DNA from: Bryobacteraceae bacterium
Lineage (GTDB): Bacteria > Acidobacteriota > Terriglobia > Bryobacterales > Bryobacteraceae
NCBI GenBank assembly: GCA_025056455.1
Contig: JANWVY010000007.1
Span: 124,001-188,000 of the forward strand
DNA length: 64,000 nucleotides
Direction of reading: 5' to 3'
Position numbers and translations under genes: made by a program. Positions 1 to 64,000 of the stretch are shown here, piece after piece; positions within the stretch are counted from its first letter, which is position 1, and each line of letters opens with the position of its first letter. Under the pieces are notes generated by a model that was not told where the DNA came from, did not search any database, and saw only the letters and a list, made by a program, of their open reading frames with translations.

Positions 1-430
1 AGGTGTAGATCTTTCCAAGCCGGCTGCCAGTCATGTTCACCCGCCGGGGGATGCTTTCAAGCCTTTGCATCGCGTCACGGAATTCCAAACGCTTGAGGGG
101 TTGGGTGAGAAAATCGTTCGCCCCAGCGCGAAGACAAGCCAAAACCGTTTCTCCGTCGGCCTGAAAGTTGGAGACGATGACGTAGAGATCGGGTACTGCC
201 TGTTTGACTTTTTGTAAGGCACTCAACGCAGTTTCCGTATCGTAGGACATGTCCAGGAGCAGGGCTGCCTCGGGATGGCGCTCCAGATCCTGGAGCACGC
301 GAATGTAAAGGTTAGAGGAGATTTCCGGATATTCTGAGATCACGCGCGAATTGGGTAAGTTCAACAGATTCTCTCGCACCGTCTCGCGGAACTGCTCATC
401 ATTGGAGGCGACCAACAAACTGATGGACAT
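1..430 (-). CDS. CpaE/TadZ-like Tad pilus protein, N-terminal part (cut by window edge)
   Basis: The visible 143 residues start at MSISLLVASNDEQF and read as a degenerate CheY-type receiver domain: hydrophobic beta-1, a central LLLD with Asp near residue 60, and a terminal TQPLKR segment. The last visible residues (SRLGKIYT) are where CpaE/TadZ proteins normally begin their MinD-like ATPase domain, which would lie beyond the left edge. Family knowledge: CpaE/TadZ positions the Tad secretion machine at a pole or focus. It follows two TadE-like genes in the same direction, as expected for a Tad operon. The alternative is a stand-alone response regulator; the missing C-terminus prevents a decision, but the context favours CpaE. 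Confidence 0.8.
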   Translation of the reverse strand, partial: MSISLLVASNDEQFRETVRENLLNLPNSRVISEYPEISSNLYIRVLQDLERHPEAALLLDMSYDTETALSALQKVKQAVPDLYVIVSNFQADGETVLACLRAGANDFLTQPLKRLEFRDAMQRLESIPRRVNMTGSRLGKIYT

Positions 431-448
431 TCTTGCTCCTTGTGGGGC

Positions 449-943
449 TCAGGGAACGCATTCGCCGGTTTCAGGATTGCAGCCAGCGCCTTCCATCGGC
501 AGCGTTGTCTGGAAATTTGGAATCGGAATGGGCGGAAGGCCCAAATAACTCATGAAGGATCGAAACTCGTACTGTGCCACCGTGACGCGAACGACGTCCG
601 GGATGCAGGAAACGCTACATTCGGCGTCGCAACTAAATTCTTCCAGCTGGCCGCTCTCAGCGTTGCGAGCAAAGTAGTTGATTTGAATTTCCGCTGGCCC
701 TTGGGTCAATTGCTCTCGGTCAAACGTCAACGGTGGGTTTTGCCTCATCCAGCTGCGCACGTTTTCCCCGTTGGCCTGCCAGCAGTGCGTGGTGGCGTAG
801 CGAGCGCCTTCGCGGGTAAAGCGCGAAACGCTATGCCACACCCACAACATCTTGGCGGTGAAGATGATCATCATGGTCACCGGCAGCAAGATCGCCGAGT
901 AGGAGAGGATGAATTCAAGAGTGGCTTGTCCGCGCTTTGGCAT
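449..943 (-). CDS. TadE-like minor pseudopilin
   Basis: 164 residues. The N-terminus has a short basic start, a GQATLEF motif and one transmembrane helix at about residues 8-32, which is the TadE/TadF pseudopilin layout (Glu a few residues after the Gly of a prepilin-type processing site). The rest is a small periplasmic domain with several Cys (CDAECSVSC, GCNPETGEC) that probably form disulfides. It lies 3 nt after the preceding TadE-like gene in the operon. Inferred role: minor component of Flp pilus assembly, processed by a prepilin peptidase that is not in this window. Confidence 0.85.
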   Translation of the reverse strand: MPKRGQATLEFILSYSAILLPVTMMIIFTAKMLWVWHSVSRFTREGARYATTHCWQANGENVRSWMRQNPPLTFDREQLTQGPAEIQINYFARNAESGQLEEFSCDAECSVSCIPDVVRVTVAQYEFRSFMSYLGLPPIPIPNFQTTLPMEGAGCNPETGECVP

Positions 944-946
944 GAC

Positions 947-1444
947 TCATATTCCTGAAGCCGGCACCCGCACCCGAGGCCGGAGGAGGATCGGGTCGGT
1001 GGGAATCTGGGGGATCCGGACGACGAACGGGTAGCCATCGGGAATCGAAACCACAATGTAGTCCGGCTGTTGACCACCATTGGCAATATCGCATCCGGTC
1101 GGAGAGCACTCGCACTCGCCGATTTCGCCGGTGGCGGCGTTGAAACGTTCAATGCGGACTTGAATCTGGTCCGCGGTCAAATTGCGAATATAGGATTCAG
1201 CCGAGGCGTCGGTAGATCCGGTCAGCGCAAAAGCTTTCGCCTCGGCGACCAGCGCGTCGGTATCATCGCAAAAGTTCACTCCCTGCTGCGTGGCAAGATA
1301 ACGAGCCACCGTAAAAAGAGTCTTCTGCAACGCATAGTAGGTATACGTGATTTTCGCCAGTTCAATCAGACCAAACAGCAGCAGCAACAGTACTGGCGTA
1401 AACATTGCCGTTTCAATCAAGATGCTGCCGCGCCGTGATTTCAT
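947..1444 (-). CDS. TadE-like pseudopilin
   Basis: 165 residues with N-terminal GSILIETAMFTPVLLLLLFGLIEL, the typical TadE segment with an ET pair in a hydrophobic helix (about residues 6-30). A CECSPTGC cluster sits in the soluble part. Its ATG overlaps the TGA of the upstream TadG-like gene (ATGA, 1441-1444), so the two are probably translationally coupled. Inferred role: second minor pseudopilin of the Tad machine. Confidence 0.85.
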   Translation of the reverse strand: MKSRRGSILIETAMFTPVLLLLLFGLIELAKITYTYYALQKTLFTVARYLATQQGVNFCDDTDALVAEAKAFALTGSTDASAESYIRNLTADQIQVRIERFNAATGEIGECECSPTGCDIANGGQQPDYIVVSIPDGYPFVVRIPQIPTDPILLRPRVRVPASGI

Positions 1445-2784
1445 CGGTGCAAAACCACCTTCCCTGGGCCCGACGTCACACCGCAGCTTCCAAAGCGGCC
1501 CTGTCGCAAAGGAGCTACGTTGCCTAAGTAGGTTGCAATGAAGCGGCCGTTGCCATCATTGGGGGAAATCCCTGTCGAATTGGGGGCTGGTTGCAGCAAA
1601 AACTGCCGGAAGCCGAGAACGACCATCGTGCCCGTGGGGTTTAAGATGTCGACGATGGGTATGGTTAGGATACGACGGGTGTTGCCTGTATAGCCGGTGT
1701 AGTCTTCTAGGTCATTGAGGTCAGTGTCGGGTTGATACAGCGCGGAGAGGCTTTCATATTCGGCAACACTGCTGTCGCATCCTTGTACGTTAGACGTATC
1801 TAAGCGCGTCGCAAGACCACACAGGAAGTTGTTCACTGCCGTTTGCACCCGGTTTGCGTTGCAGGCAAGTGCAGTAGCCGAGGCCCAAAGGGTCTCTTCC
1901 GCATTGATCGTAAAACAGGCCCGCGCTTGGTTGGAGGAAGGGGGCAAGCCTTGTGCGCCCGCCCGGAACAGTTGTTGCGAATCCTCGGCGAACACGGTCG
2001 CTTCGTCGTTGAAGCGGTTCAGCAGGAGATACTGCACGCGGCCTGCGGTATTTGGCAGAGGTTGCGGGATGGGCGTACCCGTGCAGAAGTATCCAAACGT
2101 GTATCGGGTGTTGAACGTGAAACCGAAATTGACCGAATCAGATGCATCGAGCGGAGCAATTGCTAAAGGCTCAATCCCGCAGGCTGTGCAAAGGGGAGCG
2201 CTGATGCCTGCCGCGGCCCGGACGCGTAGGGGAACCTTTCCCTCCTGACCGAGCGAGAGGAACCGCCAGAAGATGATGGGAGTTTCGCCCACCAGCTCCA
2301 CCCTGACGTGTTTCGCTGCTGTTCCCCCGACGGTGCCTTGCCCTCCAGCTGTATCGCCCTCGCCCGTGGCTTCGCCGGGAGTGGCGTAAAACGTGGGATC
2401 GACAATCTCACTGTTCAGCGAACCGTTCGCTTCGCCAATAACCAAGCTGCCAAAATCGTAACGGTTTCCAAAGCCTGAGGCAGATTCGACTTGACGGCGC
2501 GCGGCCTCGATAGCGTCACTCGTAGAAGCCTCGGTTCCGATCAAGCGCGCCGCAGCGGCTAGGGCCATGGCCTCTGCCGCTGACTTGAGTTCGCCATGAG
2601 CGAGATAAAGCCGCCCTAAGTCGATGGCAAAACCCATCAAGCCGAAAAAGACCGGCACCATGAGGGCGAGAATGTGGATGGATACGCCACCGCGGCAAGG
2701 AGGCCACTTGTTGGCTTGCCGTTGCCAGGCAAACCCCCACTGGGCCCGCAACCAACCTCGGCAAGGATCCACGTCGCGCATCAT
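1441..2784 (-). CDS. TadG-like pilus assembly protein
   Basis: 447 residues. After a 30-residue cytoplasmic lead, GVSIHILALMVPVFFGLMGF forms one transmembrane helix. It is followed by AIDLGRLYLAHGELKSAAEA, the signature of the TadE/TadG-like N-terminal domain (Flp pilus assembly, TadG family). The roughly 370-residue extracytoplasmic part has scattered Cys and no recognisable vWA metal site, so it is a TadG-like protein without a clear von Willebrand domain. It starts 3 nt downstream of the secretin gene. The start codon is the first of two adjacent ATGs. Confidence 0.85.
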   Translation of the reverse strand: MMRDVDPCRGWLRAQWGFAWQRQANKWPPCRGGVSIHILALMVPVFFGLMGFAIDLGRLYLAHGELKSAAEAMALAAAARLIGTEASTSDAIEAARRQVESASGFGNRYDFGSLVIGEANGSLNSEIVDPTFYATPGEATGEGDTAGGQGTVGGTAAKHVRVELVGETPIIFWRFLSLGQEGKVPLRVRAAAGISAPLCTACGIEPLAIAPLDASDSVNFGFTFNTRYTFGYFCTGTPIPQPLPNTAGRVQYLLLNRFNDEATVFAEDSQQLFRAGAQGLPPSSNQARACFTINAEETLWASATALACNANRVQTAVNNFLCGLATRLDTSNVQGCDSSVAEYESLSALYQPDTDLNDLEDYTGYTGNTRRILTIPIVDILNPTGTMVVLGFRQFLLQPAPNSTGISPNDGNGRFIATYLGNVAPLRQGRFGSCGVTSGPGKVVLHR

Positions 2785-2787
2785 GGC

Positions 2788-4176
2788 TTAGGGTTTCTGG
2801 TGGCCGGAAGGTCCTACCACGGCCGGTGTCTTTTCTTTCCTCTTTTTACCCTGCTTGGCGGCTCGCTCTTGCGCGCTGCTTGGCAGAAAATCTTCAATGG
2901 TAGTCGGTAATTTCGCAGTTTCGCCCGGTGGTAAGGGTTTTACAAAGCGGGGCGTTATCACCACTAAGAGCTCGTCTTGGGTTTTCTTGGTCGAGCGGCT
3001 GCGAAACAAATTCCCTACGATCGGTACATCGCCCAGAAAAGGCAATTTGCTCAGCACTTGCACTACCCGGTTGTCGAGCAAACCGGCGATGGCAAAGGTT
3101 TCTCCGTCTCGCAGAACAACCTCGGTGTCCGCCCGCCGCGTAGCGACCGCGGGGATTAAGAACCCTTGCAGCGTGACGGCGTTGGAAAAATCGAGCGAAC
3201 TCACCTCTGGGGAGACCTTGAGATGAATGGCGCCTGAGCTGGTCAAGGTTGGCGTAAATCCCAACTGAATTCCGAATCGCTTAAACTGCACGGTGATCAC
3301 GGGCGCCACCGCTCCGCCCGTCGTGGTGGCCGTTAGCGTGGGAAAGGGAAACTCGCCTCCAGCGAGAAAGCTCGCTTCTTTGCCCTCGATGGCAATGAGA
3401 TTCGGTTCGGCCAGGATCTGCAGTAGGTTGCGTCCTTGCAGCGCGCGAATCGTGCCGCCGATGTTTAAATCAGGCCGGAAGATGAAGATGTTCAGCAAAT
3501 CCGCAAAATTCACCGTGGCGTTGGCGAATTCCTGGTTTTGGAACTGCAACTGACTGAACCGCGGTTGCTGGAATTGTTGCGTGCTGACTGAACCCAGCAT
3601 CTTGTCATTCCGGCTAAAGTAATTAAACCCCAGTTCGGTCAGTGCGGCGCGATCGACGCTGGCAAATTTGACCTGGAGCAAGATTTGTCTGGGATCGGCT
3701 GGGGGAGGCAGTTTCAGCAGGTTCACCACTTCGGAGGCGTGCGCCGCGGCGATCGCTTCCGCTCGCTTGATATCTTCGGGATCCTTCACTTCGCCGGTCA
3801 GAACGAGTTTCTGAGGAGTACCGGTTACCGTAACGCCAGGCAGCTTGGCCTGAATTTCCTTGACCACGGATTCATGGCGCGCTGTGTCCTCTTTCACGGT
3901 GATGTCGTAGCGGCTTGGCGAGCTGCCCGTTTCCCAGACAATGAGCGTGGCCTTACCTACCCCCTTACCGTTAACCATGACCTCGCGGGGAGAGACGACA
4001 ACAGCGTCGGCAATTTTGGGTTCGGAAACCACCACTTTATTCAGATCACGCTCAAATTGAAGCAATTCTCCGCGGCCCACAAGCAACTCGATCTCCCGCA
4101 CCGGGGCAGTTTGCGCGTACAAACTCACTGCGCCGAAGGCAATGAAAAATTCGAGCAGCACGTTTCGTCGATCCAT
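2788..4176 (-). CDS. cpaC: Tad pilus secretin (CpaC/RcpA family)
   Basis: 462 residues. A signal peptide ends near residue 22 (SLYAQT). The pilus-secretin N-terminal domain follows (about 27-95, with LNKVVVSEPKIADAVVVSPR), then a BON-like segment (about 100-155), then the secretin core (about 160-430). Secretin hallmarks are LAEPNLIAIEGKEASFLAGGE, ADTEVVLRDGETFAIAGL and LGDVPIVGNLFRS followed by DELLVVITPR. The last is the membrane-embedded gate and C-terminal signature of type II/IV secretins. Role: outer-membrane channel through which the Flp pilus passes. It sits between cpaB and the TadG-like gene as in other Tad loci. Confidence 0.95.
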   Translation of the reverse strand: MDRRNVLLEFFIAFGAVSLYAQTAPVREIELLVGRGELLQFERDLNKVVVSEPKIADAVVVSPREVMVNGKGVGKATLIVWETGSSPSRYDITVKEDTARHESVVKEIQAKLPGVTVTGTPQKLVLTGEVKDPEDIKRAEAIAAAHASEVVNLLKLPPPADPRQILLQVKFASVDRAALTELGFNYFSRNDKMLGSVSTQQFQQPRFSQLQFQNQEFANATVNFADLLNIFIFRPDLNIGGTIRALQGRNLLQILAEPNLIAIEGKEASFLAGGEFPFPTLTATTTGGAVAPVITVQFKRFGIQLGFTPTLTSSGAIHLKVSPEVSSLDFSNAVTLQGFLIPAVATRRADTEVVLRDGETFAIAGLLDNRVVQVLSKLPFLGDVPIVGNLFRSRSTKKTQDELLVVITPRFVKPLPPGETAKLPTTIEDFLPSSAQERAAKQGKKRKEKTPAVVGPSGHQKP

Positions 4177-4190
4177 GTTTCGTGTCCGGT

Positions 4191-5156
4191 TTATTGGAAG
4201 ATTTCTTGAATATGCTTGTCGCCTTTGTACACGTCGACCACGGCTCTAGGTTTGGGAGGCTCTTTTTTCTCCTCGGCTTTGGGTTTGGGCGGTGGAGGTG
4301 GAGAATCAAGCCGCGGGGCGCCGCCGGTTAACTGGCGCCAGACTTCATCGTTGCGCAGATTCGGCACACGACCCGCCAGGGGCCCACCGCGGCGCAAACG
4401 CGGTCCGATTCCCACGCCAACGTCTTCTGCGGTCACAATTGGCTGATCTTGATCCTGGACGACTTCCGTATCTAAAGGATTACGCAAAGCCAAACTAATT
4501 TTCCCTTGCTGGCGGGCGAATTCGAGCTTGGCCGCCTGTTCGGGGGTGACCAAGAGCGTGGCGGCGCGAGTGGCTGTGGAGGAGGTCGATGGCGCGGGTT
4601 GCCCCGGGGCGCCTTGAACGCCTTGCACGGCCGTCATCTCCGTCATCCGGCCGATGGAAAGGACGCGCACGTTTTGCAATAAAACCGTGGTCACCGCTTC
4701 GTTCATGGAACCGGTGCGCGTAAACAGAACATCCACATGTGACCGGGGAAGAATGAGGCCGCCTGCGCCGCTTTGATCAGAAATGGGCACGGAAACGGCG
4801 CGCTTGCCAATTTCAATCGTGGCGGCTAGCCCCTCGGCTCCCGCAAGACTGGATAGCTTATTGGAAACGATCGGCTCATTGACGTTGACGGGGAACAGAA
4901 GCACGCGGTCGAGCAGCAGCTTGGGATCGCCCGTTGTGTTCTTTGGCAGATCCTTCTCAGCAATGCTGATCAGTTTTAAGTCCGTGGCCTTGAGGCGCAC
5001 GCCTGCCCCCATGTCGCGGGCAGCGGCAACCACCTTCACCATCTTCTCGGTTTTGGGCCCCTGAGCCTTCGCCAGAACGAGCCAACTCATCAGAAAAGCG
5101 CACACCAAAGCGGTGCCGAAGATGATGACAATCTTCTGCCGATCGAGATTCCCCAT
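4191..5156 (-). CDS. cpaB: Flp pilus assembly protein CpaB (RcpC)
   Basis: 321 residues. The N-terminus has one transmembrane helix (about residues 8-28). A SAF domain follows (VKVVAAARDMGAGVRLKATD), then the CpaB/RcpC core (EPIVSNKLSS, ISDQSGAGGLILPRSHVDVL). The last 70 residues are Pro/Lys rich (PPPPPKPKAEEKKEPPKP), a likely flexible periplasmic linker or peptidoglycan-contacting tail. It starts 1 nt after the stop of the polytopic membrane gene and 14 nt before the secretin start. Role: periplasmic partner of the secretin. Confidence 0.92.
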   Translation of the reverse strand: MGNLDRQKIVIIFGTALVCAFLMSWLVLAKAQGPKTEKMVKVVAAARDMGAGVRLKATDLKLISIAEKDLPKNTTGDPKLLLDRVLLFPVNVNEPIVSNKLSSLAGAEGLAATIEIGKRAVSVPISDQSGAGGLILPRSHVDVLFTRTGSMNEAVTTVLLQNVRVLSIGRMTEMTAVQGVQGAPGQPAPSTSSTATRAATLLVTPEQAAKLEFARQQGKISLALRNPLDTEVVQDQDQPIVTAEDVGVGIGPRLRRGGPLAGRVPNLRNDEVWRQLTGGAPRLDSPPPPPKPKAEEKKEPPKPRAVVDVYKGDKHIQEIFQ

Positions 5157-5157
5157 A

Positions 5158-6681
5158 TCATTCCTTTTTGAGCAGCGTCACCACGCTGTCACGGTAGACC
5201 TGTTTCCAGCCCCAGTCTTCTAAGCCCTGAACCAGCGAATATTGATTAGGCAGGAGGGCATGCGTGAAGCCGAACTCGGTGACCAGTTGCTTCCATCCCG
5301 GCCGCGCTTCAACCAGCCGGATGTAATTTTTCATGAAGTCCACGCCATAGAAGTCACTGCGGCCATCAAAGAAAACTTTCCTTTGCCCCTGAAAGCGATA
5401 AATGAGATAGCCGCCGAACTTATCGGGCGCCAGCAGTCTCGCGCCGGGTGGAAGTTGAGCGACGGCCGTGGCTGCCTGGACGGGAAATTCCGAAGGAGGA
5501 AACGCGGCCCGTTGCGCGTTTGCTGGCGCATGCAGAAGGAGGAAAGCGAGCGCCAGGACGGCTGGTGCTGCGGCCCATCCAGCGCAGCGCTGGTCGATTT
5601 GCCGGATCCGGTCCGAATAGACGAGGAATCTGTCCAGCCAGCGGCGAACCATAGGCTGAATCTGGGCAGCGCGAGCGACGGCTGTAAAGCCGCCATTAGC
5701 GAGCGGCAATCCAAGCAACGCCAGCAGAGGAAGAACCCGGGCTGAGCGGATGGCCAGCGCTGCAAACAGAATGATAATCAAAAAATGTTCAGTGCGGCGG
5801 CCGTAAAGCGCCGCTGCCGCCCCCACCAAACTCAAAATCACGGTCAGCAGAATCTGACCTGTACCCTGGCTGTGGAAATTGAAGGAGAGATATTCTCCGA
5901 TGCGGCTAAGCAACTCGCGATTCATCAGGTAGGCACCCACGTGCCGGTGCAAGTCCCAGCCGTAGGGATTCAGAAGCGATCCCAAGGCGCCGCAGCCGCC
6001 TAAGATCGCCAAACACCGCACACCGGCCGGTTGCGCCGACCATAGCCAAGCGTTGGCCCAACGGCCTCCGGCGTAGATCCACAACAGTACGGGGAGAAGA
6101 AAAAAACTGCCATGCACGTTGGCCCAAACCATTCCCGCCAGTGCCGCCATCGCGCCCTGCCGCCAGCGAAAAACCGGACCATCCTGGGCGGTAAATCTCT
6201 CGATGACCAGCACGCTCGTAAGGCAAAAAAGCCACCCCAGCACATGGGGGCGCGCCAGCCAGTGCAAATGCAGCGTGGTGAGCATAGGAGACGCGAAGGC
6301 GCAAGCCAGGAAGAAATTGCCTCCAACTGCCCAGTGCAGATGGAACCACAGCCAGGTGACCATGGCGATCACCAGGGCATAGAGCAGAGCGACGCCTTTA
6401 AGGCCGTCCCATTGATGAGCAATCGCCATCAGCACATCGGCCCCCCATTCCCAGGCAAACCACGGCTTGCCGCTCATTGTGAAAGAAAAGGGATCCACCC
6501 TTGGCAGAGCGCCATGTTCGAGAATCCACTCGCCCGTTCGGATATGCCAACCGGTGTCCGAATCCCGGAAGAAGCGCTGCGGCCCTTCCCCGAGCACGAC
6601 GCCAAACAACAGAGCAAGGAATGCCACCCATAGGGCGGCGTCCGGAAATAGGATCCGGAGCAGCGCCGATCTTCGAGTCAC
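5158..6681 (-). CDS. Polytopic membrane protein, GT-C glycosyltransferase-like
   Basis: 507 residues, GTG start. There are about 10 hydrophobic segments, then a soluble C-terminal domain of about 110 residues (from about 395). The first periplasmic loop contains RDSDTGWHIRTGEWILEHG followed by DPFSFT and WFAWEW. The acidic DxD-type pair right after TM1 and the W/H-rich loop resemble GT-C fold enzymes that use polyprenyl-linked sugars. No family can be named with certainty. Its position between the Flp pilin and cpaB with 1-15 nt gaps suggests a pilus-related job, perhaps pilin glycosylation; that is inference. Alternative: an unrelated integral membrane protein of unknown function. Confidence 0.7.
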   Translation of the reverse strand: MTRRSALLRILFPDAALWVAFLALLFGVVLGEGPQRFFRDSDTGWHIRTGEWILEHGALPRVDPFSFTMSGKPWFAWEWGADVLMAIAHQWDGLKGVALLYALVIAMVTWLWFHLHWAVGGNFFLACAFASPMLTTLHLHWLARPHVLGWLFCLTSVLVIERFTAQDGPVFRWRQGAMAALAGMVWANVHGSFFLLPVLLWIYAGGRWANAWLWSAQPAGVRCLAILGGCGALGSLLNPYGWDLHRHVGAYLMNRELLSRIGEYLSFNFHSQGTGQILLTVILSLVGAAAALYGRRTEHFLIIILFAALAIRSARVLPLLALLGLPLANGGFTAVARAAQIQPMVRRWLDRFLVYSDRIRQIDQRCAGWAAAPAVLALAFLLLHAPANAQRAAFPPSEFPVQAATAVAQLPPGARLLAPDKFGGYLIYRFQGQRKVFFDGRSDFYGVDFMKNYIRLVEARPGWKQLVTEFGFTHALLPNQYSLVQGLEDWGWKQVYRDSVVTLLKKE

Positions 6682-6696
6682 CGCTTGGCCTTCGGC

Positions 6697-6882
6697 TTAC
6701 TGACCGGTGGCTCCGATACTGGTCAAGCCTTGGGTAATGCTGGAATACAAGCTGACCACGGCCGTGGACAGCTGATTCACGGTGGTGATTAGCGCCAAGC
6801 CAACGGCGGCGACAATCAAAGCGTATTCAACCAGGTCCTGCCCTTGTTCCTCTTTCCAGAGGCGAAGAAACCAGTTTTTCAT
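6697..6882 (-). CDS. flp: Flp-type major pilin
   Basis: 61 residues. The sequence KEEQGQDLVEYALIVAAVG is a textbook Flp prepilin: short basic leader, Gly at the processing point, Glu-Tyr pair at +5/+6 of the mature form, then one hydrophobic helix. The start at 6882 is chosen because GAGGGAG lies just upstream; longer starts would overlap the TPR gene end. Role: structural subunit of the Tad/Flp pilus, matured by a TadV-type peptidase that is not in the window. Confidence 0.93.
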   Translation of the reverse strand: MKNWFLRLWKEEQGQDLVEYALIVAAVGLALITTVNQLSTAVVSLYSSITQGLTSIGATGQ

Positions 6883-6905
6883 GATTGATGCGTCTCCCTC
6901 AATTT

Positions 6906-7958
6906 CTATTCTGATCTGGCGGCAGAGAGAACGGAAGCGGTCGGTTTTTTCTCCGTTCCCGCCACGACAGACCAAAGTTTTTTCATAGCTGCCTTCAAGG
7001 CGCTGTCGACCTGAACCCCGCTGTTGCCAGGAGGTGATTGGGCCAGTGACAAGTTTCGCGTGGAGGCAACACTGAAGGTTCCCCCTTTGCCCTCCAGCTC
7101 CGATACCAGGCGTAGATTGTAGAGAGCTTCCGGGAAATTCGGACGAAGCGATAAGGCTAGGTCCAGTTGCTGGCGCGCTTCAGAGTACGCTCCTTGCTCG
7201 ATCAGGGAGGCAGCGAAATTGCAGTGCGCAGCCGCCGCGTCCATCATCTGGCGCCATTCGGCCAGCGCTTGCTGTCGTTCCTGCTGCGAGCCTCGGGAAA
7301 GCGCCAGCGCGAGATTGTTGCGGGCCGCCGGTAAATGGGGGTTTTCCGACACGGCGCGGCGAAGCTCGACAATGGCTTCCTGTCGCCGACCTTGCCGCAG
7401 CAAGTTGTAGCCAAGATTATTGCGCACGTTCGCGTTCGTCGGGACGAGCGCAAGCGCTGCCCGGTGAGCGTTTTCTCCGAGCTTCCACTCACCACGCCGG
7501 TCGCGCACAATTCCTAGCCAGGCCGCGACGGAAGCGCTTGCCCCCCCTTGGAGATAACCTTCCAGGTAACGGACGGCTTCCTCCAGTTCGTTTTGTTCTA
7601 GTAACAGCTCAGCGAGCAGGACCACGACTGGCTCATGGCGCGGGAAACGCTCCGCCGCCAGGCGCAAGTGTTCGATTGCCAGTTCTACGGAGCCAGTTTT
7701 CCGGTAGTGCTCCGCCAGCTTCAGGCGAATCTCCACGTTATTGGGCTCGGCGTGGAAGCGCTGGCGCAGCTGCCTGGCTTCGAGGTCGCCATCGCCAGCA
7801 TCCAAGGCATTCTCAACTTGCCGCTTCATGACCCTCTGCATCATCGTTCCCGGCTGGATGGAGTAACTCCGTGCGCCGGCTCTTAGCTCGTTTCTCCGTT
7901 GAGAGCAAGCGTTAAGAAATGTAAAGAGAAACAGCGCGGCAAACCAGAGGCGGCTCAT
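6906..7958 (-). CDS. TPR lipoprotein of the Tad operon (TadD-like)
   Basis: 350 residues. A signal peptide with lipobox LNAC places the lipidated Cys at residue 18. Four to six TPR-type helical repeats span about residues 60-275 (for example GSVELAIEHLRLAAERFPRH and NLGYNLLRQGRRQEAIVELR). TadD, a TPR lipoprotein, is a standard Tad component, and the gene directly precedes the pilin in transcription order. Its ATG overlaps the TGA of the DUF192 gene by 4 nt. The C-terminal 60 residues have no recognisable domain. Confidence 0.85.
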   Translation of the reverse strand: MSRLWFAALFLFTFLNACSQRRNELRAGARSYSIQPGTMMQRVMKRQVENALDAGDGDLEARQLRQRFHAEPNNVEIRLKLAEHYRKTGSVELAIEHLRLAAERFPRHEPVVVLLAELLLEQNELEEAVRYLEGYLQGGASASVAAWLGIVRDRRGEWKLGENAHRAALALVPTNANVRNNLGYNLLRQGRRQEAIVELRRAVSENPHLPAARNNLALALSRGSQQERQQALAEWRQMMDAAAAHCNFAASLIEQGAYSEARQQLDLALSLRPNFPEALYNLRLVSELEGKGGTFSVASTRNLSLAQSPPGNSGVQVDSALKAAMKKLWSVVAGTEKKPTASVLSAARSE

Positions 7959-8311
7959 AGAATCTTTTCAAACTCCAGCTGGTCTCCGACCTCGGTGCGC
8001 GTTTGCCGGGCCATCCCAGCCGGGAGCTCCAAAACCGAGTGGGCGGTGAGGCAAAACGAAATCCGGCGTTTCGGCATACTCGAGCGAATTTTCAAAACCT
8101 TCTTGCTTTTATTGAGGTACAGCACGTCAATGTCGAATTTCATGCCAAAGGTGTGGACCGCCTCGCAGGGAACAATCCACATGCCCTCTCCTTCGGGCAG
8201 AGTCTCATGCTTGAGCAAACCGGTACGGCGGGTGGCGCTCGTGTTGGCGATCAGACAAGCTTCGGCCAGGACAGTCCCCTTTGTGGCGTTGCGCACACGC
8301 ACCCGTTCCAA
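7955..8311 (-). CDS. DUF192 family protein
   Basis: 118 residues that cover one DUF192 (COG1430) domain: TRRTGLLKHETLPEGEGMWI, then HTFGMKFDIDVLYLNKSKKV, then SVLELPAGMA. The function of this family is not established. The stop overlaps the start of the TPR lipoprotein gene (ATGA), so it is the first gene of the pilus operon as read here. The 8311 start is TTG; a GTG at 8302 with AAGGGC upstream is an equally good start. No signal peptide is visible in this form, whereas many DUF192 proteins are exported. Confidence 0.85.
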   Translation of the reverse strand: MERVRVRNATKGTVLAEACLIANTSATRRTGLLKHETLPEGEGMWIVPCEAVHTFGMKFDIDVLYLNKSKKVLKIRSSMPKRRISFCLTAHSVLELPAGMARQTRTEVGDQLEFEKIL

Positions 8312-8390
8312 GCCCTTGTGTAACCCACTTTCCCGTGATTTGTTTCGGTGCTCTGCAACTTTGGAGAGCCGGAAGGGTTAGACTAGCGGA

Positions 8391-8434
8391 TTAGGAGGGA
8401 GAATGCAATCTCTCCCTGGCGTCCTCTGAACTCT
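8391..8434 (+). promoter_or_regulatory. Leader hairpin over a Shine-Dalgarno and 8-codon upstream ORF
   Basis: A strong AGGAGGG (8393-8399) serves an ATG at 8403 that opens a tiny frame, MQSLPGVL, ending TGA at 8429, 5 nt before the ATG of the following 954-residue gene. The arms AGGGAGA (8396-8402) and TCTCCCT (8411-8417) form a perfect 7-bp stem that sequesters the Shine-Dalgarno, with the upstream ATG in the loop. The main ATG has no good ribosome site of its own. Translational coupling or attenuation through this leader is inferred. Confidence 0.45.
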
Positions 8435-11299
8435 ATGCTCATTCGCAGTTTCGTACTGGCCTTCCTAGCTTTTGCCCTAGCCCAAGCGACTTTCGCGCAA
8501 TCGGTTGGGGCGACCTTCGGGGAAGTCATTCAACTCGGCGGAACGCCGTCAGACATCGTTCTCGACGAAACGCGGGGACGGTTGTATCTGGTGAACACGG
8601 CCGCCAACCGGGTGGACATCTTTGATTACAACGAGAAGCGATTAATCGGCTCCTATCCGGTTGGACTCCAACCTCTCGCGGCAGCGATTTCAATGGACGC
8701 GAAATATCTTTATGTGACCAACAACGCTGCCTCCACGCTGAGCGTGATTGATTTGGGTTTGGAACTTGTAACCCAAACCGTGACCTTGCCCGCACGGCCC
8801 GAGGGGGTGGAAGTGGGAGCTGACGGCCGGGTTCTCGTGAGCACGCAGGGGACGGGCGTGGGAAATCTCAACAATACGTTGTTGATTTTCGACCCCATGC
8901 AAACCCAACAGAATCAAGTGCAGCCGGTGCAGTTTCCCCCGCCACCGCCGACTCCCACAGGCGCTCCTGCCGTACTTGCGCGTCCGGTAACCACCTTCCG
9001 AGGCAAACTGATCCGGACCCCAGATGGTCGGTTTATCGTCGGCATCAGCACGATCAACAACAATACACAAACGATTGTTTACCTTTATGAGAGTTTCTCG
9101 GGGACGGTGCTGAAGAGCCGCACCGTGACCGGGCAATCGACAGTTCTCTCCATGTCGCCCGACGGTGCGAGGTTCATGGCCGGCTTTACCCTTTACGACA
9201 CGCAGACCCTCGCTGCGGTCGCCCAGCAGAGCACGGCGAACATGCCGTTTCTGTTTGCCGGCAGTTTTAATACGCTGCAAAACGTAGGTGGAAGCGTATT
9301 CGCGCCCGATGGCTCGGCTTTGTACTCCGCCTTCAACAGCGCCCCGTTTACCCAACCGGCGACGCGTCCAGAAGCCTCCACGCTGCTCATATCGGATCCT
9401 CGAAACTTACTCGTGCATCTCGGTATCAAGATTCCCGAAAGTATCGTGGCCAAGATGGTGATCACCTCCGATGGGGCGCACGCCTTTGGCATGTCGGAGT
9501 CGGGGTTGATTTATCTTCCGCTAAGCACGCTGTACGACTACCCCATCCTCCAGCCAGAAACGACCCAAGTGTTTCTCGCCGTGGATGAGTGCAACCGCGG
9601 CATCGCCCGGGCGACGGTTCGCATTCACAACTTGGGAAAGGGCAGGCTCACGTTCAGCGTTCCGAATTTAGGCGCCGCACTGGTGGCGCAGGTGCAAAGC
9701 GGGCTGGCCCCATCATCCATCACTTTTGTGATGGAACCGGGTCGCGCGGGTGTCACTCGCCAGGAAGGCACCAATCTGTACACCGGGGCGGCAACAAACA
9801 CAGGCAATCCCATCAATGTGAATTTGGCCTCGCTCGAGGCCATCAATATACCCAACACGATTCGTGTGTACATGAACTTCCGGCGCGCTGATATGCGCGG
9901 CGTCATCTATCCGGTTCCAACCGTACCCAATAGCAACACCGAAGGGCTTCGGGATATTGAACTCGATGAGCAGCGGGGAAGGGTTTACATTGCCAACGCC
10001 GGCTACAACCGAATCGAAGTTTTCGATATTCGCCGTCAACGCTTTCTTGATCCGATTCCGGTGGGGCAACTTCCGCGGCAAATGGCGATTGCTTCGGACC
10101 GTACGACGATGTTTGTCGCCAATGCCGGTGGGGAATCGATCTCGATCGTGGATTTGGACCGGGCTCGGGTTGTGGGTGAGGTGGAGTTTCCCCCGATTCC
10201 CCGTGCGGGAAACGCCAACATCATCGCCCCTGTAGCCCTCGCCTACGGTCTTTCCGGGCTCCAATTCATCATGAGTAACGGGACCCAATGGAAACTGGTG
10301 GGAAACCAAGCGACCCTGAGGCCGGCGAACTCCATTACACCAAGCACCATTCCGAGTCCACAGTTCATGCTCGCTTCGCCGCAGTATGATTACATTCTGA
10401 CCCTTGCCGGGAATGGCGCCGCCTATTTGTATAACGCCCTGATTGACAATTACACCACGCAGAGGCAGCTGTTCAACGCGCCCATTCAAAGCTATTACGG
10501 TCCGATGGCCGCATCGCGCGACGCCAGCTTCTTCCTTGCCAACGGCCTCATTTTGAATTCCTCGTTGACGGTGGTAGGAGGAGCCGAACGCCCAGGTACA
10601 GTGCAGTTCGGACCCCCGCCGGCTCCTGGACAGCCGCCGACGCAAACGGTGGTGAGCGGCGGAGAGCGCAATGTTGCCGCCAGCGCGGCCGTCAACAACG
10701 AGGTATTCCTACGACTGACGACGCCCGTGCGGCAAGCGATTAATTCGGTCACCCGGGATGAAGTTCGAACCACGTTGGAGCAAATTAACGCTCGCACACG
10801 ATCCGAATCGTTGGTTGGCGTCGTTCCGGAGAACCCGATCTTCAGCGTGTTTGGCCAGCAGCGGATTAATACCTCCGCCCGGCAGATGGTGGTCGATTCT
10901 CAAGGAAACGCCTATGCTCTCACGCTTTCTGGTCTCTCGGTGATCTCAACGGCGCCCGCCGGGGCCAATACCCGGCCAGCGATCACCGCTGGCCCGCGAG
11001 GAATCGTCAACTCCCTAGACGGCACCCCGAATTTTAAACCAGGTTCCTTTATCACGGTCACGGGGCGCAACTTAGCCTCTCCGGCGACCGCTGATACGCT
11101 GCCTGCTCCGACCGTGCTCGGTGGTTCCTGCGTAGTCTTCAACGACGTGGCGTTGCCTCTGCTGCAAACCTCGCCGACGCAAATCTCAGCGCAGATTCCG
11201 GAGAATTTGGTTCGCCCCGGCCTGAATGTGGTTCAGGTAAGATCCCTGGCGACTGCGCAGGCATCCGATCCGGTCGTTGTCACCGTGCAAAGACCCTAG
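8435..11299 (+). CDS. Exported YVTN/YncE-type beta-propeller protein with Solibacter C-terminal domain
   Basis: 954 residues. The signal peptide ends near residue 22 (AQATFAQ). YVTN-type propeller strands appear in the first 280 residues (LYVTNNAASTLSVIDLGLEL) and again at about 500-580 (VYIANAGYNRIEVFDIRRQR and MFVANAGGESISIVDLDRAR), suggesting two propellers split by an insert. The last 110 residues (ITAGPRGIVNS, then PGSFITVTGRNLAS, then TQISAQIPENLVRPG) match my memory of TIGR03437, a C-terminal domain expanded in Solibacter. Probably secreted or surface exposed; substrate and partners unknown. It is separated from the Tad operon by divergent orientation. Confidence 0.85.
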   Translation: MLIRSFVLAFLAFALAQATFAQSVGATFGEVIQLGGTPSDIVLDETRGRLYLVNTAANRVDIFDYNEKRLIGSYPVGLQPLAAAISMDAKYLYVTNNAASTLSVIDLGLELVTQTVTLPARPEGVEVGADGRVLVSTQGTGVGNLNNTLLIFDPMQTQQNQVQPVQFPPPPPTPTGAPAVLARPVTTFRGKLIRTPDGRFIVGISTINNNTQTIVYLYESFSGTVLKSRTVTGQSTVLSMSPDGARFMAGFTLYDTQTLAAVAQQSTANMPFLFAGSFNTLQNVGGSVFAPDGSALYSAFNSAPFTQPATRPEASTLLISDPRNLLVHLGIKIPESIVAKMVITSDGAHAFGMSESGLIYLPLSTLYDYPILQPETTQVFLAVDECNRGIARATVRIHNLGKGRLTFSVPNLGAALVAQVQSGLAPSSITFVMEPGRAGVTRQEGTNLYTGAATNTGNPINVNLASLEAINIPNTIRVYMNFRRADMRGVIYPVPTVPNSNTEGLRDIELDEQRGRVYIANAGYNRIEVFDIRRQRFLDPIPVGQLPRQMAIASDRTTMFVANAGGESISIVDLDRARVVGEVEFPPIPRAGNANIIAPVALAYGLSGLQFIMSNGTQWKLVGNQATLRPANSITPSTIPSPQFMLASPQYDYILTLAGNGAAYLYNALIDNYTTQRQLFNAPIQSYYGPMAASRDASFFLANGLILNSSLTVVGGAERPGTVQFGPPPAPGQPPTQTVVSGGERNVAASAAVNNEVFLRLTTPVRQAINSVTRDEVRTTLEQINARTRSESLVGVVPENPIFSVFGQQRINTSARQMVVDSQGNAYALTLSGLSVISTAPAGANTRPAITAGPRGIVNSLDGTPNFKPGSFITVTGRNLASPATADTLPAPTVLGGSCVVFNDVALPLLQTSPTQISAQIPENLVRPGLNVVQVRSLATAQASDPVVVTVQRP

Positions 11300-11321
11300 T
11301 ATTTCTCCTCCGCTGGTCATT

Positions 11322-11358
11322 CCTCTGAGGTAAATCCCGCACGGGAAACCCTTAGAGG
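11322..11358 (+). other. Stem-loop downstream of the propeller gene
   Basis: CCTCT (11322) pairs with AGAGG (ends 11358), with inner GGT/ACC and TCCC/GGGA pairs around a GCAC loop. There is no T-tract after it, so it is not a classical intrinsic terminator. It could end the upstream transcript with Rho or belong to the leader of the PEP-CTERM gene. The rest of the 11300-11534 gap shows only a GGAGGAG ribosome site at its end. Confidence 0.35.
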
Positions 11359-11534
11359 CTCAGAAAAGACTGAAACTTCGACGGTTGCCAGGCGTGATCC
11401 TCTGCCCGGCCTACAGCCTTCAGATGGAACTACCCCAACCCTGGTTGTGGAACTAGGGTGAGATTTTTCTTGCACATCGGTTAGTACCTTGATACCATAG
11501 GAAAGGTCGTTTTACACGTTCTTGCGGAGGAGAG

Positions 11535-12407
11535 ATGGGCACTTTCCGGCTCTTAGCTTGCGCGGCGATGTTGGCGGCAACCTCAAACGCCGCTATCGTC
11601 AGCTTCAATAGCGTATTTGTGAACGGCTTCCCCGGCGTTTTCTCGACGGGATTCAGCTCGTCGAATACGCTGCTTTCTGGAGGAGCTGTCGATCCCCACT
11701 ACACGCTGATCAAGCTTCCAGCGGGTTGTTCAGGGGTTCCTTGCGCCGAGGATGGCGTGAATCCGAGCGGTCCCCTGGGTCTCTTCGGACCGTCTACTTA
11801 TGTGGTTCTTGGTCCGAACGGCACGTACCCCCTGAACGGAGTAGCTTGGGTTCGTCCGAACGATTCGAACTCTCAGTGGATCGGCCCTCGTGCTGATCAA
11901 ACCAATCCGGTTCAGGGTGTGAACCATATTTTCTCTTCTAGCACCGATTTTTACGCCTACCGGATGGTGTTTAACCTGACGGCGATGGGTTTGGTCCCGT
12001 CGACCGCCAACATCCAGCTGGCATGGCTTTCCGATAACAACACGAATGGGAGCAGCCCTCTGCTGATGTCGCATATCCGGCTATGCGCGATCAACTCCGC
12101 GTCGGATCCCGTTTGCCCGGCAAGCACGATGATTACCGGCTCCGGTAACGCGGGGCAAGGCTCGGCTACGCTTACGCCCGTCAGTATCGTCCACGGTGTG
12201 AACAATGCCTTTTTCTCCGCAGGCTTGATGGCGCTGGACTTTATCGTCTACAACGCCAACATTCCGGACGGGCAGCTGAATCCATCAGGATTGAACGTGG
12301 ATATTATCTCGGCAACGGCAGAGGATATCCCTGAGCCCGCGACGGTGAGCTTGATCAGTTTTGGCTTGCTTGGTTTGGGACTCGCGGCTCGCCGCCGGCT
12401 TGCTTAA
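11535..12407 (+). CDS. PEP-CTERM exported protein
   Basis: 290 residues. An N-terminal signal peptide ends near residue 19 (TSNA). The middle is beta-rich and Ser/Asn-rich with paired Cys (GCSGVPC, CAINSASDPVC). The C-terminus is IPEPATVSLISFGLLGLGLA followed by ARRRLA. That is the PEP-CTERM sorting signal: PEP motif, one hydrophobic helix, Arg cluster. Family knowledge: it is cut by an exosortase (EpsH/XrtA type) and linked to exopolysaccharide or the cell surface. No exosortase gene is in this window. A clear GGAGGAG ribosome site precedes the ATG. Function of the mature protein is unknown. Confidence 0.92.
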   Translation: MGTFRLLACAAMLAATSNAAIVSFNSVFVNGFPGVFSTGFSSSNTLLSGGAVDPHYTLIKLPAGCSGVPCAEDGVNPSGPLGLFGPSTYVVLGPNGTYPLNGVAWVRPNDSNSQWIGPRADQTNPVQGVNHIFSSSTDFYAYRMVFNLTAMGLVPSTANIQLAWLSDNNTNGSSPLLMSHIRLCAINSASDPVCPASTMITGSGNAGQGSATLTPVSIVHGVNNAFFSAGLMALDFIVYNANIPDGQLNPSGLNVDIISATAEDIPEPATVSLISFGLLGLGLAARRRLA

Positions 12408-12453
12408 TCCCGGGAGCTTTCAGCCGATCTCGCTCCCGAAAGCTCAAATTCGA

Positions 12454-12490
12454 AAAGGGGCTGCCTGTCAGCGCAGCCCTTTTCTTTTAC
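12454..12490 (+). terminator. Intrinsic terminator after the PEP-CTERM gene
   Basis: An 11-bp stem (AAAGGGGCTGC at 12454-12464 with GCAGCCCTTTT at 12473-12483, one G-T pair) with an 8-nt loop, followed by a pyrimidine run CTTTT. It separates the PEP-CTERM gene from rimO. A second inverted repeat, GAGCTTTC/GAAAGCTC (12414-12421 and 12438-12445), lies just before it. Confidence 0.7.
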
Positions 12491-12536
12491 CTTTGCTAAT
12501 CTGAAAGAGAAACCTTCTTCTTTCCTGGTATCCGCC

Positions 12537-13951
<1,415 letters not shown>

Positions 13952-13955
<4 letters not shown>

Positions 13956-14122
13956 AGTGTCCGCAGTGCAAGAAACCGGTGAATTTCGGTGACCCGTTTA
14001 TGCCGTTTTGCAGCGAACGTTGCCAGTTGCTGGATTTGGGGGATTGGGCGTCGGAGAAATACGTGATCTCGACTCCGATTGATCAGGCCACCCCGCCCAA
14101 TCCGGATGACGAAGAAGAATAA
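13952..14122 (+). CDS. yacG: DNA gyrase inhibitor YacG-type zinc protein
   Basis: 56 residues: [12 protein letters not shown], then [20 protein letters not shown], then an acidic tail ending DDEEE. CPxC plus CxxxC is the YacG zinc site, and the [14 protein letters not shown] block is diagnostic. Family knowledge: E. coli YacG binds zinc and inhibits DNA gyrase. It overlaps rimO by 4 nt and pgpA by 17 nt, so the three genes are probably one transcript. Confidence 0.92.
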
Positions 14123-14579
14123 AGCTGCGTTTTTGCTGGCCACGTGGTTTGGTTGCGGCTATTCGCCGCTTGCCCCCGGAACGATGGGATCGCTGGGCGC
14201 TGCCTTGCCCGCCTGGTTCCTGGTGGAACTCACCCAAGTTCCCGGTTGGGTTTTTCCCTTGCTCGCGCTGGCAGCGCTGGCTCCTGCTGTGCGTGCAGCG
14301 GGCCACGTCGCCGAGGTCAGCCACACACCAGATCCCCAGATTGTCGTCATTGACGAGGCGCTGGGTCTGTGGGTCACGCTCGGTGGAGCGCTTCATTGGA
14401 ACTGGAAAAGCTGGCTAGCGGCCTTCCTCCTGTTCCGCCTGTTCGATGTTTGGAAGCCATTCCCTGTTGCCCGCTTTGAGAAACTAGCGGGCGGAGCGGG
14501 TATTGTGGCCGATGACCTGATGGCGGGCTTCTACGGAGCCCTTGTCTTATCGTTAGCAGGGTGGTTCAATTTGTATTAG
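14106..14579 (+). CDS. pgpA: Phosphatidylglycerophosphatase A
   Basis: 157 residues from the ATG at 14106 ([20 protein letters not shown]). PgpA motifs are [27 protein letters not shown] (acidic metal site) and [13 protein letters not shown], with about 4 membrane segments. Role: inner-membrane dephosphorylation of phosphatidylglycerol phosphate to phosphatidylglycerol. An in-frame start 27 nt upstream is possible but less likely. It overlaps the yacG end by 17 nt. Confidence 0.93.
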
Positions 14580-14612
14580 CAGCAGAAAGCCTGCAGTCAA
14601 AGCACACAACCG

Positions 14613-15635
14613 ATGGCCATCTTTAAAGATAACGATCGTCCTGAAATTAGCCAGGTCAGCCCAACGGCGGCAATCCCAGGCGGCGAATTCCAAATCCGGG
14701 GAAGGAACTTAGCAAAGATTGACCGTCCCCGGGTCTTATTTGGCGATGTTCCGGCCTCGATCGTCATTGGCTCGAATTCCCTGGTGATCGCCAAGGTGCC
14801 GGAGGGAGCCTCTAGCGGGAGGATGGTGCTTGAAAGCGGAGTGCTTTCCTCTTCGGTCTGGCAGTGTGATTTAGGCATCCAGATTGCCGACGGAATTCAC
14901 CCGGTAGCAAATCCCGCCTGTGACCGCTTTGGCAACATCTATACGACCTTCAGTGGCTCACGCGGACAGAAGACGCCCGTCGCCGTCTACCAGATCGACA
15001 CGAGCTTCCAGATGAAGCCGTTTGTCACCGACATGATGAATCCTACCGGGCTCGTGCTGGACCGCGACGGTATGCTCTATGTTTCCAGTCGCTACGACGG
15101 CATCGTCTACCAAGTCGCGCCCTCCGGGAACATGTCGGTGTATGTCGAGGGCATGGGCGTGGCGACGGGCATGGCCTTCGATGAAGAAGAGAATCTGTAT
15201 GTAGGGGACCGCAGTGGCACCATTTTCAAGATTAGCCGCCAGCGGCAGATTTACGTCTTTGCCACGCTAGAGCCGTCCATTGCTGCTTATCATCTCGCCT
15301 TTGGTCCCGATCGCTACCTCTATGTAACCGGCCCCACAACTTCTAGCTTTGACTGCGTTTATCGCGTGTCTCCGGCGGGCGAAGTGGAAATCTACTACCG
15401 TGGTCTCGGTCGTCCCCAGGGCATAGCGTTTGATGTGGACGGAAATTTGTACGTCGCGGCTTCGATAGGAGGCCGCAAAGGCGTCATCCGGATTGACCCC
15501 AAACGCGAGGCGAGTTTGTTTCTCTCTGGCCCGAACATCGTGGGAGTTGCCTTCTCCCCCTTCCGAGCCATGATCATCGCCACCAACAACGCCATCTACA
15601 AGGTGGATGTGGGTATTCGCGGCTTGCTAAGCTAG
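14613..15635 (+). CDS. IPT/TIG plus NHL/SMP-30-type beta-propeller protein
   Basis: 340 residues. Residues 9-80 form an IPT/TIG Ig-like fold (ISQVSPTAAIPGGEFQIRGRNL). The remainder is a propeller of NHL/SMP-30 style repeats (GLVLDRDGMLYVSSRYDGIV, GMAFDEEENLYVGDRSGTI, GIAFDVDGNLYVAASIGG). No signal peptide is evident at the chosen ATG. Substrate unknown; gluconolactonase-like activity cannot be claimed because metal-site residues are not obvious. It follows pgpA by 33 nt and precedes cinA by 9 nt, so co-transcription is likely. Confidence 0.75.
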   Translation: MAIFKDNDRPEISQVSPTAAIPGGEFQIRGRNLAKIDRPRVLFGDVPASIVIGSNSLVIAKVPEGASSGRMVLESGVLSSSVWQCDLGIQIADGIHPVANPACDRFGNIYTTFSGSRGQKTPVAVYQIDTSFQMKPFVTDMMNPTGLVLDRDGMLYVSSRYDGIVYQVAPSGNMSVYVEGMGVATGMAFDEEENLYVGDRSGTIFKISRQRQIYVFATLEPSIAAYHLAFGPDRYLYVTGPTTSSFDCVYRVSPAGEVEIYYRGLGRPQGIAFDVDGNLYVAASIGGRKGVIRIDPKREASLFLSGPNIVGVAFSPFRAMIIATNNAIYKVDVGIRGLLS

Positions 15636-15644
15636 CGTCGTTCC

Positions 15645-16883
15645 ATGGACGCGGCCATCATCGCGATCGGCTCGGAGTTGCTCACTCCCGAGAAGATCGA
15701 CACCAATTCACTGTACCTCACCGAAAGACTCAACGCCCGAGGGGTGGAAGTTGTCTTAAAAATGGTTGTCGGAGACAATCGACAGCGTCTTGTTGCGGCC
15801 ATGCGACACGCTCTAGCCGCTGCTGACCTGTTGATCCTCTCTGGCGGGTTAGGGCCTACCGAAGACGATGTGACACGCGACGCCGTGGCAGATCTCTGCG
15901 GTCGGGCCTTGATTTTTGATCCGGGGGTCTTAGAGGCCATTGAAGAACGTTTTCGCCGCTTGAACCGTCCCATGGCGGAGATCAACCGCCGCCAGGCATA
16001 TGTGATCCCAGGAGCTCACATACTGCCCAACTCTCGCGGTACGGCGCCCGGTCAGTGGGTTGAGCACAACCGCCAGCACATTCTGCTGTTGCCGGGGCCG
16101 CCAGTGGAGTTGAAAACGATGTTCGAGGCCCACTGTCTGCCCCGCCTCGATGCGTTGTTGCCGGCGCAAGTGATTCGAACCCGCCAGTACCGTGTTGCTG
16201 GAATGGCCGAGTCTGATCTCGACCAGCTGATTTCGCCGATATACTCGAAATACAAAAACCCAGCCACGACCATCCTGGCCGCTCCGGGCGACATCCAGAT
16301 CCATCTACGCGCTCGCTGCGCGACGGAGGCAGAGGCCGAAGCTCTACTCGCCGAAGTAGGGGATCCAATCGCTGAACTGCTGGGAAACCGGATCTACTCT
16401 CGCAACGGCGACCCGTTGGAAAAAGTCGTTGGAGACTTGTTGAAACAACGCAGTTGGACATTGGCTGTGGCGGAAAGCTGCACCGGAGGCATGTTGGGTG
16501 AGCGGATCACCTCCGTGCCTGGTAGTTCGAATTATTTCGCCGGCGGGTTTCTTACCTACAGCTATGAGGCGAAGACGAAGTTGCTGGGCATCGACTCCGC
16601 GCTGTTGGAGGAGCACAAGGCAGTGAGTGCACCTGTGGCGCAGGCGATGGCCGAAGCCGCGCGGCAACTCTTAGGGACCCACTTCGGCGTTTCGATCACT
16701 GGCGTCGCTGGACCGGATCCAGGACCGGAAACCGAACCTCCCGGCGTTTTCTATGTAGGACTTGCCAGCGCTAGTTCCTGCCAGGCGAAGCGTTTTCAAT
16801 GGGCGCCCGGCGATCGCCACCGCATCCGTGTCATCGCCACGCAATCGGCCCTTGATTTGCTGCGCCGCGCCTTGATTTCCTGA
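15645..16883 (+). CDS. cinA: CinA-type NMN amidohydrolase / competence-damage protein
   Basis: 412 residues, the usual CinA length. The N-terminal molybdopterin-binding-like (COG1058) domain has AIIAIGSELLTPEKIDTNS, ILSGGLGPTEDDVTRDA and LLPGPPVELK. The C-terminal PncC-like domain has LAVAESCTGGMLGERITSVP and ITGVAGPDPG. Family knowledge: the C-terminal domain deamidates nicotinamide mononucleotide in NAD recycling, and the N-terminal domain acts as a pyrophosphatase. It lies 9 nt after the propeller gene. Confidence 0.95.
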   Translation: MDAAIIAIGSELLTPEKIDTNSLYLTERLNARGVEVVLKMVVGDNRQRLVAAMRHALAAADLLILSGGLGPTEDDVTRDAVADLCGRALIFDPGVLEAIEERFRRLNRPMAEINRRQAYVIPGAHILPNSRGTAPGQWVEHNRQHILLLPGPPVELKTMFEAHCLPRLDALLPAQVIRTRQYRVAGMAESDLDQLISPIYSKYKNPATTILAAPGDIQIHLRARCATEAEAEALLAEVGDPIAELLGNRIYSRNGDPLEKVVGDLLKQRSWTLAVAESCTGGMLGERITSVPGSSNYFAGGFLTYSYEAKTKLLGIDSALLEEHKAVSAPVAQAMAEAARQLLGTHFGVSITGVAGPDPGPETEPPGVFYVGLASASSCQAKRFQWAPGDRHRIRVIATQSALDLLRRALIS

Positions 16884-17021
16884 GTTCGCCTCGAGCTCGC
16901 TTTCGGCCCAAAATTTTTGACGCCCCCCTGTTGCACGCCATGATAAGCTCTAGGATTCGGGCGAGCGAAAAAACGGCCAACCATTCGCCGCCCGCCCTGT
17001 AGATTCGGAAAGGTATTTCCT

Positions 17022-17972
17022 ATGAGCAAGCGAGTTTCTATTGGATCTTGGGCCTATACCATTGGTCCCTACGCCTCGAATCCCATCGATTTCGAAACGG
17101 TTTGCCTAAGGCTGAAAAGCCTGGGCTTTGACGGCGTCGAGTTGGGCGCCTTCCCACCACACCCCAACCCGGGCAATCCCAACGGGTCAAATGATTCCTG
17201 GCCCGGTGCTCTGACGGAGAAATCGCAGCGCGAGGAATTGCGCGCCAAGATGCGGGAGTGGGGACTGGCCTTTAGCGGCATCGCCGCCAATCTCTGGGGC
17301 GAGAAGCTCATCAATACCGACGACCAGTCCAAATACATCGCCGAATTCAAGAAGAATTCAGAATTCGCAAAGGATCTGGACATCAAAGGGGTTCGAGTGG
17401 ACTGCGTGCAGCCCCCCACCATCTTGCGCGAAGTGGACTACCGAACGGCGATGGACCGCGTCGTCAAGACCTGGCAAGTGTGTTGCGACATCGCTGCTGA
17501 CAACGGGCAGTATGTTACCTGGGAGTTCGAACCTGGCTTTGCTTTCAATAAACCTTCCGACATCTTACGGATTCATGATGCGGTAAACCGCGCCAACTTC
17601 GGGCTGCTCTATGACACCTGTCACGGCCAGATGGTGGGTGTAGTAGGAGCGCGGCAGGAAGGTGAAAAGGAGACCTTCGCCTCACAAACCGAGCTAATTC
17701 ATAAGCTCTCGGGACGCATCAATCACATCCACCTCATCGACTCTGACAACACTTGCCACAAGGATGCCAGCGGTCAGGATGAAACCTCATCGCATCCGCC
17801 ATTCGGAGAAGGCGTGTTGAATTTCCACGTCCTCATCCCGGAGCTGCTCAAAGCCGCGAATGTCAGCCATGACTGGTGGACCATCGATCTCTGTTTTTGG
17901 CCAGATGCCTGGGCTGCTACGGAGAAATGCAAGAACACGGTGGACCAGCTGGTGGCTCGCTACGGGAACTGA
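17022..17972 (+). CDS. Sugar phosphate isomerase/epimerase (xylose isomerase-like TIM barrel)
   Basis: 316 residues with AP-endonuclease-2/xylose-isomerase-like TIM-barrel features: [18 protein letters not shown] near the N-terminus, [31 protein letters not shown] and [12 protein letters not shown], supplying the Glu/Asp/His metal ligands. Substrate is unknown. It sits 23 nt before a Gfo/Idh/MocA oxidoreductase, a common pairing in cyclitol or oxidised-sugar catabolism. The ribosome site is GGAAAGG. Confidence 0.85.
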
Positions 17973-17995
17973 CCGGGGCAGGAGGAGGATCACGA

Positions 17996-19159
17996 ATGAA
18001 AGAACTTCGGGTTGGCATGATTGGATACGGGTTCATGGGGCGGGCCCACTCAAACGCCTACAAGCGGCTGACCGATTTCTTCCCCGTTCAACACCGTCCG
18101 GTGCTCAAAGCGGTTTGTGCGCGTAATGCGCAAAAGGCAAAAGCGTTCGCCGATACATGGGGTTATGAGCGAGTAGAAACCGACTGGCGGCGAGTGGTGG
18201 AGGCCCCCGACATCGACCTTATCGATATCGGTTCCCCCAATAACACGCACCGCGACATTGCCGTCGCAGCGGCCAAAAACGGCAAGATGGTGGTGTGTGA
18301 AAAACCACTAGCGATGAACGTGGCCGAAGCCGAAGAGATGACTCGCGCCGTGGAAGAGGCCGGGGTGCCAAACATGGTTTGGTTCAACTACCGCCGTGTA
18401 CCCGCGATTGCGCTGGCCAAACAGCTCGTCGAAGAAGGGCGAATTGGCAAACCTTTTCACTACCGAGCCACTTACTTGCAGGATTGGACCATCTCCGAGG
18501 ATGTTCCACAGGGCGGGGCGGCGCTGTGGCGCTTGGATGCGGATGTCGCCGGCAGCGGCGTCACCGGAGATTTGCTGGCGCACTCGATCGACACGGCCAT
18601 GTGGCTCAACGGCCCGATCGTTGAGGTGGTGGCTAAGACAGAAACCTTCGTCAAAGAGAGACTGCATCAGGTGACCGGCCAGCGCGCCCCGGTGCGGATT
18701 GACGATGCCTGCATGTTCTTGGCCGTGTTTGCAAATGGCTCGATGGGAACGTTTGAATCGACCCGCTATGCGCGCGGGCGCAAGAACTTTAATACCTTTG
18801 AGCTCAACGGCGCCGATGGCAGCGTGTATTTCGACCTGGAAGAGCCCGAGTATCTGCAATTTTTTGAATACAAGCAACTTCAATCGGGCAAGAAGGTCGA
18901 AAGCCATCTCACCGGTTGGCGCAAGATCCACACCACAAACTCCGAGCACCCCTACATGAATCGCTACTGGGTACCCGGCACTTGTATCGGCTACGAACAC
19001 ACATTTCTCAATGCCCTGGCGGATTTCGTTATGGGGATCGAATCCGGCAAACCCACCCAGCCAGACTTCCGCAATGCGCTCCAAACCCAAAAGGTCTGTG
19101 ACGCGGTGCTCGAGAGCGCGAATACGGGCAAGTGGGTGAAAACCGGCGTTACCCTGTAG
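17996..19159 (+). CDS. Gfo/Idh/MocA family NAD(P)-dependent oxidoreductase
   Basis: 387 residues. The start at 17996 is supported by AGGAGGAGG just upstream. The N-terminal Rossmann motif is [16 protein letters not shown]. The family EKP motif is [15 protein letters not shown], followed by WFNYRRVPA and the C-terminal alpha/beta substrate domain ([14 protein letters not shown], with the catalytic-region His). No twin-arginine signal, so cytoplasmic. It is probably co-transcribed with the upstream TIM-barrel gene and acts on the same unknown sugar or cyclitol. A strong terminator follows at 19247. Confidence 0.9.
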
Positions 19160-19246
19160 AAGAACCAAACGGCGCGGGCCCGCCTGCGCTGGATTGCCCT
19201 TAGTAGTCAAGCGCTCTGCACCCGGGGGTGAGACACGCCACCGTTT

Positions 19247-19271
19247 CGCTCCCGGGAGGGAGTGCTTTTTT
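19247..19271 (+). terminator. Intrinsic terminator
   Basis: 7-bp stem CGCTCCC/GGGAGTG (one G-T pair) with a GGGA loop, followed by C and six T. It closes the epimerase/oxidoreductase transcript and isolates the rnf operon that follows. Confidence 0.85.
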
Positions 19272-19505
19272 CTGCGCCACAGGCGAATCTCTCCCTTCCT
19301 TTTGTATTGCTAGGATTGGAACCCAGCGTGCACCTCCCCTAGCGGATCCACGAAGATTCTCGGTGATTATCTCCATGATTCGGAACGTCACAGCGAGAAA
19401 TAAGAAGCGGTTGTGGGGCCGCCAGAACCGGGGTATTTGCCCCAGTTGTGCCCGATTCCACACCCGGGCAACCGGGTGGGAAAACCCATCTGGCAGGAGT
19501 TAACC
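19272..19505 (+). promoter_or_regulatory. Leader region of the rnf operon with GCAA-capped hairpin
   Basis: 234 nt between the terminator and rnfB. A perfect 7-bp stem CACCCGG/CCGGGTG capped by GCAA (19461-19478) lies 15 nt before the AGGAG ribosome site (19494-19498). I see no convincing -35/-10 pair. The hairpin may stabilise or regulate the operon mRNA; its role is inferred. Confidence 0.35.
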
Positions 19506-20393
19506 GTGGCTGATTTGGTCCTTGCGAGCGCAATCATGGGAGCCTTGGGTGTCACCCTAGGGGGCATCCTAGCGGTTGCCTATCGCAGGCTTTATGTTTT
19601 CGAAGATCCGCGTATCGATCAAGTCGAGGCCATGCTGCCCAACGCGAATTGCGGGGCTTGCGGTTCTCCGGGTTGCCGCGCGTTTGCCGAGAAAGTTGTT
19701 AAGGGCGAGGTAGAGCCCGCTCGGTGCACCGTGAGCACCAGGGCCGCTATCGTTCAGATTGCGAATTATCTCGGCGTGAGTGCAGGCTCGCAGGAAAAAC
19801 GTGTGGCGCGGTTGGCCTGCGCGGGAGGAGCAAACGTAGCGCTGAATCACGCGCGATACACGGGATGGCAGACCTGCCGCGGCGCCGCGTTAGTGGCCGG
19901 GGGCGGCAAAGCGTGTAGCTGGGGCTGCCTGGGTTTTGGGGACTGCGCGCGGGTTTGCCAGTTCGACGCCATTCGCATGAATGAACACTTGCTGCCTGTG
20001 GTAGACGAGGCCAAGTGTACGGCTTGTGGCGATTGTGTTGAAATCTGTCCCAAACAGCTTTTTTCCATACACCCGGTGAGTCACCGCTTGTGGGTGGCTT
20101 GCCGGAATCTGTTACATGGCGAGGCGGCGGAGGCAGTTTGTGAAGTTGCGTGTACAGCCTGTGGCCGCTGCGCCGCCGACGCTCCGCCTGGTCTGATCCA
20201 AATCGTCCATAACCTGGCGGTGGTCGATTATTCCCGGAATTCTCTCGCCAGCCGGGCGCCAATTGAGCGATGTCCAACCGGAGCCATTGTTTGGTTCGAC
20301 GAACATCAAGGACCTGTCAAAGGCGCCGAGGCGAAAAAGATTACCCGAAAATCTGCCCTCCCTGTCGCCGTGGCAGATTTTCCGAGAAACTAG
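19506..20393 (+). CDS. rnfB: Rnf complex ferredoxin subunit RnfB
   Basis: 295 residues from the GTG at 19506, which has AGGAG 8 nt upstream. One N-terminal transmembrane helix (about 3-26) is followed by the RnfB Fe-S motif LPNANCGACGSPGCRAFAEK. Ferredoxin-type motifs come next: CSWGCLGFGDCARVCQ, CTACGDCVEICPK and CTACGRC. The last pair is degenerate: Cys IV of the CTACGRC motif is Ala (CAADAP) and the final motif keeps only ERCPTGAI. One cluster therefore seems lost from the C-terminal ferredoxin while the other can still form. Role: membrane-anchored entry point for ferredoxin electrons into Rnf. First gene of the operon. Confidence 0.9.
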   Translation: MADLVLASAIMGALGVTLGGILAVAYRRLYVFEDPRIDQVEAMLPNANCGACGSPGCRAFAEKVVKGEVEPARCTVSTRAAIVQIANYLGVSAGSQEKRVARLACAGGANVALNHARYTGWQTCRGAALVAGGGKACSWGCLGFGDCARVCQFDAIRMNEHLLPVVDEAKCTACGDCVEICPKQLFSIHPVSHRLWVACRNLLHGEAAEAVCEVACTACGRCAADAPPGLIQIVHNLAVVDYSRNSLASRAPIERCPTGAIVWFDEHQGPVKGAEAKKITRKSALPVAVADFPRN

Positions 20394-20427
20394 AGCGCAA
20401 ACAGAGGCCAACAGCGAGGCGCAAAGC

Positions 20428-23400
20428 ATGAGTACAAAACGCACGTTCCCTTATCCAGGAATCCGTTCCGCAATGGACGGCAATACGGCCGTCATTATGT
20501 GCGAGCGCGAAGCCACGGACGGCGCAGGGGCCTATCCCATCACCCCTTCGACGCAAATGGGCGAGTATTGGGCTGAGGCCACGGCTGCGGGTCATGTCAA
20601 CATTTCTGGAAGACCGCTCATCTTTATTGAGCCTGAGGGTGAACATGCAGCCGCGGCTGTCACGGCGGGTCTTGCCATGACCGGGTTGCGCGCCGCTAAC
20701 TTTTCTTCCGGTCAGGGCATCGCCTATATGCACGAATCCTTGTATGCGGCGGTCGGAAAGCGGCTGACCTATGTGCTGAACATGGGATGTCGCGCCATTA
20801 CCAAGGCGACGCTCAATGTGCACGCTGGCCACGATGACTACCACTGTGTGGACGACACGGGCTTCTTTCAACTCATGGCCAAAAGCGCCCAAGAGGCGGC
20901 TGATCTCAACCTGATCGCGCACCGGATCGCCGAGCTCGCCTTGACGCCAGGCATCTGCGGGCAGGACGGGTTTCTGACCACGCACTTGATCGAGTCGCTC
21001 ATGCTGCCAGAAAGGGATTTAATTGCAGAGTATCTCGGGCGGCCCGACGACATCATTGAAACGCCAACTCCTGCTCAGCGATTACTGTTTGGCCCTCGCC
21101 GCCGGCGCATCCCCGAGTTGTGGACGGTTGACAATCCGGTGATGCTTGGTGTCGTCCAGAATCAGGACGCCTACATGCAGAGCGTGGCAGCGCAGCGGCC
21201 ATTTTTCTTTGACCATGTGGCCGAGCTCGCCGACCGCGCCATGGCCGAATACTACGAGCTCACGGGCCGGCAGTATCGCCGTGTGTCCACCTATCGAACG
21301 GAGGACGCTGACTATCTCATCGTGGGGATGGGCAGCATGATTGTGACAGCCGAGGCGGTGGCCGACTATCTCCGTGAAACCCGGAAGCTCAAAGTTGGCG
21401 TCGTCAACATGACCATGTTCCGGCCCTTTCCTGGCGACTTAGTCACCGAGATTCTCCGAGGCCGCAAAGGAGTCGCCGTGCTCGAACGTACGGACCAGCC
21501 GCTGGCCGAGGATCTGCCGCTCATCCGGGAGATCCGTGCTGCGCTCGGTCGCGCTCTTGAAAATGGCCGGGCAAGCCAGGGAAAACTCCCTTACCCTGAT
21601 CACGCCGTCTACAAGCACCTAGATGAGATACCACCTCTTTATTCCGGCTGTTACGGTCTCGGCAGCCGCGACCTTCAACCTGAAGGCCTGATTGGGGCAG
21701 TTGAAAACATGCTGCCCGGTGGCCACCAACGCCGCTTTTTCTACCTTTCCGTTGACTTTGCTCATGACAAGCCCTTCACACCGAAGCAGGAAATTCACCA
21801 AATTGCCGTGACCGACGCTTACCCCAAGGTTAAGGAGCTGGCCATCCGCGGCTCGGAAAATCCCAACCTCATGCCGAAGAACAGCATCACTGTTCGCTTC
21901 CACTCCGTAGGCGGATGGGGCGCCATTACCACAGGCAAGAACCTCGCCATGACGTTATTTGATCTCTTGGGTTATCACATCAAGGCGAACCCCAAGTATG
22001 GCTCGGAGAAGAAAGGTCAGCCGACAACCTACTATCTTTCTGCAGCCCCGGAGCCGATCCGCGTCAACTGCGACTACTTTTATGTCGACGTCGTTTTGTC
22101 GCCCGATCCAAACGTCTTCAAGCACTCAAACCCACTGGCGGGTCTGAAAAATGGCGGCGTGTTCATTCTGCAAAGCTCGTTTGAAGACCCGCAAGAAGTG
22201 TGGGCGCAGATTCCTGAACGTTTCCAGCGAATGATTTTGGAAAACAACATCCGGGTGTACTATCTCGACGCCTTTAAGATCGCACGCCAAGAAGCAACCG
22301 ACCCGGACTTGCAATTTCGCATGCAGGGGATTGCCTTTCAGGGAGCGTTCTTCGCCGTTTCCGGCGTAATGGCCCTGGCCAATCTCACCGAGGAAAAGCT
22401 GTTTGACGCGATTGAATCCCAGTTGAAGAGCAAATTTGGCGCCAAGGGCGCTCGCGTGGTGGCCGACAACATGCGGGTCGTCCGTCGGGGTTTTGATGAA
22501 GTCAAAGAGATCAAGGAGAAGAAGCTGACAGCGCCGGCAAGCTCAACCTTGCGGCGAGCACCTGACCTGCCCGTCCTGCTCAAAGCGCTGCCGGCCGCTG
22601 CCACTCCAACTACTGATATCCACCGTTTCTGGGAGCAAACGGGGCATTTCTACCTCACGGGCAAAGGGAATGATAACCTGGTCGATCCCTTCATCGGCCT
22701 GAGCTGGATTCCTGCGCTCACCGGCGTTTTTCGCGACATGACAAGCATTCGCTTTGAGCATCCCGTCTGGATTCCCGAAAACTGTACGGCCTGCGGCTCC
22801 TGCTATACGGTGTGTCCAGATAGTGCGATTCCCGGCTTGGTGCATGCCCCTTTGACGGTGCTCGAAACTGCGATGAAGCAAGCTCAAAAAGCGGGCCATG
22901 AGGTCCGTTTGCTGCCCCGCGCCATCCGGCTGGTCGACCAGAAACTGCGCATCCGCATTTCCGCCGCGGGAGAGAAGGCGGATGTTCGGCGGTTGATCGA
23001 CGATGCGATTGGAGATGTCTTGCTCGGTTACGCCCCAGAGTCAGACGATCGCAAACAACTAGAACAGGAATTTCAGTGGCTGCGCGAACAGCTGGGCGAT
23101 TTCAAATTCTCAGTGACGCAGCCTTACTGGATTTCGCGAGAGAAAAAACAAAAGAACTCGGGCGGATTGTTGTCCATCACGGTGAATCCTTATGCCTGTA
23201 AAGGTTGTATGGAATGCGTCAAGGTGTGCAACGACGACGCTTTACGGCCCGTGCCGCAGACCGCCGAGTCGGTAGAGAAGCTGCGTAAGGATTGGGATTT
23301 TTGGATGGCGCTGCCCACCACCGCCCCAGAATTCATCCGCATTGAGAATCTCGACGAGAAGATCGGCGCGCTCGAGACCTTGTTATTGGACAAAAACAAT

Positions 23401-25353
23401 TACATGTCTCTGGTATGCGGCGATGGCGCTTGCCTGGGCTGCGGCGAGAAAACCGTCGTACATCTTTTCACCGCAACTGTCGAAGCGCTGATGCAACCGA
23501 GGGTAGCCAAGCACGTTCGCAAGATTGAAGATTTGATTCAGCGCCTGGACCAGCACATCCGGCTTAAACTCGCTTCGACCATGGATCTGAGCGATACGGA
23601 ACGCATCTCACACGCGCTCGATGAGTTGCGCGATGCGGACGTCACCTTGGCCACTTTCTCCGAAAAGTTGGATGAGCGCGGCGCGGGTAAGACGATCGAT
23701 GCGGAGTGGCTGCGCTGGGCCACTCAACTGCTTGCCAAACTGCGGCACCTAAAGTGGCAATACACCGAAGGCGCAAGTCGCCGGGGGCGGGCCAGTATGG
23801 GGATGATCAACGCCACAGGCTGTACTTCGGTGTGGGCCTCTACCTATCCCTTCAACCCGTACCCGTTCCCCTGGGCCAACCATCTTTTCCAGGATTCCCC
23901 TTCCATGGCCATGGGCGTCTTTGAAGGCCACATGGTGAAGATGGCCGAAGGCTTCAAAGCGATCCGCATGGCCGAAATCGAACTGAATGAAGGATACAAG
24001 AAGGAAAAGCACGAGGAGTTCTTCACTTACTTCAACTGGCGACACTTTTCCGACGAGGAATACCTGCTATGTCCGCCTGTTGTGGCAGTAGGCGGGGACG
24101 GCGCCATGTATGACATCGGTTTCCAGAATTTGTCCCGTCTGATGATGTCTGGAAAGCCGATCAAGGTGTTGATCCTTGACACTCAGGTGTACTCCAACAC
24201 TGGCGGCCAGGCCTGCACCTCAGGCTTTGCGGGTCAGATCTCCGACATGGCCCAGTATGGCAAGGCCTTCCAGGGCAAGGAGGAAATCCGGAAAGAGATT
24301 GCCTTAGTGGGCATGGCGCACCGCACCAGCTACATTCTGCAAGGCAGCATTTCCCACCCTACACACTTGATCGAAGGTTTTATTGACGGGTTGAATGCGC
24401 GCCGTCCGGCTATTTTCAACGTCTACTCGGCCTGCATGCCCGAGCACGGCATCGGAGACGATGTCGCAGAGCATCAAAGCAAGCTCGCCGTTGAGTCTCG
24501 CGCCTATCCTTTAATCCGCTACAACCCAGACAAAGGCATCACACCGGAGGAGTGTTTCGATCTCGAGGGCAACCCATCGATCGAGACCGACTGGCCCACC
24601 TACACACTGCACTATACCGACGAACAAGGCTTCAAGGCACAGATGGAACTGCCCTTGACCTTCGCCGATTTCGCTGTTACCGAAGCCCGCTTCCGCAAGC
24701 ATTTCCGGACGGCACCGCGCGATACCTGGAACGAAAACATGGTGCCTCTGGCGGATTATTTGAACCTCGAGGCCAGTGAGCGAGAAGGAAAGTTCCCCTT
24801 CATCTGGGCAGTCGATAAGAAAAATCGCCTGATTCGGGTGATCCCCTCGCAGAGCCTGGTACGCTCCTGCGAAGACCGGCGCAACTTCTGGCGCATGCTG
24901 AAAGCCCTTGCTGGCGTACGGCCCAAGGTCAACCCTGAGGAAATCGCACAGCGCGTCAGGCTGGAATTCGCGCAAACGCTCGCCTCGCGCCTGCTCGAGA
25001 TTGCAACCGATGGCAACACCGATCTGTCTGCGCCGGCGGCGCCGCTAACCCTTCTGGCCCCAGCGCCCGAAACGGCCCAGCGAGAGCCGGCGCTTGAGGA
25101 CGGCTACGTTGCGCCCTGGATTGACTCCGCCAACTGCACCTCCTGCGACGAATGCATCCAGATCAATCCCAAAATCTTTGCCTATGACGAGAACAAGCGC
25201 GCCTACATTAAAGACCCCAAAGGAGGACCTTATCGAGATTTGGTCCGCGCCGCCGAAAAGTGCACAGCGCAGGTGATTCATCCCGGTACACCGTTTGATC
25301 GCAACGAAAAGGATGTGGACAAGCTTCTGAAACGCGCTCAGAAGTATCTGTGA
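20428..25353 (+). CDS. nifJ: Giant pyruvate (2-oxoacid):ferredoxin oxidoreductase, single-chain
   Basis: 1641 residues against about 1170-1200 for usual NifJ. Order: pyrimidine-binding domain (AYPITPSTQMGEYW near residue 32); domain II (about 290-400); gamma domain (about 490-720, FHSVGGWGAITTGKN); Fe-S motifs CTACGSCYTVCP (about 786) and CKGCMECVKVC (about 925); TPP domain (GACLGCGEK about 1000, ATGCTSVWAS about 1130, GDGAMYDIGFQN about 1225); and a C-terminal CTSCDEC...KCTA single-cluster domain (about 1568-1641). Long helical inserts separate the two Fe-S motifs and split the TPP domain. Role: CoA-dependent oxidation of pyruvate or another 2-oxoacid, or the reverse, with ferredoxin. Substrate is not proven. 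It lies between rnfB and rnfC. The ATG at 20428 is chosen because upstream frame overlaps rnfB. Confidence 0.88.
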   Translation: MSTKRTFPYPGIRSAMDGNTAVIMCEREATDGAGAYPITPSTQMGEYWAEATAAGHVNISGRPLIFIEPEGEHAAAAVTAGLAMTGLRAANFSSGQGIAYMHESLYAAVGKRLTYVLNMGCRAITKATLNVHAGHDDYHCVDDTGFFQLMAKSAQEAADLNLIAHRIAELALTPGICGQDGFLTTHLIESLMLPERDLIAEYLGRPDDIIETPTPAQRLLFGPRRRRIPELWTVDNPVMLGVVQNQDAYMQSVAAQRPFFFDHVAELADRAMAEYYELTGRQYRRVSTYRTEDADYLIVGMGSMIVTAEAVADYLRETRKLKVGVVNMTMFRPFPGDLVTEILRGRKGVAVLERTDQPLAEDLPLIREIRAALGRALENGRASQGKLPYPDHAVYKHLDEIPPLYSGCYGLGSRDLQPEGLIGAVENMLPGGHQRRFFYLSVDFAHDKPFTPKQEIHQIAVTDAYPKVKELAIRGSENPNLMPKNSITVRFHSVGGWGAITTGKNLAMTLFDLLGYHIKANPKYGSEKKGQPTTYYLSAAPEPIRVNCDYFYVDVVLSPDPNVFKHSNPLAGLKNGGVFILQSSFEDPQEVWAQIPERFQRMILENNIRVYYLDAFKIARQEATDPDLQFRMQGIAFQGAFFAVSGVMALANLTEEKLFDAIESQLKSKFGAKGARVVADNMRVVRRGFDEVKEIKEKKLTAPASSTLRRAPDLPVLLKALPAAATPTTDIHRFWEQTGHFYLTGKGNDNLVDPFIGLSWIPALTGVFRDMTSIRFEHPVWIPENCTACGSCYTVCPDSAIPGLVHAPLTVLETAMKQAQKAGHEVRLLPRAIRLVDQKLRIRISAAGEKADVRRLIDDAIGDVLLGYAPESDDRKQLEQEFQWLREQLGDFKFSVTQPYWISREKKQKNSGGLLSITVNPYACKGCMECVKVCNDDALRPVPQTAESVEKLRKDWDFWMALPTTAPEFIRIENLDEKIGALETLLLDKNNYMSLVCGDGACLGCGEKTVVHLFTATVEALMQPRVAKHVRKIEDLIQRLDQHIRLKLASTMDLSDTERISHALDELRDADVTLATFSEKLDERGAGKTIDAEWLRWATQLLAKLRHLKWQYTEGASRRGRASMGMINATGCTSVWASTYPFNPYPFPWANHLFQDSPSMAMGVFEGHMVKMAEGFKAIRMAEIELNEGYKKEKHEEFFTYFNWRHFSDEEYLLCPPVVAVGGDGAMYDIGFQNLSRLMMSGKPIKVLILDTQVYSNTGGQACTSGFAGQISDMAQYGKAFQGKEEIRKEIALVGMAHRTSYILQGSISHPTHLIEGFIDGLNARRPAIFNVYSACMPEHGIGDDVAEHQSKLAVESRAYPLIRYNPDKGITPEECFDLEGNPSIETDWPTYTLHYTDEQGFKAQMELPLTFADFAVTEARFRKHFRTAPRDTWNENMVPLADYLNLEASEREGKFPFIWAVDKKNRLIRVIPSQSLVRSCEDRRNFWRMLKALAGVRPKVNPEEIAQRVRLEFAQTLASRLLEIATDGNTDLSAPAAPLTLLAPAPETAQREPALEDGYVAPWIDSANCTSCDECIQINPKIFAYDENKRAYIKDPKGGPYRDLVRAAEKCTAQVIHPGTPFDRNEKDVDKLLKRAQKYL

Positions 25354-25363
25354 GGGATCGAGC

Positions 25364-26722
25364 ATGAAGCTGTTTGGTTGGTTTGGGGACAAGGCGCTTC
25401 ACCGGGGAGTGCATGTTCCAGAATGCAAGGAGCAAACCGCGCACTTGCCTATTCGTCGCATGAACTTTCCCCCAGTCGTGATCGTGCCAATGTCCCAACA
25501 TGCTGGGACACCGGCCATTCCGATCGTCAAAGAAGGGCAAGAAGTCGTGCGGGGCGAGCCGATTGCCAGGCCCGACGGCTTCGTTTCGGTGCCGATGCAT
25601 GCGCCCGTGACGGGCAAGGTGGAGCGCATCGCTCTGGCTCCCAGCGCGCGGGGCGACCTCTCTTTGGCGATTTACATCCGGCCTTACCCTGCGGCAAGCC
25701 AGGAAGTGCTCTACGGAGAGCCTCAAAACATCGACCAAATGTCGCCGGAAGAAATTGTCCGGGCCGTTCAAGAAACGGGTGTTGTTGGACTGGGAGGTGC
25801 CGCTTTTCCCACGCACGTAAAGATGAAGCTGCCCGAGGGCAGGACCGTGGACACTGTGGTCGTCAATGGCTGTGAGTGCGAGCCCTACCTGACGACAGAC
25901 CATCGCGTCATGGTGGAACAGCCGCGAGCCGTGATCCATGGAACGCGCATTGCGATGAAGGCCCTGGGAGCTCCCCGGGCCATCATCGGTGTGGAAGACA
26001 ACAAACCGGACGCCATCCAGGCTCTGCGCGATGCTCTGGCAGCCGAAAGTGCGATTACTGTCGAGGCCGTACCCACGAAATACCCGCAAGGCGCCGAGAA
26101 AATGCTGATTGAAGTATTGCTAGGTCGCGAGGTTCCTTCCGGCGGTTTGCCCAGCGAAGTTGGCGTGGCGGTTTTTAACGTCGCCACCTTGGCCCAGATT
26201 GGTGACCTGCTACCCAGGCGGCAAGGGCTGATCGAACGCGTGATCACGATTGCTGGAACGGCCGTCCGCAAACCCGGGAACTATCTCACCGTGCTTGGTA
26301 CGCCCATTCGGTGGGCACTCGAACAAGCTGGTGCAACCGAACAAGCCGCCTCGGTGATTCTTGGAGGACCGATGATGGGACCCACCATCAGCTCGCTCGA
26401 CGTGCCAATCACGAAGGGCGTAACAGGCATTCTCGTCATGGCCCGGGACAGCTTCAACAGTCGGCATACCATTTTTCCGTGCATCCGGTGCGGGGCCTGC
26501 GTGGAAGTCTGCCCCTTACACTTGAACCCTTCCCGCTTGGGCATGCTGGCCCGGAAAGGCCGCTATGAAGAGATGGAAAGCGACTTTCATCTGATGGATT
26601 GCTTTGAGTGTGGCTGTTGTAGTTACGTTTGCCCGTCGCACATTCCGCTCGTGCAGTATTTCCGTGTAGCGAAGCAGATGAACCGGGAGAGGAAGGCCCG
26701 CCATGCCGCCGCTAGCGCCTGA
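25364..26722 (+). CDS. rnfC: Rnf complex NADH-binding subunit RnfC
   Basis: 452 residues. The N-terminal biotinyl-like region has KEGQEVVRGEPIARPDGFVS. The flavin/NADH-binding core has GVVGLGGAAFPTHVKM and VVNGCECEPYLTTDHR. Two ferredoxin motifs near the C-terminus are CIRCGACVEVCP and CFECGCCSYVCP, which carry two [4Fe-4S] clusters. Role: peripheral subunit exchanging electrons with NAD(H). It begins 10 nt after the oxidoreductase gene and overlaps rnfD by 20 nt. Confidence 0.96.
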   Translation: MKLFGWFGDKALHRGVHVPECKEQTAHLPIRRMNFPPVVIVPMSQHAGTPAIPIVKEGQEVVRGEPIARPDGFVSVPMHAPVTGKVERIALAPSARGDLSLAIYIRPYPAASQEVLYGEPQNIDQMSPEEIVRAVQETGVVGLGGAAFPTHVKMKLPEGRTVDTVVVNGCECEPYLTTDHRVMVEQPRAVIHGTRIAMKALGAPRAIIGVEDNKPDAIQALRDALAAESAITVEAVPTKYPQGAEKMLIEVLLGREVPSGGLPSEVGVAVFNVATLAQIGDLLPRRQGLIERVITIAGTAVRKPGNYLTVLGTPIRWALEQAGATEQAASVILGGPMMGPTISSLDVPITKGVTGILVMARDSFNSRHTIFPCIRCGACVEVCPLHLNPSRLGMLARKGRYEEMESDFHLMDCFECGCCSYVCPSHIPLVQYFRVAKQMNRERKARHAAASA

Positions 26723-27758
26723 AATCGAATTGAGAACATCGCCTCATTTCCACTCCAACCGTAGCGTGGAGATGATCATGCGCAACGTCGTCTATGCGTT
26801 GCTGCCGCTGTGTGCCTTTTCTGTGTGGAATTTTGGTCTCAGCGCCCTGGCGCTGATCCTCGTGTCGGTGCTTTCCTGCCTGGTCACGGAGCATCTGTTT
26901 TGTTGGCTCTCGCGCCGCAAATCCTCGCTGGGCGACTGGAGCGTCACGATTACGGGTATCCTGCTCGCTCTGACGTTGCCACCTGGATTCCCTTTGTGGA
27001 TGGTCGCCGTCGGCGGGTTTGTATCGGTCGGTTTAGGGAAAATGGCGTTCGGAGGGCTAGGCTTTAATGTGTTCAACCCGGCGCTCGTGGGTCGGGCGTT
27101 TTTACAGGCCTGTTTTCCTACGGCAATCACGGCCTATTCTCCCGCCTTAGCCAAAAACCGCTTTACGGAATTTATTCCCACCACCTTCACACCTCCTTTT
27201 CTCCAGCCGCCTCCACTGGCCGATTGGATCGAGCGAGTACGCGTGGATGCTTTCTCTGGCGCCACTCCGCTCATGCAACAAAAATTCGACAAGGTAACGG
27301 CGGATTGGCAACCGCTGTTTTTCGGCACCGTATCGGGCTCGGCTGGCGAAACGCCTGCCCTGCTTATTCTTTTGTGCGGGGCTTATCTGGCAGCACGAAA
27401 TTTTATGGACTGGCGCATTGCTTTCTCCATGCTGGCCAGCGCCTTTGTTAGCGGGGCGGCGTTTCACTTTCTGAATCCGGCCGTTTATCCCCATCCTTGG
27501 TTTGTGTTGCTTTCTGGCGGATTGATGTTGGGAGCTGTTTTTATGGCCACCGACATGGTGGCCTCACCGGTGACTCCGACGGGCGTGTGGATCTACGGCG
27601 CGCTCATGGGCCTGATCACGGTCGTGATCCGCAATCTGGGCGGCTTGCCCGAAGGCGTGATGTACGCCATCCTGCTCGGCAATGCCGTCTCGCCGCTCAT
27701 TGACAACCTGACCCAACCCCGCGTTTACGGAGTCCACCCGCGAAGGAGAACGGCATGA
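26703..27758 (+). CDS. rnfD: Rnf complex membrane subunit RnfD
   Basis: 351 residues with about 8-10 transmembrane segments. VDAFSGATPL contains the SGAT motif whose Thr (near residue 187) carries covalent FMN in RnfD/NqrB. Other RnfD blocks are GLGFNVFNPALVGRAFL and FMATDMVASPVTPTG. Role: ion-translocating membrane subunit. It overlaps rnfC by 20 nt and rnfG by 4 nt. The ApbE flavin transferase needed for FMN attachment is not in the window. Confidence 0.95.
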   Translation: MPPLAPEIELRTSPHFHSNRSVEMIMRNVVYALLPLCAFSVWNFGLSALALILVSVLSCLVTEHLFCWLSRRKSSLGDWSVTITGILLALTLPPGFPLWMVAVGGFVSVGLGKMAFGGLGFNVFNPALVGRAFLQACFPTAITAYSPALAKNRFTEFIPTTFTPPFLQPPPLADWIERVRVDAFSGATPLMQQKFDKVTADWQPLFFGTVSGSAGETPALLILLCGAYLAARNFMDWRIAFSMLASAFVSGAAFHFLNPAVYPHPWFVLLSGGLMLGAVFMATDMVASPVTPTGVWIYGALMGLITVVIRNLGGLPEGVMYAILLGNAVSPLIDNLTQPRVYGVHPRRRTA

Positions 27759-28420
27759 ATTCCCAAGCCCCATCTCGGCCCCCACTTTCTACGGCAGACG
27801 GCATCAAAATGGTGCGGCTGCTAGGGACCGTGTCGTTTGTTTGCGGGCTTTTGATCGTCATCACGCATCGCGGAACGCTCTCCGCCATCGGCCGCAACCA
27901 GGAACGTTTGACACGCGAGGCGGTGGCCGAGCTTTTGCCGGGCATGCAACGCCAAGTCGTCTACTCCGTTCACGGTGGCGAGCTGTCGAAGGGAGAAGGC
28001 TCAGACCGACTGGCAGGAAAGATCTACGCCGGCTACGACGCCTCGGGCAAGCTACTTGGCTTAGTGATGGAGGCCAGCGAGCGTGGTTATGCCGACATGA
28101 TTAAGGCCATGTACGCCTATTCTCCCTCGAAACGGTGCATTACTGGTTTTAAAGTCCTGGAAATGAAAGAAACACCCGGCCTAGGTGACAAGATTGCCAC
28201 CGACAAGAATTTTCTTGAGAATTTCAAACAGCTCGTTTACGATCCGGATCACCCCATCGTGGCGGTGAAGGCTGGCGCAAAAAAGAACAATTGGGAGATT
28301 GACGCAATTTCGGGAGCGACGATTTCTTCCCGCGCGGTCGGGCGCATGCTAAACCGTAGCATCCGGGAAATGGCGCCCCTCATTGAACGAAATCTCCGCC
28401 GGATTGAGAAAGGAGAATGA
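27755..28420 (+). CDS. rnfG: Rnf complex FMN-binding subunit RnfG
   Basis: 221 residues. One N-terminal membrane helix (about 22-42) is followed by a periplasmic FMN-binding domain with EMKETPGLGDKI and IDAISGATISSRAV, the SGAT flavinylation motif (Thr near residue 188). Role: covalent-FMN electron carrier of Rnf on the outer side of the membrane. The ATG overlaps the rnfD stop (ATGA). Confidence 0.95.
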   Translation: MNSQAPSRPPLSTADGIKMVRLLGTVSFVCGLLIVITHRGTLSAIGRNQERLTREAVAELLPGMQRQVVYSVHGGELSKGEGSDRLAGKIYAGYDASGKLLGLVMEASERGYADMIKAMYAYSPSKRCITGFKVLEMKETPGLGDKIATDKNFLENFKQLVYDPDHPIVAVKAGAKKNNWEIDAISGATISSRAVGRMLNRSIREMAPLIERNLRRIEKGE

Positions 28421-28421
28421 T

Positions 28422-29081
28422 ATGACTGGCGCGCACCTCGTCCAGGCGCCTTCTCCCTCCGAAAATTACGAGACCTTTTTCAATGGTCTCTGGAAGCAGA
28501 ATCCAGTGTTTGTGCAAGTTCTGGGAATGTGCCCCACGCTGGCCGTGACCAACAGCGTACGGAACGCCCTGGCCATGGGGGCGGCCACTTTGTTTGTGCT
28601 CGTTTGCTCCAATATGCTGATTTCTCTGGTTCGCAAGCGCGTGCCCAAACAAGTGCGAATTGCCACCTACATTCTCATCATCGCCACCTTTGTGACCATT
28701 GTCGATTACTTGATTAAGGCCCTCAGCATCGCTGTCTACAAGGCGCTCGGGCCATTCATCGCGCTCATTGTCGTCAACTGCATGATCCTTGGACGGGCCG
28801 AAGCATTCGCCAGCCGCAATCCGCCGGGGAAAGCCATTCTTGACGGACTCGGTATGGGCCTTGGCTTTTCCTTTGCCTTGCTGTGTTTGGGCGCGGTACG
28901 CGAAGTTCTGGGTGCGGGAACATTCTTAGGGGTTCCTCTCTTTGGGCCTCGTTTCCAGCCTTGGGTGTTGTTTCTATTGCCTCCTGGAGGCTTTCTGACG
29001 CTGGCGTTGTGGCTGCTGGTTTTTCGCGCTTGGCAGAGCCGGAAGGAGCGGAAACAAGAGCAATGGAGGGCGGCGGCATGA
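28422..29081 (+). CDS. rnfE: Rnf complex membrane subunit RnfE
   Basis: 219 residues from the ATG at 28422, which has AAGGAGAA upstream and starts right after rnfG. There are about six transmembrane helices. VLGMCPTLAVTNS and LIVVNCMILGRAEAFA supply the two conserved Cys that, with two from RnfA, hold the intramembrane iron centre. Role: membrane electron transfer and ion transport. The stop overlaps the rnfA start (ATGA). Confidence 0.95.
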   Translation: MTGAHLVQAPSPSENYETFFNGLWKQNPVFVQVLGMCPTLAVTNSVRNALAMGAATLFVLVCSNMLISLVRKRVPKQVRIATYILIIATFVTIVDYLIKALSIAVYKALGPFIALIVVNCMILGRAEAFASRNPPGKAILDGLGMGLGFSFALLCLGAVREVLGAGTFLGVPLFGPRFQPWVLFLLPPGGFLTLALWLLVFRAWQSRKERKQEQWRAAA

Positions 29082-29665
29082 ACAATCAATCGCTGGGACA
29101 CATCTTTATCGACGCGCTCCTGATTAATAACTTCGTGTTGAGCGTTTTTTTAGGCATCTGTCCCTTTATTGGCGTATCGGCGAAACTCGCTACGGCCTGG
29201 CGGATGGGCGTGGCTGTTATCTTCGTCACCTTGGTGAGCAGCTTGTTGGCCTATGGTACGAATGCTCTGCTGGTCGTCTTAAACGCCGAGTATCTACGCA
29301 TCATCAGTTTCATAGTGATCATTGCGTCCACGGTTCAACTGGTGGAAATGTTTATTAAGAAAACCAGCCCCGCGTTATTCCGCGCCCTCGGCATTTATCT
29401 GCCCTTGATCACGACCAACTGCGCGGTCCTGGGCGTGGCGCTCTTTCAAACGTCGCGCCAGTATGACTTCGCCCAAAGCGTCGTGTTTGCGGCCGGAGCA
29501 AGTTTTGGTTTCACGATCGCGCTGGTCCTCATGGCGGTGATCCGCGAAAAACTTGAGCTGTCGGACATCCCCGATACGGTTCGCGGTACTGCTCTCGTGC
29601 TGCTGCTGGCCGGCATACTTTCACTTGCCTTTATGGGGTTTTCTGGGATGGGAGTAGAAAGCTGA
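29078..29665 (+). CDS. rnfA: Rnf complex membrane subunit RnfA
   Basis: 195 residues, six transmembrane helices, inverted homologue of RnfE. FLGICPFIGVSAKL and LITTNCAVLGVAL carry the two conserved Cys of the RnfA/RnfE iron site. GGAGG sits about 9 nt before the ATG. It is followed without any gap by the small Cys-rich gene at 29666. Confidence 0.95.
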   Translation: MNNQSLGHIFIDALLINNFVLSVFLGICPFIGVSAKLATAWRMGVAVIFVTLVSSLLAYGTNALLVVLNAEYLRIISFIVIIASTVQLVEMFIKKTSPALFRALGIYLPLITTNCAVLGVALFQTSRQYDFAQSVVFAAGASFGFTIALVLMAVIREKLELSDIPDTVRGTALVLLLAGILSLAFMGFSGMGVES

Positions 29666-29896
29666 ATGGCTCGCGACTTGCTTCTAGCGGTAATCGGGAT
29701 TTTTATCTTCATGGCTTTCTGGCTGGCGGTACAGTCTGCATTTCGCAGGCAAATGGCAAAGCCTTCCGATGTGGACGTGTTGGAACCGTGGGCTCACGGC
29801 TGTGGCGGATGCAGTGAGACGGCTTGCGCAAGACAGCCAGCGGCCTGCCGCCGCGGCGACTACTGGTTGGATGACAAGGCGAGGGTGAACGTATGA
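29666..29896 (+). CDS. Small Cys-rich membrane protein, NqrM-like (candidate Rnf maturation factor)
   Basis: 76 residues: one N-terminal transmembrane helix (about 5-24), a short linker, then four Cys at residues 46, 49, 54 and 61 (HGCGGCSETACARQPAAC). This layout of a single helix followed by CGG...C...C resembles NqrM (DUF539), which matures the iron site between NqrD and NqrE. RnfA and RnfE are homologous to those subunits. Homology is not proven: similarity is in topology, size and Cys pattern only. It begins 1 nt after the rnfA stop and overlaps the reductase gene by 4 nt, so it is a real operon member. Alternative: an unrelated small zinc or Fe-S protein. Confidence 0.75.
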   Translation: MARDLLLAVIGIFIFMAFWLAVQSAFRRQMAKPSDVDVLEPWAHGCGGCSETACARQPAACRRGDYWLDDKARVNV

Positions 29897-30753
29897 ACTT
29901 GAGCGAATATGACATCAGCAACCCCTATCCGGCGACGCTGATCAAGACCGAGCGCATCACGCCGGAAGATTCAAAAGTCGAAGTCCGCCATTTAGTGCTC
30001 GAATTACCTGAGGGCGACTTCCATTTTGTGGAAGGGCAGAGCATCGGTGTGCTCGCGCCCGGACCGCATGAATTCGGAAACAAACACCACCTCCGTCTTT
30101 ACTCCATAGCTAGTCCGCGCAAAGGAGAAGCCGGCAAGCCGAACACCTTTTCGCTGTGCGTGCGCCGTTGCTTCTACATCGACGAAATCAGCGGAGAGAT
30201 GTATCCGGGAAAGGCTTCAAACTACCTCTGCGACGCAAAGCCTGGTGACGTAGTCCAGATCACAGGTCCCTACGGAGCACACTTTTCCGTGCCGGCTGAC
30301 AGCAAAAGCAACTTACTTATGGTGGGCGTGGGAACTGGCATCGCCCCGTTTCGCGCGTTTGTGCGGCATATCTATGAAGAGCGTGGCGGCTGGGAGGGCC
30401 GGGTGCGCCTGTTCTACGGAGCGAAGACCGGTACGGAGCTCCTGTACATGAACGACAAGGTGAAGGATTTTACGCTCTACTACGATGAGAAGACCTTCAA
30501 AGCCTTCGAAGCCGTGAGTCCGCGGCCAGCCTTTGATTTGCCCCCGGACGTCGACCGGCTCTTGCTCGACAACCGCCAGGAGGTCTGGTCGCTGATCCAA
30601 GATCCCAACACCTATGTCTACGTGGCTGGCCTTCAGGATGTGGCTGAGAAATTCGAAAAGGCGATGATCACTATGGCTGGCAGCGAGGAAGCATGGCGGA
30701 AACTGCGGACCGAATTGGTTGCCCAGGGGCGCTACTCAGAGCTACTTTACTAA
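29893..30753 (+). CDS. Plant/cyanobacterial-type ferredoxin-NADP+ reductase
   Basis: 286 residues. The FAD domain has RLYSIAS near residues 67-73 and the SLCVRR block. The NADP domain begins at VGVGTGIAPFRAF near residues 144-156, then LFYGAKT and YVAGLQD. It ends in a C-terminal Tyr, as in plastid-type reductases. KASNYLCDAKPGDVVQITGP closely resembles cyanobacterial PetH, as I recall it. Role: reversible electron exchange between ferredoxin and NADP(H). As last gene of the rnf operon (4-nt overlap) it would link the ferredoxin pool of Rnf and the 2-oxoacid enzyme to NADPH. Confidence 0.92.
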   Translation: MNLSEYDISNPYPATLIKTERITPEDSKVEVRHLVLELPEGDFHFVEGQSIGVLAPGPHEFGNKHHLRLYSIASPRKGEAGKPNTFSLCVRRCFYIDEISGEMYPGKASNYLCDAKPGDVVQITGPYGAHFSVPADSKSNLLMVGVGTGIAPFRAFVRHIYEERGGWEGRVRLFYGAKTGTELLYMNDKVKDFTLYYDEKTFKAFEAVSPRPAFDLPPDVDRLLLDNRQEVWSLIQDPNTYVYVAGLQDVAEKFEKAMITMAGSEEAWRKLRTELVAQGRYSELLY

Positions 30754-30782
30754 AGGCGCGATTTTACTAAGGGCGCAATTTT
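30749..30782 (+). repeat. 17-bp tandem duplication at the convergent gene junction
   Basis: Two adjacent 17-bp copies (30749-30765 and 30766-30782) that begin ACTAA and end ATTTT differ at only two positions. They span the stop of the reductase gene and touch the stop of the convergent DUF1501-like gene. Probably a small slippage duplication. Confidence 0.7.
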
Positions 30783-32289
30783 AGGCGTGACGCCGCATAG
30801 CGCGCATGTCTGGCAGTTGAGCGCTTCCCAGGTCAATGCCTAAGGCGCGCGCAAGGCCTGCATAAATCTCCGCTTCGGTCATGGTGCGTCCAGGCTCTGG
30901 TTTTCCAGTCTGAGGGTCGAAGCCGTAGGTGAGCAGGGTGTCGGGATCCACCCCGCCCAGCAGCTTACCGCCGTTGGCAAACGGCGAGATGATAAGAGAG
31001 CCGTTGTTGAGATCGTGGCCGGACCCAAAACTTGTGGCTTGTTCCGGACGGCGGCGGGTGCGCCCGAAATCGGTGGCCACGTAAATCATGGTTCGATCCC
31101 AGAAACTTTGTCCCGCCGCAAACTCCTCGCTTTTGAGCAGGGTGATCAGACGGTCTGCAATGCTAAGGATTCGATCCCACATGAGAGCCTGGGTCTCGCG
31201 GTGAGCTTGGTGCGAATAGTCGAAGGCTATGGGCGTATTAATGACTCCGCCTTCGCCGAGCTGGGCGCGCCCCCCGCGGAGCGAGGCGCCTTCCTTGAAC
31301 ACAACGCTACCTTCGGCTCCCAGGGTGACTGTGACGGAAACGCCGTATCGGAGCAAGAGGAAGGCGAGGGCAGCCTGACTCTCGAGCGGGTCCATGTAGT
31401 AGCGCGGGAAAGCGGCTCTCACCTTCTCCCCAAGCTCAGAGCCCCGAAGCCCGCTGGCGGCGAGCGGCATCTTGGGCGAATCGGGGAAAAGCATGAGTTT
31501 CGTGATCAGATCGAGCTTCTCCACGTTCTTGACTGGCTCGTCGCGTAACTCGATCCAGTGCTGAAGGCGCTTACTGGTGCGAAACGTTGCATAGAAGGGA
31601 GACTTAGGATCGAGTGTCTGATTGCGAAAGGCACGCGCTTTTTCAAACAAGCTGCGGCTCGGCGCGCCGGGCACGCCTTGATAGCCATCGAGGGAGAGCG
31701 GCCAGAGATTGGGCGCCGCGACATGTTCGCCGTAAGCCCAGGCGGGAAGCGATTTGTCTGTGCCGCGTTCGGTGAATCCGGTGCCATTCACCAAGTGCAC
31801 GTTCGGAATTGGGTAACCCGCTCCATATTGCAGAGCCACGGCTTCTTGCAGCGTTCTCCCGCGCCACGCCGCATTTCCGGTCACCGCGCGGTGTTCAGCG
31901 ACGCGGTGGTTTACGCTGGTGCCCGTGTGCGTGAACACCATCATGTCACGGGCATGCTTTTTGACGAAATTTGACTGATTGGCTTGAAAAGAAGCCGGAA
32001 TTAGGCCAATCCGCTCGGCGCGTAAATCAATGGCGCGAAACTCCGCCCCTGGGACATTTTGCACCAAGCGATCCGGATAGGTATTGAGCGCGGCGGCATT
32101 CTTCGATTCGGACTCGCGAACAGCAAGGAAGGAATCAACGATCGAGGCTCCACCTGTCGCGCAAAGTACAATCAGAAACCGGGGAACTGGTTTCTCCTCA
32201 GCTGCCCGAACCAGGGGCGCTTTGTGAGCCAGCATGCCTGCACCGGCTGCGGTTTGTAAAAACCGGCGCCGAGACCAACTCCCGAACAT
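30781..32289 (-). CDS. Tat-exported DUF1501-like protein
   Basis: 502 residues from the ATG at 32289, which opens with a twin-arginine signal, SRRRFLQTAAGAGMLA. The mature part has FLIVLCATGGASIVDSF, HTGTSVNHRVAEHRAVTGNA and MIYVATDFGRTRRRPE, an alkaline-phosphatase-superfamily-like arrangement seen in DUF1501 proteins. Assignment to DUF1501 is from memory of family style and is moderately sure. It is the third gene of a minus-strand set after a CxxCH protein and a small exported protein, a combination common in Acidobacteria and Planctomycetes. Substrate unknown. Confidence 0.7.
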   Translation of the reverse strand: MFGSWSRRRFLQTAAGAGMLAHKAPLVRAAEEKPVPRFLIVLCATGGASIVDSFLAVRESESKNAAALNTYPDRLVQNVPGAEFRAIDLRAERIGLIPASFQANQSNFVKKHARDMMVFTHTGTSVNHRVAEHRAVTGNAAWRGRTLQEAVALQYGAGYPIPNVHLVNGTGFTERGTDKSLPAWAYGEHVAAPNLWPLSLDGYQGVPGAPSRSLFEKARAFRNQTLDPKSPFYATFRTSKRLQHWIELRDEPVKNVEKLDLITKLMLFPDSPKMPLAASGLRGSELGEKVRAAFPRYYMDPLESQAALAFLLLRYGVSVTVTLGAEGSVVFKEGASLRGGRAQLGEGGVINTPIAFDYSHQAHRETQALMWDRILSIADRLITLLKSEEFAAGQSFWDRTMIYVATDFGRTRRRPEQATSFGSGHDLNNGSLIISPFANGGKLLGGVDPDTLLTYGFDPQTGKPEPGRTMTEAEIYAGLARALGIDLGSAQLPDMRAMRRHA

Positions 32290-32318
32290 GATCGCTGAGA
32301 CTCCTTTCCCTGCTTGTT

Positions 32319-32912
32319 CTAATAAAAGATGCTTTCCAAAGAAGTGGCGACAGCAAAGCAACCCAGCACAACCCAATCGCGGGCTGCCCGCTCAGCCGGA
32401 GCGCGAAGCTCGGACGCCACGGTTTTATAGAATTCCGTTAGCCGGGAAATTTCCTCGGATGAGGCTGGCCGGCGCAGCAGTTTTTCGTAAAGGAGGGCTG
32501 CGGTTTCGCGCCTCCACCGCGCGTCAAATTTCCTTGCAGGACGCAAGAGCACCGCTTTGTCTGGCTCCTTTTCGTCAGCCGTTACACGCGTAGCGCAGAC
32601 GCGCAAAGCGACACGATCCAGAGCTATGGGCGTTGTCAGAGAGGGCGGAAGCGGCTCAACAATGCGGATGGTGTATGGCTCGACGCCACCGAGCACGATG
32701 CGGAAGGCGTCAAAGTAGCAGTCATACTGGCCGAGTTCTTTGCAGATGGAGTCCCGCGGTATTTCGAGAGCGGCTGCCAGATCACGCAAGTAGCGATCTC
32801 CATCCTTAAATTTCAGACGCGGATCAAGCGAGGGCGTGGCTGGTGGCTGGGCGTTAGCGACGACCGCGACCGCCAAAGCGGCGATCCAACACGCCTTTTT
32901 AAGGTCTCCCAT
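32319..32912 (-). CDS. Exported hypothetical protein
   Basis: 197 residues with a signal peptide ending near residue 21 (VVANAQ). A few Cys (SICKELGQYDCYF) lie in the middle. The C-terminal stretch LLRRPASSEEISRLTEFYKT resembles segments in the DUF1549/DUF1553/DUF1592 group of planctomycete-type proteins, so it may be a companion domain of the adjacent CxxCH protein. It overlaps that gene by 14 nt and lies 29 nt before the DUF1501-like gene. No function can be named. Confidence 0.7.
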   Translation of the reverse strand: MGDLKKACWIAALAVAVVANAQPPATPSLDPRLKFKDGDRYLRDLAAALEIPRDSICKELGQYDCYFDAFRIVLGGVEPYTIRIVEPLPPSLTTPIALDRVALRVCATRVTADEKEPDKAVLLRPARKFDARWRRETAALLYEKLLRRPASSEEISRLTEFYKTVASELRAPAERAARDWVVLGCFAVATSLESIFY

Positions 32913-34371
32913 AGGCCTCCGTCAACACCAGTGCATGCAACATCTTCTCCACCCGGTAGTTGAATTTTTGAGGATCCATCAAGCCCCGCCACAAAGCTCC
33001 GAATTCCGGTTGATCCTGGGCCTGCGGTTCGCGGCCGATCAGCAGTTTCCAATAATCGCGCACCACATTCCGGGCAAACTCCGGACTGTTGGCGGCCACC
33101 TGGGCGAACTCCAAAAGATCTTTCACTTCCTTGCCAAAAAGCACACCTTTTTCCGGTGTGCGCACCACATCAGGTCCCTCGATACGGACAAAGGATTTCA
33201 GGCGGTCGGGAGCAAAGTCATTGCGGAAAATGCCGTTGTAGCGGGAGAAGGGATAAGCGAGCGGATCGAGTGTCGAGTGACAGAAAGCGCACGTAGGCGC
33301 AGTGACGCCCTTACGGTCATACTCGGCGGGTTCGTTGGGGACCGGGTGAAGACCTTCCATGTGGGAGATGTCGAAACCGAGATAGGCCCGGTAGGCTTGA
33401 GCCGCAGTGGTGCGAGGAATCGCCGTGAACATGGTATTCACGGTCGTAAACCACCGAGTGGTAAGCATGCCGGCTCGTTTGGCGGGCGGCACGTTCTGGC
33501 CGGAGCCAAGAGGCAGTTTTTTTAGCTCCTCCTCGGAAAGAACCCGAAAACTCGGTGGGTTGTCGCTCACTCGCTTCACAAAATACTGAGCTAAGAGAAG
33601 ATCGCGCACGTCCCGGTCCCCCGAGTTCGCCCACGTGAAAAGATCGTAATCGAAGTAGTAATCTGCCAGCGGTACAGGCCCGCTATCTGGACCCGACTTT
33701 ACGCTGTCAATGGGCCGGATTTTCGGATTCGCGAGGTTCCACACGACCCCATCTTTGCCAAGCCAGTATCGGGACGACAGGCATCGATCGAGCTGCCGGG
33801 CGAGGGCAGGCTCCCACTGCCGCCGGTCCCGAACCAGCTTGGAGAACTCAGCCACCTCTGCCCAGCTTGGCGATGTCCCGCAGAAATCCAGATGGATTCG
33901 CCGGAAGGCAAACACAGGGTCGTAGCGGCAAACGTTCCACCGGGAACGGGAGGAGGCAGAGATCTGTTGCGCCGAGCAACCAGGCGCCAGCGGCTGGCTT
34001 GCCGCATCTGCCGGATGAGACCCTTGTTCAATTTCGCTGAGATTGTCCACTCCATCTTTGTCGGCGTCCATCCGCTCAATCGCTTTTAGAGCCGTCTGAA
34101 TCGCCTGGAGAAACTGCTGATCGGTTAAGGGGCGTGGAACGGAAACAGCCAGGTGTTCGGACACTTGCTGCCCAAATGCGTTGCGCGCCGGCGCAACGGA
34201 ATGGCACAAGGTGCAGGCCGGTGGCCCCCCTTCGCAGGTTTTCGTTTTCCCGTAGCTTTGACAAAGCGCGGCCGGAGCGACCGGCTTGGCGTGGAGTTGC
34301 CGAGCCGCAGAGGAGAAAATCACCACCAGCGCAACAAACCCAAGGGTTGAAACCCACCGTCGATTCAACAT
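32899..34371 (-). CDS. Exported CxxCH (cytochrome c-like) protein, planctomycete-type
   Basis: 490 residues. The signal peptide ends near residue 28. Two haem-type motifs are CTLCHS near residue 54 and CAFCHS near residue 358, the latter followed by LDPLAYPF as in DUF1588-type proteins. A Ca-binding-like DADKDGVDNLSEIEQG segment is near residue 100. Likely periplasmic. It is the first gene of the minus-strand trio. Whether haem is attached depends on a cytochrome c maturation system that is not in the window. Substrate unknown. Confidence 0.75.
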   Translation of the reverse strand: MLNRRWVSTLGFVALVVIFSSAARQLHAKPVAPAALCQSYGKTKTCEGGPPACTLCHSVAPARNAFGQQVSEHLAVSVPRPLTDQQFLQAIQTALKAIERMDADKDGVDNLSEIEQGSHPADAASQPLAPGCSAQQISASSRSRWNVCRYDPVFAFRRIHLDFCGTSPSWAEVAEFSKLVRDRRQWEPALARQLDRCLSSRYWLGKDGVVWNLANPKIRPIDSVKSGPDSGPVPLADYYFDYDLFTWANSGDRDVRDLLLAQYFVKRVSDNPPSFRVLSEEELKKLPLGSGQNVPPAKRAGMLTTRWFTTVNTMFTAIPRTTAAQAYRAYLGFDISHMEGLHPVPNEPAEYDRKGVTAPTCAFCHSTLDPLAYPFSRYNGIFRNDFAPDRLKSFVRIEGPDVVRTPEKGVLFGKEVKDLLEFAQVAANSPEFARNVVRDYWKLLIGREPQAQDQPEFGALWRGLMDPQKFNYRVEKMLHALVLTEAYGRP

Positions 34372-34599
34372 AGCTGACCGTTCGAGTGCCCCACAAGCCC
34401 TTAAACTTTTTATCGTACCTGAAAGCGACCTAGCTTATCGCTGAGCGTTTGGCCGAAGACTTTGACAAGCGCGGGCGGTTGGAGATTTCCGCAGCTCAAC
34501 CGGTATGCTCGCCAAACCGGGCAAAGCCAAACACGGCTGCGATCTCCACACCTCGTGGTTCCGGGTCCGACAAAAACACTGCTTTTTGATTCAAACATC

Positions 34600-34628
34600 T
34601 TGACCAAAAAATGTTTTTCTAGTAAAAC
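34600..34628 (+). promoter_or_regulatory. Candidate sigma-70-type promoter
   Basis: TTGACC (34600-34605) and TAAAAC (34623-34628) are separated by 17 nt in the 403-nt gap between divergent genes (34372-34774). This would give a 5' leader of about 140 nt for the OmpA-domain gene. The rest of the gap shows nothing recognisable. Confidence 0.45.
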
Positions 34629-34774
34629 AAGGACAAGCGAATTGAGCCCCACCTCCCCCGCCTTGCTTGATTTGCTCAGCGATCCTCTGGGTAGCTAGAG
34701 GGTTGTTCTGTGCATCGGCAGACAGCTGGAACGCTACCAAGCGGCGACGTAGAAAAGGGGGCGGTGGTCTAGTA

Positions 34775-37700
34775 GTGCGCTATGCAGTCTGGTTGGCGGT
34801 GTGGTGGTTTTTGTCGGCGCCACCTGGCTGGTCGCAGGGTCTAGCGACCTCAGCGAGCAAAGAGGACTGGGAAGAGATCAACTTTGTGTTCGACTCTTCC
34901 ACCCTTGTCGACGGCTACCCCAGTTTGCTCCGTTTGGCGGAACTTTTGAAGCTCAATCCCTCCTATCGCGTAAAATTAGTGGGTCACACGGATTCTTGGG
35001 GAAGCGAGCAATACAACGAGCGTCTTGCTCTCGCGCGAGCCTCAACGGTAAAAGCATTCCTGGAAAAATATGGCGCCCGGCCGGACCAGATTCTGGTCTC
35101 TGGAGCCGGGGAGCGCGAGCCAAAAGTGGATAACCGTACGGCGGACGGCCGGTTTATGAACCGGAGAGTCGTCATCACAGTTCTGGACGAAAAAGGGCGC
35201 GTGGTCAGTGCGGGTGGTATTGGAGACGCCATCCGGAGTTTGGAGCGTGCTCAGTCTGCGGCATCCGCAACCACGCCTTTGGCTCCCACTCCCGCCGCCA
35301 CTCGCGCCCCAGATCCGCGAACCCAGCAAAGCATCGAAGAGTTGCAGCGGCGCTTGAACGACTGCTGCGCCGACATTTTGAAGCGCCTTGATACCCTGGC
35401 CGACATTGTCAACGGCCTACGGCAGCTACGCCAAGAGAGCGGCGCGCTGAGAGATCATGTTGACAATCTCCAAAAAAAGCAGGACCAGCTCCGCGAGCTT
35501 CTTCAATCTCAGCCCAAGCCCCTCTCTTTACAAGAGACCCAAACCGCAGCAGAAAAAGGCGCCTCGCGCGCGATTCAACAGCAGGGCAATCCGCATTTCT
35601 CCTTGCTTGGTGTGAATTTGGGCGCCGATGACCAGGGCCGGCTGACTTTTTCCGGCCGCGGGCGCTACTTTTTGCCGTTTAAAGACAACTTCGCTCTGCA
35701 AGCGCAGGGTGAGTATCTCTATTTCCGAGACCGCAAGGAGGGCCAGTTCGACCTCGGTCTGGCCAACCGGATCAAAGCGTTTCAAGCGGGTCTTTTTGCT
35801 AGTTTCAAGAACGTCCAGCTGCGTGAATTTCAATCCGGGGGAACGCTAGGCCAGGCGGCCCTAACGCTGGACTATATCTTCCGCCGCGGGCGCTTGGGCG
35901 CATTTGGGACCAAAGGATTTCTAGACCATGCCGTTCTCCGGCGCATTTCGATCACGCGCACTCTCCACGAAGAAACGTATCTCAAGATCGTAGACCAGGC
36001 CGGTCTCAGCGCCGCCATTGCGCTTTGGAAGCGGAGTTACTTGGAAGGAAACGTGGGCTACCTCAAGAGTCGGGGCTACGCCGACCGGCCCGGTGGAACA
36101 CTCCGGCTGGTCTATCCGCTGAACGACCACTGGGCTCTTACGCTCGAGGGCGGTATGAATGAAACCTTATTAGGACGCGACAACAACGGTCGCGTCGTCG
36201 GCGGCATTGCGTGGGGAAATTTTCTCAATCCGCGAGAATTTCACAAGGTGGCGCACGCCGTGCCTGTTGATGTGCCGCGAGTGCGCTATGAGGTTTTAAC
36301 CAGGCGCGTCCGGACGGGGAATGAGGCTCCCATCGCCGACGCCGGACCCGATCAAATCGGCATCCAAGCTGGTCTGACGACTCTGGATGGCAGTGCCTCC
36401 TATGATCCCGAAGGCGATCCCATTACCTTCGCCTGGACGCAGATCTCAGGTCCCGCGGTGTCGCTGGCTGGCGCCAATACTTCCCGCGCGACCTTTACCT
36501 CTGCCGAAGGCCAATCCTATGTATTCCGCTTGACGGTGACCGATGACAAAGGGGCTTCTTCGGTGGCGCGGGTTCTGGTAACGACGGCTAGGATTCCCCA
36601 AGTGCGTGTCGTTCGCTTTGCAGCCTCTCCGCAACAAATCCGTGCCGGTCAGTCTTCGAGCCTAATTTGGACCGTGGAAAATGCCGACGAAGTGAGCATT
36701 GACAGTATCGGCCGGGTCGATGCGAGATCGGGGTCAGTCAGTGTTTCACCGCAGCAAACAACTACCTACCGCCTCACGGCGCGGAACCGCTCGAGCGAAG
36801 TCAACGAGACGGTCACGGTAGTTGTGGAGCAGCCAAGCGTGCGAGTTTTGTTCTTCACTGCCTCGCCACTCACCCTCGCTGCTGGGCAGTCGGCTACACT
36901 CAGCTGGCAAACGGAAAACGCAGACACAGTGGAGATCAGCGGCCTGGGCGCTGTGGCGCAAAGCGGAACGGTTTCCGTCAGCCCGTCGCAAACAACCAGC
37001 TACACGCTCACTGCGAGAAACCGCTTCGGACAGGCAACCGCGCAGCTGGCCATCCAAGTGCGTCCGGTTGAGTTGCCCTCCATCCTGCGCTTCACGGCCG
37101 TTCCTGGAGAAATTGGAGCGGGCGAATCGGCCACCCTAATTTGGCAGGTCGATCAAGCCAGCGAAGTTTCCATTTCGGGTCTCGGGCGCGTGAATGCTGC
37201 GGGCAGTTCGACCGTCACACCAGCGCAGACGACAAACTACGTATTGACCGCGCGCAATGCTGCTGGCGAGGTGAGCGCGACAGCCACGGTGGTTGTAATT
37301 CCCCCCGTTCGCATTGTGAGCTTCACCGCGACACCCGCCAGTTCGCCACGTCCGGGCGAGGCAGTCCGCCTGAGCTGGGTGACGGAGAATGCCACGGAAG
37401 CCACGATTGATGGCCTAGGTTCGGTGCCGACCAGTGGCAGCGTGGAAGTGAACCCCACGGTTGACACTTCGTATACGCTTCGCGCCTTCGGCCGCCGTGG
37501 ACAAACTTCGGCCACCGTGCGCGTGACGGTAGCTCCCGCCGTTGGAGTGCCTTCCGGCGGCCCGATTGCTGACGCGGGCCCGGATCAAGTGACCACCTCG
37601 CGCGAAATTCGCTTGGATGGTAGCCGGTCGCGCCATCCCGAGGGGCTGCTGATCGGTTTCTCTTGGCGGGCCGTGGGCCGGCAGCCAGAGGCCATTCTTG

Positions 37701-37834
37701 GTGCGGATACACCCACACCCACGGTGCGCTTTGCGCCGCTCGCGTTTGGCGAATATGTATTCGAACTGACGGTGACCGACAGCCGGGGCCGCTTCAGCCG
37801 GGCGACGACCAAAGTGTTCTTTGGAGCCTATTGA
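34775..37834 (+). CDS. Giant OmpA-domain / beta-barrel / PKD and Ig-like repeat protein
   Basis: 1019 residues from the GTG at 34775 (AAGGGGGCGG upstream; a signal peptide follows, cut near GWSQG). An earlier in-frame ATG at 34667 would bury the signal. Order: OmpA/Pal-like peptidoglycan-binding domain (about 30-140, LVGHTDSWGSEQYNERLALA and MNRRVVITV); coiled coil (about 190-250); beta-strand-rich probable outer-membrane barrel (about 270-500); PKD domain (about 520-605, IADAGPDQIGIQAGLTTLDG); four Ig-like repeats of about 80 residues (about 606-925, each with SATLSWQTENADTVEISG-like core); final PKD domain (about 930-1019). Probably anchors the outer membrane to the wall and displays repeats. 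Confidence 0.8.
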   Translation: MRYAVWLAVWWFLSAPPGWSQGLATSASKEDWEEINFVFDSSTLVDGYPSLLRLAELLKLNPSYRVKLVGHTDSWGSEQYNERLALARASTVKAFLEKYGARPDQILVSGAGEREPKVDNRTADGRFMNRRVVITVLDEKGRVVSAGGIGDAIRSLERAQSAASATTPLAPTPAATRAPDPRTQQSIEELQRRLNDCCADILKRLDTLADIVNGLRQLRQESGALRDHVDNLQKKQDQLRELLQSQPKPLSLQETQTAAEKGASRAIQQQGNPHFSLLGVNLGADDQGRLTFSGRGRYFLPFKDNFALQAQGEYLYFRDRKEGQFDLGLANRIKAFQAGLFASFKNVQLREFQSGGTLGQAALTLDYIFRRGRLGAFGTKGFLDHAVLRRISITRTLHEETYLKIVDQAGLSAAIALWKRSYLEGNVGYLKSRGYADRPGGTLRLVYPLNDHWALTLEGGMNETLLGRDNNGRVVGGIAWGNFLNPREFHKVAHAVPVDVPRVRYEVLTRRVRTGNEAPIADAGPDQIGIQAGLTTLDGSASYDPEGDPITFAWTQISGPAVSLAGANTSRATFTSAEGQSYVFRLTVTDDKGASSVARVLVTTARIPQVRVVRFAASPQQIRAGQSSSLIWTVENADEVSIDSIGRVDARSGSVSVSPQQTTTYRLTARNRSSEVNETVTVVVEQPSVRVLFFTASPLTLAAGQSATLSWQTENADTVEISGLGAVAQSGTVSVSPSQTTSYTLTARNRFGQATAQLAIQVRPVELPSILRFTAVPGEIGAGESATLIWQVDQASEVSISGLGRVNAAGSSTVTPAQTTNYVLTARNAAGEVSATATVVVIPPVRIVSFTATPASSPRPGEAVRLSWVTENATEATIDGLGSVPTSGSVEVNPTVDTSYTLRAFGRRGQTSATVRVTVAPAVGVPSGGPIADAGPDQVTTSREIRLDGSRSRHPEGLLIGFSWRAVGRQPEAILGADTPTPTVRFAPLAFGEYVFELTVTDSRGRFSRATTKVFFGAY

Positions 37835-37854
37835 TTGCGTTCTCTCTCCGAGAC

Positions 37855-37915
37855 GCTGCTTGCGGACGCGCAGGGCGGTGGGGCGAAGCTCACCGCCCTG
37901 CAAGCAGCGGATTTT
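37855..37915 (+). terminator. Strong hairpin terminator after the OmpA-domain gene
   Basis: The 3' arm CACCGCCCTGCAAGCAGC (37891-37908) pairs with GCAGGGCGGTG and, across an 8-nt bulge, GCTGCTT (37855-37861). It is followed by GGATTTT. It separates the gene from the next giant surface gene. Confidence 0.7.
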
Positions 37916-38056
37916 GCCCGCTAGTTCTCACTACCGGCAGATTTTCCGTGTGTGAACTCGATATAGTGGAATATTCTCGAAGATAATAGCAGGCGCAGTA
38001 CCCTTCATCGCGTCTTCGAGCAGTAAGTTGCTCTGGAAGGAGGGCTGGGGTCAATC

Positions 38057-41000
38057 ATGTGCTACCACTCGCTGCTTTCGAGGCTTTCGATCTTCTTTTT
38101 CACTGGATCGTTATGGGCCCAAGAACTTCCCTCGTTATTCTCCACTGCCGTGCCAGACGCACGGCAGATTCAATCCGTATCCTCGGATCGCGGCTTTGAA
38201 GTACGGCGCAGCCGTTGGGTCCGCTTAAACTGGGATGCAATTCGGAGCGTCACCAGTGGGGTCCGCCGCGTTCAACTGGATCTTTTTCCCGATGTGCAGC
38301 TGGTGGCGCGCGAAACCAGATCTTACTGGTCTCACGATCAACAGACGTTTCTTTGGCACGGCGAGATCGAAGGCATGCAGCGTAGTCAGATTGTGCTGGC
38401 GGCGACAGGTGAGATCGTGTCTGCAAACATCAGCACCGATCAAGGAGCGTTTTATCAAGTCCGGCACGTTGACGGGGCGCTTCACCTTCTAGAGCAGGTT
38501 GATTTGCAGCCGACGAGTCCCGGAGACCGCGGAGTAGCGCCGCCGGCCGAAGCAGCAACGATCGCTAAAGACGCCGAGCGGCTCGCCTCCAGCCGCGCGG
38601 AACGCGATACTAGCGGGAACACAATCATCGACGTTCTCGTCGCCTACACAACGAACGCTCGCATCCAAGCGGGCGGTACGGCTGCCATCCAAAACCGGAT
38701 TCAACTGGCCATGGCTGAAGTGAACCAGAGTTTTGTCAACAGCGGCGTTCACATTCAGATGGTTCTCGTTCACATGATGGAGGTCGCCTACGACGAGAGC
38801 TCAGGAATCGGGCTTGCGCTGACCCGGCTGCGCGATCCAGGTGACGGTTTTATGGACGAGGTTCACACCGAGCGCAACAACTATGGCGCTGATCTGGTGA
38901 GCCTGTGGATCCACCATCTCGGTCCGGCGCCGGCTGGGGCGGTGAGCTTAGGCTACCAGATGACGACGGTTTCCACGGCATTTGCAATTAATGCTTTCAG
39001 TGCGGTTGAACAGTTCTGGGCGCCCGGACCCAACTATGGTTTTGCTCGTGGAATGGGGCACAACATGGGCGCGGCGCTCGATCGCTCGACCGTGGGTGAC
39101 ACGGGGGGCTTCGGCGCTTACTCTTACTCCCACGGCTACCGCTTTACGGGTCCCAATCCCTTCCGCACTATCATGACCGTGCCGTGTGAAACGGTCACCT
39201 GCCCGGTGGTGAACTACTGGTCGAACCCTGACGTGACGGTGAATGGTCAGCCTGCCGGCATCGCAGCTAACCAGCCGAATTCCGCGGACAACCGGCTAAC
39301 GCTCAACAACACCCGCAACACGGTCGCCAATTTCCGGGGGACGGCGGGATGCAACTATGTGGTCAGCCCAACCACGATCAGTCACACCTTTGCTGCCAAC
39401 ACGGGAACCATCAGCGTCACGGCGGCCTCCTCCTGCGTGTGGTATGCAACAACGGGAGAAAGCTGGATTACGATCACTTCCGGAGCAAGTGGCTCGGGGA
39501 GCGGATCCGTCAACTATAGCATCTCCGCCAACCAAAACAACGCCGCCCGGCAAGGGACGATTACCGTTGGCGGGCAAAACGTGACGATTAACCAGGCGGC
39601 AAACCCGAATCCTACGGTCACCATCACGATCGACACCGTACCGTCGGGCTTATCCATAACCGTCGATGGCCAAGCGTATTCTACCCCGCAGATCTTCACT
39701 TGGGTGGCGGGATCTTCCCACACGTTGAGTGCAGGCCTCCAGCAAAGTTCCACAGGAACCCGTCATGTGTTTTTGTCGTGGAGTAACGGAGGCAGCGCCA
39801 CCCAAACCATCATTACGCCCGGAGTGGCCACGAGCTACATCGCCACTTACCAGACCCAGCATCTTCTGACGCTGAACTCGTCGCCAACGAATGGTGGCAA
39901 CGTGGCGACTTCACCATTCTCACCGGACGGCTATTACAACGCCGGCACTACGGTTCAGCTTTCAGCCGCCAACGCGAGCGGCTTTTGGTTCATCAACTGG
40001 TCTGGCGCTTTGGGCGGTTCAACCAATCCGGCCTTTGTCGTCATGGATGCACCAAAATCGGTGACGGCGAATTTCTCGAACACGGCAACCACGGTTCAGG
40101 TTACCGTCACCACAGCTCCAGCTGGGTTACTCGTGCAAGTGGATGGTGCGCAGTACACCTCGCCTGTCAGCTTCACGTGGGTTTCGGGAACCACGCACAC
40201 ACTGAACGCTCCGGCACAGCCGAGTAGCGCAACCACCCGCGCCGTATTCCAGAGCTGGAGCCAAGGAGGGCCAGCTTCACAAACCATCATTGCCCCTTCC
40301 ACCGATACTATCTACACGGCCATTTACAACACGCAGTTTCTGTTAACCACCAACATCACAGGGGGCGGCACGCTCCAGATCAACCCCCCTTCGGCGGACA
40401 ACTTTTATCATGCAGGATCCACCGTTACGCTGACCGCGGTTCCCGCTGTGGGCGGGCAGTTCCAAAACTGGACGGGCTCGGCGACAGGCACCCAAAACCC
40501 GCTTGCTGTCGTCATGGATGGGCCAAAGAACATCACTGCGAACTTCACGCCCGGGGGCAACGTTGTCATTACCTCCATTCCCGCGGGACTGCAAATTACG
40601 GTTGATGGGGTCGTCTACACCACGCCGCAGAGCTTTACGTGGCCTGCGGGAAGCTCTCACGTCATCAGTGCGCCTCAACAGATCGGGACTTCGCCCACGC
40701 GGTACATCTTTGCCAACTGGAGCAATGGTGGTCCTGCCACCCAGACCATCATCGCGCCCGCAACCCAAACCTTTTTCACCGCGACCTACATCACTCAGCA
40801 CCTGCTGACGACGACAGTTGTCGGCGCCGGTGCCATTGTTGCCGATCCGCCTTCGGCCGATGGCTTCTATCCGGCGGGGATCACTGTTCTGTTGACGGCG
40901 AACCCTGCGCCTGGCAGCACATTTGTCAGCTGGAGCGGTGCCGTGACGGGCAACGCCAATCCAGTAGCGGTGGTGATGGACGGGCCCCGCACGGTGACCG

Positions 41001-42568
41001 CCAACATCAACACTCCTCCCTCGCCAGTCACGATCACCAGCTCACCGCAAGGAATGCTGGTTCAGGTGGATGGCGTCAACTACGTAACGCCGCAGACATT
41101 CTTGTGGGCCGTCGGCAGCCAGCACACACTTGTGGCGATTAGCCCAGTGAACACCGTTCCGGGGGTGCGTCAAAACTTCGTCAATTGGAGCCAGGGCGGT
41201 CCTATCGCCCAGACCATCACAACGCCAGCCGCTGCCACCACGTACACGGCCAACTATGTCACTCAGTATCAGCTGACGGCCCAGGTGATACCGGCAGGCT
41301 CGGGCACGATTGTCGCGAATCCCGTTTCGCCCGATGGCTTCTACGATGCAGGAACCACCGTGCAACTGCTAGCGAATCCGGCGATCAGCTTCGACTTTAC
41401 AGGCTGGGCCGGGTCGTTGACGGGAAACGCGAATCCACAAAATTTGCAAATGGTAATGCCCCGCGCCGTAACCGCTTCCTTCACGCCGAGTCCCGTTTGC
41501 GCCTACGGGATTGACCACACGGAGGCTTTCCCGCCCAACTCTGGCGATCTCCGTCAAGTACGCGTACAAACCGGTCCCGCTTGCAACTGGACTGCAACCG
41601 CGAACGTTCCTTGGGTGCAGATCACGAGTGGGTCCACGGGAACCGGGAATGGAACCGTGCTGTTGACCATTCAGGGGAATAACACAGCCGCTCAGCGAAC
41701 GGGCACGGTGACCATTGCCGGATTGACTTACACCATTACCCAACCTTCTGGCCAGTGCAATTTCCAACTACAGGCGCCAGACGGGCTTGTCTTGCCACCT
41801 GCGGCAGCCGCTTATCAAATCAACGTTACGGCGGCGCCCGGCTGCCAGTGGACCGTGCAGAGGAGGGGCGATTGGTTAACGCTTGGAACAACTAGCGGGG
41901 CAGGGAACGGCAGCGTCGCCTTCAACGTGACCGCAAATACGACGGCTGTGCCGCGTACGGCCCGGGTTATCATTGCCGGGATTGTGCTCCATTTTGTCCA
42001 AAAGAGCCCAACTCTCACCCAGCAATATCTCGACGTTCCCGCCACCCATCCCTTCTTTGACTACATTGCCTTGCTCCGCCTGAACAACATACCGGATACT
42101 TGCGAGGCGAACGCCTACTGTCCAGAGACCAGCATTACGCGCTCGTCGATGGCATTGTTCCTGGTGCGCACATTATTAGGCAGCGATAATTTCACCTTCC
42201 CGGAGACTCCTTATTTCACCGACGTGCCAGCGACCCACCCCTACTTCCGCTACATCCAGAAGCTGCGCGAGTTGGGCGTGACGGCCGGATGCACAACGAC
42301 GCGCTTCTGCCCGGATGACCCGGTCACGCGGGGACAGATGGCAGCTTTCTTGGTCCGCGCCCGGCTGGGAGTGCGCTTTGACCAGTCATTCCCCTTCTCG
42401 CCCGTACAACGCTTCCAGGACGTCACGCCGGCCAACATTTTCTTCAGCTACATCCAAAAACTGGGCGAGCTAGGCCTCACCACAGGTTGTACGCCGACGC
42501 AATTCTGCGGCGATGACGTAAACTCTCGCGGGCAGATGGCAGCGTTTCTAGCCCGCGGGTTCTTCTAA
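38057..42568 (+). CDS. Giant metzincin-like surface protein with degenerate active site, BACON, InlB-type and SLH repeats
   Basis: 1503 residues; signal peptide near residues 1-22. A reprolysin-like metallopeptidase region lies at about 190-430, but where the family has HExGHNxGxxHD it reads RGMGHNMGAALD: two of three zinc His and the catalytic Glu are gone. Downstream family landmarks remain (YSHGYRF, IMTVPC, NYWSNPDV). Next come a BACON domain (about 434-515), four repeats of about 155 residues (about 520-1145, each with TVDGxxYxTPxxFTW and NPxxVVMDxPKxVTANF), two more BACON domains (about 1150-1320), and three SLH domains (about 1330-1503), each with a C-x5-C pair. Probably a surface-anchored adhesin or scaffold rather than an active protease. 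Confidence 0.85.
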   Translation: MCYHSLLSRLSIFFFTGSLWAQELPSLFSTAVPDARQIQSVSSDRGFEVRRSRWVRLNWDAIRSVTSGVRRVQLDLFPDVQLVARETRSYWSHDQQTFLWHGEIEGMQRSQIVLAATGEIVSANISTDQGAFYQVRHVDGALHLLEQVDLQPTSPGDRGVAPPAEAATIAKDAERLASSRAERDTSGNTIIDVLVAYTTNARIQAGGTAAIQNRIQLAMAEVNQSFVNSGVHIQMVLVHMMEVAYDESSGIGLALTRLRDPGDGFMDEVHTERNNYGADLVSLWIHHLGPAPAGAVSLGYQMTTVSTAFAINAFSAVEQFWAPGPNYGFARGMGHNMGAALDRSTVGDTGGFGAYSYSHGYRFTGPNPFRTIMTVPCETVTCPVVNYWSNPDVTVNGQPAGIAANQPNSADNRLTLNNTRNTVANFRGTAGCNYVVSPTTISHTFAANTGTISVTAASSCVWYATTGESWITITSGASGSGSGSVNYSISANQNNAARQGTITVGGQNVTINQAANPNPTVTITIDTVPSGLSITVDGQAYSTPQIFTWVAGSSHTLSAGLQQSSTGTRHVFLSWSNGGSATQTIITPGVATSYIATYQTQHLLTLNSSPTNGGNVATSPFSPDGYYNAGTTVQLSAANASGFWFINWSGALGGSTNPAFVVMDAPKSVTANFSNTATTVQVTVTTAPAGLLVQVDGAQYTSPVSFTWVSGTTHTLNAPAQPSSATTRAVFQSWSQGGPASQTIIAPSTDTIYTAIYNTQFLLTTNITGGGTLQINPPSADNFYHAGSTVTLTAVPAVGGQFQNWTGSATGTQNPLAVVMDGPKNITANFTPGGNVVITSIPAGLQITVDGVVYTTPQSFTWPAGSSHVISAPQQIGTSPTRYIFANWSNGGPATQTIIAPATQTFFTATYITQHLLTTTVVGAGAIVADPPSADGFYPAGITVLLTANPAPGSTFVSWSGAVTGNANPVAVVMDGPRTVTANINTPPSPVTITSSPQGMLVQVDGVNYVTPQTFLWAVGSQHTLVAISPVNTVPGVRQNFVNWSQGGPIAQTITTPAAATTYTANYVTQYQLTAQVIPAGSGTIVANPVSPDGFYDAGTTVQLLANPAISFDFTGWAGSLTGNANPQNLQMVMPRAVTASFTPSPVCAYGIDHTEAFPPNSGDLRQVRVQTGPACNWTATANVPWVQITSGSTGTGNGTVLLTIQGNNTAAQRTGTVTIAGLTYTITQPSGQCNFQLQAPDGLVLPPAAAAYQINVTAAPGCQWTVQRRGDWLTLGTTSGAGNGSVAFNVTANTTAVPRTARVIIAGIVLHFVQKSPTLTQQYLDVPATHPFFDYIALLRLNNIPDTCEANAYCPETSITRSSMALFLVRTLLGSDNFTFPETPYFTDVPATHPYFRYIQKLRELGVTAGCTTTRFCPDDPVTRGQMAAFLVRARLGVRFDQSFPFSPVQRFQDVTPANIFFSYIQKLGELGLTTGCTPTQFCGDDVNSRGQMAAFLARGFF

Positions 42569-42601
42569 AGCTCCGGCGGCTTGTTCCGCTCTAGCCGCGG
42601 G

Positions 42602-43363
42602 TCAGTCCAGTGGCGGCACGGCTTCGAAATGGCGGTCGAGGAAATGCTTGAGGTCTTCTGGAAACGGGGCTCTGAAGCGCAGCCCTTCCGATGTGAACTC
42701 CATCTGGGCGCAGTGGAGCGCTTGCCGCGGTAAGGCAAGCCGATTGAGCAGTTCCGGAGTGATACCTGCACGAAGGAATTCCAAAAACACTTCGTCCGGA
42801 ACACCGTACATTTTGTCGCCAACGACTGGGTGACCGAGCCACTCCGCGTGGACCCGAATTTGATGGATGCGACCAGTAAACGGAAGAACCCGGACCAGGG
42901 TGAATTCTTCGTTTGCCGCCAAGGGCTCAAATTTCGTGACAGCGGGTTGTCCGCACGCCACGACGGCTCGCCGGGTCACGACTGCTGAATGTGGGTGCAT
43001 CCCGATGGGCTGGTTCACTTCCACCGGTTGCTGCAGCGCTCCGCGCAAAATGGCGTAATAGATCTTGCGGACGGTGCGGCGCTCCATGGCTCCCTGAAGT
43101 CGCGAAGCGAGCTCTGGAGTCTTCACGAGCAGAACAACGCCGCTGGTTTCACGATCCAGCCGGGTTGGCAGGTGGAGCCTGTCCACTTGGAGATACTCCC
43201 GGCAGGCGCCAATTAAGCTCGACCACGGGCCATGTTTGGAGGGATGGCAGACAATACCCGGGGGCTTGTTCACAACCAACAGGTTTTTATCCTCATGGAG
43301 GATCCACGATCGCAAATCCGTGGGTTCAATGAGCACCGTCCTTGCAGGATGTAGTCCAGCCAC
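42602..43363 (-). CDS. RluA-family 23S rRNA/tRNA pseudouridine synthase
   Basis: 253 residues; GTG start with GAGG upstream. The catalytic motif is HLPTRLDRETSGVVLL (Asp in RLD). Other family blocks are LLVVNKPPGIVCHPS, TGRIHQIRVHAEWLGHPVVGD and ALHCAQM. No S4 domain is present, as in RluA/RluC-short or TruC types. Role: isomerises specific uridines in structured RNA; the exact target cannot be told. It lies 9 nt after gatB and may be co-transcribed. Confidence 0.92.
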   Translation of the reverse strand: MAGLHPARTVLIEPTDLRSWILHEDKNLLVVNKPPGIVCHPSKHGPWSSLIGACREYLQVDRLHLPTRLDRETSGVVLLVKTPELASRLQGAMERRTVRKIYYAILRGALQQPVEVNQPIGMHPHSAVVTRRAVVACGQPAVTKFEPLAANEEFTLVRVLPFTGRIHQIRVHAEWLGHPVVGDKMYGVPDEVFLEFLRAGITPELLNRLALPRQALHCAQMEFTSEGLRFRAPFPEDLKHFLDRHFEAVPPLD

Positions 43364-43372
43364 GCTGTGGCC

Positions 43373-44851
43373 TCAAAGCAATTTTTTCTTGAGAATTTCG
43401 TTCACCAAGGCAGGATTGGCCTGTCCGCGAGAAGCCTTCATGACCTGGCCCACGAAAAATCCTAAAACTGCCGTTTTGCCGCTGCGAAATTGCTCCACCT
43501 GCTTGGGATTTGCCGCCAAGACTTGCTCGATGATTGGCTCCAGCGCGGCCGCGTCGCTGATCTGCCTTAACCCCTCGCGCTCTAAAATCGTGCTCGCTGC
43601 CTCCCCTGTCGCCAGCATCTTGGGGAAAATCTCTTTTGCCAGCTTGCCCGAAAGTTCACCTTTGGAAATGAGCGTAACGAGTTCGCCCAGCCGCTCCGGA
43701 GCAATGGGAGACTCGGTAATGTCCTTGCCTTCGGCCTTGAGCGCGCCCATCAAATCGCCCATCACCCAGTTGGCTACCGCCTTAGGGTCGCTGGAGGAAC
43801 GGGCGGCCGTTTCAAAGTAATCGGCCAGAGCGCGGGTCGAGGTCAATACTTGGGCGTCGTACTCGCGCAGGCCATAGGTTTCGAGAAAGCGCTTCTTTTT
43901 GGCGGAGGGCAACTCCGGCATCTTGGCGCGAATGGCCTCAAGCCAGGAGTCGCTGATGCGGACCGGCGCTAAGTCCGGCTCCGGAAAGTAGCGGTAGTCG
44001 TGAGCCGCCTCTTTGCTGCGCATGCTGAAGGTTTCGCCGAGATCGGGATCGTAGAGCCGCGTCTCTTGAACCACCTGACCGCCACTCTCAATCACCGCAA
44101 TCTGGCGCTCGATCTCATAATCCAGAGCTTGTTTCAGAAAACGGAAGGAGTTGAGATTCTTTACCTCCGCTTTGGTGCCAAACTTTTCCGCACCCTTCAA
44201 CATGACGCTCACGTTTGCATCGCAGCGTAAGTGTCCCTTCTCCATGTCGCAAGTGGAGACTTCGACGAACTGGAGCACTTGCTTGAGCGCGGTGAGATAG
44301 GCATACGCCTCCTCGGAGGTCCGAATATCCGGTTCACTCACAATTTCAATGAGCGGCGTGCCACACCGGTTCAGGTCCACGTAGGTGTAGCGGTCGGAAT
44401 CTTTGAACCCTTCATGAAGGCTCTTGCCCGCATCGTCTTCAATGTGTAAGCGCGTCACGCCAATTCTCTTGGTGACGCCGTTGAGTTCAATCTCAACGTA
44501 GCCGTGGGCCGCAAGCGGCTCGTCGTACTGCGAGATCTGATACCCCTTGGGCAGGTCCGGGTAGAAGTAGTTTTTTCGCGCGAGGCGAGAGAACTGGTTG
44601 ATTTGACAATTCAGCGCCAGTGCCGCTTGAACGGCCATCTCGACCGCAGCGCGGTTTAGTACCGGCAACGCCCCCGGCAATCCCAGACACACGGGACACA
44701 CGTTAGTGTTTGGCGGAGCGCCGAAACCCGTCGGACAGCCACAAAAGATTTTGGTTTTGGTGGCAAGTTGAACGTGTACCTCGAGTCCAATGACGGGCTG
44801 GTACTTGGCAATCACCTCTGGCCGAAGAAGCGATGTAGTTCCAGATGCCAT
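43373..44851 (-). CDS. gatB: Asp/Glu-tRNA(Asn/Gln) amidotransferase subunit B
   Basis: 492 residues, usual length. The GatB opening is [20 protein letters not shown], followed by [19 protein letters not shown] with zinc-site Cys, [18 protein letters not shown] and [20 protein letters not shown]. The C-terminal GatB/YqeY helical domain is near 340-492. Role: with GatA and GatC converts misacylated Glu-tRNA(Gln) or Asp-tRNA(Asn) to the correct amide form. gatA and gatC are not in the window. Consistent with the need to charge the tRNA-Gln found at 63577. Confidence 0.97.
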
Positions 44852-44935
44852 CGCTCCATTTTAGCGATGCACTCTGTGGTCTGCGGCAGCGTGGGAGCAA
44901 GCTCCGGCCTAGGGCTCCGCCTTCTGGCGATACTA

Positions 44936-46258
44936 ATGAGGATGCAGCTTTTACGCCAACGCCTGGAATCTTATTTTGAGTTTGAGCGACTTCAAACAAA
45001 CTGGCGCACCGAAGTCGTGGCCGGCCTGACGACGTTCTTAACCATGGCCTACATCATCTTTGTGAACCCCTCCATTCTTGGAGAAGCCGGAATGCCCGTC
45101 ATGGCAGTCACTGCAGCCACTTGCATCGCCTCGGCTACTGGATCGATCCTCATGGGCGCCTGGGCGCGTTACCCAATTGCGCTGGCGCCTGGGATGGGTC
45201 TCAATGCGTACTTCACCTACGCCGTGGTGAAGGGCCTGGGAGTTTCCTGGCAAGTCGCGCTGGGAGCGGTTTTTCTGTCTGGACTCGCGTTCTTCGTTTT
45301 GACGGCTGCGGGACTGCGACAGCTGATTCTGGCCGCATTCCCGGCCGAGCTGTATTCGGCGGTTGCTGTCGGGATCGGATTCTTTATCGCTCTCATTGGA
45401 TTGCGGAACGCGGGGATCATCCAAGGCCATCCAGCGACTTTGGTCACGCTCGGTGATCTCAGTTCGCCCTCCACAACTGTTGCTCTCGGGGGGTTGGTGT
45501 TAACCTCCGTGTTGATGGCCTGGAGGGTGCGAGGCGCAATCTTGCTCGGCGTGCTGACAACAGCGGCCGCGGGTGTGACGGCGGGAATCTTCTCCTGGAA
45601 ACCGCAGCCTGTTTCGCTTTCTGCACTGGGTGGGACGGCGCTGCGGCTGGACATTCCAGGAGCCATGAAAGTAGGCCTGTTGGAGATCGTTTTTGTGTTT
45701 CTGTTTGTGGATTTGTTTGATAATCTCGGGACACTCGTCGGCGTGGGAACCAAGGCCGGGCTGTTTCAAGACGCACGCCAAATCCCCCGCCTTGAGCGGA
45801 TCTTGTTTACCGATTCGGTGGCGACAATTTGCGGCTCGCTTACAGGAACCTCCACCGTCGTGAGCTATATCGAGAGCGCTGCGGGTGTGGCTGCTGGAGG
45901 GAGATCTGGCGTGACCGCAATCGTCGCGGGTTTGATGTTTCTCGTGGCGCTCCTTGTCGCACCGGTGGCCGGAGGCATTCCAGCTGCCGCCACTGCGCCT
46001 GCGCTGATTTTGATCGGTTCGCTAATGGCTTCCCATGCCCGCGACATTTCTTGGGAAGAACCGCTGATCGCCGTACCCGCTTTCCTCACCATCATCACGG
46101 TGCCCTTGAGCTTTAGCATCGCCAATGGCCTGAGCTTTGGCTTTACCGCTTACACTCTGCTTCGGCTTGCGAGGGGTGAGTTTCGCCAGGTGAACTTGCT
46201 TGCCTACGGCCTTACGCTTCTCTTTCTGATCCGCTTCTATTATCTAGGGAAGGCTTGA
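44936..46258 (+). CDS. NCS2/AzgA-type purine permease
   Basis: 440 residues, about 12-14 membrane segments. Family blocks are [20 protein letters not shown] near the N-terminus, [14 protein letters not shown] and [18 protein letters not shown]. These fit AzgA-like adenine/guanine/hypoxanthine:H+ symporters. The start at 44936 (or 44942) is chosen because longer frames overlap the divergent gatB gene. It ends convergently, overlapping the ribbon-helix-helix gene by 47 nt. Confidence 0.9.
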
Positions 46259-46400
46259 GGCGGCCGGCTTGCAGGAGCGCCTGGCGCAGCAAAAATTCAA
46301 TCTGGCCGTTCAAACTCCGAAGATCATCGTCCGCCCAGCGACGGAGAGCTTCTAACAGCTCCCCGTCGATGCGCAAGAGAAATGATTTCCGACCGTCCAT
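46212..46400 (-). CDS. Arc-like ribbon-helix-helix DNA-binding protein
   Basis: 62 residues: [20 protein letters not shown] then [16 protein letters not shown], the beta-strand/helix/helix layout of Arc/MetJ-type repressors. GAGGAAG precedes the ATG. It lies 59 nt after the SPFH gene in the same direction. Inferred role: autorepressor of the SPFH operon, because a palindrome overlaps that operon's -10 box. Its 3' end overlaps the tail of the convergent permease gene. Confidence 0.8.
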
Positions 46401-46459
46401 TCCTGCTTCTTCCTCTTCTTGCGAGACGCGATTTCAATCGCACCGCAAATCAAGTCATG

Positions 46460-47341
46460 CTAGTGATAGATCGTTCCCGTATTGAGTACCGGTTGCGCGC
46501 CCCGCTCGCCGCACAGCACCACAAGCAGATTGCTGACCATAGCCGCTCTTCGCTCGGGGTCGAGCTCGACGACCCGGTTCCGCGCCAACATCTCCAGCGC
46601 CATTTCCACCATTCCAACTGCCCCTTCCACGATCTTTTGCCGCGCAGCAATGATTGCCGATGCTTGCTGGCGTTGAAGCATCGCGGCTGCAATCTCGGGT
46701 GCATAGGCCAGATGGCTAATGCGGGCTTCCATCACTTCAACGCCCGCTTTCGCGAGCCGCTCCTGAATCTCCCTTCTCAGGTGGGTGGCGACTTCGGCGG
46801 TGTTGCCCCGAAGCGACATTTCATTGTCGTTATGGGCGTCATAAGGATACGCGCTTGCTAGGTTTCTTAGTGCGCTCTCACTTTGCACGTGTACGTAGTC
46901 CTCGTAGTTGTCCACTTCGAACACTGCTTCCGCCGAATCCACGACCTTCCAAACCACCACTGCGGCGATCTCAATGGGATTGCCGTCATGATCGTTCACC
47001 TTCAAATTCTCGGTTTCGAAGTTGCGAATACGCAGCGAAATCTTGTGCTTCGAGTAAAAAGGGTTGGCCCATCGTAAGCCGGTCGTTTTCACCGTACCCA
47101 CATATTTGCCAAACAACTGAAGCACTACGGCCTGGTTCGGCGCAACCGTGAACAACCCCGCCATGATCAAAAGATCCGCCAGGATGGCGAGCGATACGAT
47201 CAAGATCGCCATCCCGCGTTCGGAGCGGGGGAGCTCGCGCCCGATCCAGACAAAACCGTAGATGCAGAGCACCAGCACCATCATGGTCAGCAGCAGGACT
47301 GCCATACCAGAAATCGTCGAGCGTTCCAACTCACGTATCAT
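46460..47341 (-). CDS. SPFH/Band 7 (stomatin/prohibitin-like) membrane protein
   Basis: 293 residues from the ATG at 47341 (AAGGAG 7 nt upstream). Two N-terminal transmembrane helices (about 10-34 and 42-65) are followed by the SPFH core ([20 protein letters not shown], then [20 protein letters not shown] and [18 protein letters not shown]) and a helical coiled segment (about 190-270). Family knowledge: SPFH proteins form membrane microdomain cages and often help protease or stress functions. Paired with an Arc-like regulator. Confidence 0.9.
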
Positions 47342-47354
47342 CAAGATCTCCTTC

Positions 47355-47392
47355 TGATATTTAAATGATATCACTTTGAAATCGACTGTCAA
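47355..47392 (-). promoter_or_regulatory. Promoter of the SPFH operon with overlapping palindromic operator-like site
   Basis: On the minus strand TTGACA (47392-47387) and TATCAT (47370-47365) are 16 nt apart, a near-consensus sigma-70 promoter. The imperfect palindrome TGATAT-N7-ATATCA (47355-47373) covers the -10 box and ends next to the AAGGAG ribosome site. A ribbon-helix-helix dimer pair encoded in the same operon is the obvious candidate to bind it (inference). Confidence 0.65.
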
Positions 47393-47652
47393 GCCCAAAT
47401 CGCTCTGCTTCGCTCGGCCTGAGTGGCCGTCCCGGTTCTGAGAAGGTCTGTTTCAGCAACGGTTGATTGAGCTTGGGGGACAAGTCTGCAGGAGCAACAC
47501 TCCGTTCCCCGATGGCGGCGGTCGTTCGCTACGGACGTGGGGTGGCAGAGAGTGGAACGGGCGGCAAGGGCCTGGGATTGGATTTGTCCGCTCTTGCGAT
47601 CCTCTCGGAAGGTTTGTTGTTCCGCGCTCCGAGTGAGCTTCTGTGAAGACGG

Positions 47653-50600
47653 TTAAAAAACGAAGCGCGCACCGAGCTGGATGCGACGGCCGGGAGCGGC
47701 GGTAGCGACGATGCCAAAGCCGGGTCCGTTCAAAGTAGCGCCAGGCCCCCCGAAGTTGGGATGGTTGGTGATATTGAAGAATTCACCTCGGATTTGGACT
47801 TTCTTTCTCTCGCCAATTGGGAAGTTGCGGAGAATCGACATGTCGAGGTTGATTGTGCCATCAGCGCGGAGGATATTGACGCCCTGATTGCCGAAGGTGA
47901 ATTGGGCTGGTTGAACAAAAGCCGAAGTGTCGAACCAGCGGTTGAGGGTGCGCTCCTTGTTCGGGAGATTGGGATTGCGCAGCACGTCGGCCCGTTGCGC
48001 ACCAGCGCTGAAGACGAACGTATTGTTCACCTGGGTGTTCACAGTGAAAGGCTCACCGGATTGCAGCGTGAGCAGCCCGCCCAGCGACCAGTTGCCAAGA
48101 ATCGAGCCGAGCCAGTGATTTGACAAGTAGGTCCTTCCTTTGCCGACTGGAATCTCATAAACGCTGGTGACAGTGAAGCGGTGGCGAACATCATTGCCGG
48201 TGGGTCCCCAATCGTTACGGCGGTTGTAGAAGTCGGAAAACCCAACGTCGGAACCCAGCGAGCCGCCATCGGTATAGTTATTAAAAGCTCGCGCCAAGGT
48301 GTAGGTGGCGAGAATCGAATAGCCGCTTGCGAATCGCCGCTCCACACGCACGACACCGGCATAGTATCGTGCATCCCCAAAGCTCGGCCCTTGGATGGAA
48401 ACATTGGAGAACTGTGGAAAGGGGCGGTCGGCTTGGGTGGGAGTGCGGCCGGCGGCGATCACCTCGGCCAGGCGCTGGGGCGTGACTTGATTCAAGGTGA
48501 TATTGCCGCTTGGTAACTTATGGGAGAGGTTTGCTAGGCCTGTCACCTCGACGAGGATTCCCTTGCCAAGTTCGCGCTGCACGCCGAGATTAAACATTTG
48601 CGAGTAGCCGGTGCGGCGGTTGGACTCAAAGAAAGTGACTGCCGTGTTTGGTTGTTGCCCGACCCGCACTGCGCCAAAACTATCGTTCAGCGGCGGCTTG
48701 GTAAGTGTTACGCTCAAACCGTCTCGGAGGAAGAAAGGCGCGGTAATGCCGTTGTCGGGAGTATTCAAAACGGCGGATAACTCAAAGCCGAGCGAAGCTG
48801 CATTGGGAACGCCGGCGTCAAAAGGATGCGCCATGAAGACTCCGTAGGCCCCGCGCACGACGGTCCGGGCCGAGCCGAAGGCTTTCCAGGCGAAGCCAAC
48901 ACGCGGGCCCCAGTTATTCCAATCCGGAGCGTAGAAGCGTGTGGGCCATCCCCCAACACCGAGAAACTTTACAACTCCTGGCGTACCACTCACCGGATTG
49001 ATTTGCGTAGTGTCGAAGCTGTTTCCGCGATTGTTGCGATCGGTGATGGGTGTATCGGTCTCCCAGCGCAATCCGATGTTCAAGGTCAGATTGCGCGTCA
49101 CGTTCCAGTCGTCTTGCACGAAGCCAGCCAGATACCAGCTGTAACGATCGAGCGCTTCGGTTTGTCGCGAACTAAAGCTTGTGACAAATCCAAGCAGCAT
49201 CGTCGCCAGGCCAAATCCGGTATTTGCGACGCCAGGCTGTCCAGTGCCGAGGGGGCTGAAACCAAAGCTGCCCGCGGCGGTTGGCCGGTTGGTCTCGAAG
49301 TTGAGCGAGGGACGTAGCTCCACGCCAAACTTTAGGGCGTGTTTGCCTCGAATCCAAGACAAGTTGTTGACGAGCTGATATTGCTGGATGGGAAATTGAC
49401 GTCGCTCCTGGTTGCTGCTGCCAAGTGCAGTGACCCCGGTAGCGTTGAATTCTGGGAACGCGCCGTCCGGTATGCCGCGAATTCCGAGCGTCGTGGCCCA
49501 CGGCTCGCCAAGGCCAAGAGACTTGGCATGGTTCACCCGGTTGGAATAGGTGAGCCGAAAATCGTTTACCAGGCTCGGAGAAATCGTGCGGGTCCAGCTG
49601 CCATAGTAGTAGTTTTGGTATCGGACGGCGGAGTTGCTGGTTTCCGCACTGCGATTTGGAAACACACTCGTGAGGTCAAGGTGATCGCTGTTATAGAGAT
49701 AGCGGAGGGTAATGCGGTCCTTGGATCCAATGTTGTGATCAATTTTTGCGGTGAAATTGTTGCGGGTGAGAATGTTCACAAAATTGGCGCGGAAATTATT
49801 TGCTCCGGCCAGTGAATCCGGAGGACGATTCGGCAGGGGATAAAAAGGCATGAGCCTCACGGCGACGGGATCTAGGCGCGATGCTGGGATTCGGTTTCCA
49901 GGAAACTGCAAGCGGACGAACCGACCGCCTTGGTTCACTGTCGTCGCGGGATCGAAAACCGGCAGCAAGGCTCCTGTATTGGTGAGTGTTTCAGAAAAGT
50001 CGCCCTGGCGTTGAGCCAAGGTCGGTACTGTCAGCGTACGGATGGCTCCATCGCGGCGGCGCGACCCCTCGTAGGCAAAGAAGAAAAACGTTTTGTCCCG
50101 CCCGTTGTACAGTTTCGGAATCCAGACGGGCGCTCCAATGGTTCCGCCAAAAACGTTATAGCGAAGTGGCGGCTGCTGTTTCCGATCCCCGACGATGGGG
50201 GCAAAGAAATTCGGTGCGTCAAATTTCTCGTTGCGCACATACTCAAACAGCGAGCCTCGGACTTCATTGGTGCCGCTCTTCGTGGTGGCGATGATGACGC
50301 CGCCATTCGAGGCGCCATACTCGGCCGAGTAACCATTAGAGAGAATCTTCACTTCCGCTACCGTTTCTACGGGCGGATCGAGATCCACTTGGCCAATACC
50401 GAGCCGCATATTCTGGGCCGTACCGCCATCGATCCAAAACGCCTGGGACTGCTGCCTGCTCCCTGCTAAGGAGAAATTCGGCTTCTGACCGCTGTCATAG
50501 CCGATAAACACGGCGGCGCCCACTGTCTGGATAATGTTTAACGACCTGCGATCGCCAAGTGGTAAGTCCTCCACGCTCTTGGCTTCAATCAACTGACCGA

Positions 50601-50982
50601 CATCTGAGGTGCGCGTTTCAAGCAGTGAGGCCGAGCCCGAAACCGTGACGCTTTCCGTCACGGCCCCCAGTTCGAGCACGATGTCCAGCTCCAGCTGTTG
50701 TCCCGTGGTGAGCGTAATGCCTTGTCGCAGATAGCGGCGGAACCCGGATTTTTCCGCTTCAATCGTGTATTGGCCGATGGCTAGCTGCCGAAGAGAAAAC
50801 AACCCCTCCTCGTTGCTAACGGCCGTCGTCTTCACCTGCGTGGCGCTGCGCGTCGCTGTCACCGTAACCCCTGGCACGACTGCACCCTGGCCATCGCGAA
50901 CAATACCGGTGATGGTCGCTGTGGGCGATTGCGCAAAACAGATTGAAACGAGAAACGAAAAGATTGCGAGACTCCACATCAT
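47653..50982 (-). CDS. Oar-like TonB-dependent receptor with carboxypeptidase-regulatory domain
   Basis: 1109 residues from the double ATG at 50982; signal peptide ends near residue 18 (SICFAQ). A CarboxypepD_reg-like domain (about 20-105) has TGIVRDGQGAVVPGVTVTAT. A plug region follows (LIEAKSVEDLPLGDRRSLNI), then a long beta-barrel with repeated aromatic-terminated strands, ending in a Phe (ARFVF) as outer-membrane proteins do. This giant type is heavily expanded in Acidobacteria. Role: outer-membrane uptake of unknown oligomers or adhesion. The gap to the SPFH promoter (47399-47652) shows nothing clear. Confidence 0.9.
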   Translation of the reverse strand: MMWSLAIFSFLVSICFAQSPTATITGIVRDGQGAVVPGVTVTATRSATQVKTTAVSNEEGLFSLRQLAIGQYTIEAEKSGFRRYLRQGITLTTGQQLELDIVLELGAVTESVTVSGSASLLETRTSDVGQLIEAKSVEDLPLGDRRSLNIIQTVGAAVFIGYDSGQKPNFSLAGSRQQSQAFWIDGGTAQNMRLGIGQVDLDPPVETVAEVKILSNGYSAEYGASNGGVIIATTKSGTNEVRGSLFEYVRNEKFDAPNFFAPIVGDRKQQPPLRYNVFGGTIGAPVWIPKLYNGRDKTFFFFAYEGSRRRDGAIRTLTVPTLAQRQGDFSETLTNTGALLPVFDPATTVNQGGRFVRLQFPGNRIPASRLDPVAVRLMPFYPLPNRPPDSLAGANNFRANFVNILTRNNFTAKIDHNIGSKDRITLRYLYNSDHLDLTSVFPNRSAETSNSAVRYQNYYYGSWTRTISPSLVNDFRLTYSNRVNHAKSLGLGEPWATTLGIRGIPDGAFPEFNATGVTALGSSNQERRQFPIQQYQLVNNLSWIRGKHALKFGVELRPSLNFETNRPTAAGSFGFSPLGTGQPGVANTGFGLATMLLGFVTSFSSRQTEALDRYSWYLAGFVQDDWNVTRNLTLNIGLRWETDTPITDRNNRGNSFDTTQINPVSGTPGVVKFLGVGGWPTRFYAPDWNNWGPRVGFAWKAFGSARTVVRGAYGVFMAHPFDAGVPNAASLGFELSAVLNTPDNGITAPFFLRDGLSVTLTKPPLNDSFGAVRVGQQPNTAVTFFESNRRTGYSQMFNLGVQRELGKGILVEVTGLANLSHKLPSGNITLNQVTPQRLAEVIAAGRTPTQADRPFPQFSNVSIQGPSFGDARYYAGVVRVERRFASGYSILATYTLARAFNNYTDGGSLGSDVGFSDFYNRRNDWGPTGNDVRHRFTVTSVYEIPVGKGRTYLSNHWLGSILGNWSLGGLLTLQSGEPFTVNTQVNNTFVFSAGAQRADVLRNPNLPNKERTLNRWFDTSAFVQPAQFTFGNQGVNILRADGTINLDMSILRNFPIGERKKVQIRGEFFNITNHPNFGGPGATLNGPGFGIVATAAPGRRIQLGARFVF

Positions 50983-51476
50983 GGCCCTTGATGTATACCA
51001 CGCACGGTGTGCGGGATCAACAGGGTTCATTCTACGAGCTGCGCTGCAAACCCGGCTGGGTGGTCGACAAGTGTCCTTCTCTTCCTGGTCGGGGGAAGAT
51101 TTCAGCTGGGCTTCAGGGTTCGAATTTTATGCGTCATTAGGGAGTCACGTTTCCGGCCAGTGAGGAGCGGCGACTGTTTCTGAAGAGAATTTAAGAATCT
51201 CAAGTTCAGCCGTAACCTAAAACGACCTTTGAACGCCTTTCTAGTCAAATCCCCGTTACGACAGCGGGCGCACTCACCCCTTTCACCCAACGATGCGCCC
51301 GCATCCTCTTGAAGCCTGCCAGATTTGACCCAAGTCCTTTGTATTTCAAAGATTTAGGGACTTGCGCCCAAACCCCCGGTGTGCTATCACTGAATCCATA
51401 GCCATCACACATCAACTGACATCCATCCGCCCATCCGGGCGGGGTCCTCGTTGATGGTCAGAGAAGGAGTTCCGCC
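50983..51476. promoter_or_regulatory. 494-nt divergent intergenic region with inverted repeat and hfq-like gene leader
   Basis: It separates the receptor gene (minus) and the Hfq-like gene (plus). An interrupted inverted repeat CAAGTCC...GGACTTG with inner CTTTG/CAAAG occupies 51331-51364. TTGCGC (51362) and TATCAC (51385) at 17-nt spacing are a weak promoter candidate for the Hfq-like gene. AAGGAG (about 51463) is its ribosome site. Small frames in this stretch have no support as genes. Confidence 0.4.
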
Positions 51477-51770
51477 ATGGAGACGGCCAATCGAAGGCCA
51501 GTGCGTGTTGCTGCCACCGAAGCGAACAAATCGAAAACACAAAAAAAACCGGTTCCCCCCGATCAGACCAACGCGGAAAATTTTTATTACGTCAAGCAGA
51601 TGCAAGCGAAGACTCCTATGGTATTTCATCTTCGCGGTGGAGAAGTGATTCATGGCACCATTGAGTGGTATGACAAGGCCTGCCTCAAGGTGACCCGCAC
51701 CGATGGTCCCAATCTGTTGATCTACAAGTGGGCGATCGTCTACATGTACAAAAACGAGGCGGCCAGCTAA
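51477..51770 (+). CDS. hfq: Hfq-like Sm-fold RNA chaperone
   Basis: 97 residues. A basic, unstructured head of about 40 residues precedes the Sm core: [20 protein letters not shown] (Sm1-like) and [15 protein letters not shown] (Sm2-like). Canonical Hfq has YKHA at the Sm2 position; here the His is Trp. Acidobacterial Hfq proteins are often this divergent, as I recall. Role: likely RNA-binding ring affecting sRNA/mRNA pairing. AAGGAG lies 10 nt upstream. It overlaps the convergent thioesterase stop by 4 nt. Confidence 0.78.
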
Positions 51771-52282
51771 CGTTTGGCTCTGGCCTTTAATTCCAGGCGA
51801 TATTTCCGCCGTTGCTCGGCTTTCTGCCAGCGGCGGATTTCATCCTCAGTTTCTGGGATCACGGGTGGCACGGCGACCCGACGGTTTTGTTCGTCGAGCG
51901 CCACAAAAGTTAGGTAAGCGGAACTGGTGTGGCGCACTTCACCCGTGCGTAAATTTTCCACCAGGACCTTTACTCCCACCTCCATGGAAGTGTGAAAGAC
52001 GCGATTGACGCTAGCCTTGAGGATTACCTGCTCTCCGATATGGATGGGATAGAGGAAGGTCATGTGATCTACCGAGGCCGTCACCACCGTCATGCGGGAA
52101 TGACGCATCGCTGCCAGCGCTCCCGCAATGTCGACAAGGTGCATCACTCGCCCTCCGAGGAGGTTACCAAGCGGGTTGGCGTAAATCGGCAAAGCCATTT
52201 CGGAAATCTCGGAAGCTGATTCGCGCACAAAGCGCCCGTGGGTTGGTAAATCCGTCTCTCGGTCACCGGCAGGAGGCACCAT
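51767..52282 (-). CDS. Acyl-CoA thioesterase (hotdog fold)
   Basis: 171 residues from the ATG at 52282; longer frames would overlap the divergent TPR gene. The hotdog core is [20 protein letters not shown], then [19 protein letters not shown] and [20 protein letters not shown], as in YciA/BACH-type acyl-CoA thioesterases (Asp of VDIAG catalytic). The C-terminal tail is basic. No Shine-Dalgarno is seen; a TAATAT box ends about 9 nt before the ATG, so a very short leader is possible. Confidence 0.88.
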
Positions 52283-52308
52283 CGCGCGTATATTAGCATG
52301 GAGGGAGT

Positions 52309-52626
52309 ATGTCCATTGACCGGATTGAAGCTCTGCGAGCGCTCCTTGTCCAAGATCCCAAGAACAGCTTTGTCCGATATGGGCTGGCTCAGGCCTACGC
52401 TGGCGACGGGAGGTTGGAAGATGCCGTTTTGGTTTACCGCGAGCTCCTGGAGAGAGACCCAAGCTACGTCGCGGCCTACTTTCATCTCGGCCAAACGCTC
52501 GAGAAGCTGAGCCGGCTCGATGAGGCTCGGGAAGTCTATCTTCGGGGTCTTGACGCTTGCACACAAAAGGGCGATTTCCACACCCGAAGTGAGATTCAGG
52601 CGGCTTTGGATTTGCTGCCGGCCTAG
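52309..52626 (+). CDS. Small TPR protein
   Basis: 105 residues with GGAGGGAG just before the ATG. Two to three TPR units: FVRYGLAQAYAGDGRLEDAV, then VAAYFHLGQTLEKLSRLDEA. No signal peptide, so cytoplasmic. It starts 26 nt from the divergent thioesterase and ends 9 nt before the PL22-like gene. Role unknown; likely a protein-protein adaptor. Confidence 0.85.
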   Translation: MSIDRIEALRALLVQDPKNSFVRYGLAQAYAGDGRLEDAVLVYRELLERDPSYVAAYFHLGQTLEKLSRLDEAREVYLRGLDACTQKGDFHTRSEIQAALDLLPA

Positions 52627-52635
52627 AATTCCCTC

Positions 52636-53727
52636 ATGTTTAGTTCTGCCCTCTTGTTGACATCGATCCTTGGCGGGCAACCCCTGGTTTCGCAAGCAGG
52701 AAAGGATTGGGGGGTCGAGCACACAAGCTACCAGGACCCAGTATCGGGCCTTCGCATTACTGAGATCACCGGGCCCCGCGCAAAGTCAACCAATCTCTAC
52801 TATCACTTCTCAAACTTTACGGCGGATGACTCCAGCATCATCTTTGCTTCGGATCGGGGCCAAGGCCAACAAATCTTTCGCTACGAGGTGGCGACGGGGC
52901 GACTGGTCCAGCTCACTGCGGACCCCCGCACCTTAGCCACCACGGCCTGTCCTGATCCGGGCGACTCGAACGCCGTGTATTACTTTCGTGGTCCGGACCT
53001 GATGAAGGTGTCGCTTACGGGCGTCAGCCAGAAAATCGCCACCATCCCGGCCGTTCAAGGCAGTTTGCAGCAGCCCACGATGAGCGGCGACAGAAAATAC
53101 CTGACCACGGCTTTTCAACGAGACGCTCAAACTTGGGAAATCGGACTCGTTACGCTCGACACAGGCGCCTACCGTACCGTGATTCGCCAGGGTTTTCGCA
53201 TCGGCCACGTACAACACAGTCCCACCGATCCGCTGATCTTTTATGTCTGGGAGACAGGGGGCTATGCTCCTCAGCGCTCCTGGATTGTCAACACCGATGG
53301 AACAGGAAACCGCCCTTTTTATTACCGCACCGATCCCAAGACTTGGTTTACTCCCCTCAAAGAGTGGGTAACGCATGAGGCCTGGGTGCCAAAGTCGGGG
53401 GAAATGACCATGATCATCGACCGCGTCGGAGTGATTCTCGTCAACAAACAGGGCCAGGCTCGGATGCTCAAAGAAGGCCACTTCTGGCATGCGGCGGCTT
53501 CACCCGATGGCCGCCGCGTCGTGCTTGATGATGCGCAAGGGAGGCTGTGGCTGCTCGAGGTGGCTACTGGCAATTTGATCCTTCTTGCGACGGGACTGCG
53601 CGATGGAGACCGCTCGGTGCATCCCCACCCCTCTTTTAACCGCGCGGGGAATCGCGTCTTTTTCAATTCTGGACGCTCGCATTCCACCGTCGCCCTGATT
53701 TCGCTCGAGGGAACACCAACGCGTTGA
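52636..53727 (+). CDS. Exported seven-bladed propeller, oligogalacturonate lyase (PL22)-like
   Basis: 363 residues with a short hydrophobic N-terminus (probable signal, about 1-20). PD40-like strands are FTADDSSIIFASDRGQGQQI and AASPDGRRVVLDDAQGRLWL. The block GHVQHSPTDPLIFYVWE, then SWIVNTDGTGNR and THEAWVPKSGE, resembles oligogalacturonate lyase (PL22), where His residues bind the catalytic metal. The lyase call is from remembered motifs; a TolB-like propeller is the alternative. No other pectin gene is nearby. Confidence 0.65.
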   Translation: MFSSALLLTSILGGQPLVSQAGKDWGVEHTSYQDPVSGLRITEITGPRAKSTNLYYHFSNFTADDSSIIFASDRGQGQQIFRYEVATGRLVQLTADPRTLATTACPDPGDSNAVYYFRGPDLMKVSLTGVSQKIATIPAVQGSLQQPTMSGDRKYLTTAFQRDAQTWEIGLVTLDTGAYRTVIRQGFRIGHVQHSPTDPLIFYVWETGGYAPQRSWIVNTDGTGNRPFYYRTDPKTWFTPLKEWVTHEAWVPKSGEMTMIIDRVGVILVNKQGQARMLKEGHFWHAAASPDGRRVVLDDAQGRLWLLEVATGNLILLATGLRDGDRSVHPHPSFNRAGNRVFFNSGRSHSTVALISLEGTPTR

Positions 53728-53948
53728 CTTTTCAGACCGCGCTGGCAGCCTCACGCTCGGACGGCCAAACTGGCCCGGGTTATCGTTCCAGGCCCCTGTG
53801 CGCGGGTTGTCAACCTCCTACGCGCCCGTGGATCGGGCCGCCAGCCGGGGGAATTCAGCCGTCAGGGGCCAGCAATAGTACTTCAAACCACAAAGTTGGC
53901 TCCTGCCCCTAAACCTTTCCATCGTACTTGCCGATCACCCGAGCGGAT

Positions 53949-54413
53949 ATGGAATCTCTCATTTGGATCCTCCTGCCCGTATTTGTTGCTGCGGGCTCGG
54001 CGCTGCTGTCGTTCTACATTATGCAAGCCCGTCTGGAAGTTGCCGTCGCGCAAGAGCGCGCGCTGCTGCTCGAAGCGCAGGCTACGATCGCGTCGCAACA
54101 AAAAATTATGGAAGAACGCATTCGTGCTGCTGAGGAATCCATCCGGAGAGAAGCACTGAATGAGTTCCTCGCCGATTTTCGGGTAGAAGAGAGACACTAT
54201 ACGCGAGAAAGTAAGTCCCTGTTTGGAAACAAGAAGTGCATGGTTCTCCAAGAGAGGCTCTTTTTCCGCAACTTGCCTCTGTCCAACTGGGTGGAGCACG
54301 AGCTCACAGTTGAAGAGGGCAGTGATATTGCTCAGCTAGCCAAAGCTTGCTCGATCTTCTCTGCCAAGGCGCTAGCCGAAAACGGGCACAATGGAAAGCT
54401 GCTAATCTCCTGA
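53949..54413 (+). CDS. Membrane-anchored coiled-coil protein of unknown function
   Basis: 154 residues. One N-terminal transmembrane helix (about 5-24), a coiled coil (about 28-75, rich in Ala/Glu/Arg), then a small conserved-looking domain, EERHYTRESKSLFGNKKCMV, followed by RLFFRNLPLSNWVEHE. I do not recognise a named family. An in-frame ATG 21 nt upstream is an alternative start. Gaps on both sides (53728-53948 and 54414-54672) show no gene or clear signal. Confidence 0.65.
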   Translation: MESLIWILLPVFVAAGSALLSFYIMQARLEVAVAQERALLLEAQATIASQQKIMEERIRAAEESIRREALNEFLADFRVEERHYTRESKSLFGNKKCMVLQERLFFRNLPLSNWVEHELTVEEGSDIAQLAKACSIFSAKALAENGHNGKLLIS

Positions 54414-54672
54414 CACGAGAGGATCTGGGTCGGCTCAGCGGGCAGATTAGCTCGCCAGGCGGGCAGGTAGGGACAAAGGCCTTGGCTGTGTGCAAGGCGG
54501 AATCCGCGCCGGGAAAGTCGGCTCGGTCGGCGAAGGGCTTCCGGCTGATTTCAGTCGCGTGAATCGTTTTCCCTCACTAGGTTTGCTTTTCCCCTTTCAA
54601 CTCCTCACTGGCCGCGGGCGGAGTCGGGCTTCTTGCTCCCAGCTGAGAACTTGAGCCGCTATTATCAACATC

Positions 54673-57291
54673 ATGGCCCGAGCGCTAAAAGTTGTGGGGG
54701 GAGCCGCGGCAGCGCTCCTGTTGGCAGGCGGCGTTTTTTTTCTGCTGGTCGATCCGAATCAGTTCCGGGGAACAATCCAAAGTCAACTGGAGAAGTTGCT
54801 CCAACGAAGAGTATCTCTTGGAGCTATGAAGCTGCGGATTTTTCCGCTTTCAATCGCTGTCGAAGACGTTTCCATCGCCTCTTCGAAGACCCTTGCTGAG
54901 ACGCGGCCGCTCCTCACCGCAAAGCAAGTGCTGGTGAGAGTCGACCTTCTTGCTCTCCTCAAAAAGCAGGTTCAAATTGAGTCCTTACATGTGGTCGAGC
55001 CCGTGCTAGAGCTCGTGAAGCTTCCCTCAGGCGCCTGGAATTTCAGCCAGGAAAAGGAGCAAACCCGGCCCCCCGGTCCGACGGCTCAAATCCGGCTCGC
55101 CGATCTGAAACTCATTAACGGCAGGGTTGGCATCACTGATCTGGCGGCCAGAAAGCCGCGAGAGGAATACCAAGGCATCGATGTGGAGCTCTCCCACTTT
55201 GCTTTCAACCAGCCCTTTCGAGCCGAGCTAACCATGCATCTGCCGCAGAAAATCGACCTGCAAACAAAGCTCGAGGCAAGCTACATCGATGACCGCGAAG
55301 AGCTTCTCGTTCATCAGGCCGGTATCCGGCTGGGGGGGTTGGCAATTGTGGCCAGCGGTCGCTTGCTTGCGGGTTCAACGCCCGCCACGCTCGACTTCAA
55401 ACTGAATACCAAAAACTCCTCGATCCGCGAACTCGCCGCTGTCGCGGCCGCCTTCGGAACTGCTTTCTCGCCAGACATGAAGGTGGAAGGAAAACTCGAT
55501 GCCGAGCTTACAGTGGCAGGCGAAGTCAGCCGGCCCGTTCTCAATGGCCAAATTGGCTTGAAACAAATGGTGATCAGCCGCCGGGGTTGGAAACAACCGG
55601 TTCGCATCCCGCTTGTGGAGATGCGCCTTCAACCCGAAGCGATTAGCGCGCCGAGCTTTGCCATTGAATCCGGCAACACCCGGCTCCAAGCGCAGGCCAA
55701 GATCTCGGACTATCGCGCCGGGAACGCGCTGCTTGAAGCTGCGCTGCGAACGACAAATGCCGATCTTGGCGAGCTGTTGAATGTAGCTACGGCCTATGGC
55801 TTCCGTCCCGCCGGCGGAGTAAAGGCTCAGGGGGAGGTTTCAATCGACTTCCGAATGCGAGCCCGGTATAAGACTTCAGCACCTTGGGATTACTCAGGGA
55901 CGGCAAGGCTGCGGAACAGCTCCTTGCTCGTACCGGAGCTGGAACAACCTCTCAAGATTTCCCAGGCCGACGTGCGGTTTGAGGAGGAAGGCGCTGTCAT
56001 CGAGAATCTGATGTGCTCGCTCGGTTCGAGCCGTTTACAAGGATCGCTGAGCGTGCGGAATTTTTCTTCTCCCGATCTGAGATTTCAGGCGGAGATCGAC
56101 CAAGTCAAGTTGGAGGAGCTGTCCCGTCTCTGGAAGGCGAGTTCTAGCCAACCCGAAGCTCCCGCAGAAAACCCTACAATCCAGCGTGCCTGGACGGCTC
56201 GAGGAGCGCTCTCTCTCGGGAAGCTAGCCTACGAATCGCTGGTTCTTCACCGCCTCCGCTCGGAGGTGATTTGGGAGGGTGAACGGCTGCTCTTGGATCC
56301 TGTCACTGCAGAGCTTTTTGGGGGCCAGCAGACCGGCACAATTCGGGTCGACTTGGGGAGTAAGCCGTGGAAATACTCGCTACAAGTGAAGATGAACCAG
56401 GTGGACGCCAGCCAGTTACTCGCATCGGCGACGCCTTTGCGCCACGTGCTGACGGGCAGTTTTGCCGGCGAGGCTGACCTGTCTTTTTCTCCCAAACCGG
56501 GCGAATTCCTTACGCAGAGCATGAACGGCACGCTTCAAATTCGACTCGCTGACGGCAAGCTACTTGGCGTAAACATCTTGAACGAAATGGCGCGCCTTGC
56601 CAATCTCTTGGGCTACCGCAAACATCCCGAGCTGGTCACGAACTTCTTAAAATTCGCAAGCTCCATGAGGATCGAAAACGGCGTGGCTCACTGCGACAGC
56701 CTTCTCATGGAGTTTGACGGGGGCACGCTCGGTGGGTCCGGAATCTTGAATCTGGTTGATCAGTCGCTTCAGCTGAAACTCACAACGGTGCTGGCGAAGG
56801 CGATTAGTGATCAGTTTTCGTCCAACAAGATTGGTGGCTTGCTGACTTCGGCTCTGCAAAACGCCAAAGGTGAACTTGTGATTCCATCTGTGGTTTCGGG
56901 CACGGCGCCAAAACCGGTGTTTGCTCCCGACGCCAAGGAGATTGCCCGCATGCGTGCCGAGGGCGTGCTGCCCGTGGGGAAAGATCCTGCCACGGCAGTC
57001 GGAAACGTCGGTAGCGCCATTGAGGCTGGGCGGAGAAAAAATGTGCAGGGGGTTTTCGACGCGATCGCCGGCCGGAAGAGGCAGGAAACGGCGTCAGATG
57101 CATCGAACTCCAGCTCCAGTCCTGCGCCAGTGCCGAGTGGCGATCGGCCGGCGGGATCTCTTCCGGCCACTACCGAGGCGTCAGAGGCCCCTCCGCCTGG
57201 CCCTGCTCCCGAGGCCGGCCAAACGGCGCCTCCAGAGAAAAAGAAGGGATTGGGGGAGAGTTTACTTGAACTGTTTCGAAAGAAAAAATAG
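54673..57291 (+). CDS. AsmA-family protein
   Basis: 872 residues. One N-terminal transmembrane helix (about 8-27) is followed by the AsmA N-terminal pattern: IQSQLEKLLQRRVSLGAMKL, then PLSIAVEDVSIA. The long beta-rich body ends in the AsmA C-terminal block ADGKLLGVNILNEMARLANLL and DGGTLGGSGILNLVDQSLQL. The last 90 residues are a Pro/Ala/Ser-rich linker with a Lys-rich end. Family knowledge: AsmA-like proteins are bridge-type lipid-transfer proteins between inner and outer membranes. Confidence 0.9.
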   Translation: MARALKVVGGAAAALLLAGGVFFLLVDPNQFRGTIQSQLEKLLQRRVSLGAMKLRIFPLSIAVEDVSIASSKTLAETRPLLTAKQVLVRVDLLALLKKQVQIESLHVVEPVLELVKLPSGAWNFSQEKEQTRPPGPTAQIRLADLKLINGRVGITDLAARKPREEYQGIDVELSHFAFNQPFRAELTMHLPQKIDLQTKLEASYIDDREELLVHQAGIRLGGLAIVASGRLLAGSTPATLDFKLNTKNSSIRELAAVAAAFGTAFSPDMKVEGKLDAELTVAGEVSRPVLNGQIGLKQMVISRRGWKQPVRIPLVEMRLQPEAISAPSFAIESGNTRLQAQAKISDYRAGNALLEAALRTTNADLGELLNVATAYGFRPAGGVKAQGEVSIDFRMRARYKTSAPWDYSGTARLRNSSLLVPELEQPLKISQADVRFEEEGAVIENLMCSLGSSRLQGSLSVRNFSSPDLRFQAEIDQVKLEELSRLWKASSSQPEAPAENPTIQRAWTARGALSLGKLAYESLVLHRLRSEVIWEGERLLLDPVTAELFGGQQTGTIRVDLGSKPWKYSLQVKMNQVDASQLLASATPLRHVLTGSFAGEADLSFSPKPGEFLTQSMNGTLQIRLADGKLLGVNILNEMARLANLLGYRKHPELVTNFLKFASSMRIENGVAHCDSLLMEFDGGTLGGSGILNLVDQSLQLKLTTVLAKAISDQFSSNKIGGLLTSALQNAKGELVIPSVVSGTAPKPVFAPDAKEIARMRAEGVLPVGKDPATAVGNVGSAIEAGRRKNVQGVFDAIAGRKRQETASDASNSSSSPAPVPSGDRPAGSLPATTEASEAPPPGPAPEAGQTAPPEKKKGLGESLLELFRKKK

Positions 57292-57296
57292 CTAGG

Positions 57297-58091
57297 CTAT
57301 GAACCTCGCGCAGCCAGCCGCAGACGCTGTACCCGCTCCAAGGCCACGGGGGCATGGCAAACGCCCGCTTCCTTCAGGTAGGTGCCGATGATCACGCCGT
57401 CCGCAACGGCGAGAAATTTCGCCACGTTGCCTTCGTTCACTCCGCTGCCAACAAAAACCGGGGTTTGACCAGCAGCTTTTTTGGCCCGCTCCAGCCATTC
57501 GAGCGGCGCCGCCTTACCGGTTGCAGGGCCCGTGATGATGATGCCATCTGCCAGACCACGGTGGATGGTGTCTTCGATCTCTTCTTCTAGGGGTCGGTCG
57601 GCCAGTGCTGCGGAGTGCTTGACGGCTACATCCGCTAAAATCGCGACTTGCGCGCGCAACAACAGTCGATCGCGTGTAATTTCGTGCGCATTCCCTTCCA
57701 GGATTCCTTGATCGGTCAGGCGCGCGCCCGTCAGGATGTTGACCCGCACGAAGTCAGCCTGCACCGCAGCAGCGATGGCCATGGCGCTCCTGCCGTCGTT
57801 GCGTAAAACATTCACGCCGAGTGGTAAGCGATGTCGCTGGCGAACCGTGAAGGCGAGAGCCGTTAAGAAAGCCACGGTGTGGGGCGGAACTTGATGAGGA
57901 TAAAAAGGCACATCGCCAAAATTCTCCACCAGCAGCCCATCGACGCCGCCTTCGACGAGCGTGTCCGCGTCACGGATGACCCAGTTGAAGATTTCCTCGA
58001 AATTGAGTTGATTGCGGGGCGAACCAGGCAACGCGGGGACGTGCAACATTCCAATGACCGGCTTTTGCGCGCAGAATGATGCCCAATTCAT
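57297..58091 (-). CDS. BtpA/SgcQ family TIM-barrel protein
   Basis: 264 residues from the ATG at 58091. Family blocks are KPVIGMLHVPALPGSPRNQL, VEGGVDGLLVENFGDVPFYP, LGVNVLRNDGRSAMAIAAAV and PVFVGSGVNEGNVAKFLAVA, typical of BtpA/SgcQ. BtpA was named in cyanobacteria for photosystem I biogenesis, but most members are in non-phototrophs and function is unclear; a (beta/alpha)8 sugar- or nucleotide-related enzyme is likely. Convergent with the AsmA gene, 5 nt apart. Confidence 0.88.
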   Translation of the reverse strand: MNWASFCAQKPVIGMLHVPALPGSPRNQLNFEEIFNWVIRDADTLVEGGVDGLLVENFGDVPFYPHQVPPHTVAFLTALAFTVRQRHRLPLGVNVLRNDGRSAMAIAAAVQADFVRVNILTGARLTDQGILEGNAHEITRDRLLLRAQVAILADVAVKHSAALADRPLEEEIEDTIHRGLADGIIITGPATGKAAPLEWLERAKKAAGQTPVFVGSGVNEGNVAKFLAVADGVIIGTYLKEAGVCHAPVALERVQRLRLAARGS

Positions 58092-59223
58092 GAATTCTGA
58101 GGATAGCGAAGGCAGTGAGTCTCGTTGTGAGCGGGAGGAAGCGGTTGGCTTTACCGTGTGAGTGCTTGCTGGGGCGGCCGTGTTCCGAGTCTCAGTGCCC
58201 CGCTGGCGGGCCATGCTCCTCAGCTTGGTGTCCGCGAGGCGGTTTTCGCCACGGTTGATTTAGGATGTTCCCTTGCCGCCCAGCGGCGAAGGAACCAAAG
58301 CTAATGCTTTCGGCCTTGGATGCCCTGGGCGAGAGCCTCGAGCTTGTCTGCTTCTTGCTTGAGGCATTCCGGCGCAACCGAACCATGTGCGCCCGGAATA
58401 GTGAGCAAGCGCAACAAGCTCATTTGGAAACCGACGTGATTGGTAACTTCACGCTGTGCTTGCGTCATTGCATGTATCTGATCGGTCAACAACAGAAAAA
58501 CTGTAGGCCCAGCTTGCCTACGCAAGCTGTTCGTGCCGAACATTCCGCTTGTGTGCAGTTGACTGTAGAAAGCGCGGGCGACGCTCGGAAAGAGCCGGTT
58601 GGGTGGGAATCTGGGAACAACTTCGGTGGGTCAAACGCGGATGGCAATCAGTGGTTTGCGAGACGGGAGGAACAACCTTAGGCCCCTCGTTCCAGCCATC
58701 GCCCTTCTTCCTACGTGTCGTCCTCGTGCAGGCCGCATGCCAAACGCCATTTGCCTCATCTTCAAACACTTCCGCCTGGAGCCCAGCGGGCCAGCAGCTT
58801 TTTCGTGTTTCGGGGTGAAACAACCCGTCTGTTGTGTTCCGTTTCGAAACTCCCCCGCGAATTCCCTCGCGACCGCTGAGTTCCTTTGCCTGGCTGGTTG
58901 AAGCCAGAAGGCGGCAGTTGAGGACCTGGTTGGGTGGGTCGTCGCTGGAATGCAGTTGGTGGGATGCGAGGCGAGTTTCTCGAGCAGGAAGTTTCCGTAG
59001 GGTGCAACCTTTGGTCCTCAGTATTCGCCGCCGTTCGAGTTCACCTTTTGGAACTCCAGCCTCTGTTGCAAGGCTTCACGAAGTAAGGCGAAAACCTGAG
59101 ACGAAATCCGTCAAACAACGGAGCTAATTTCCCCATCAGCCCCTTGTCCGCGCGGTGGCTGAACTCTCGTTCCGCTGTCATGCCGCGCTTGCAAGCTCGC
59201 TTTGTCTGCGATTTGATGGTGTC
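58092..59223. other. 1.1-kb stretch without a convincing gene; possible coding relic
   Basis: No frame has recognisable motifs. On the minus strand, 58301-58543 could encode 80 residues opening MFGTNSLRRQAGPTVFLLLT with a helical end. Upstream in the same frame open sequence (PTEVVPRFPPNRLFPSVAR) continues to an in-frame stop, with further readable segments in a shifted frame up to about 58820. This pattern suggests a decayed gene, but no family is recognised. The plus strand shows nothing. Confidence 0.3.
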
Positions 59224-60378
59224 ATGTTTGGGATGTCTCACCGAATTTCTCGCCGGCGATTCTTCGCGTGGGGGGCTCTTGCTCCCAGTTTGATGCGGGC
59301 CAAAGAACCGGCTTCCTACTGGGTCTACTTGGGCACTTACACGAGAAAAGCGTCCAAGGGGATTTATGTGGCCCGGCTGGAAGCAACCGCTGGCCGCCTG
59401 ACCGCAGCAGAACTAGCTGCAGAGAGCTCCAATCCCTCTTTTCTCGCCATTCATCCTCAGCGTCCTTTTTTGTACGCCGTCAACGAAGCGCCTGGATCCA
59501 ACAGCAAAGAGGGCTTGGTGACAGCATTTTCGATTGACAAAGCGACTGGAAAGTTGACGAAGCTGAACTCCGTGTCCTCCAAAGGGGAAGGGCCTTGTCA
59601 TCTGAGTGTGGACCGAACCGGTCGCGCCGTTGTTGTCGCCAACTATGGTTCGGGCAGCACCTCCGCTCTTCGTATCCAAGCGGACGGTTCGCTTGCCGAG
59701 GGTGCGGGATTCATCCAGCATCAGGGTTCTTCGGTGAATCCGCAACGGCAACGCGGCCCGCACGCGCATTCCGCGAATATCTCCCCAGACAATCGATTCG
59801 TTGTGGTGGCGGATTTGGGCTTGGATCGGGTTCTTGTCTACCGCTTGGATCCGGCCAACGCGGGGCTCACACCGAACGACCCCCCCTACATCTCGGTGAA
59901 ACCGGGTTCCGGCCCTCGTCATTTCACATTCCATCCGAAGGGTAAATTCGCTTACGTGATTAATGAACTGGCTTCGACCGTGACTGCCTTCCGCTGGAAT
60001 TCGAGCCGCGGCTCGTTCACTGAGCTTGAGACGGTTTCGACGCTTCCGCCTGGGGTCCAAATTGAGAACACGACAGCGGAAGTTGTGGCGCATCCGAATG
60101 GAAAATTCTTGTACGGCTCCAATCGAGGACACAACAGCATCGCAGTGTTTTCAATTGATCCGGGAAAGGGAACCCTGAAGCTCGTTGGCAATGTTCCGAC
60201 TCAGGGAGAGATCCCGCGAAATTTCGCCATTGAGCCAGGAGGGCGATGGTTGCTGGTGGCCAATCAAAACAGCGATTCGGTCGTGTTATTCCGGATCAAT
60301 CCCGACAACGGGATGCTCACCCACCAGCAGACCATCGAGGCGCCGACGCCCGTGTGCGTCCGTTTTGTGGCGGTTTAA
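59224..60378 (+). CDS. Tat-exported 6-phosphogluconolactonase-like beta-propeller (lactonase family)
   Basis: 384 residues from the ATG at 59224 (or 59233). The twin-arginine signal is HRISRRRFFAWGALAPSLM. Lactonase-family (Pgl/YbhE type) propeller motifs are YWVYLGTYTRKASKGIYVAR, GEGPCHLSVDRTGRAVVVAN, GPRHFTFHPKGKFAYVINEL and GEIPRNFAIEPGGRWLLVAN. Known cytoplasmic members hydrolyse 6-phosphogluconolactone; an exported one more likely acts on another lactone or is structural (inference). Tail-to-tail 4-nt overlap with the CheW-like gene. Confidence 0.88.
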   Translation: MFGMSHRISRRRFFAWGALAPSLMRAKEPASYWVYLGTYTRKASKGIYVARLEATAGRLTAAELAAESSNPSFLAIHPQRPFLYAVNEAPGSNSKEGLVTAFSIDKATGKLTKLNSVSSKGEGPCHLSVDRTGRAVVVANYGSGSTSALRIQADGSLAEGAGFIQHQGSSVNPQRQRGPHAHSANISPDNRFVVVADLGLDRVLVYRLDPANAGLTPNDPPYISVKPGSGPRHFTFHPKGKFAYVINELASTVTAFRWNSSRGSFTELETVSTLPPGVQIENTTAEVVAHPNGKFLYGSNRGHNSIAVFSIDPGKGTLKLVGNVPTQGEIPRNFAIEPGGRWLLVANQNSDSVVLFRINPDNGMLTHQQTIEAPTPVCVRFVAV

Positions 60379-60899
60379 CCAGCTGGCCAAATGGTCCTCC
60401 ACCAGTGCTCGAGGTGGGAAAAACTTGCACGGCTGAACAGGGAATCAGGTTCCAGTACGTAACACGGCCGGGAACGCCCGCGCCAAGTCTTCACGCCAAA
60501 CTGGCGGAATCGCGCCTTGGCGTTGGCTGCACGGAGGGGGCGAAGTTCTCTTGGGGCGATTTTTTCGGTGGCCAGCAGCCGGTCTGCAAGGAGTGCAACG
60601 AGTTGTCCGCCGCTTGAAAACGGAAGGCGGACGGTGATGGCTACCCGGGGAGGTCCTTGACATGTGATGTCGAAATAGCGCCGTAAATCGATTGCCGGAG
60701 CTGTTGTCTGGGGTAAATGAAGCAGGCCCGCAAGCCAGTCCGGTTCCGTGTCGATTGGGGTGAAAACGGGGTTTTCGAGCAGGTGCTCTACTCGGTGAGC
60801 CGCAACGGCAAAGCTGGTATCTCCAGCGCGGAACAACAAGAAGGGTTCCTTCTTGTTGCTTGTGCGTGCGGGAGAGTGGTTCGATTGCTCGTATTGCAT
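60375..60899 (-). CDS. Orphan CheW-like domain protein
   Basis: 174 residues from the ATG at 60899; a TTG at 60950 would give 17 more. The CheW-like core is FLLFRAGDTSFAVAAHRVEH, then WLAGLLHLPQTTAPAIDLRR, and GGQLVALLADRLLATE. CheW couples receptors to the CheA kinase; no other chemotaxis gene is in the window. The C-terminal 50 residues extend beyond the domain. Assigned from pattern, moderately sure. Confidence 0.7.
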   Translation of the reverse strand: MQYEQSNHSPARTSNKKEPFLLFRAGDTSFAVAAHRVEHLLENPVFTPIDTEPDWLAGLLHLPQTTAPAIDLRRYFDITCQGPPRVAITVRLPFSSGGQLVALLADRLLATEKIAPRELRPLRAANAKARFRQFGVKTWRGRSRPCYVLEPDSLFSRASFSHLEHWWRTIWPAG

Positions 60900-61092
60900 C
60901 AAGCTGCCCACTACTTGCAGACGAAAGTAAGCTGAGGCGTTTACAGCCAATCAGCTGGGGGTATGAGCGGCCCACCGTTGGTTGGAGTTGTTGGGAGGCG
61001 CACCGCCCGTGTTGCACCCCGCACCGCTCCCTGCACGTTCGGCTCTGTTGGGAGCGGCACTAACTGTTGCACCCTTAGTCCACACTGCCCCA

Positions 61093-61249
61093 CCGCCTGC
61101 CTGTGCACCCCCGCCTCCGTCTGCACCCCGCCTCTGTCTGCACCCTGCCTCTGTTTGCACCCCCCACCTCCGTTTGCACCCTGCCTCTGTCTGCACCCTC
61201 CACCTCCGTTTGCCTCCCCGCCTCTGTCTGCACCCCCCACCTGCCACCC
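61093..61249. repeat. Minisatellite 1: about nine degenerate 17-19-bp units
   Basis: Units share a core of the form GCCTCtGTcTGCACCC with two alternating classes (a GCCTCTG class and a CCACCTCCG class). The strand is strongly pyrimidine-rich. Frames through it code only for low-complexity repeats and are not genes. Confidence 0.85.
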
Positions 61250-61260
61250 GCCCTCGGCAA

Positions 61261-61280
61261 GGCTCCTCTATATAGGAGCC
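61261..61280. other. 7-bp palindrome between the two minisatellites
   Basis: GGCTCCT (61261-61267) and AGGAGCC (61274-61280) flank CTATAT, a perfect inverted repeat at the junction of the two arrays. It has no T-tract. Confidence 0.6.
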
Positions 61281-61407
61281 GCCCTTACTGTTGGCTAGGG
61301 CCGCCCGTGCTGTTGGTCAGAGCCGCCCTTGCTATTGGCGAGGGCCTCCCGTGCTTTTGGCTAGAGCCGCCCCTGGTGTTGGCTAGAGCCGCCCCTGCTC
61401 TGGTTGA
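61276..61407. repeat. Minisatellite 2: six 22-bp tandem units
   Basis: Six exact-length units begin at 61276, 61298, 61320, 61342, 61364 and 61386. Each opens GAGCCGCCC or GGGCCkCCC and most end TTGGCTA-like. Units 1-4 alternate between the two openings, suggesting a 44-bp higher-order repeat. The rest of the 60900-61611 gap (61408-61611) shows no clear feature. Confidence 0.9.
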
Positions 61408-61611
61408 ACCTCCCTTCGGCCCCCCCCCGACATCGAGCTTATCGGTCAGCGGCAGCCGTATTGAGAAGTTTTCGTGGTCGAAATTCTGATTGCTTCGCGA
61501 GCCTGGAAAAGTGTGGTTTCGGTCCGGTAAGTCAGTGTTTTCCCACGCACCTATCGGCGCCATAGAAACTTTGAATTGGACGAGGGGCGCCGTTCCTCAC
61601 TACCCTGAGTT

Positions 61612-62400
61612 ATGAGTGTTGTTAGCCCGGAGCCCCTGGCTTCGCAAGTTGGTCTTTTACATCGAATTAGCAGCATCGTCAGCTCAGAGTTGTCCCTGGA
61701 TGAAATGCTGGGAGAAATCCTCGGACTGACGGTGCAGGCGTCGGGTTGTGACGCTTGTCTTGTTTATCTGCTCGATTCCAGCACGCAGGAAATTGTTCTG
61801 CGCGCCTCGCAACTCCCTCATGCCAAAGCGCTCGGGAAATTGCGTATGAAAATGGGGGAAGGCATAACGGGTTGGGTAGCCGAACATAAATCGGTGGTGG
61901 CTCTTTCTTCCAATGCCGGGAAAGATCCCCGATTTAAGCGGTTTCCAAGTCTGATCGAAGATACTTACGAAGCCTTTATTTCGGTTCCCTTGATCAGCGG
62001 TGGCGACATCGTCGGAGTGATTAACGTACACTACCGGGCTCCTCGCGAACACGATCCGCAACTTCTCGCGATGTTGTCCTTCATTGGTGAGCAGATGGGC
62101 GGAGCGATCGCCAAGTCCATCCTGGCTGAGGAGAACCGGCGCCTTCAGCAAGAGGCGCTCGAAATGAAACGCCAGCTTGAGGCCCGAAAGTTGATTGAAC
62201 GGGCCAAAGGCATTCTCATGCAACGGCATAAGCTAACCGAGGAAGAGGCCTACCTGAAGTTGCGCAATGACAGCCGGCGTTCGCGCCGCGCCATGCGAGA
62301 CCTAGCCGAGCAAATCATCCAACAGGAGGTGAAAGCACGGCAGGCGGAGGCAGCTGCTGCGTCGGAAGCTGCTGCGTCGGAAGCTGCTTCTGAGAGCTAA
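61612..62400 (+). CDS. GAF-ANTAR regulator (RNA-binding antiterminator type)
   Basis: 262 residues. A GAF sensor domain (about 10-165) has LDEMLGEILGLTVQASGCDA, MGEGITGWVAEHKSVV and SVPLISGGDIVGVINVHY. A coiled linker follows, then an ANTAR domain (about 190-242: LIERAKGILMQRHKLTEEEA, then LRNDSRRSRRAMRDLAEQII). The tail is an Ala/Glu/Ser repeat. ANTAR domains bind tandem hexaloop RNA hairpins to prevent transcription termination. Two minisatellites lie just upstream. No strong Shine-Dalgarno is visible. Confidence 0.9.
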   Translation: MSVVSPEPLASQVGLLHRISSIVSSELSLDEMLGEILGLTVQASGCDACLVYLLDSSTQEIVLRASQLPHAKALGKLRMKMGEGITGWVAEHKSVVALSSNAGKDPRFKRFPSLIEDTYEAFISVPLISGGDIVGVINVHYRAPREHDPQLLAMLSFIGEQMGGAIAKSILAEENRRLQQEALEMKRQLEARKLIERAKGILMQRHKLTEEEAYLKLRNDSRRSRRAMRDLAEQIIQQEVKARQAEAAAASEAAASEAASES

Positions 62401-62557
62401 TTCCGACAGGCGGCTACATCTCGCCGCACCCCGTTCCTGCGTCGCGGGATGGCAGGCCGCTGTGGCTCAGACCTGCCTCGGAGGATGACCGCAATCGAAA
62501 AGGCAGGCTCGCGCCAGGCGATCGCCAAGCGGGACGCGCGACCGTTAAGATGGGCAC

Positions 62558-63565
62558 TTGCGCCCTTTTGATCCACTCATTCGCAATCCGCACTTGCAGA
62601 CGATTGCGGGCTCGGTGTGGCGAAGGCCCGAGCGGGCGGATCTGTTTCCCGTTCGCTCCAAGTTTTATCAGACGGAACCGGCGGTACAGGTCCTGGTGCG
62701 CGAGCAATCGCCGCGTGGTGAACCGCGAGGAGTTCTTCTCCTGGTGCACGGTTTAGAAGGCTCGAGCGAGGCGGGCTATATGCGTAGCCTGAGTCACCTC
62801 GCCTTGCAAGCCGGCTATGCCGCACACCGGTCCAATATTCGTGGTTGCGGAGGAACGGAAGCGTTATGTGACACGCTCTATCATGCGGGCCTCACCGCGG
62901 ATCTGCGATTTCTGGTTTTCCAACTGCGATCCCGCTACCAGATGCCCGTGCACGTGTGCGGTTTTTCGCTTGGCGCAAACATGGCTCTAAAGCTGGCCGG
63001 CGAACTGGGCGAGCAAGCCCGCGGCGTAGTGGCCTCTGTCGTTGCTGTTAGCGCGCCAATCGATCTCAAGGCTTGTGCTCAGGCCATGAATCGCCTAGAG
63101 AACTGGCTTTACCAGCGCCGCTTCCTTCAGAGCATGTGCGCCCGGTTACGCCGGCGTGAAAAACTCATGCCCCAAGTATTTCGGTTTAACAACCTCGAGA
63201 AGCTGCGCACGATTTACGATTTTGATCATCACGTCACAGCGCCGTTTTTCGGTTTTGGCAGTGCGGAAGGCTACTACGGCACGCAATCGGCCCAGTTGTT
63301 TCTGGAATCCATTCGCGTTCCGGCGCTTTTGATTCAAGCCAAGGATGATCCGATGATCCCTTTTGACGTTTTTCGACATCCGGCATTCAGTCGCAATCCC
63401 TGGCTCGAGCTGTGGGCGGTGAACCATGGCGGACACGTGGGCTTTCTGGCTCGAGGCAGCTACCGATTCTGGGTGGATTTGGCGGTCGTAGACTGGCTTG
63501 CTCACCTCGAGAATCGAACTGGCGCCGAACAGGCTTTACCCTCCCCACCCCCTTTGATAAACTGA
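62558..63565 (+). CDS. YheT-like alpha/beta hydrolase
   Basis: 335 residues; TTG start at 62558 precedes the conserved FDPLIRNPHLQTI opening. Hydrolase landmarks are LLLVHGLEGSSEAGYMRSLS (oxyanion region), RSNIRGCGGTE, CGFSLGANMALKLAGE (nucleophile Ser in GFSLGA), ALLIQAKDDPMIP (acid) and NHGGHVGFL (catalytic His). Family YheT/EMB8 (UPF0017), substrates unknown, esterase-like activity reported for relatives. It lies 11 nt before tRNA-Gln. Confidence 0.9.
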   Translation: MRPFDPLIRNPHLQTIAGSVWRRPERADLFPVRSKFYQTEPAVQVLVREQSPRGEPRGVLLLVHGLEGSSEAGYMRSLSHLALQAGYAAHRSNIRGCGGTEALCDTLYHAGLTADLRFLVFQLRSRYQMPVHVCGFSLGANMALKLAGELGEQARGVVASVVAVSAPIDLKACAQAMNRLENWLYQRRFLQSMCARLRRREKLMPQVFRFNNLEKLRTIYDFDHHVTAPFFGFGSAEGYYGTQSAQLFLESIRVPALLIQAKDDPMIPFDVFRHPAFSRNPWLELWAVNHGGHVGFLARGSYRFWVDLAVVDWLAHLENRTGAEQALPSPPPLIN

Positions 63566-63576
63566 AAAAGCAGCCT

Positions 63577-63650
63577 TGGGAGGTCGTCTAATGGTAAGAC
63601 TGCAGACTCTGGATCTGCGTATCGGGGTTCGAATCCCTGCCTCCCAGCCA
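63577..63650 (+). tRNA. tRNA-Gln (anticodon CTG)
   Basis: 74 nt including encoded CCA. The acceptor stem is TGGGAGG/CCTCCCA with discriminator G. The anticodon arm is GCAGA-CTCTGGA-TCTGC with T33 and anticodon CTG, and the T-arm contains GGTTCGAATCC. A T1-A72 pair is usual for bacterial tRNA-Gln. Reads CAG codons. Confidence 0.96.
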
Positions 63651-63923
63651 CCGGAATTCTTACCTCCTCGTGACAAATACCCGGCCTACAGCGTCCTAAT
63701 TTGGTGTCGGTGAAATCGCAAAAATCGATGTCACGACCCGACCGGAGCGGCTCGCGAAGACATCGCTCAGTTGATCAGCGAATTGCCGTGCCAAATCGTC
63801 TTCGATGCCTTCAAACTCGCCAAAGGCGCCGGTGAGGGCTCCTTCTTGCTCTGGGTCTGCTCCCGGCCTCAGCTCGCGAAGCAGAAAATGAAAGAATCTC
63901 CGAAGCGCGCCCCGGCCGAGGTT
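63651..63923. other. Intergenic stretch, nothing assigned
   Basis: No gene can be supported. The minus strand has an open stretch (about 63700-63870) reading FGEFEGIEDDLARQFADQLS but without a start codon in frame, so it may be a relic or chance. Confidence 0.3.
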
Positions 63924-64000
63924 CTACCGCTCCTTCCACTCGCAACCACCTTGGGCAGCGGCTTTGAGGCAACTCGGGCAAAGACAATCCTGGTAACACC
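63924..64000 (-). CDS. C-terminal fragment of a probable cysteine-rich CWC-family protein (cut by window edge)
   Basis: The last 24 codons before a TAG read CYQDCLCPSCLKAAAQGG followed by CEWKER. The CLCPxCL block is the typical end of cysteine-rich CWC proteins (Cys_rich_CWC), small metal-binding proteins of unknown function. The rest lies beyond the right edge, so the call is tentative. Confidence 0.45.
   Translation of the reverse strand, partial: CYQDCLCPSCLKAAAQGGCEWKER

Follow-up and report, generated by a model that had tools for sequence, protein, structure and literature searches.

An rnf operon enclosing a giant PFOR with a fused ferredoxin: a possible hard-wired 2-oxoacid:NAD(P) redox module

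The Rnf complex is usually viewed as drawing on the free ferredoxin pool. In the window (the 64,000-nt stretch of a Bryobacteraceae genome analysed here), a giant pyruvate:ferredoxin oxidoreductase (PFOR) lies inside the rnf operon of a soil bacterium and a ferredoxin-NADP reductase (FNR) closes it. This arrangement raises two questions: (i) whether the 2-oxoacid enzyme and Rnf communicate through that pool or through a carrier of their own, and (ii) in which direction electrons flow.

A nine-gene operon

The operon (19506-30753) reads rnfB, a 1641-aa PFOR, rnfC-D-G-E-A, a small Cys protein and FNR (Table 1). Intergenic gaps are 34, 10 and 1 nt, and the remaining junctions abut or overlap; families and coordinates agree with the original prediction of nine genes in this order with gaps of at most 34 nt. 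A pattern scan matched a terminator-like hairpin upstream of rnfB and listed no promoter-like site there. Given the absence of such a site and a count of terminator-like sites near that of shuffled sequence (17 versus 13.9), the scan fits one or several transcripts.

Table 1. Features of the rnf/PFOR operon (window positions)
Feature	Position	Strand	Annotation
Terminator-like hairpin 5' of rnfB	19247..19264	+	pattern match only
rnfB	19506..20393	+	295 aa, GTG start; Fe-S electron-input subunit, 20 cysteines; TIGR01944 above cut-off
Giant PFOR	20428..25353	+	1641 aa; full catalytic core, inserts, C-terminal fused ferredoxin; POR_N, POR, PFOR_II, TPP_enzyme_C, Fer4
PFOR linker, residues 1522-1557	24991..25098	+	disordered; AF2 pLDDT <50
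PFOR tail, residues ~1562-1622	25111..25293	+	tethered single-[4Fe-4S] ferredoxin; Fer4_13
rnfC	25364..26722	+	TIGR01945, 501 bits (cut-off 246)
rnfD	26703..27758	+	TIGR01946, 300 bits (cut-off 207)
rnfG	27755..28420	+	FMN_bind above cut-off; TIGR01947 94.7 bits, slightly below cut-off 102
rnfE	28422..29081	+	TIGR01948 and NF009070 above cut-off
rnfA	29078..29665	+	TIGR01943, 238 bits (cut-off 229)
Small Cys protein	29666..29896	+	76 aa; N-terminal membrane helix (by eye), then CGGC...C...C
FNR	29893..30753	+	plant/cyanobacterial type; best NCBIfam models PetH and BoxA, both below cut-off; matches solved FNRs

All six Rnf subunits (B, C, D, G, E and A) are encoded together, as in rnfABCDGE, rnfBCDGEA and rnfCDGEAB sets, and by sequence the complex is a predicted ion-coupled ferredoxin:NAD+ oxidoreductase. 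The operon differs from those sets in having PFOR between B and C, in the added FNR and small Cys protein, and in an RnfC that belongs to a separate clade in a tree of 53 rows. That tree, built by a quick method with SH-aLRT as its sole support measure, comprises hand-picked rows: 38 PFOR-linked, 6 Kor-linked (one of them, L250, labelled from its kin as its upstream region is cut), 8 CDGEAB, all from Acidobacteriota, and 1 second copy. RnfC from the 38 sampled PFOR-linked operons forms one clade (SH-aLRT 99), whose nearer neighbour is Kor-linked RnfC, the rnfCDGEAB type being more distant. The 20 cysteines of RnfB are all invariant across 76 aligned PFOR-linked sequences, a set that includes the window protein and some repeat fetches. 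The window RnfC, used as a query against the organism's own genome, gave no second rnfC. Its two hits there, both partial (36%, spanning 87 and 54 residues), were taken for putative NADH-dehydrogenase subunits.

The small Cys protein matches no Pfam family above cut-off. A Cys-pattern search found a similar small ORF 3' of rnfA in at least 45 of 62 loci; the true number is higher, as BLAST matched 4 of the 17 loci that the pattern missed. It is possibly a cluster-maturation factor. Identification as NqrM finds no support in the family models: neither the window ORF nor six relatives match PF04400, and the one match in the organism's genome is sub-threshold and lies outside this operon.

The FNR bears plant-type marks, namely RLYS (presumably the FAD motif), GTGxAPF and a terminal Tyr. 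R68 and Y70, like G149 and A151-P152-F153, occur in 51/51 aligned sequences, and the C-terminal Tyr in 50/51. S209 (48/51) and R211 (49/51) are presumably NADP 2'-phosphate residues; position 224 is Leu, where Tyr would be expected from cyanobacterial FNR. The window FNR may use NADP.

The giant PFOR and its ferredoxin tail

The giant PFOR matches the solved PFORs 6cin and 1b0p, and scores 421 bits against the PFOR equivalog model, below its cut-off of 911. Its thiamine motifs, pyruvate Arg and Asn, and three [4Fe-4S] ligand sets are all intact; YPITPS, R122, GDG, N1257 and Cys sets A, B and proximal are invariant in 17 PFOR sequences, with roles presumably as in Desulfovibrio africanus PFOR. 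Pyruvate is the presumed substrate. The protein shares domain order, thiamine motif and the three cluster-binding sets with the single-chain PFORs of Moorella thermoacetica and D. africanus, but is 1641 aa long versus 1171-1232, with extra inserts and a fused ferredoxin-I-like tail.

Identity falls from 69% over residues 1-1520 to 26% in the linker region (1521-1560). The tail beyond it resembles D. africanus ferredoxin I (1fxr, 1dax) in sequence (E 2e-6) and in fold (model versus 1fxr by Foldseek: TMt 0.84, rmsd 0.8, E 0.009), the difference being that the window version is tethered to an enzyme. The AF2 model of residues 442-1641 has a mean pLDDT of 73; because as a whole it superposes badly on solved PFORs (TM ~0.4, rmsd ~9-13), we used it for the linker and tail alone.

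The tail was found in 95 of 98 Rnf-type giant PFOR entries, of which the 95 include ~6 repeat fetches and 5 entries from three genomes with PFOR away from rnfC (G164, G216, G224); the other 3 end at contig ends. It is absent from all 19 intact sister giants (1 further sister giant is cut), and none was found in the sister giants L199 and L200, the latter in two frames. For the tail, a Fisher table that counts complete Rnf reads 6/0 versus 0/12, and 2 of the 12 have a partial set. Genomes G101 and G312 have RnfC-like matches above cut-off; these come from a partial set (rnfC-G-D) that lacks E, A and B. The tail and linker anatomy seems to be the new part of the finding.

A recurrent cassette and its dead relatives

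A neighbourhood search, proposed with the original prediction, bore out the pairing: among the best 80 PFOR relatives, rnfC starts within 1.6 kb 3' of PFOR in 70 of 80 loci, in 59 of those 70 within 200 nt, and in 65 of the 66 loci that leave 600 nt or more for it. On the 5' side, rnfB stops no more than 400 nt from PFOR in 61/80. These loci span about a dozen phyla, as named in the records. Cultured hosts of the cassette include Algoriphagus kandeliae and Sedimenticola hydrogenitrophicus. Gene presence was scored by BLAST to the window proteins, so that divergent copies can be missed. The gene order recurs in same-genus relatives and in a genome of another family (G044), and from the C-terminal part of PFOR to FNR in one genome of another genus in the same family; with the spread over many phyla, this recurrence places the order beyond chance. 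Exceptions occur. Specifically, G164, G216 and G224 encode a tailed giant PFOR away from rnfC though Rnf is present; at locus L151 no rnf gene adjoins the tailed giant, even though there is room on either side; rnfB is missing next to the operon in G004 and G006; and rnfE/A are absent from the operon of G002. An FNR gene is frequent but not universal: of the 36 loci with 9.9 kb or more of downstream sequence, 27 have one.

PFOR distances track those of RnfC (r 0.875, 53 loci) and FNR (r 0.83, 40 loci), with 0/2000 permutations as high in either case; the test kept 53 of 84 loci, those with all six genes, and the correlation could come partly from species kinship. Conserved order and correlated divergence of the genes fit the idea of one expression unit that links 2-oxoacid chemistry and ferredoxin to NAD(H) plus an ion gradient and to NADP(H), and lend the original reading partial support.

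The arrangement had been thought undescribed, but the 2014 genome paper on the Solemya velum symbiont already places PFOR genes between rnfB2 and rnfC2 and suggests that pyruvate may feed that Rnf (PMC4287430). In the part of it available to us, the account is one sentence, without FNR, tail, KorX or distribution. Among the matches listed from open-licence literature, seen in part, no other description of PFOR between rnfB and rnfC appeared.

Away from the operon, the organism's genome encodes KorAB, a predicted two-subunit 2-oxoacid oxidoreductase whose substrate is probably 2-oxoglutarate (KorA above the TIGR03710 cut-off; KorB best matching TIGR02177 at 223 bits, below the cut-off of 262). 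It resembles known two-subunit KorAB except that KorX accompanies it as a third gene, encoding a dead PFOR beta fragment with the PFOR-type ferredoxin tail (identity 33% in the body, 74% in the tail). An AF2 model of KorX (mean pLDDT 38) was too low for use. As a separate gene KorX occurs in 10 of 12 genomes with Rnf-type PFOR versus 0 of 49 others. In sister Rnf operons, of the Kor type, KorAB and KorX are accompanied by a second dead PFOR reduced to its relay clusters, and rnfB lies between KorX and this protein. Clusters A and B survive in 5/5 of these dead PFORs, from which the thiamine motifs and the proximal cluster are missing. The thiamine GDG is lost in 12/12 KorX and 5/5 second dead PFORs, and proximal ligands are broken in all of them; the organism's own KorX retains one aligned Cys. 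The KorX directly upstream of rnfB in L114 has no tail.

Tubeworm-symbiont Hdr-Flx/KorABCD clusters are similar in principle, electron complexes being interspersed with a 2-oxoacid oxidoreductase, and differ in their four-subunit Kor and bifurcating partner, going by the portion of the source at hand (PMC6315080).

Possible routes for electrons

We give slightly better than even chances to a reading in which tethered ferredoxins serve as the wiring between 2-oxoacid oxidoreductases and Rnf, the operon being a hard-wired 2-oxoacid:NAD(P) redox module. The giant PFOR would oxidise pyruvate with CoA, or run in reverse. Single electrons would pass through its internal [4Fe-4S] clusters to the C-terminal ferredoxin on its flexible linker, and this tethered ferredoxin, not free ferredoxin alone, would dock on RnfB. 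Rnf would then pass electrons to NAD+ while translocating ions across the membrane, FNR would let low-potential electrons enter or leave the NADP pool, and KorX may plug KorAB into the same Rnf system via its tail.

Alternatively, PFOR, Rnf and FNR could share cytoplasmic ferredoxin alone, with co-transcription balancing amounts and the fused ferredoxin serving as a convenience or oxygen shield without a specific partner. We consider this rather unlikely, at about one chance in four: the tail is in all intact Rnf-type entries and in no intact sister giant, and the dead PFOR relatives that flank rnfB retain relay parts alone. Consistent with a common pool are the tailed PFORs unlinked to rnf in three genomes and, from the part of a source seen, the soluble ferredoxins that RnfB takes in known complexes (PMC12174285). 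So too is the presence of KorX in 4 of the 263 genomes where no RnfC passes the cut-off, these four each with an Nfn-like gene pair before KorA (4/4); in these four sampled genomes the tail is not exclusive to Rnf.

The same Nfn-like genes, probably NADP-linked, would suit a tail that docks on the operon FNR, so that PFOR and FNR form a pyruvate:NADP oxidoreductase and Rnf takes the overflow. Euglena offers a functional parallel in its fused pyruvate:NADP oxidoreductase, and FNR closes the window operon and is found in most loci with full downstream room; nevertheless, 9 of those 36 loci gave no FNR, whereas rnfC lies beside PFOR in nearly all loci with room, and we regard such an NADP-centred route as improbable.

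As to direction, PFOR and Rnf are each reversible, so sequence leaves both flows possible and favours neither. An ion gradient might drive electrons from NADH to ferredoxin via Rnf, with PFOR and KorAB as reductive carboxylases for 2-oxoacid synthesis and FNR bringing NADPH electrons. This reverse mode is compatible with tethering; it is unlikely, yet to us the most credible of these alternatives. The genome encodes three PF00676 dehydrogenase-type E1 proteins, which leaves a second oxidative route unrequired and gives no support to the operon as sole replacement of the dehydrogenases. Rnf genes also lie within reductive TCA clusters of tubeworm symbionts, according to the excerpt seen (PMC6315080). 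Our bet is low-oxygen pyruvate oxidation beside the dehydrogenase-type enzymes, with reverse operation possible. That Rnf serves nitrogen fixation here, with PFOR supplying nitrogenase electrons, is scarcely credible: the role is known in Azotobacter (PMC12174285) and Rhodobacter (PMC3534657), both sources seen in part, but none of the 13 genomes searched, the organism's own included, has a NifH match.

Returning to tethered wiring, a broader and more tentative proposal, to which we give somewhat less than an even chance, is a membrane-wired family in which pyruvate and 2-oxoglutarate enzymes would feed Rnf (in some genomes an Nfn-like enzyme) via tethered ferredoxins, with dead PFOR copies as electron adaptors. 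Such a family would offer a modular alternative to the dehydrogenases for pyruvate and 2-oxoglutarate, one that pumps ions and has spread between phyla as a cassette. The finding names candidate partners: the tail, RnfB, KorX and the dead PFOR. It also suggests that copies of an enzyme, once dead, were put to use as electron wires, and the cassette's recurrence across phyla suggests a hard-wired, little-studied route between pyruvate and cellular energy. Physically tethered donors, if real, would give cells a way to send electrons of very low potential out of central carbon metabolism and into an ion gradient, also in organisms with dehydrogenase-type enzymes.

Operon genes and the ferredoxin-like tail

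The densely packed run of nine genes predicted from the sequence alone (rnfB, giant PFOR, rnfC-D-G-E-A, a small Cys protein and a ferredoxin-NADP reductase, FNR) proved real and tightly spaced when checked by family models and coordinates. The genome is 4.98 Mb. The Rnf subunits match Rnf family models, rnfG falling marginally below the cut-off, and RnfB has 20 cysteines, none of which varies across 76 sequences. From an ATG at 20428 the PFOR is 1641 aa long, compared with 1171 to 1232 aa for the solved single-chain PFORs that it matched. Positions that we take to bind thiamine and to ligate three [4Fe-4S] clusters show no variation across 17 aligned sequences, so the enzyme looks to have an intact catalytic core. 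The FNR belongs to the plant/cyanobacterial type. A Pfam search with the small Cys protein (76 aa) gave nothing above cut-off, and its likeness to NqrM is confined to layout; look-alikes lie 3' of rnfA in 45 of 62 loci.

Coordinates of the features discussed (L, fetched locus)
Feature	Located in	Position	Strand	Description
Upstream genes	window	17022-19159		xylose-isomerase-like TIM barrel gene and levoglucosan-dehydrogenase-like gene
Nine-gene operon	window	19506-30753	+	rnfB to FNR
Downstream genes	window	30781-34371	-	three genes matching DUF1501 and planctomycete-type cytochrome-associated domains weakly, below cut-off
Linker	PFOR residues	1522-1557		precedes tail; very low model confidence
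Tail	PFOR residues	~1562-1622		single-cluster ferredoxin domain
Region aligned to KorX	PFOR	995-1643		hhalign probability 100, E 1e-74
Region aligned to X	PFOR	70-1532		probability 100, E 2e-126, 15% identity
KorA-KorB-KorX	L069, own genome, contig C11	9313-14690		KorX of 818 aa
KorA-KorB-KorX-rnfB-PFOR-rnfC	L114, Myxococcales MAG	6619-17089		run on one strand
Additional rnf set	L096, Calditrichales contig	322-4900		just 5' of the PFOR-linked rnf set
Partial rnfC-G-D-like set	L247	7955-11034		no rnfE, A or B
Partial rnfC-G-D-like set	L248	4320-7405		no rnfE, A or B

The PFOR tail resembles Desulfovibrio africanus ferredoxin I both in sequence (E 2e-6) and in predicted structure (TMt 0.84, rmsd 0.8, Foldseek E 0.009). 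Among relatives, identity is 68% in the tail, 69% in the body and 26% in the linker. The tail is present in 95 of 98 entries for Rnf-type giants (the relatives of this PFOR), the remaining three ending at contig ends, and is absent from all 19 intact sister giants (36-38% identical) and from those at L199 and L200. In the phylum sample, all six tailed giants occur in RnfC-bearing genomes, and all 12 tail-less giants from outside genus g28, which has seven more intact ones, in genomes without a complete Rnf; two of the 12 genomes carry the partial sets at L247 and L248. Acidobacteriota tail-less giants (L048-L054, L187-L198) are ORFs of 1519-1666 aa, and no rnf genes were found adjoining those at L048-L054.

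Distribution, gene order and shared history

A scan of 84,980 species genomes yielded at least 572 confirmed PFOR relatives, of which the best 80 were analyzed. Most of these 80 are from MAGs, and by record title the 80 include Acidobacteriota, Hydrogenedentota, Pseudomonadota, Bacteroidota, Calditrichota, Kiritimatiellota, Verrucomicrobiota, Myxococcota, Planctomycetota, Spirochaetota, SAR324 and Binatia. A neighborhood check placed the start of rnfC within 1.6 kb 3' of PFOR in 70 of the 80 (59 within 200 nt), and nine of the 10 misses had less than 600 nt of room. The end of rnfB lies within 400 nt 5' of PFOR in 61; in 15 of the 19 misses the available upstream sequence was 900 nt or longer, and in seven loci where it is missing upstream (L115, L121, L131, L133, L134, L137 and L138) rnfB instead lies downstream of FNR. 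Neither gene was found in three of the 80 (L086, L147 and L151), with ample room on both sides only in L151, a tailed giant with no adjoining rnf gene. Where at least 9.9 kb of downstream sequence was available (36 loci), rnfC, D, E and A were all present in 34, FNR in 27 and rnfB after FNR in six.

Within the genus, giant PFOR was identified in nine of 11 genomes, once cut at a contig end, and the same search did not find it in G005 (79% complete) or G007 (99% complete). The operon also varies: rnfB does not adjoin it in genomes G004 and G006, L042 and L044 encode PFOR-rnfCDGEA-small Cys-FNR with rnfB absent from both sides of the fetched stretch, and the G002 operon lacks rnfE and rnfA. In the operon copy at L045/L073, which has no rnfE, rnfA or small Cys gene, FNR directly follows rnfG; the gap could be a true deletion or an assembly fault. 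More broadly, RnfC scored above cut-off in 34 of 297 Acidobacteriota genomes. The giant PFOR query gave 24 matches at E <= 1e-150 in this phylum: 18 long giants, two partial (G137, G236) and four of ordinary size or smaller (G070, G133, G191, G324). Tailed giants in G164, G216 and G224 are located apart from rnfC.

A quickly built tree of 53 RnfC proteins groups the 38 PFOR-linked sequences in a single clade (SH-aLRT 99) and six Kor-linked sequences in a separate one (85), both apart from eight of the rnfCDGEAB type (99). Phyla are interspersed in the PFOR-linked clade, which suggests that the cassette has passed between phyla by transfer. Pairwise distances, uncorrected for species kinship, correlate between PFOR and RnfC (r=0.875) and between PFOR and FNR (r=0.83).

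Dead PFORs associated with Kor enzymes

On another contig of this genome, genes for a predicted 2-oxoacid oxidoreductase (KorA-KorB) are followed by KorX, a dead PFOR fragment with no NCBIfam family match. All 12 KorX sequences compared retain the tail and have lost the GDG thiamine motif; of the aligned proximal-cluster cysteines, one is left in our KorX and none in the other eleven. Identity among relatives is 74% in the KorX tail and 33% in the body. KorA-KorB-KorX adjoins the PFOR-Rnf operon in L078, L080, L082 and L114, and the tail was looked for but not found in the L114 KorX. KorA-KorB lies 3' of the operon in two Algoriphagus loci, and a KorX-like ORF starts at the edge of the fetched stretch in L134.

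Among 61 genomes, our own included, KorX occurs as a separate gene in 10 of the 12 with an Rnf-type giant PFOR versus none of the 49 others (Fisher p 7e-10), G002 being one of the two without it. In the phylum sample it was identified in nine of 34 RnfC-positive genomes versus four of 263 others (p 6e-7). These four exceptions without RnfC above cut-off (G165, G174, G302 and G288; loci L283, L284, L285 and L286) share the order NfnA-like, NfnB-like, KorA, KorB, KorX. The Nfn-like annotations come from family models for G174 and the G165 NfnB-like gene, and otherwise from BLAST to G174 (72-88% identity). Given the Nfn-like genes in front, the tail is not exclusive to Rnf, and may serve ferredoxin:pyridine-nucleotide enzymes generally, Rnf being one.

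Acidobacteriota also have another type of Rnf operon, with the order KorA-KorB-KorX-rnfB-X-rnfC-D-G-E-A, where X is a second dead PFOR. It was identified in other families (L209, L212, L213, L216 and L287), whole or as far as the contig or stretch reaches; in eight further Rnf loci that were inspected, the genes follow the plain order rnfCDGEAB. All five X proteins keep relay clusters A and B, have lost the thiamine motifs and the proximal cluster, and carry no tail. Judged by the motifs kept and lost, KorX and X, with rnfB encoded between them, jointly retain a giant PFOR's relay parts. This is the strongest clue here, and hints that their retained job is electron passage to RnfB.

Prior descriptions and predicted role

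The arrangement, originally thought undescribed, is already in print: one line of PMC4287430 places a PFOR between rnfB2 and rnfC2, with pyruvate proposed as donor. A passage of PMC6315080 reports reductive TCA clusters with Rnf genes, and one in PMC11636981 reports that korAB and a 'PFOR-like' gene of tubeworm symbionts both decrease under one condition. Among the papers that searches of mainly open-access literature listed, we saw no description of the tail, of KorX or of dead PFORs in Rnf operons. Overall, the module is confirmed, widely conserved and under-described, and its breadth, tethered ferredoxin and dead-PFOR adaptors appear new.

In known Rnf complexes, as stated in part of PMC12174285, electrons enter via the cluster-rich C-terminal domain of RnfB. 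In the explanation we favor, the tail would mediate electron exchange of PFOR with Rnf, and FNR would open a side branch to NADP. NifH was not found in any of the 13 genomes searched. Dehydrogenase-type E1 proteins (PF00676) were identified in all 61 genomes (three in our own), so the PFOR-Rnf module is probably an extra route, an addition to dehydrogenase-type enzymes.
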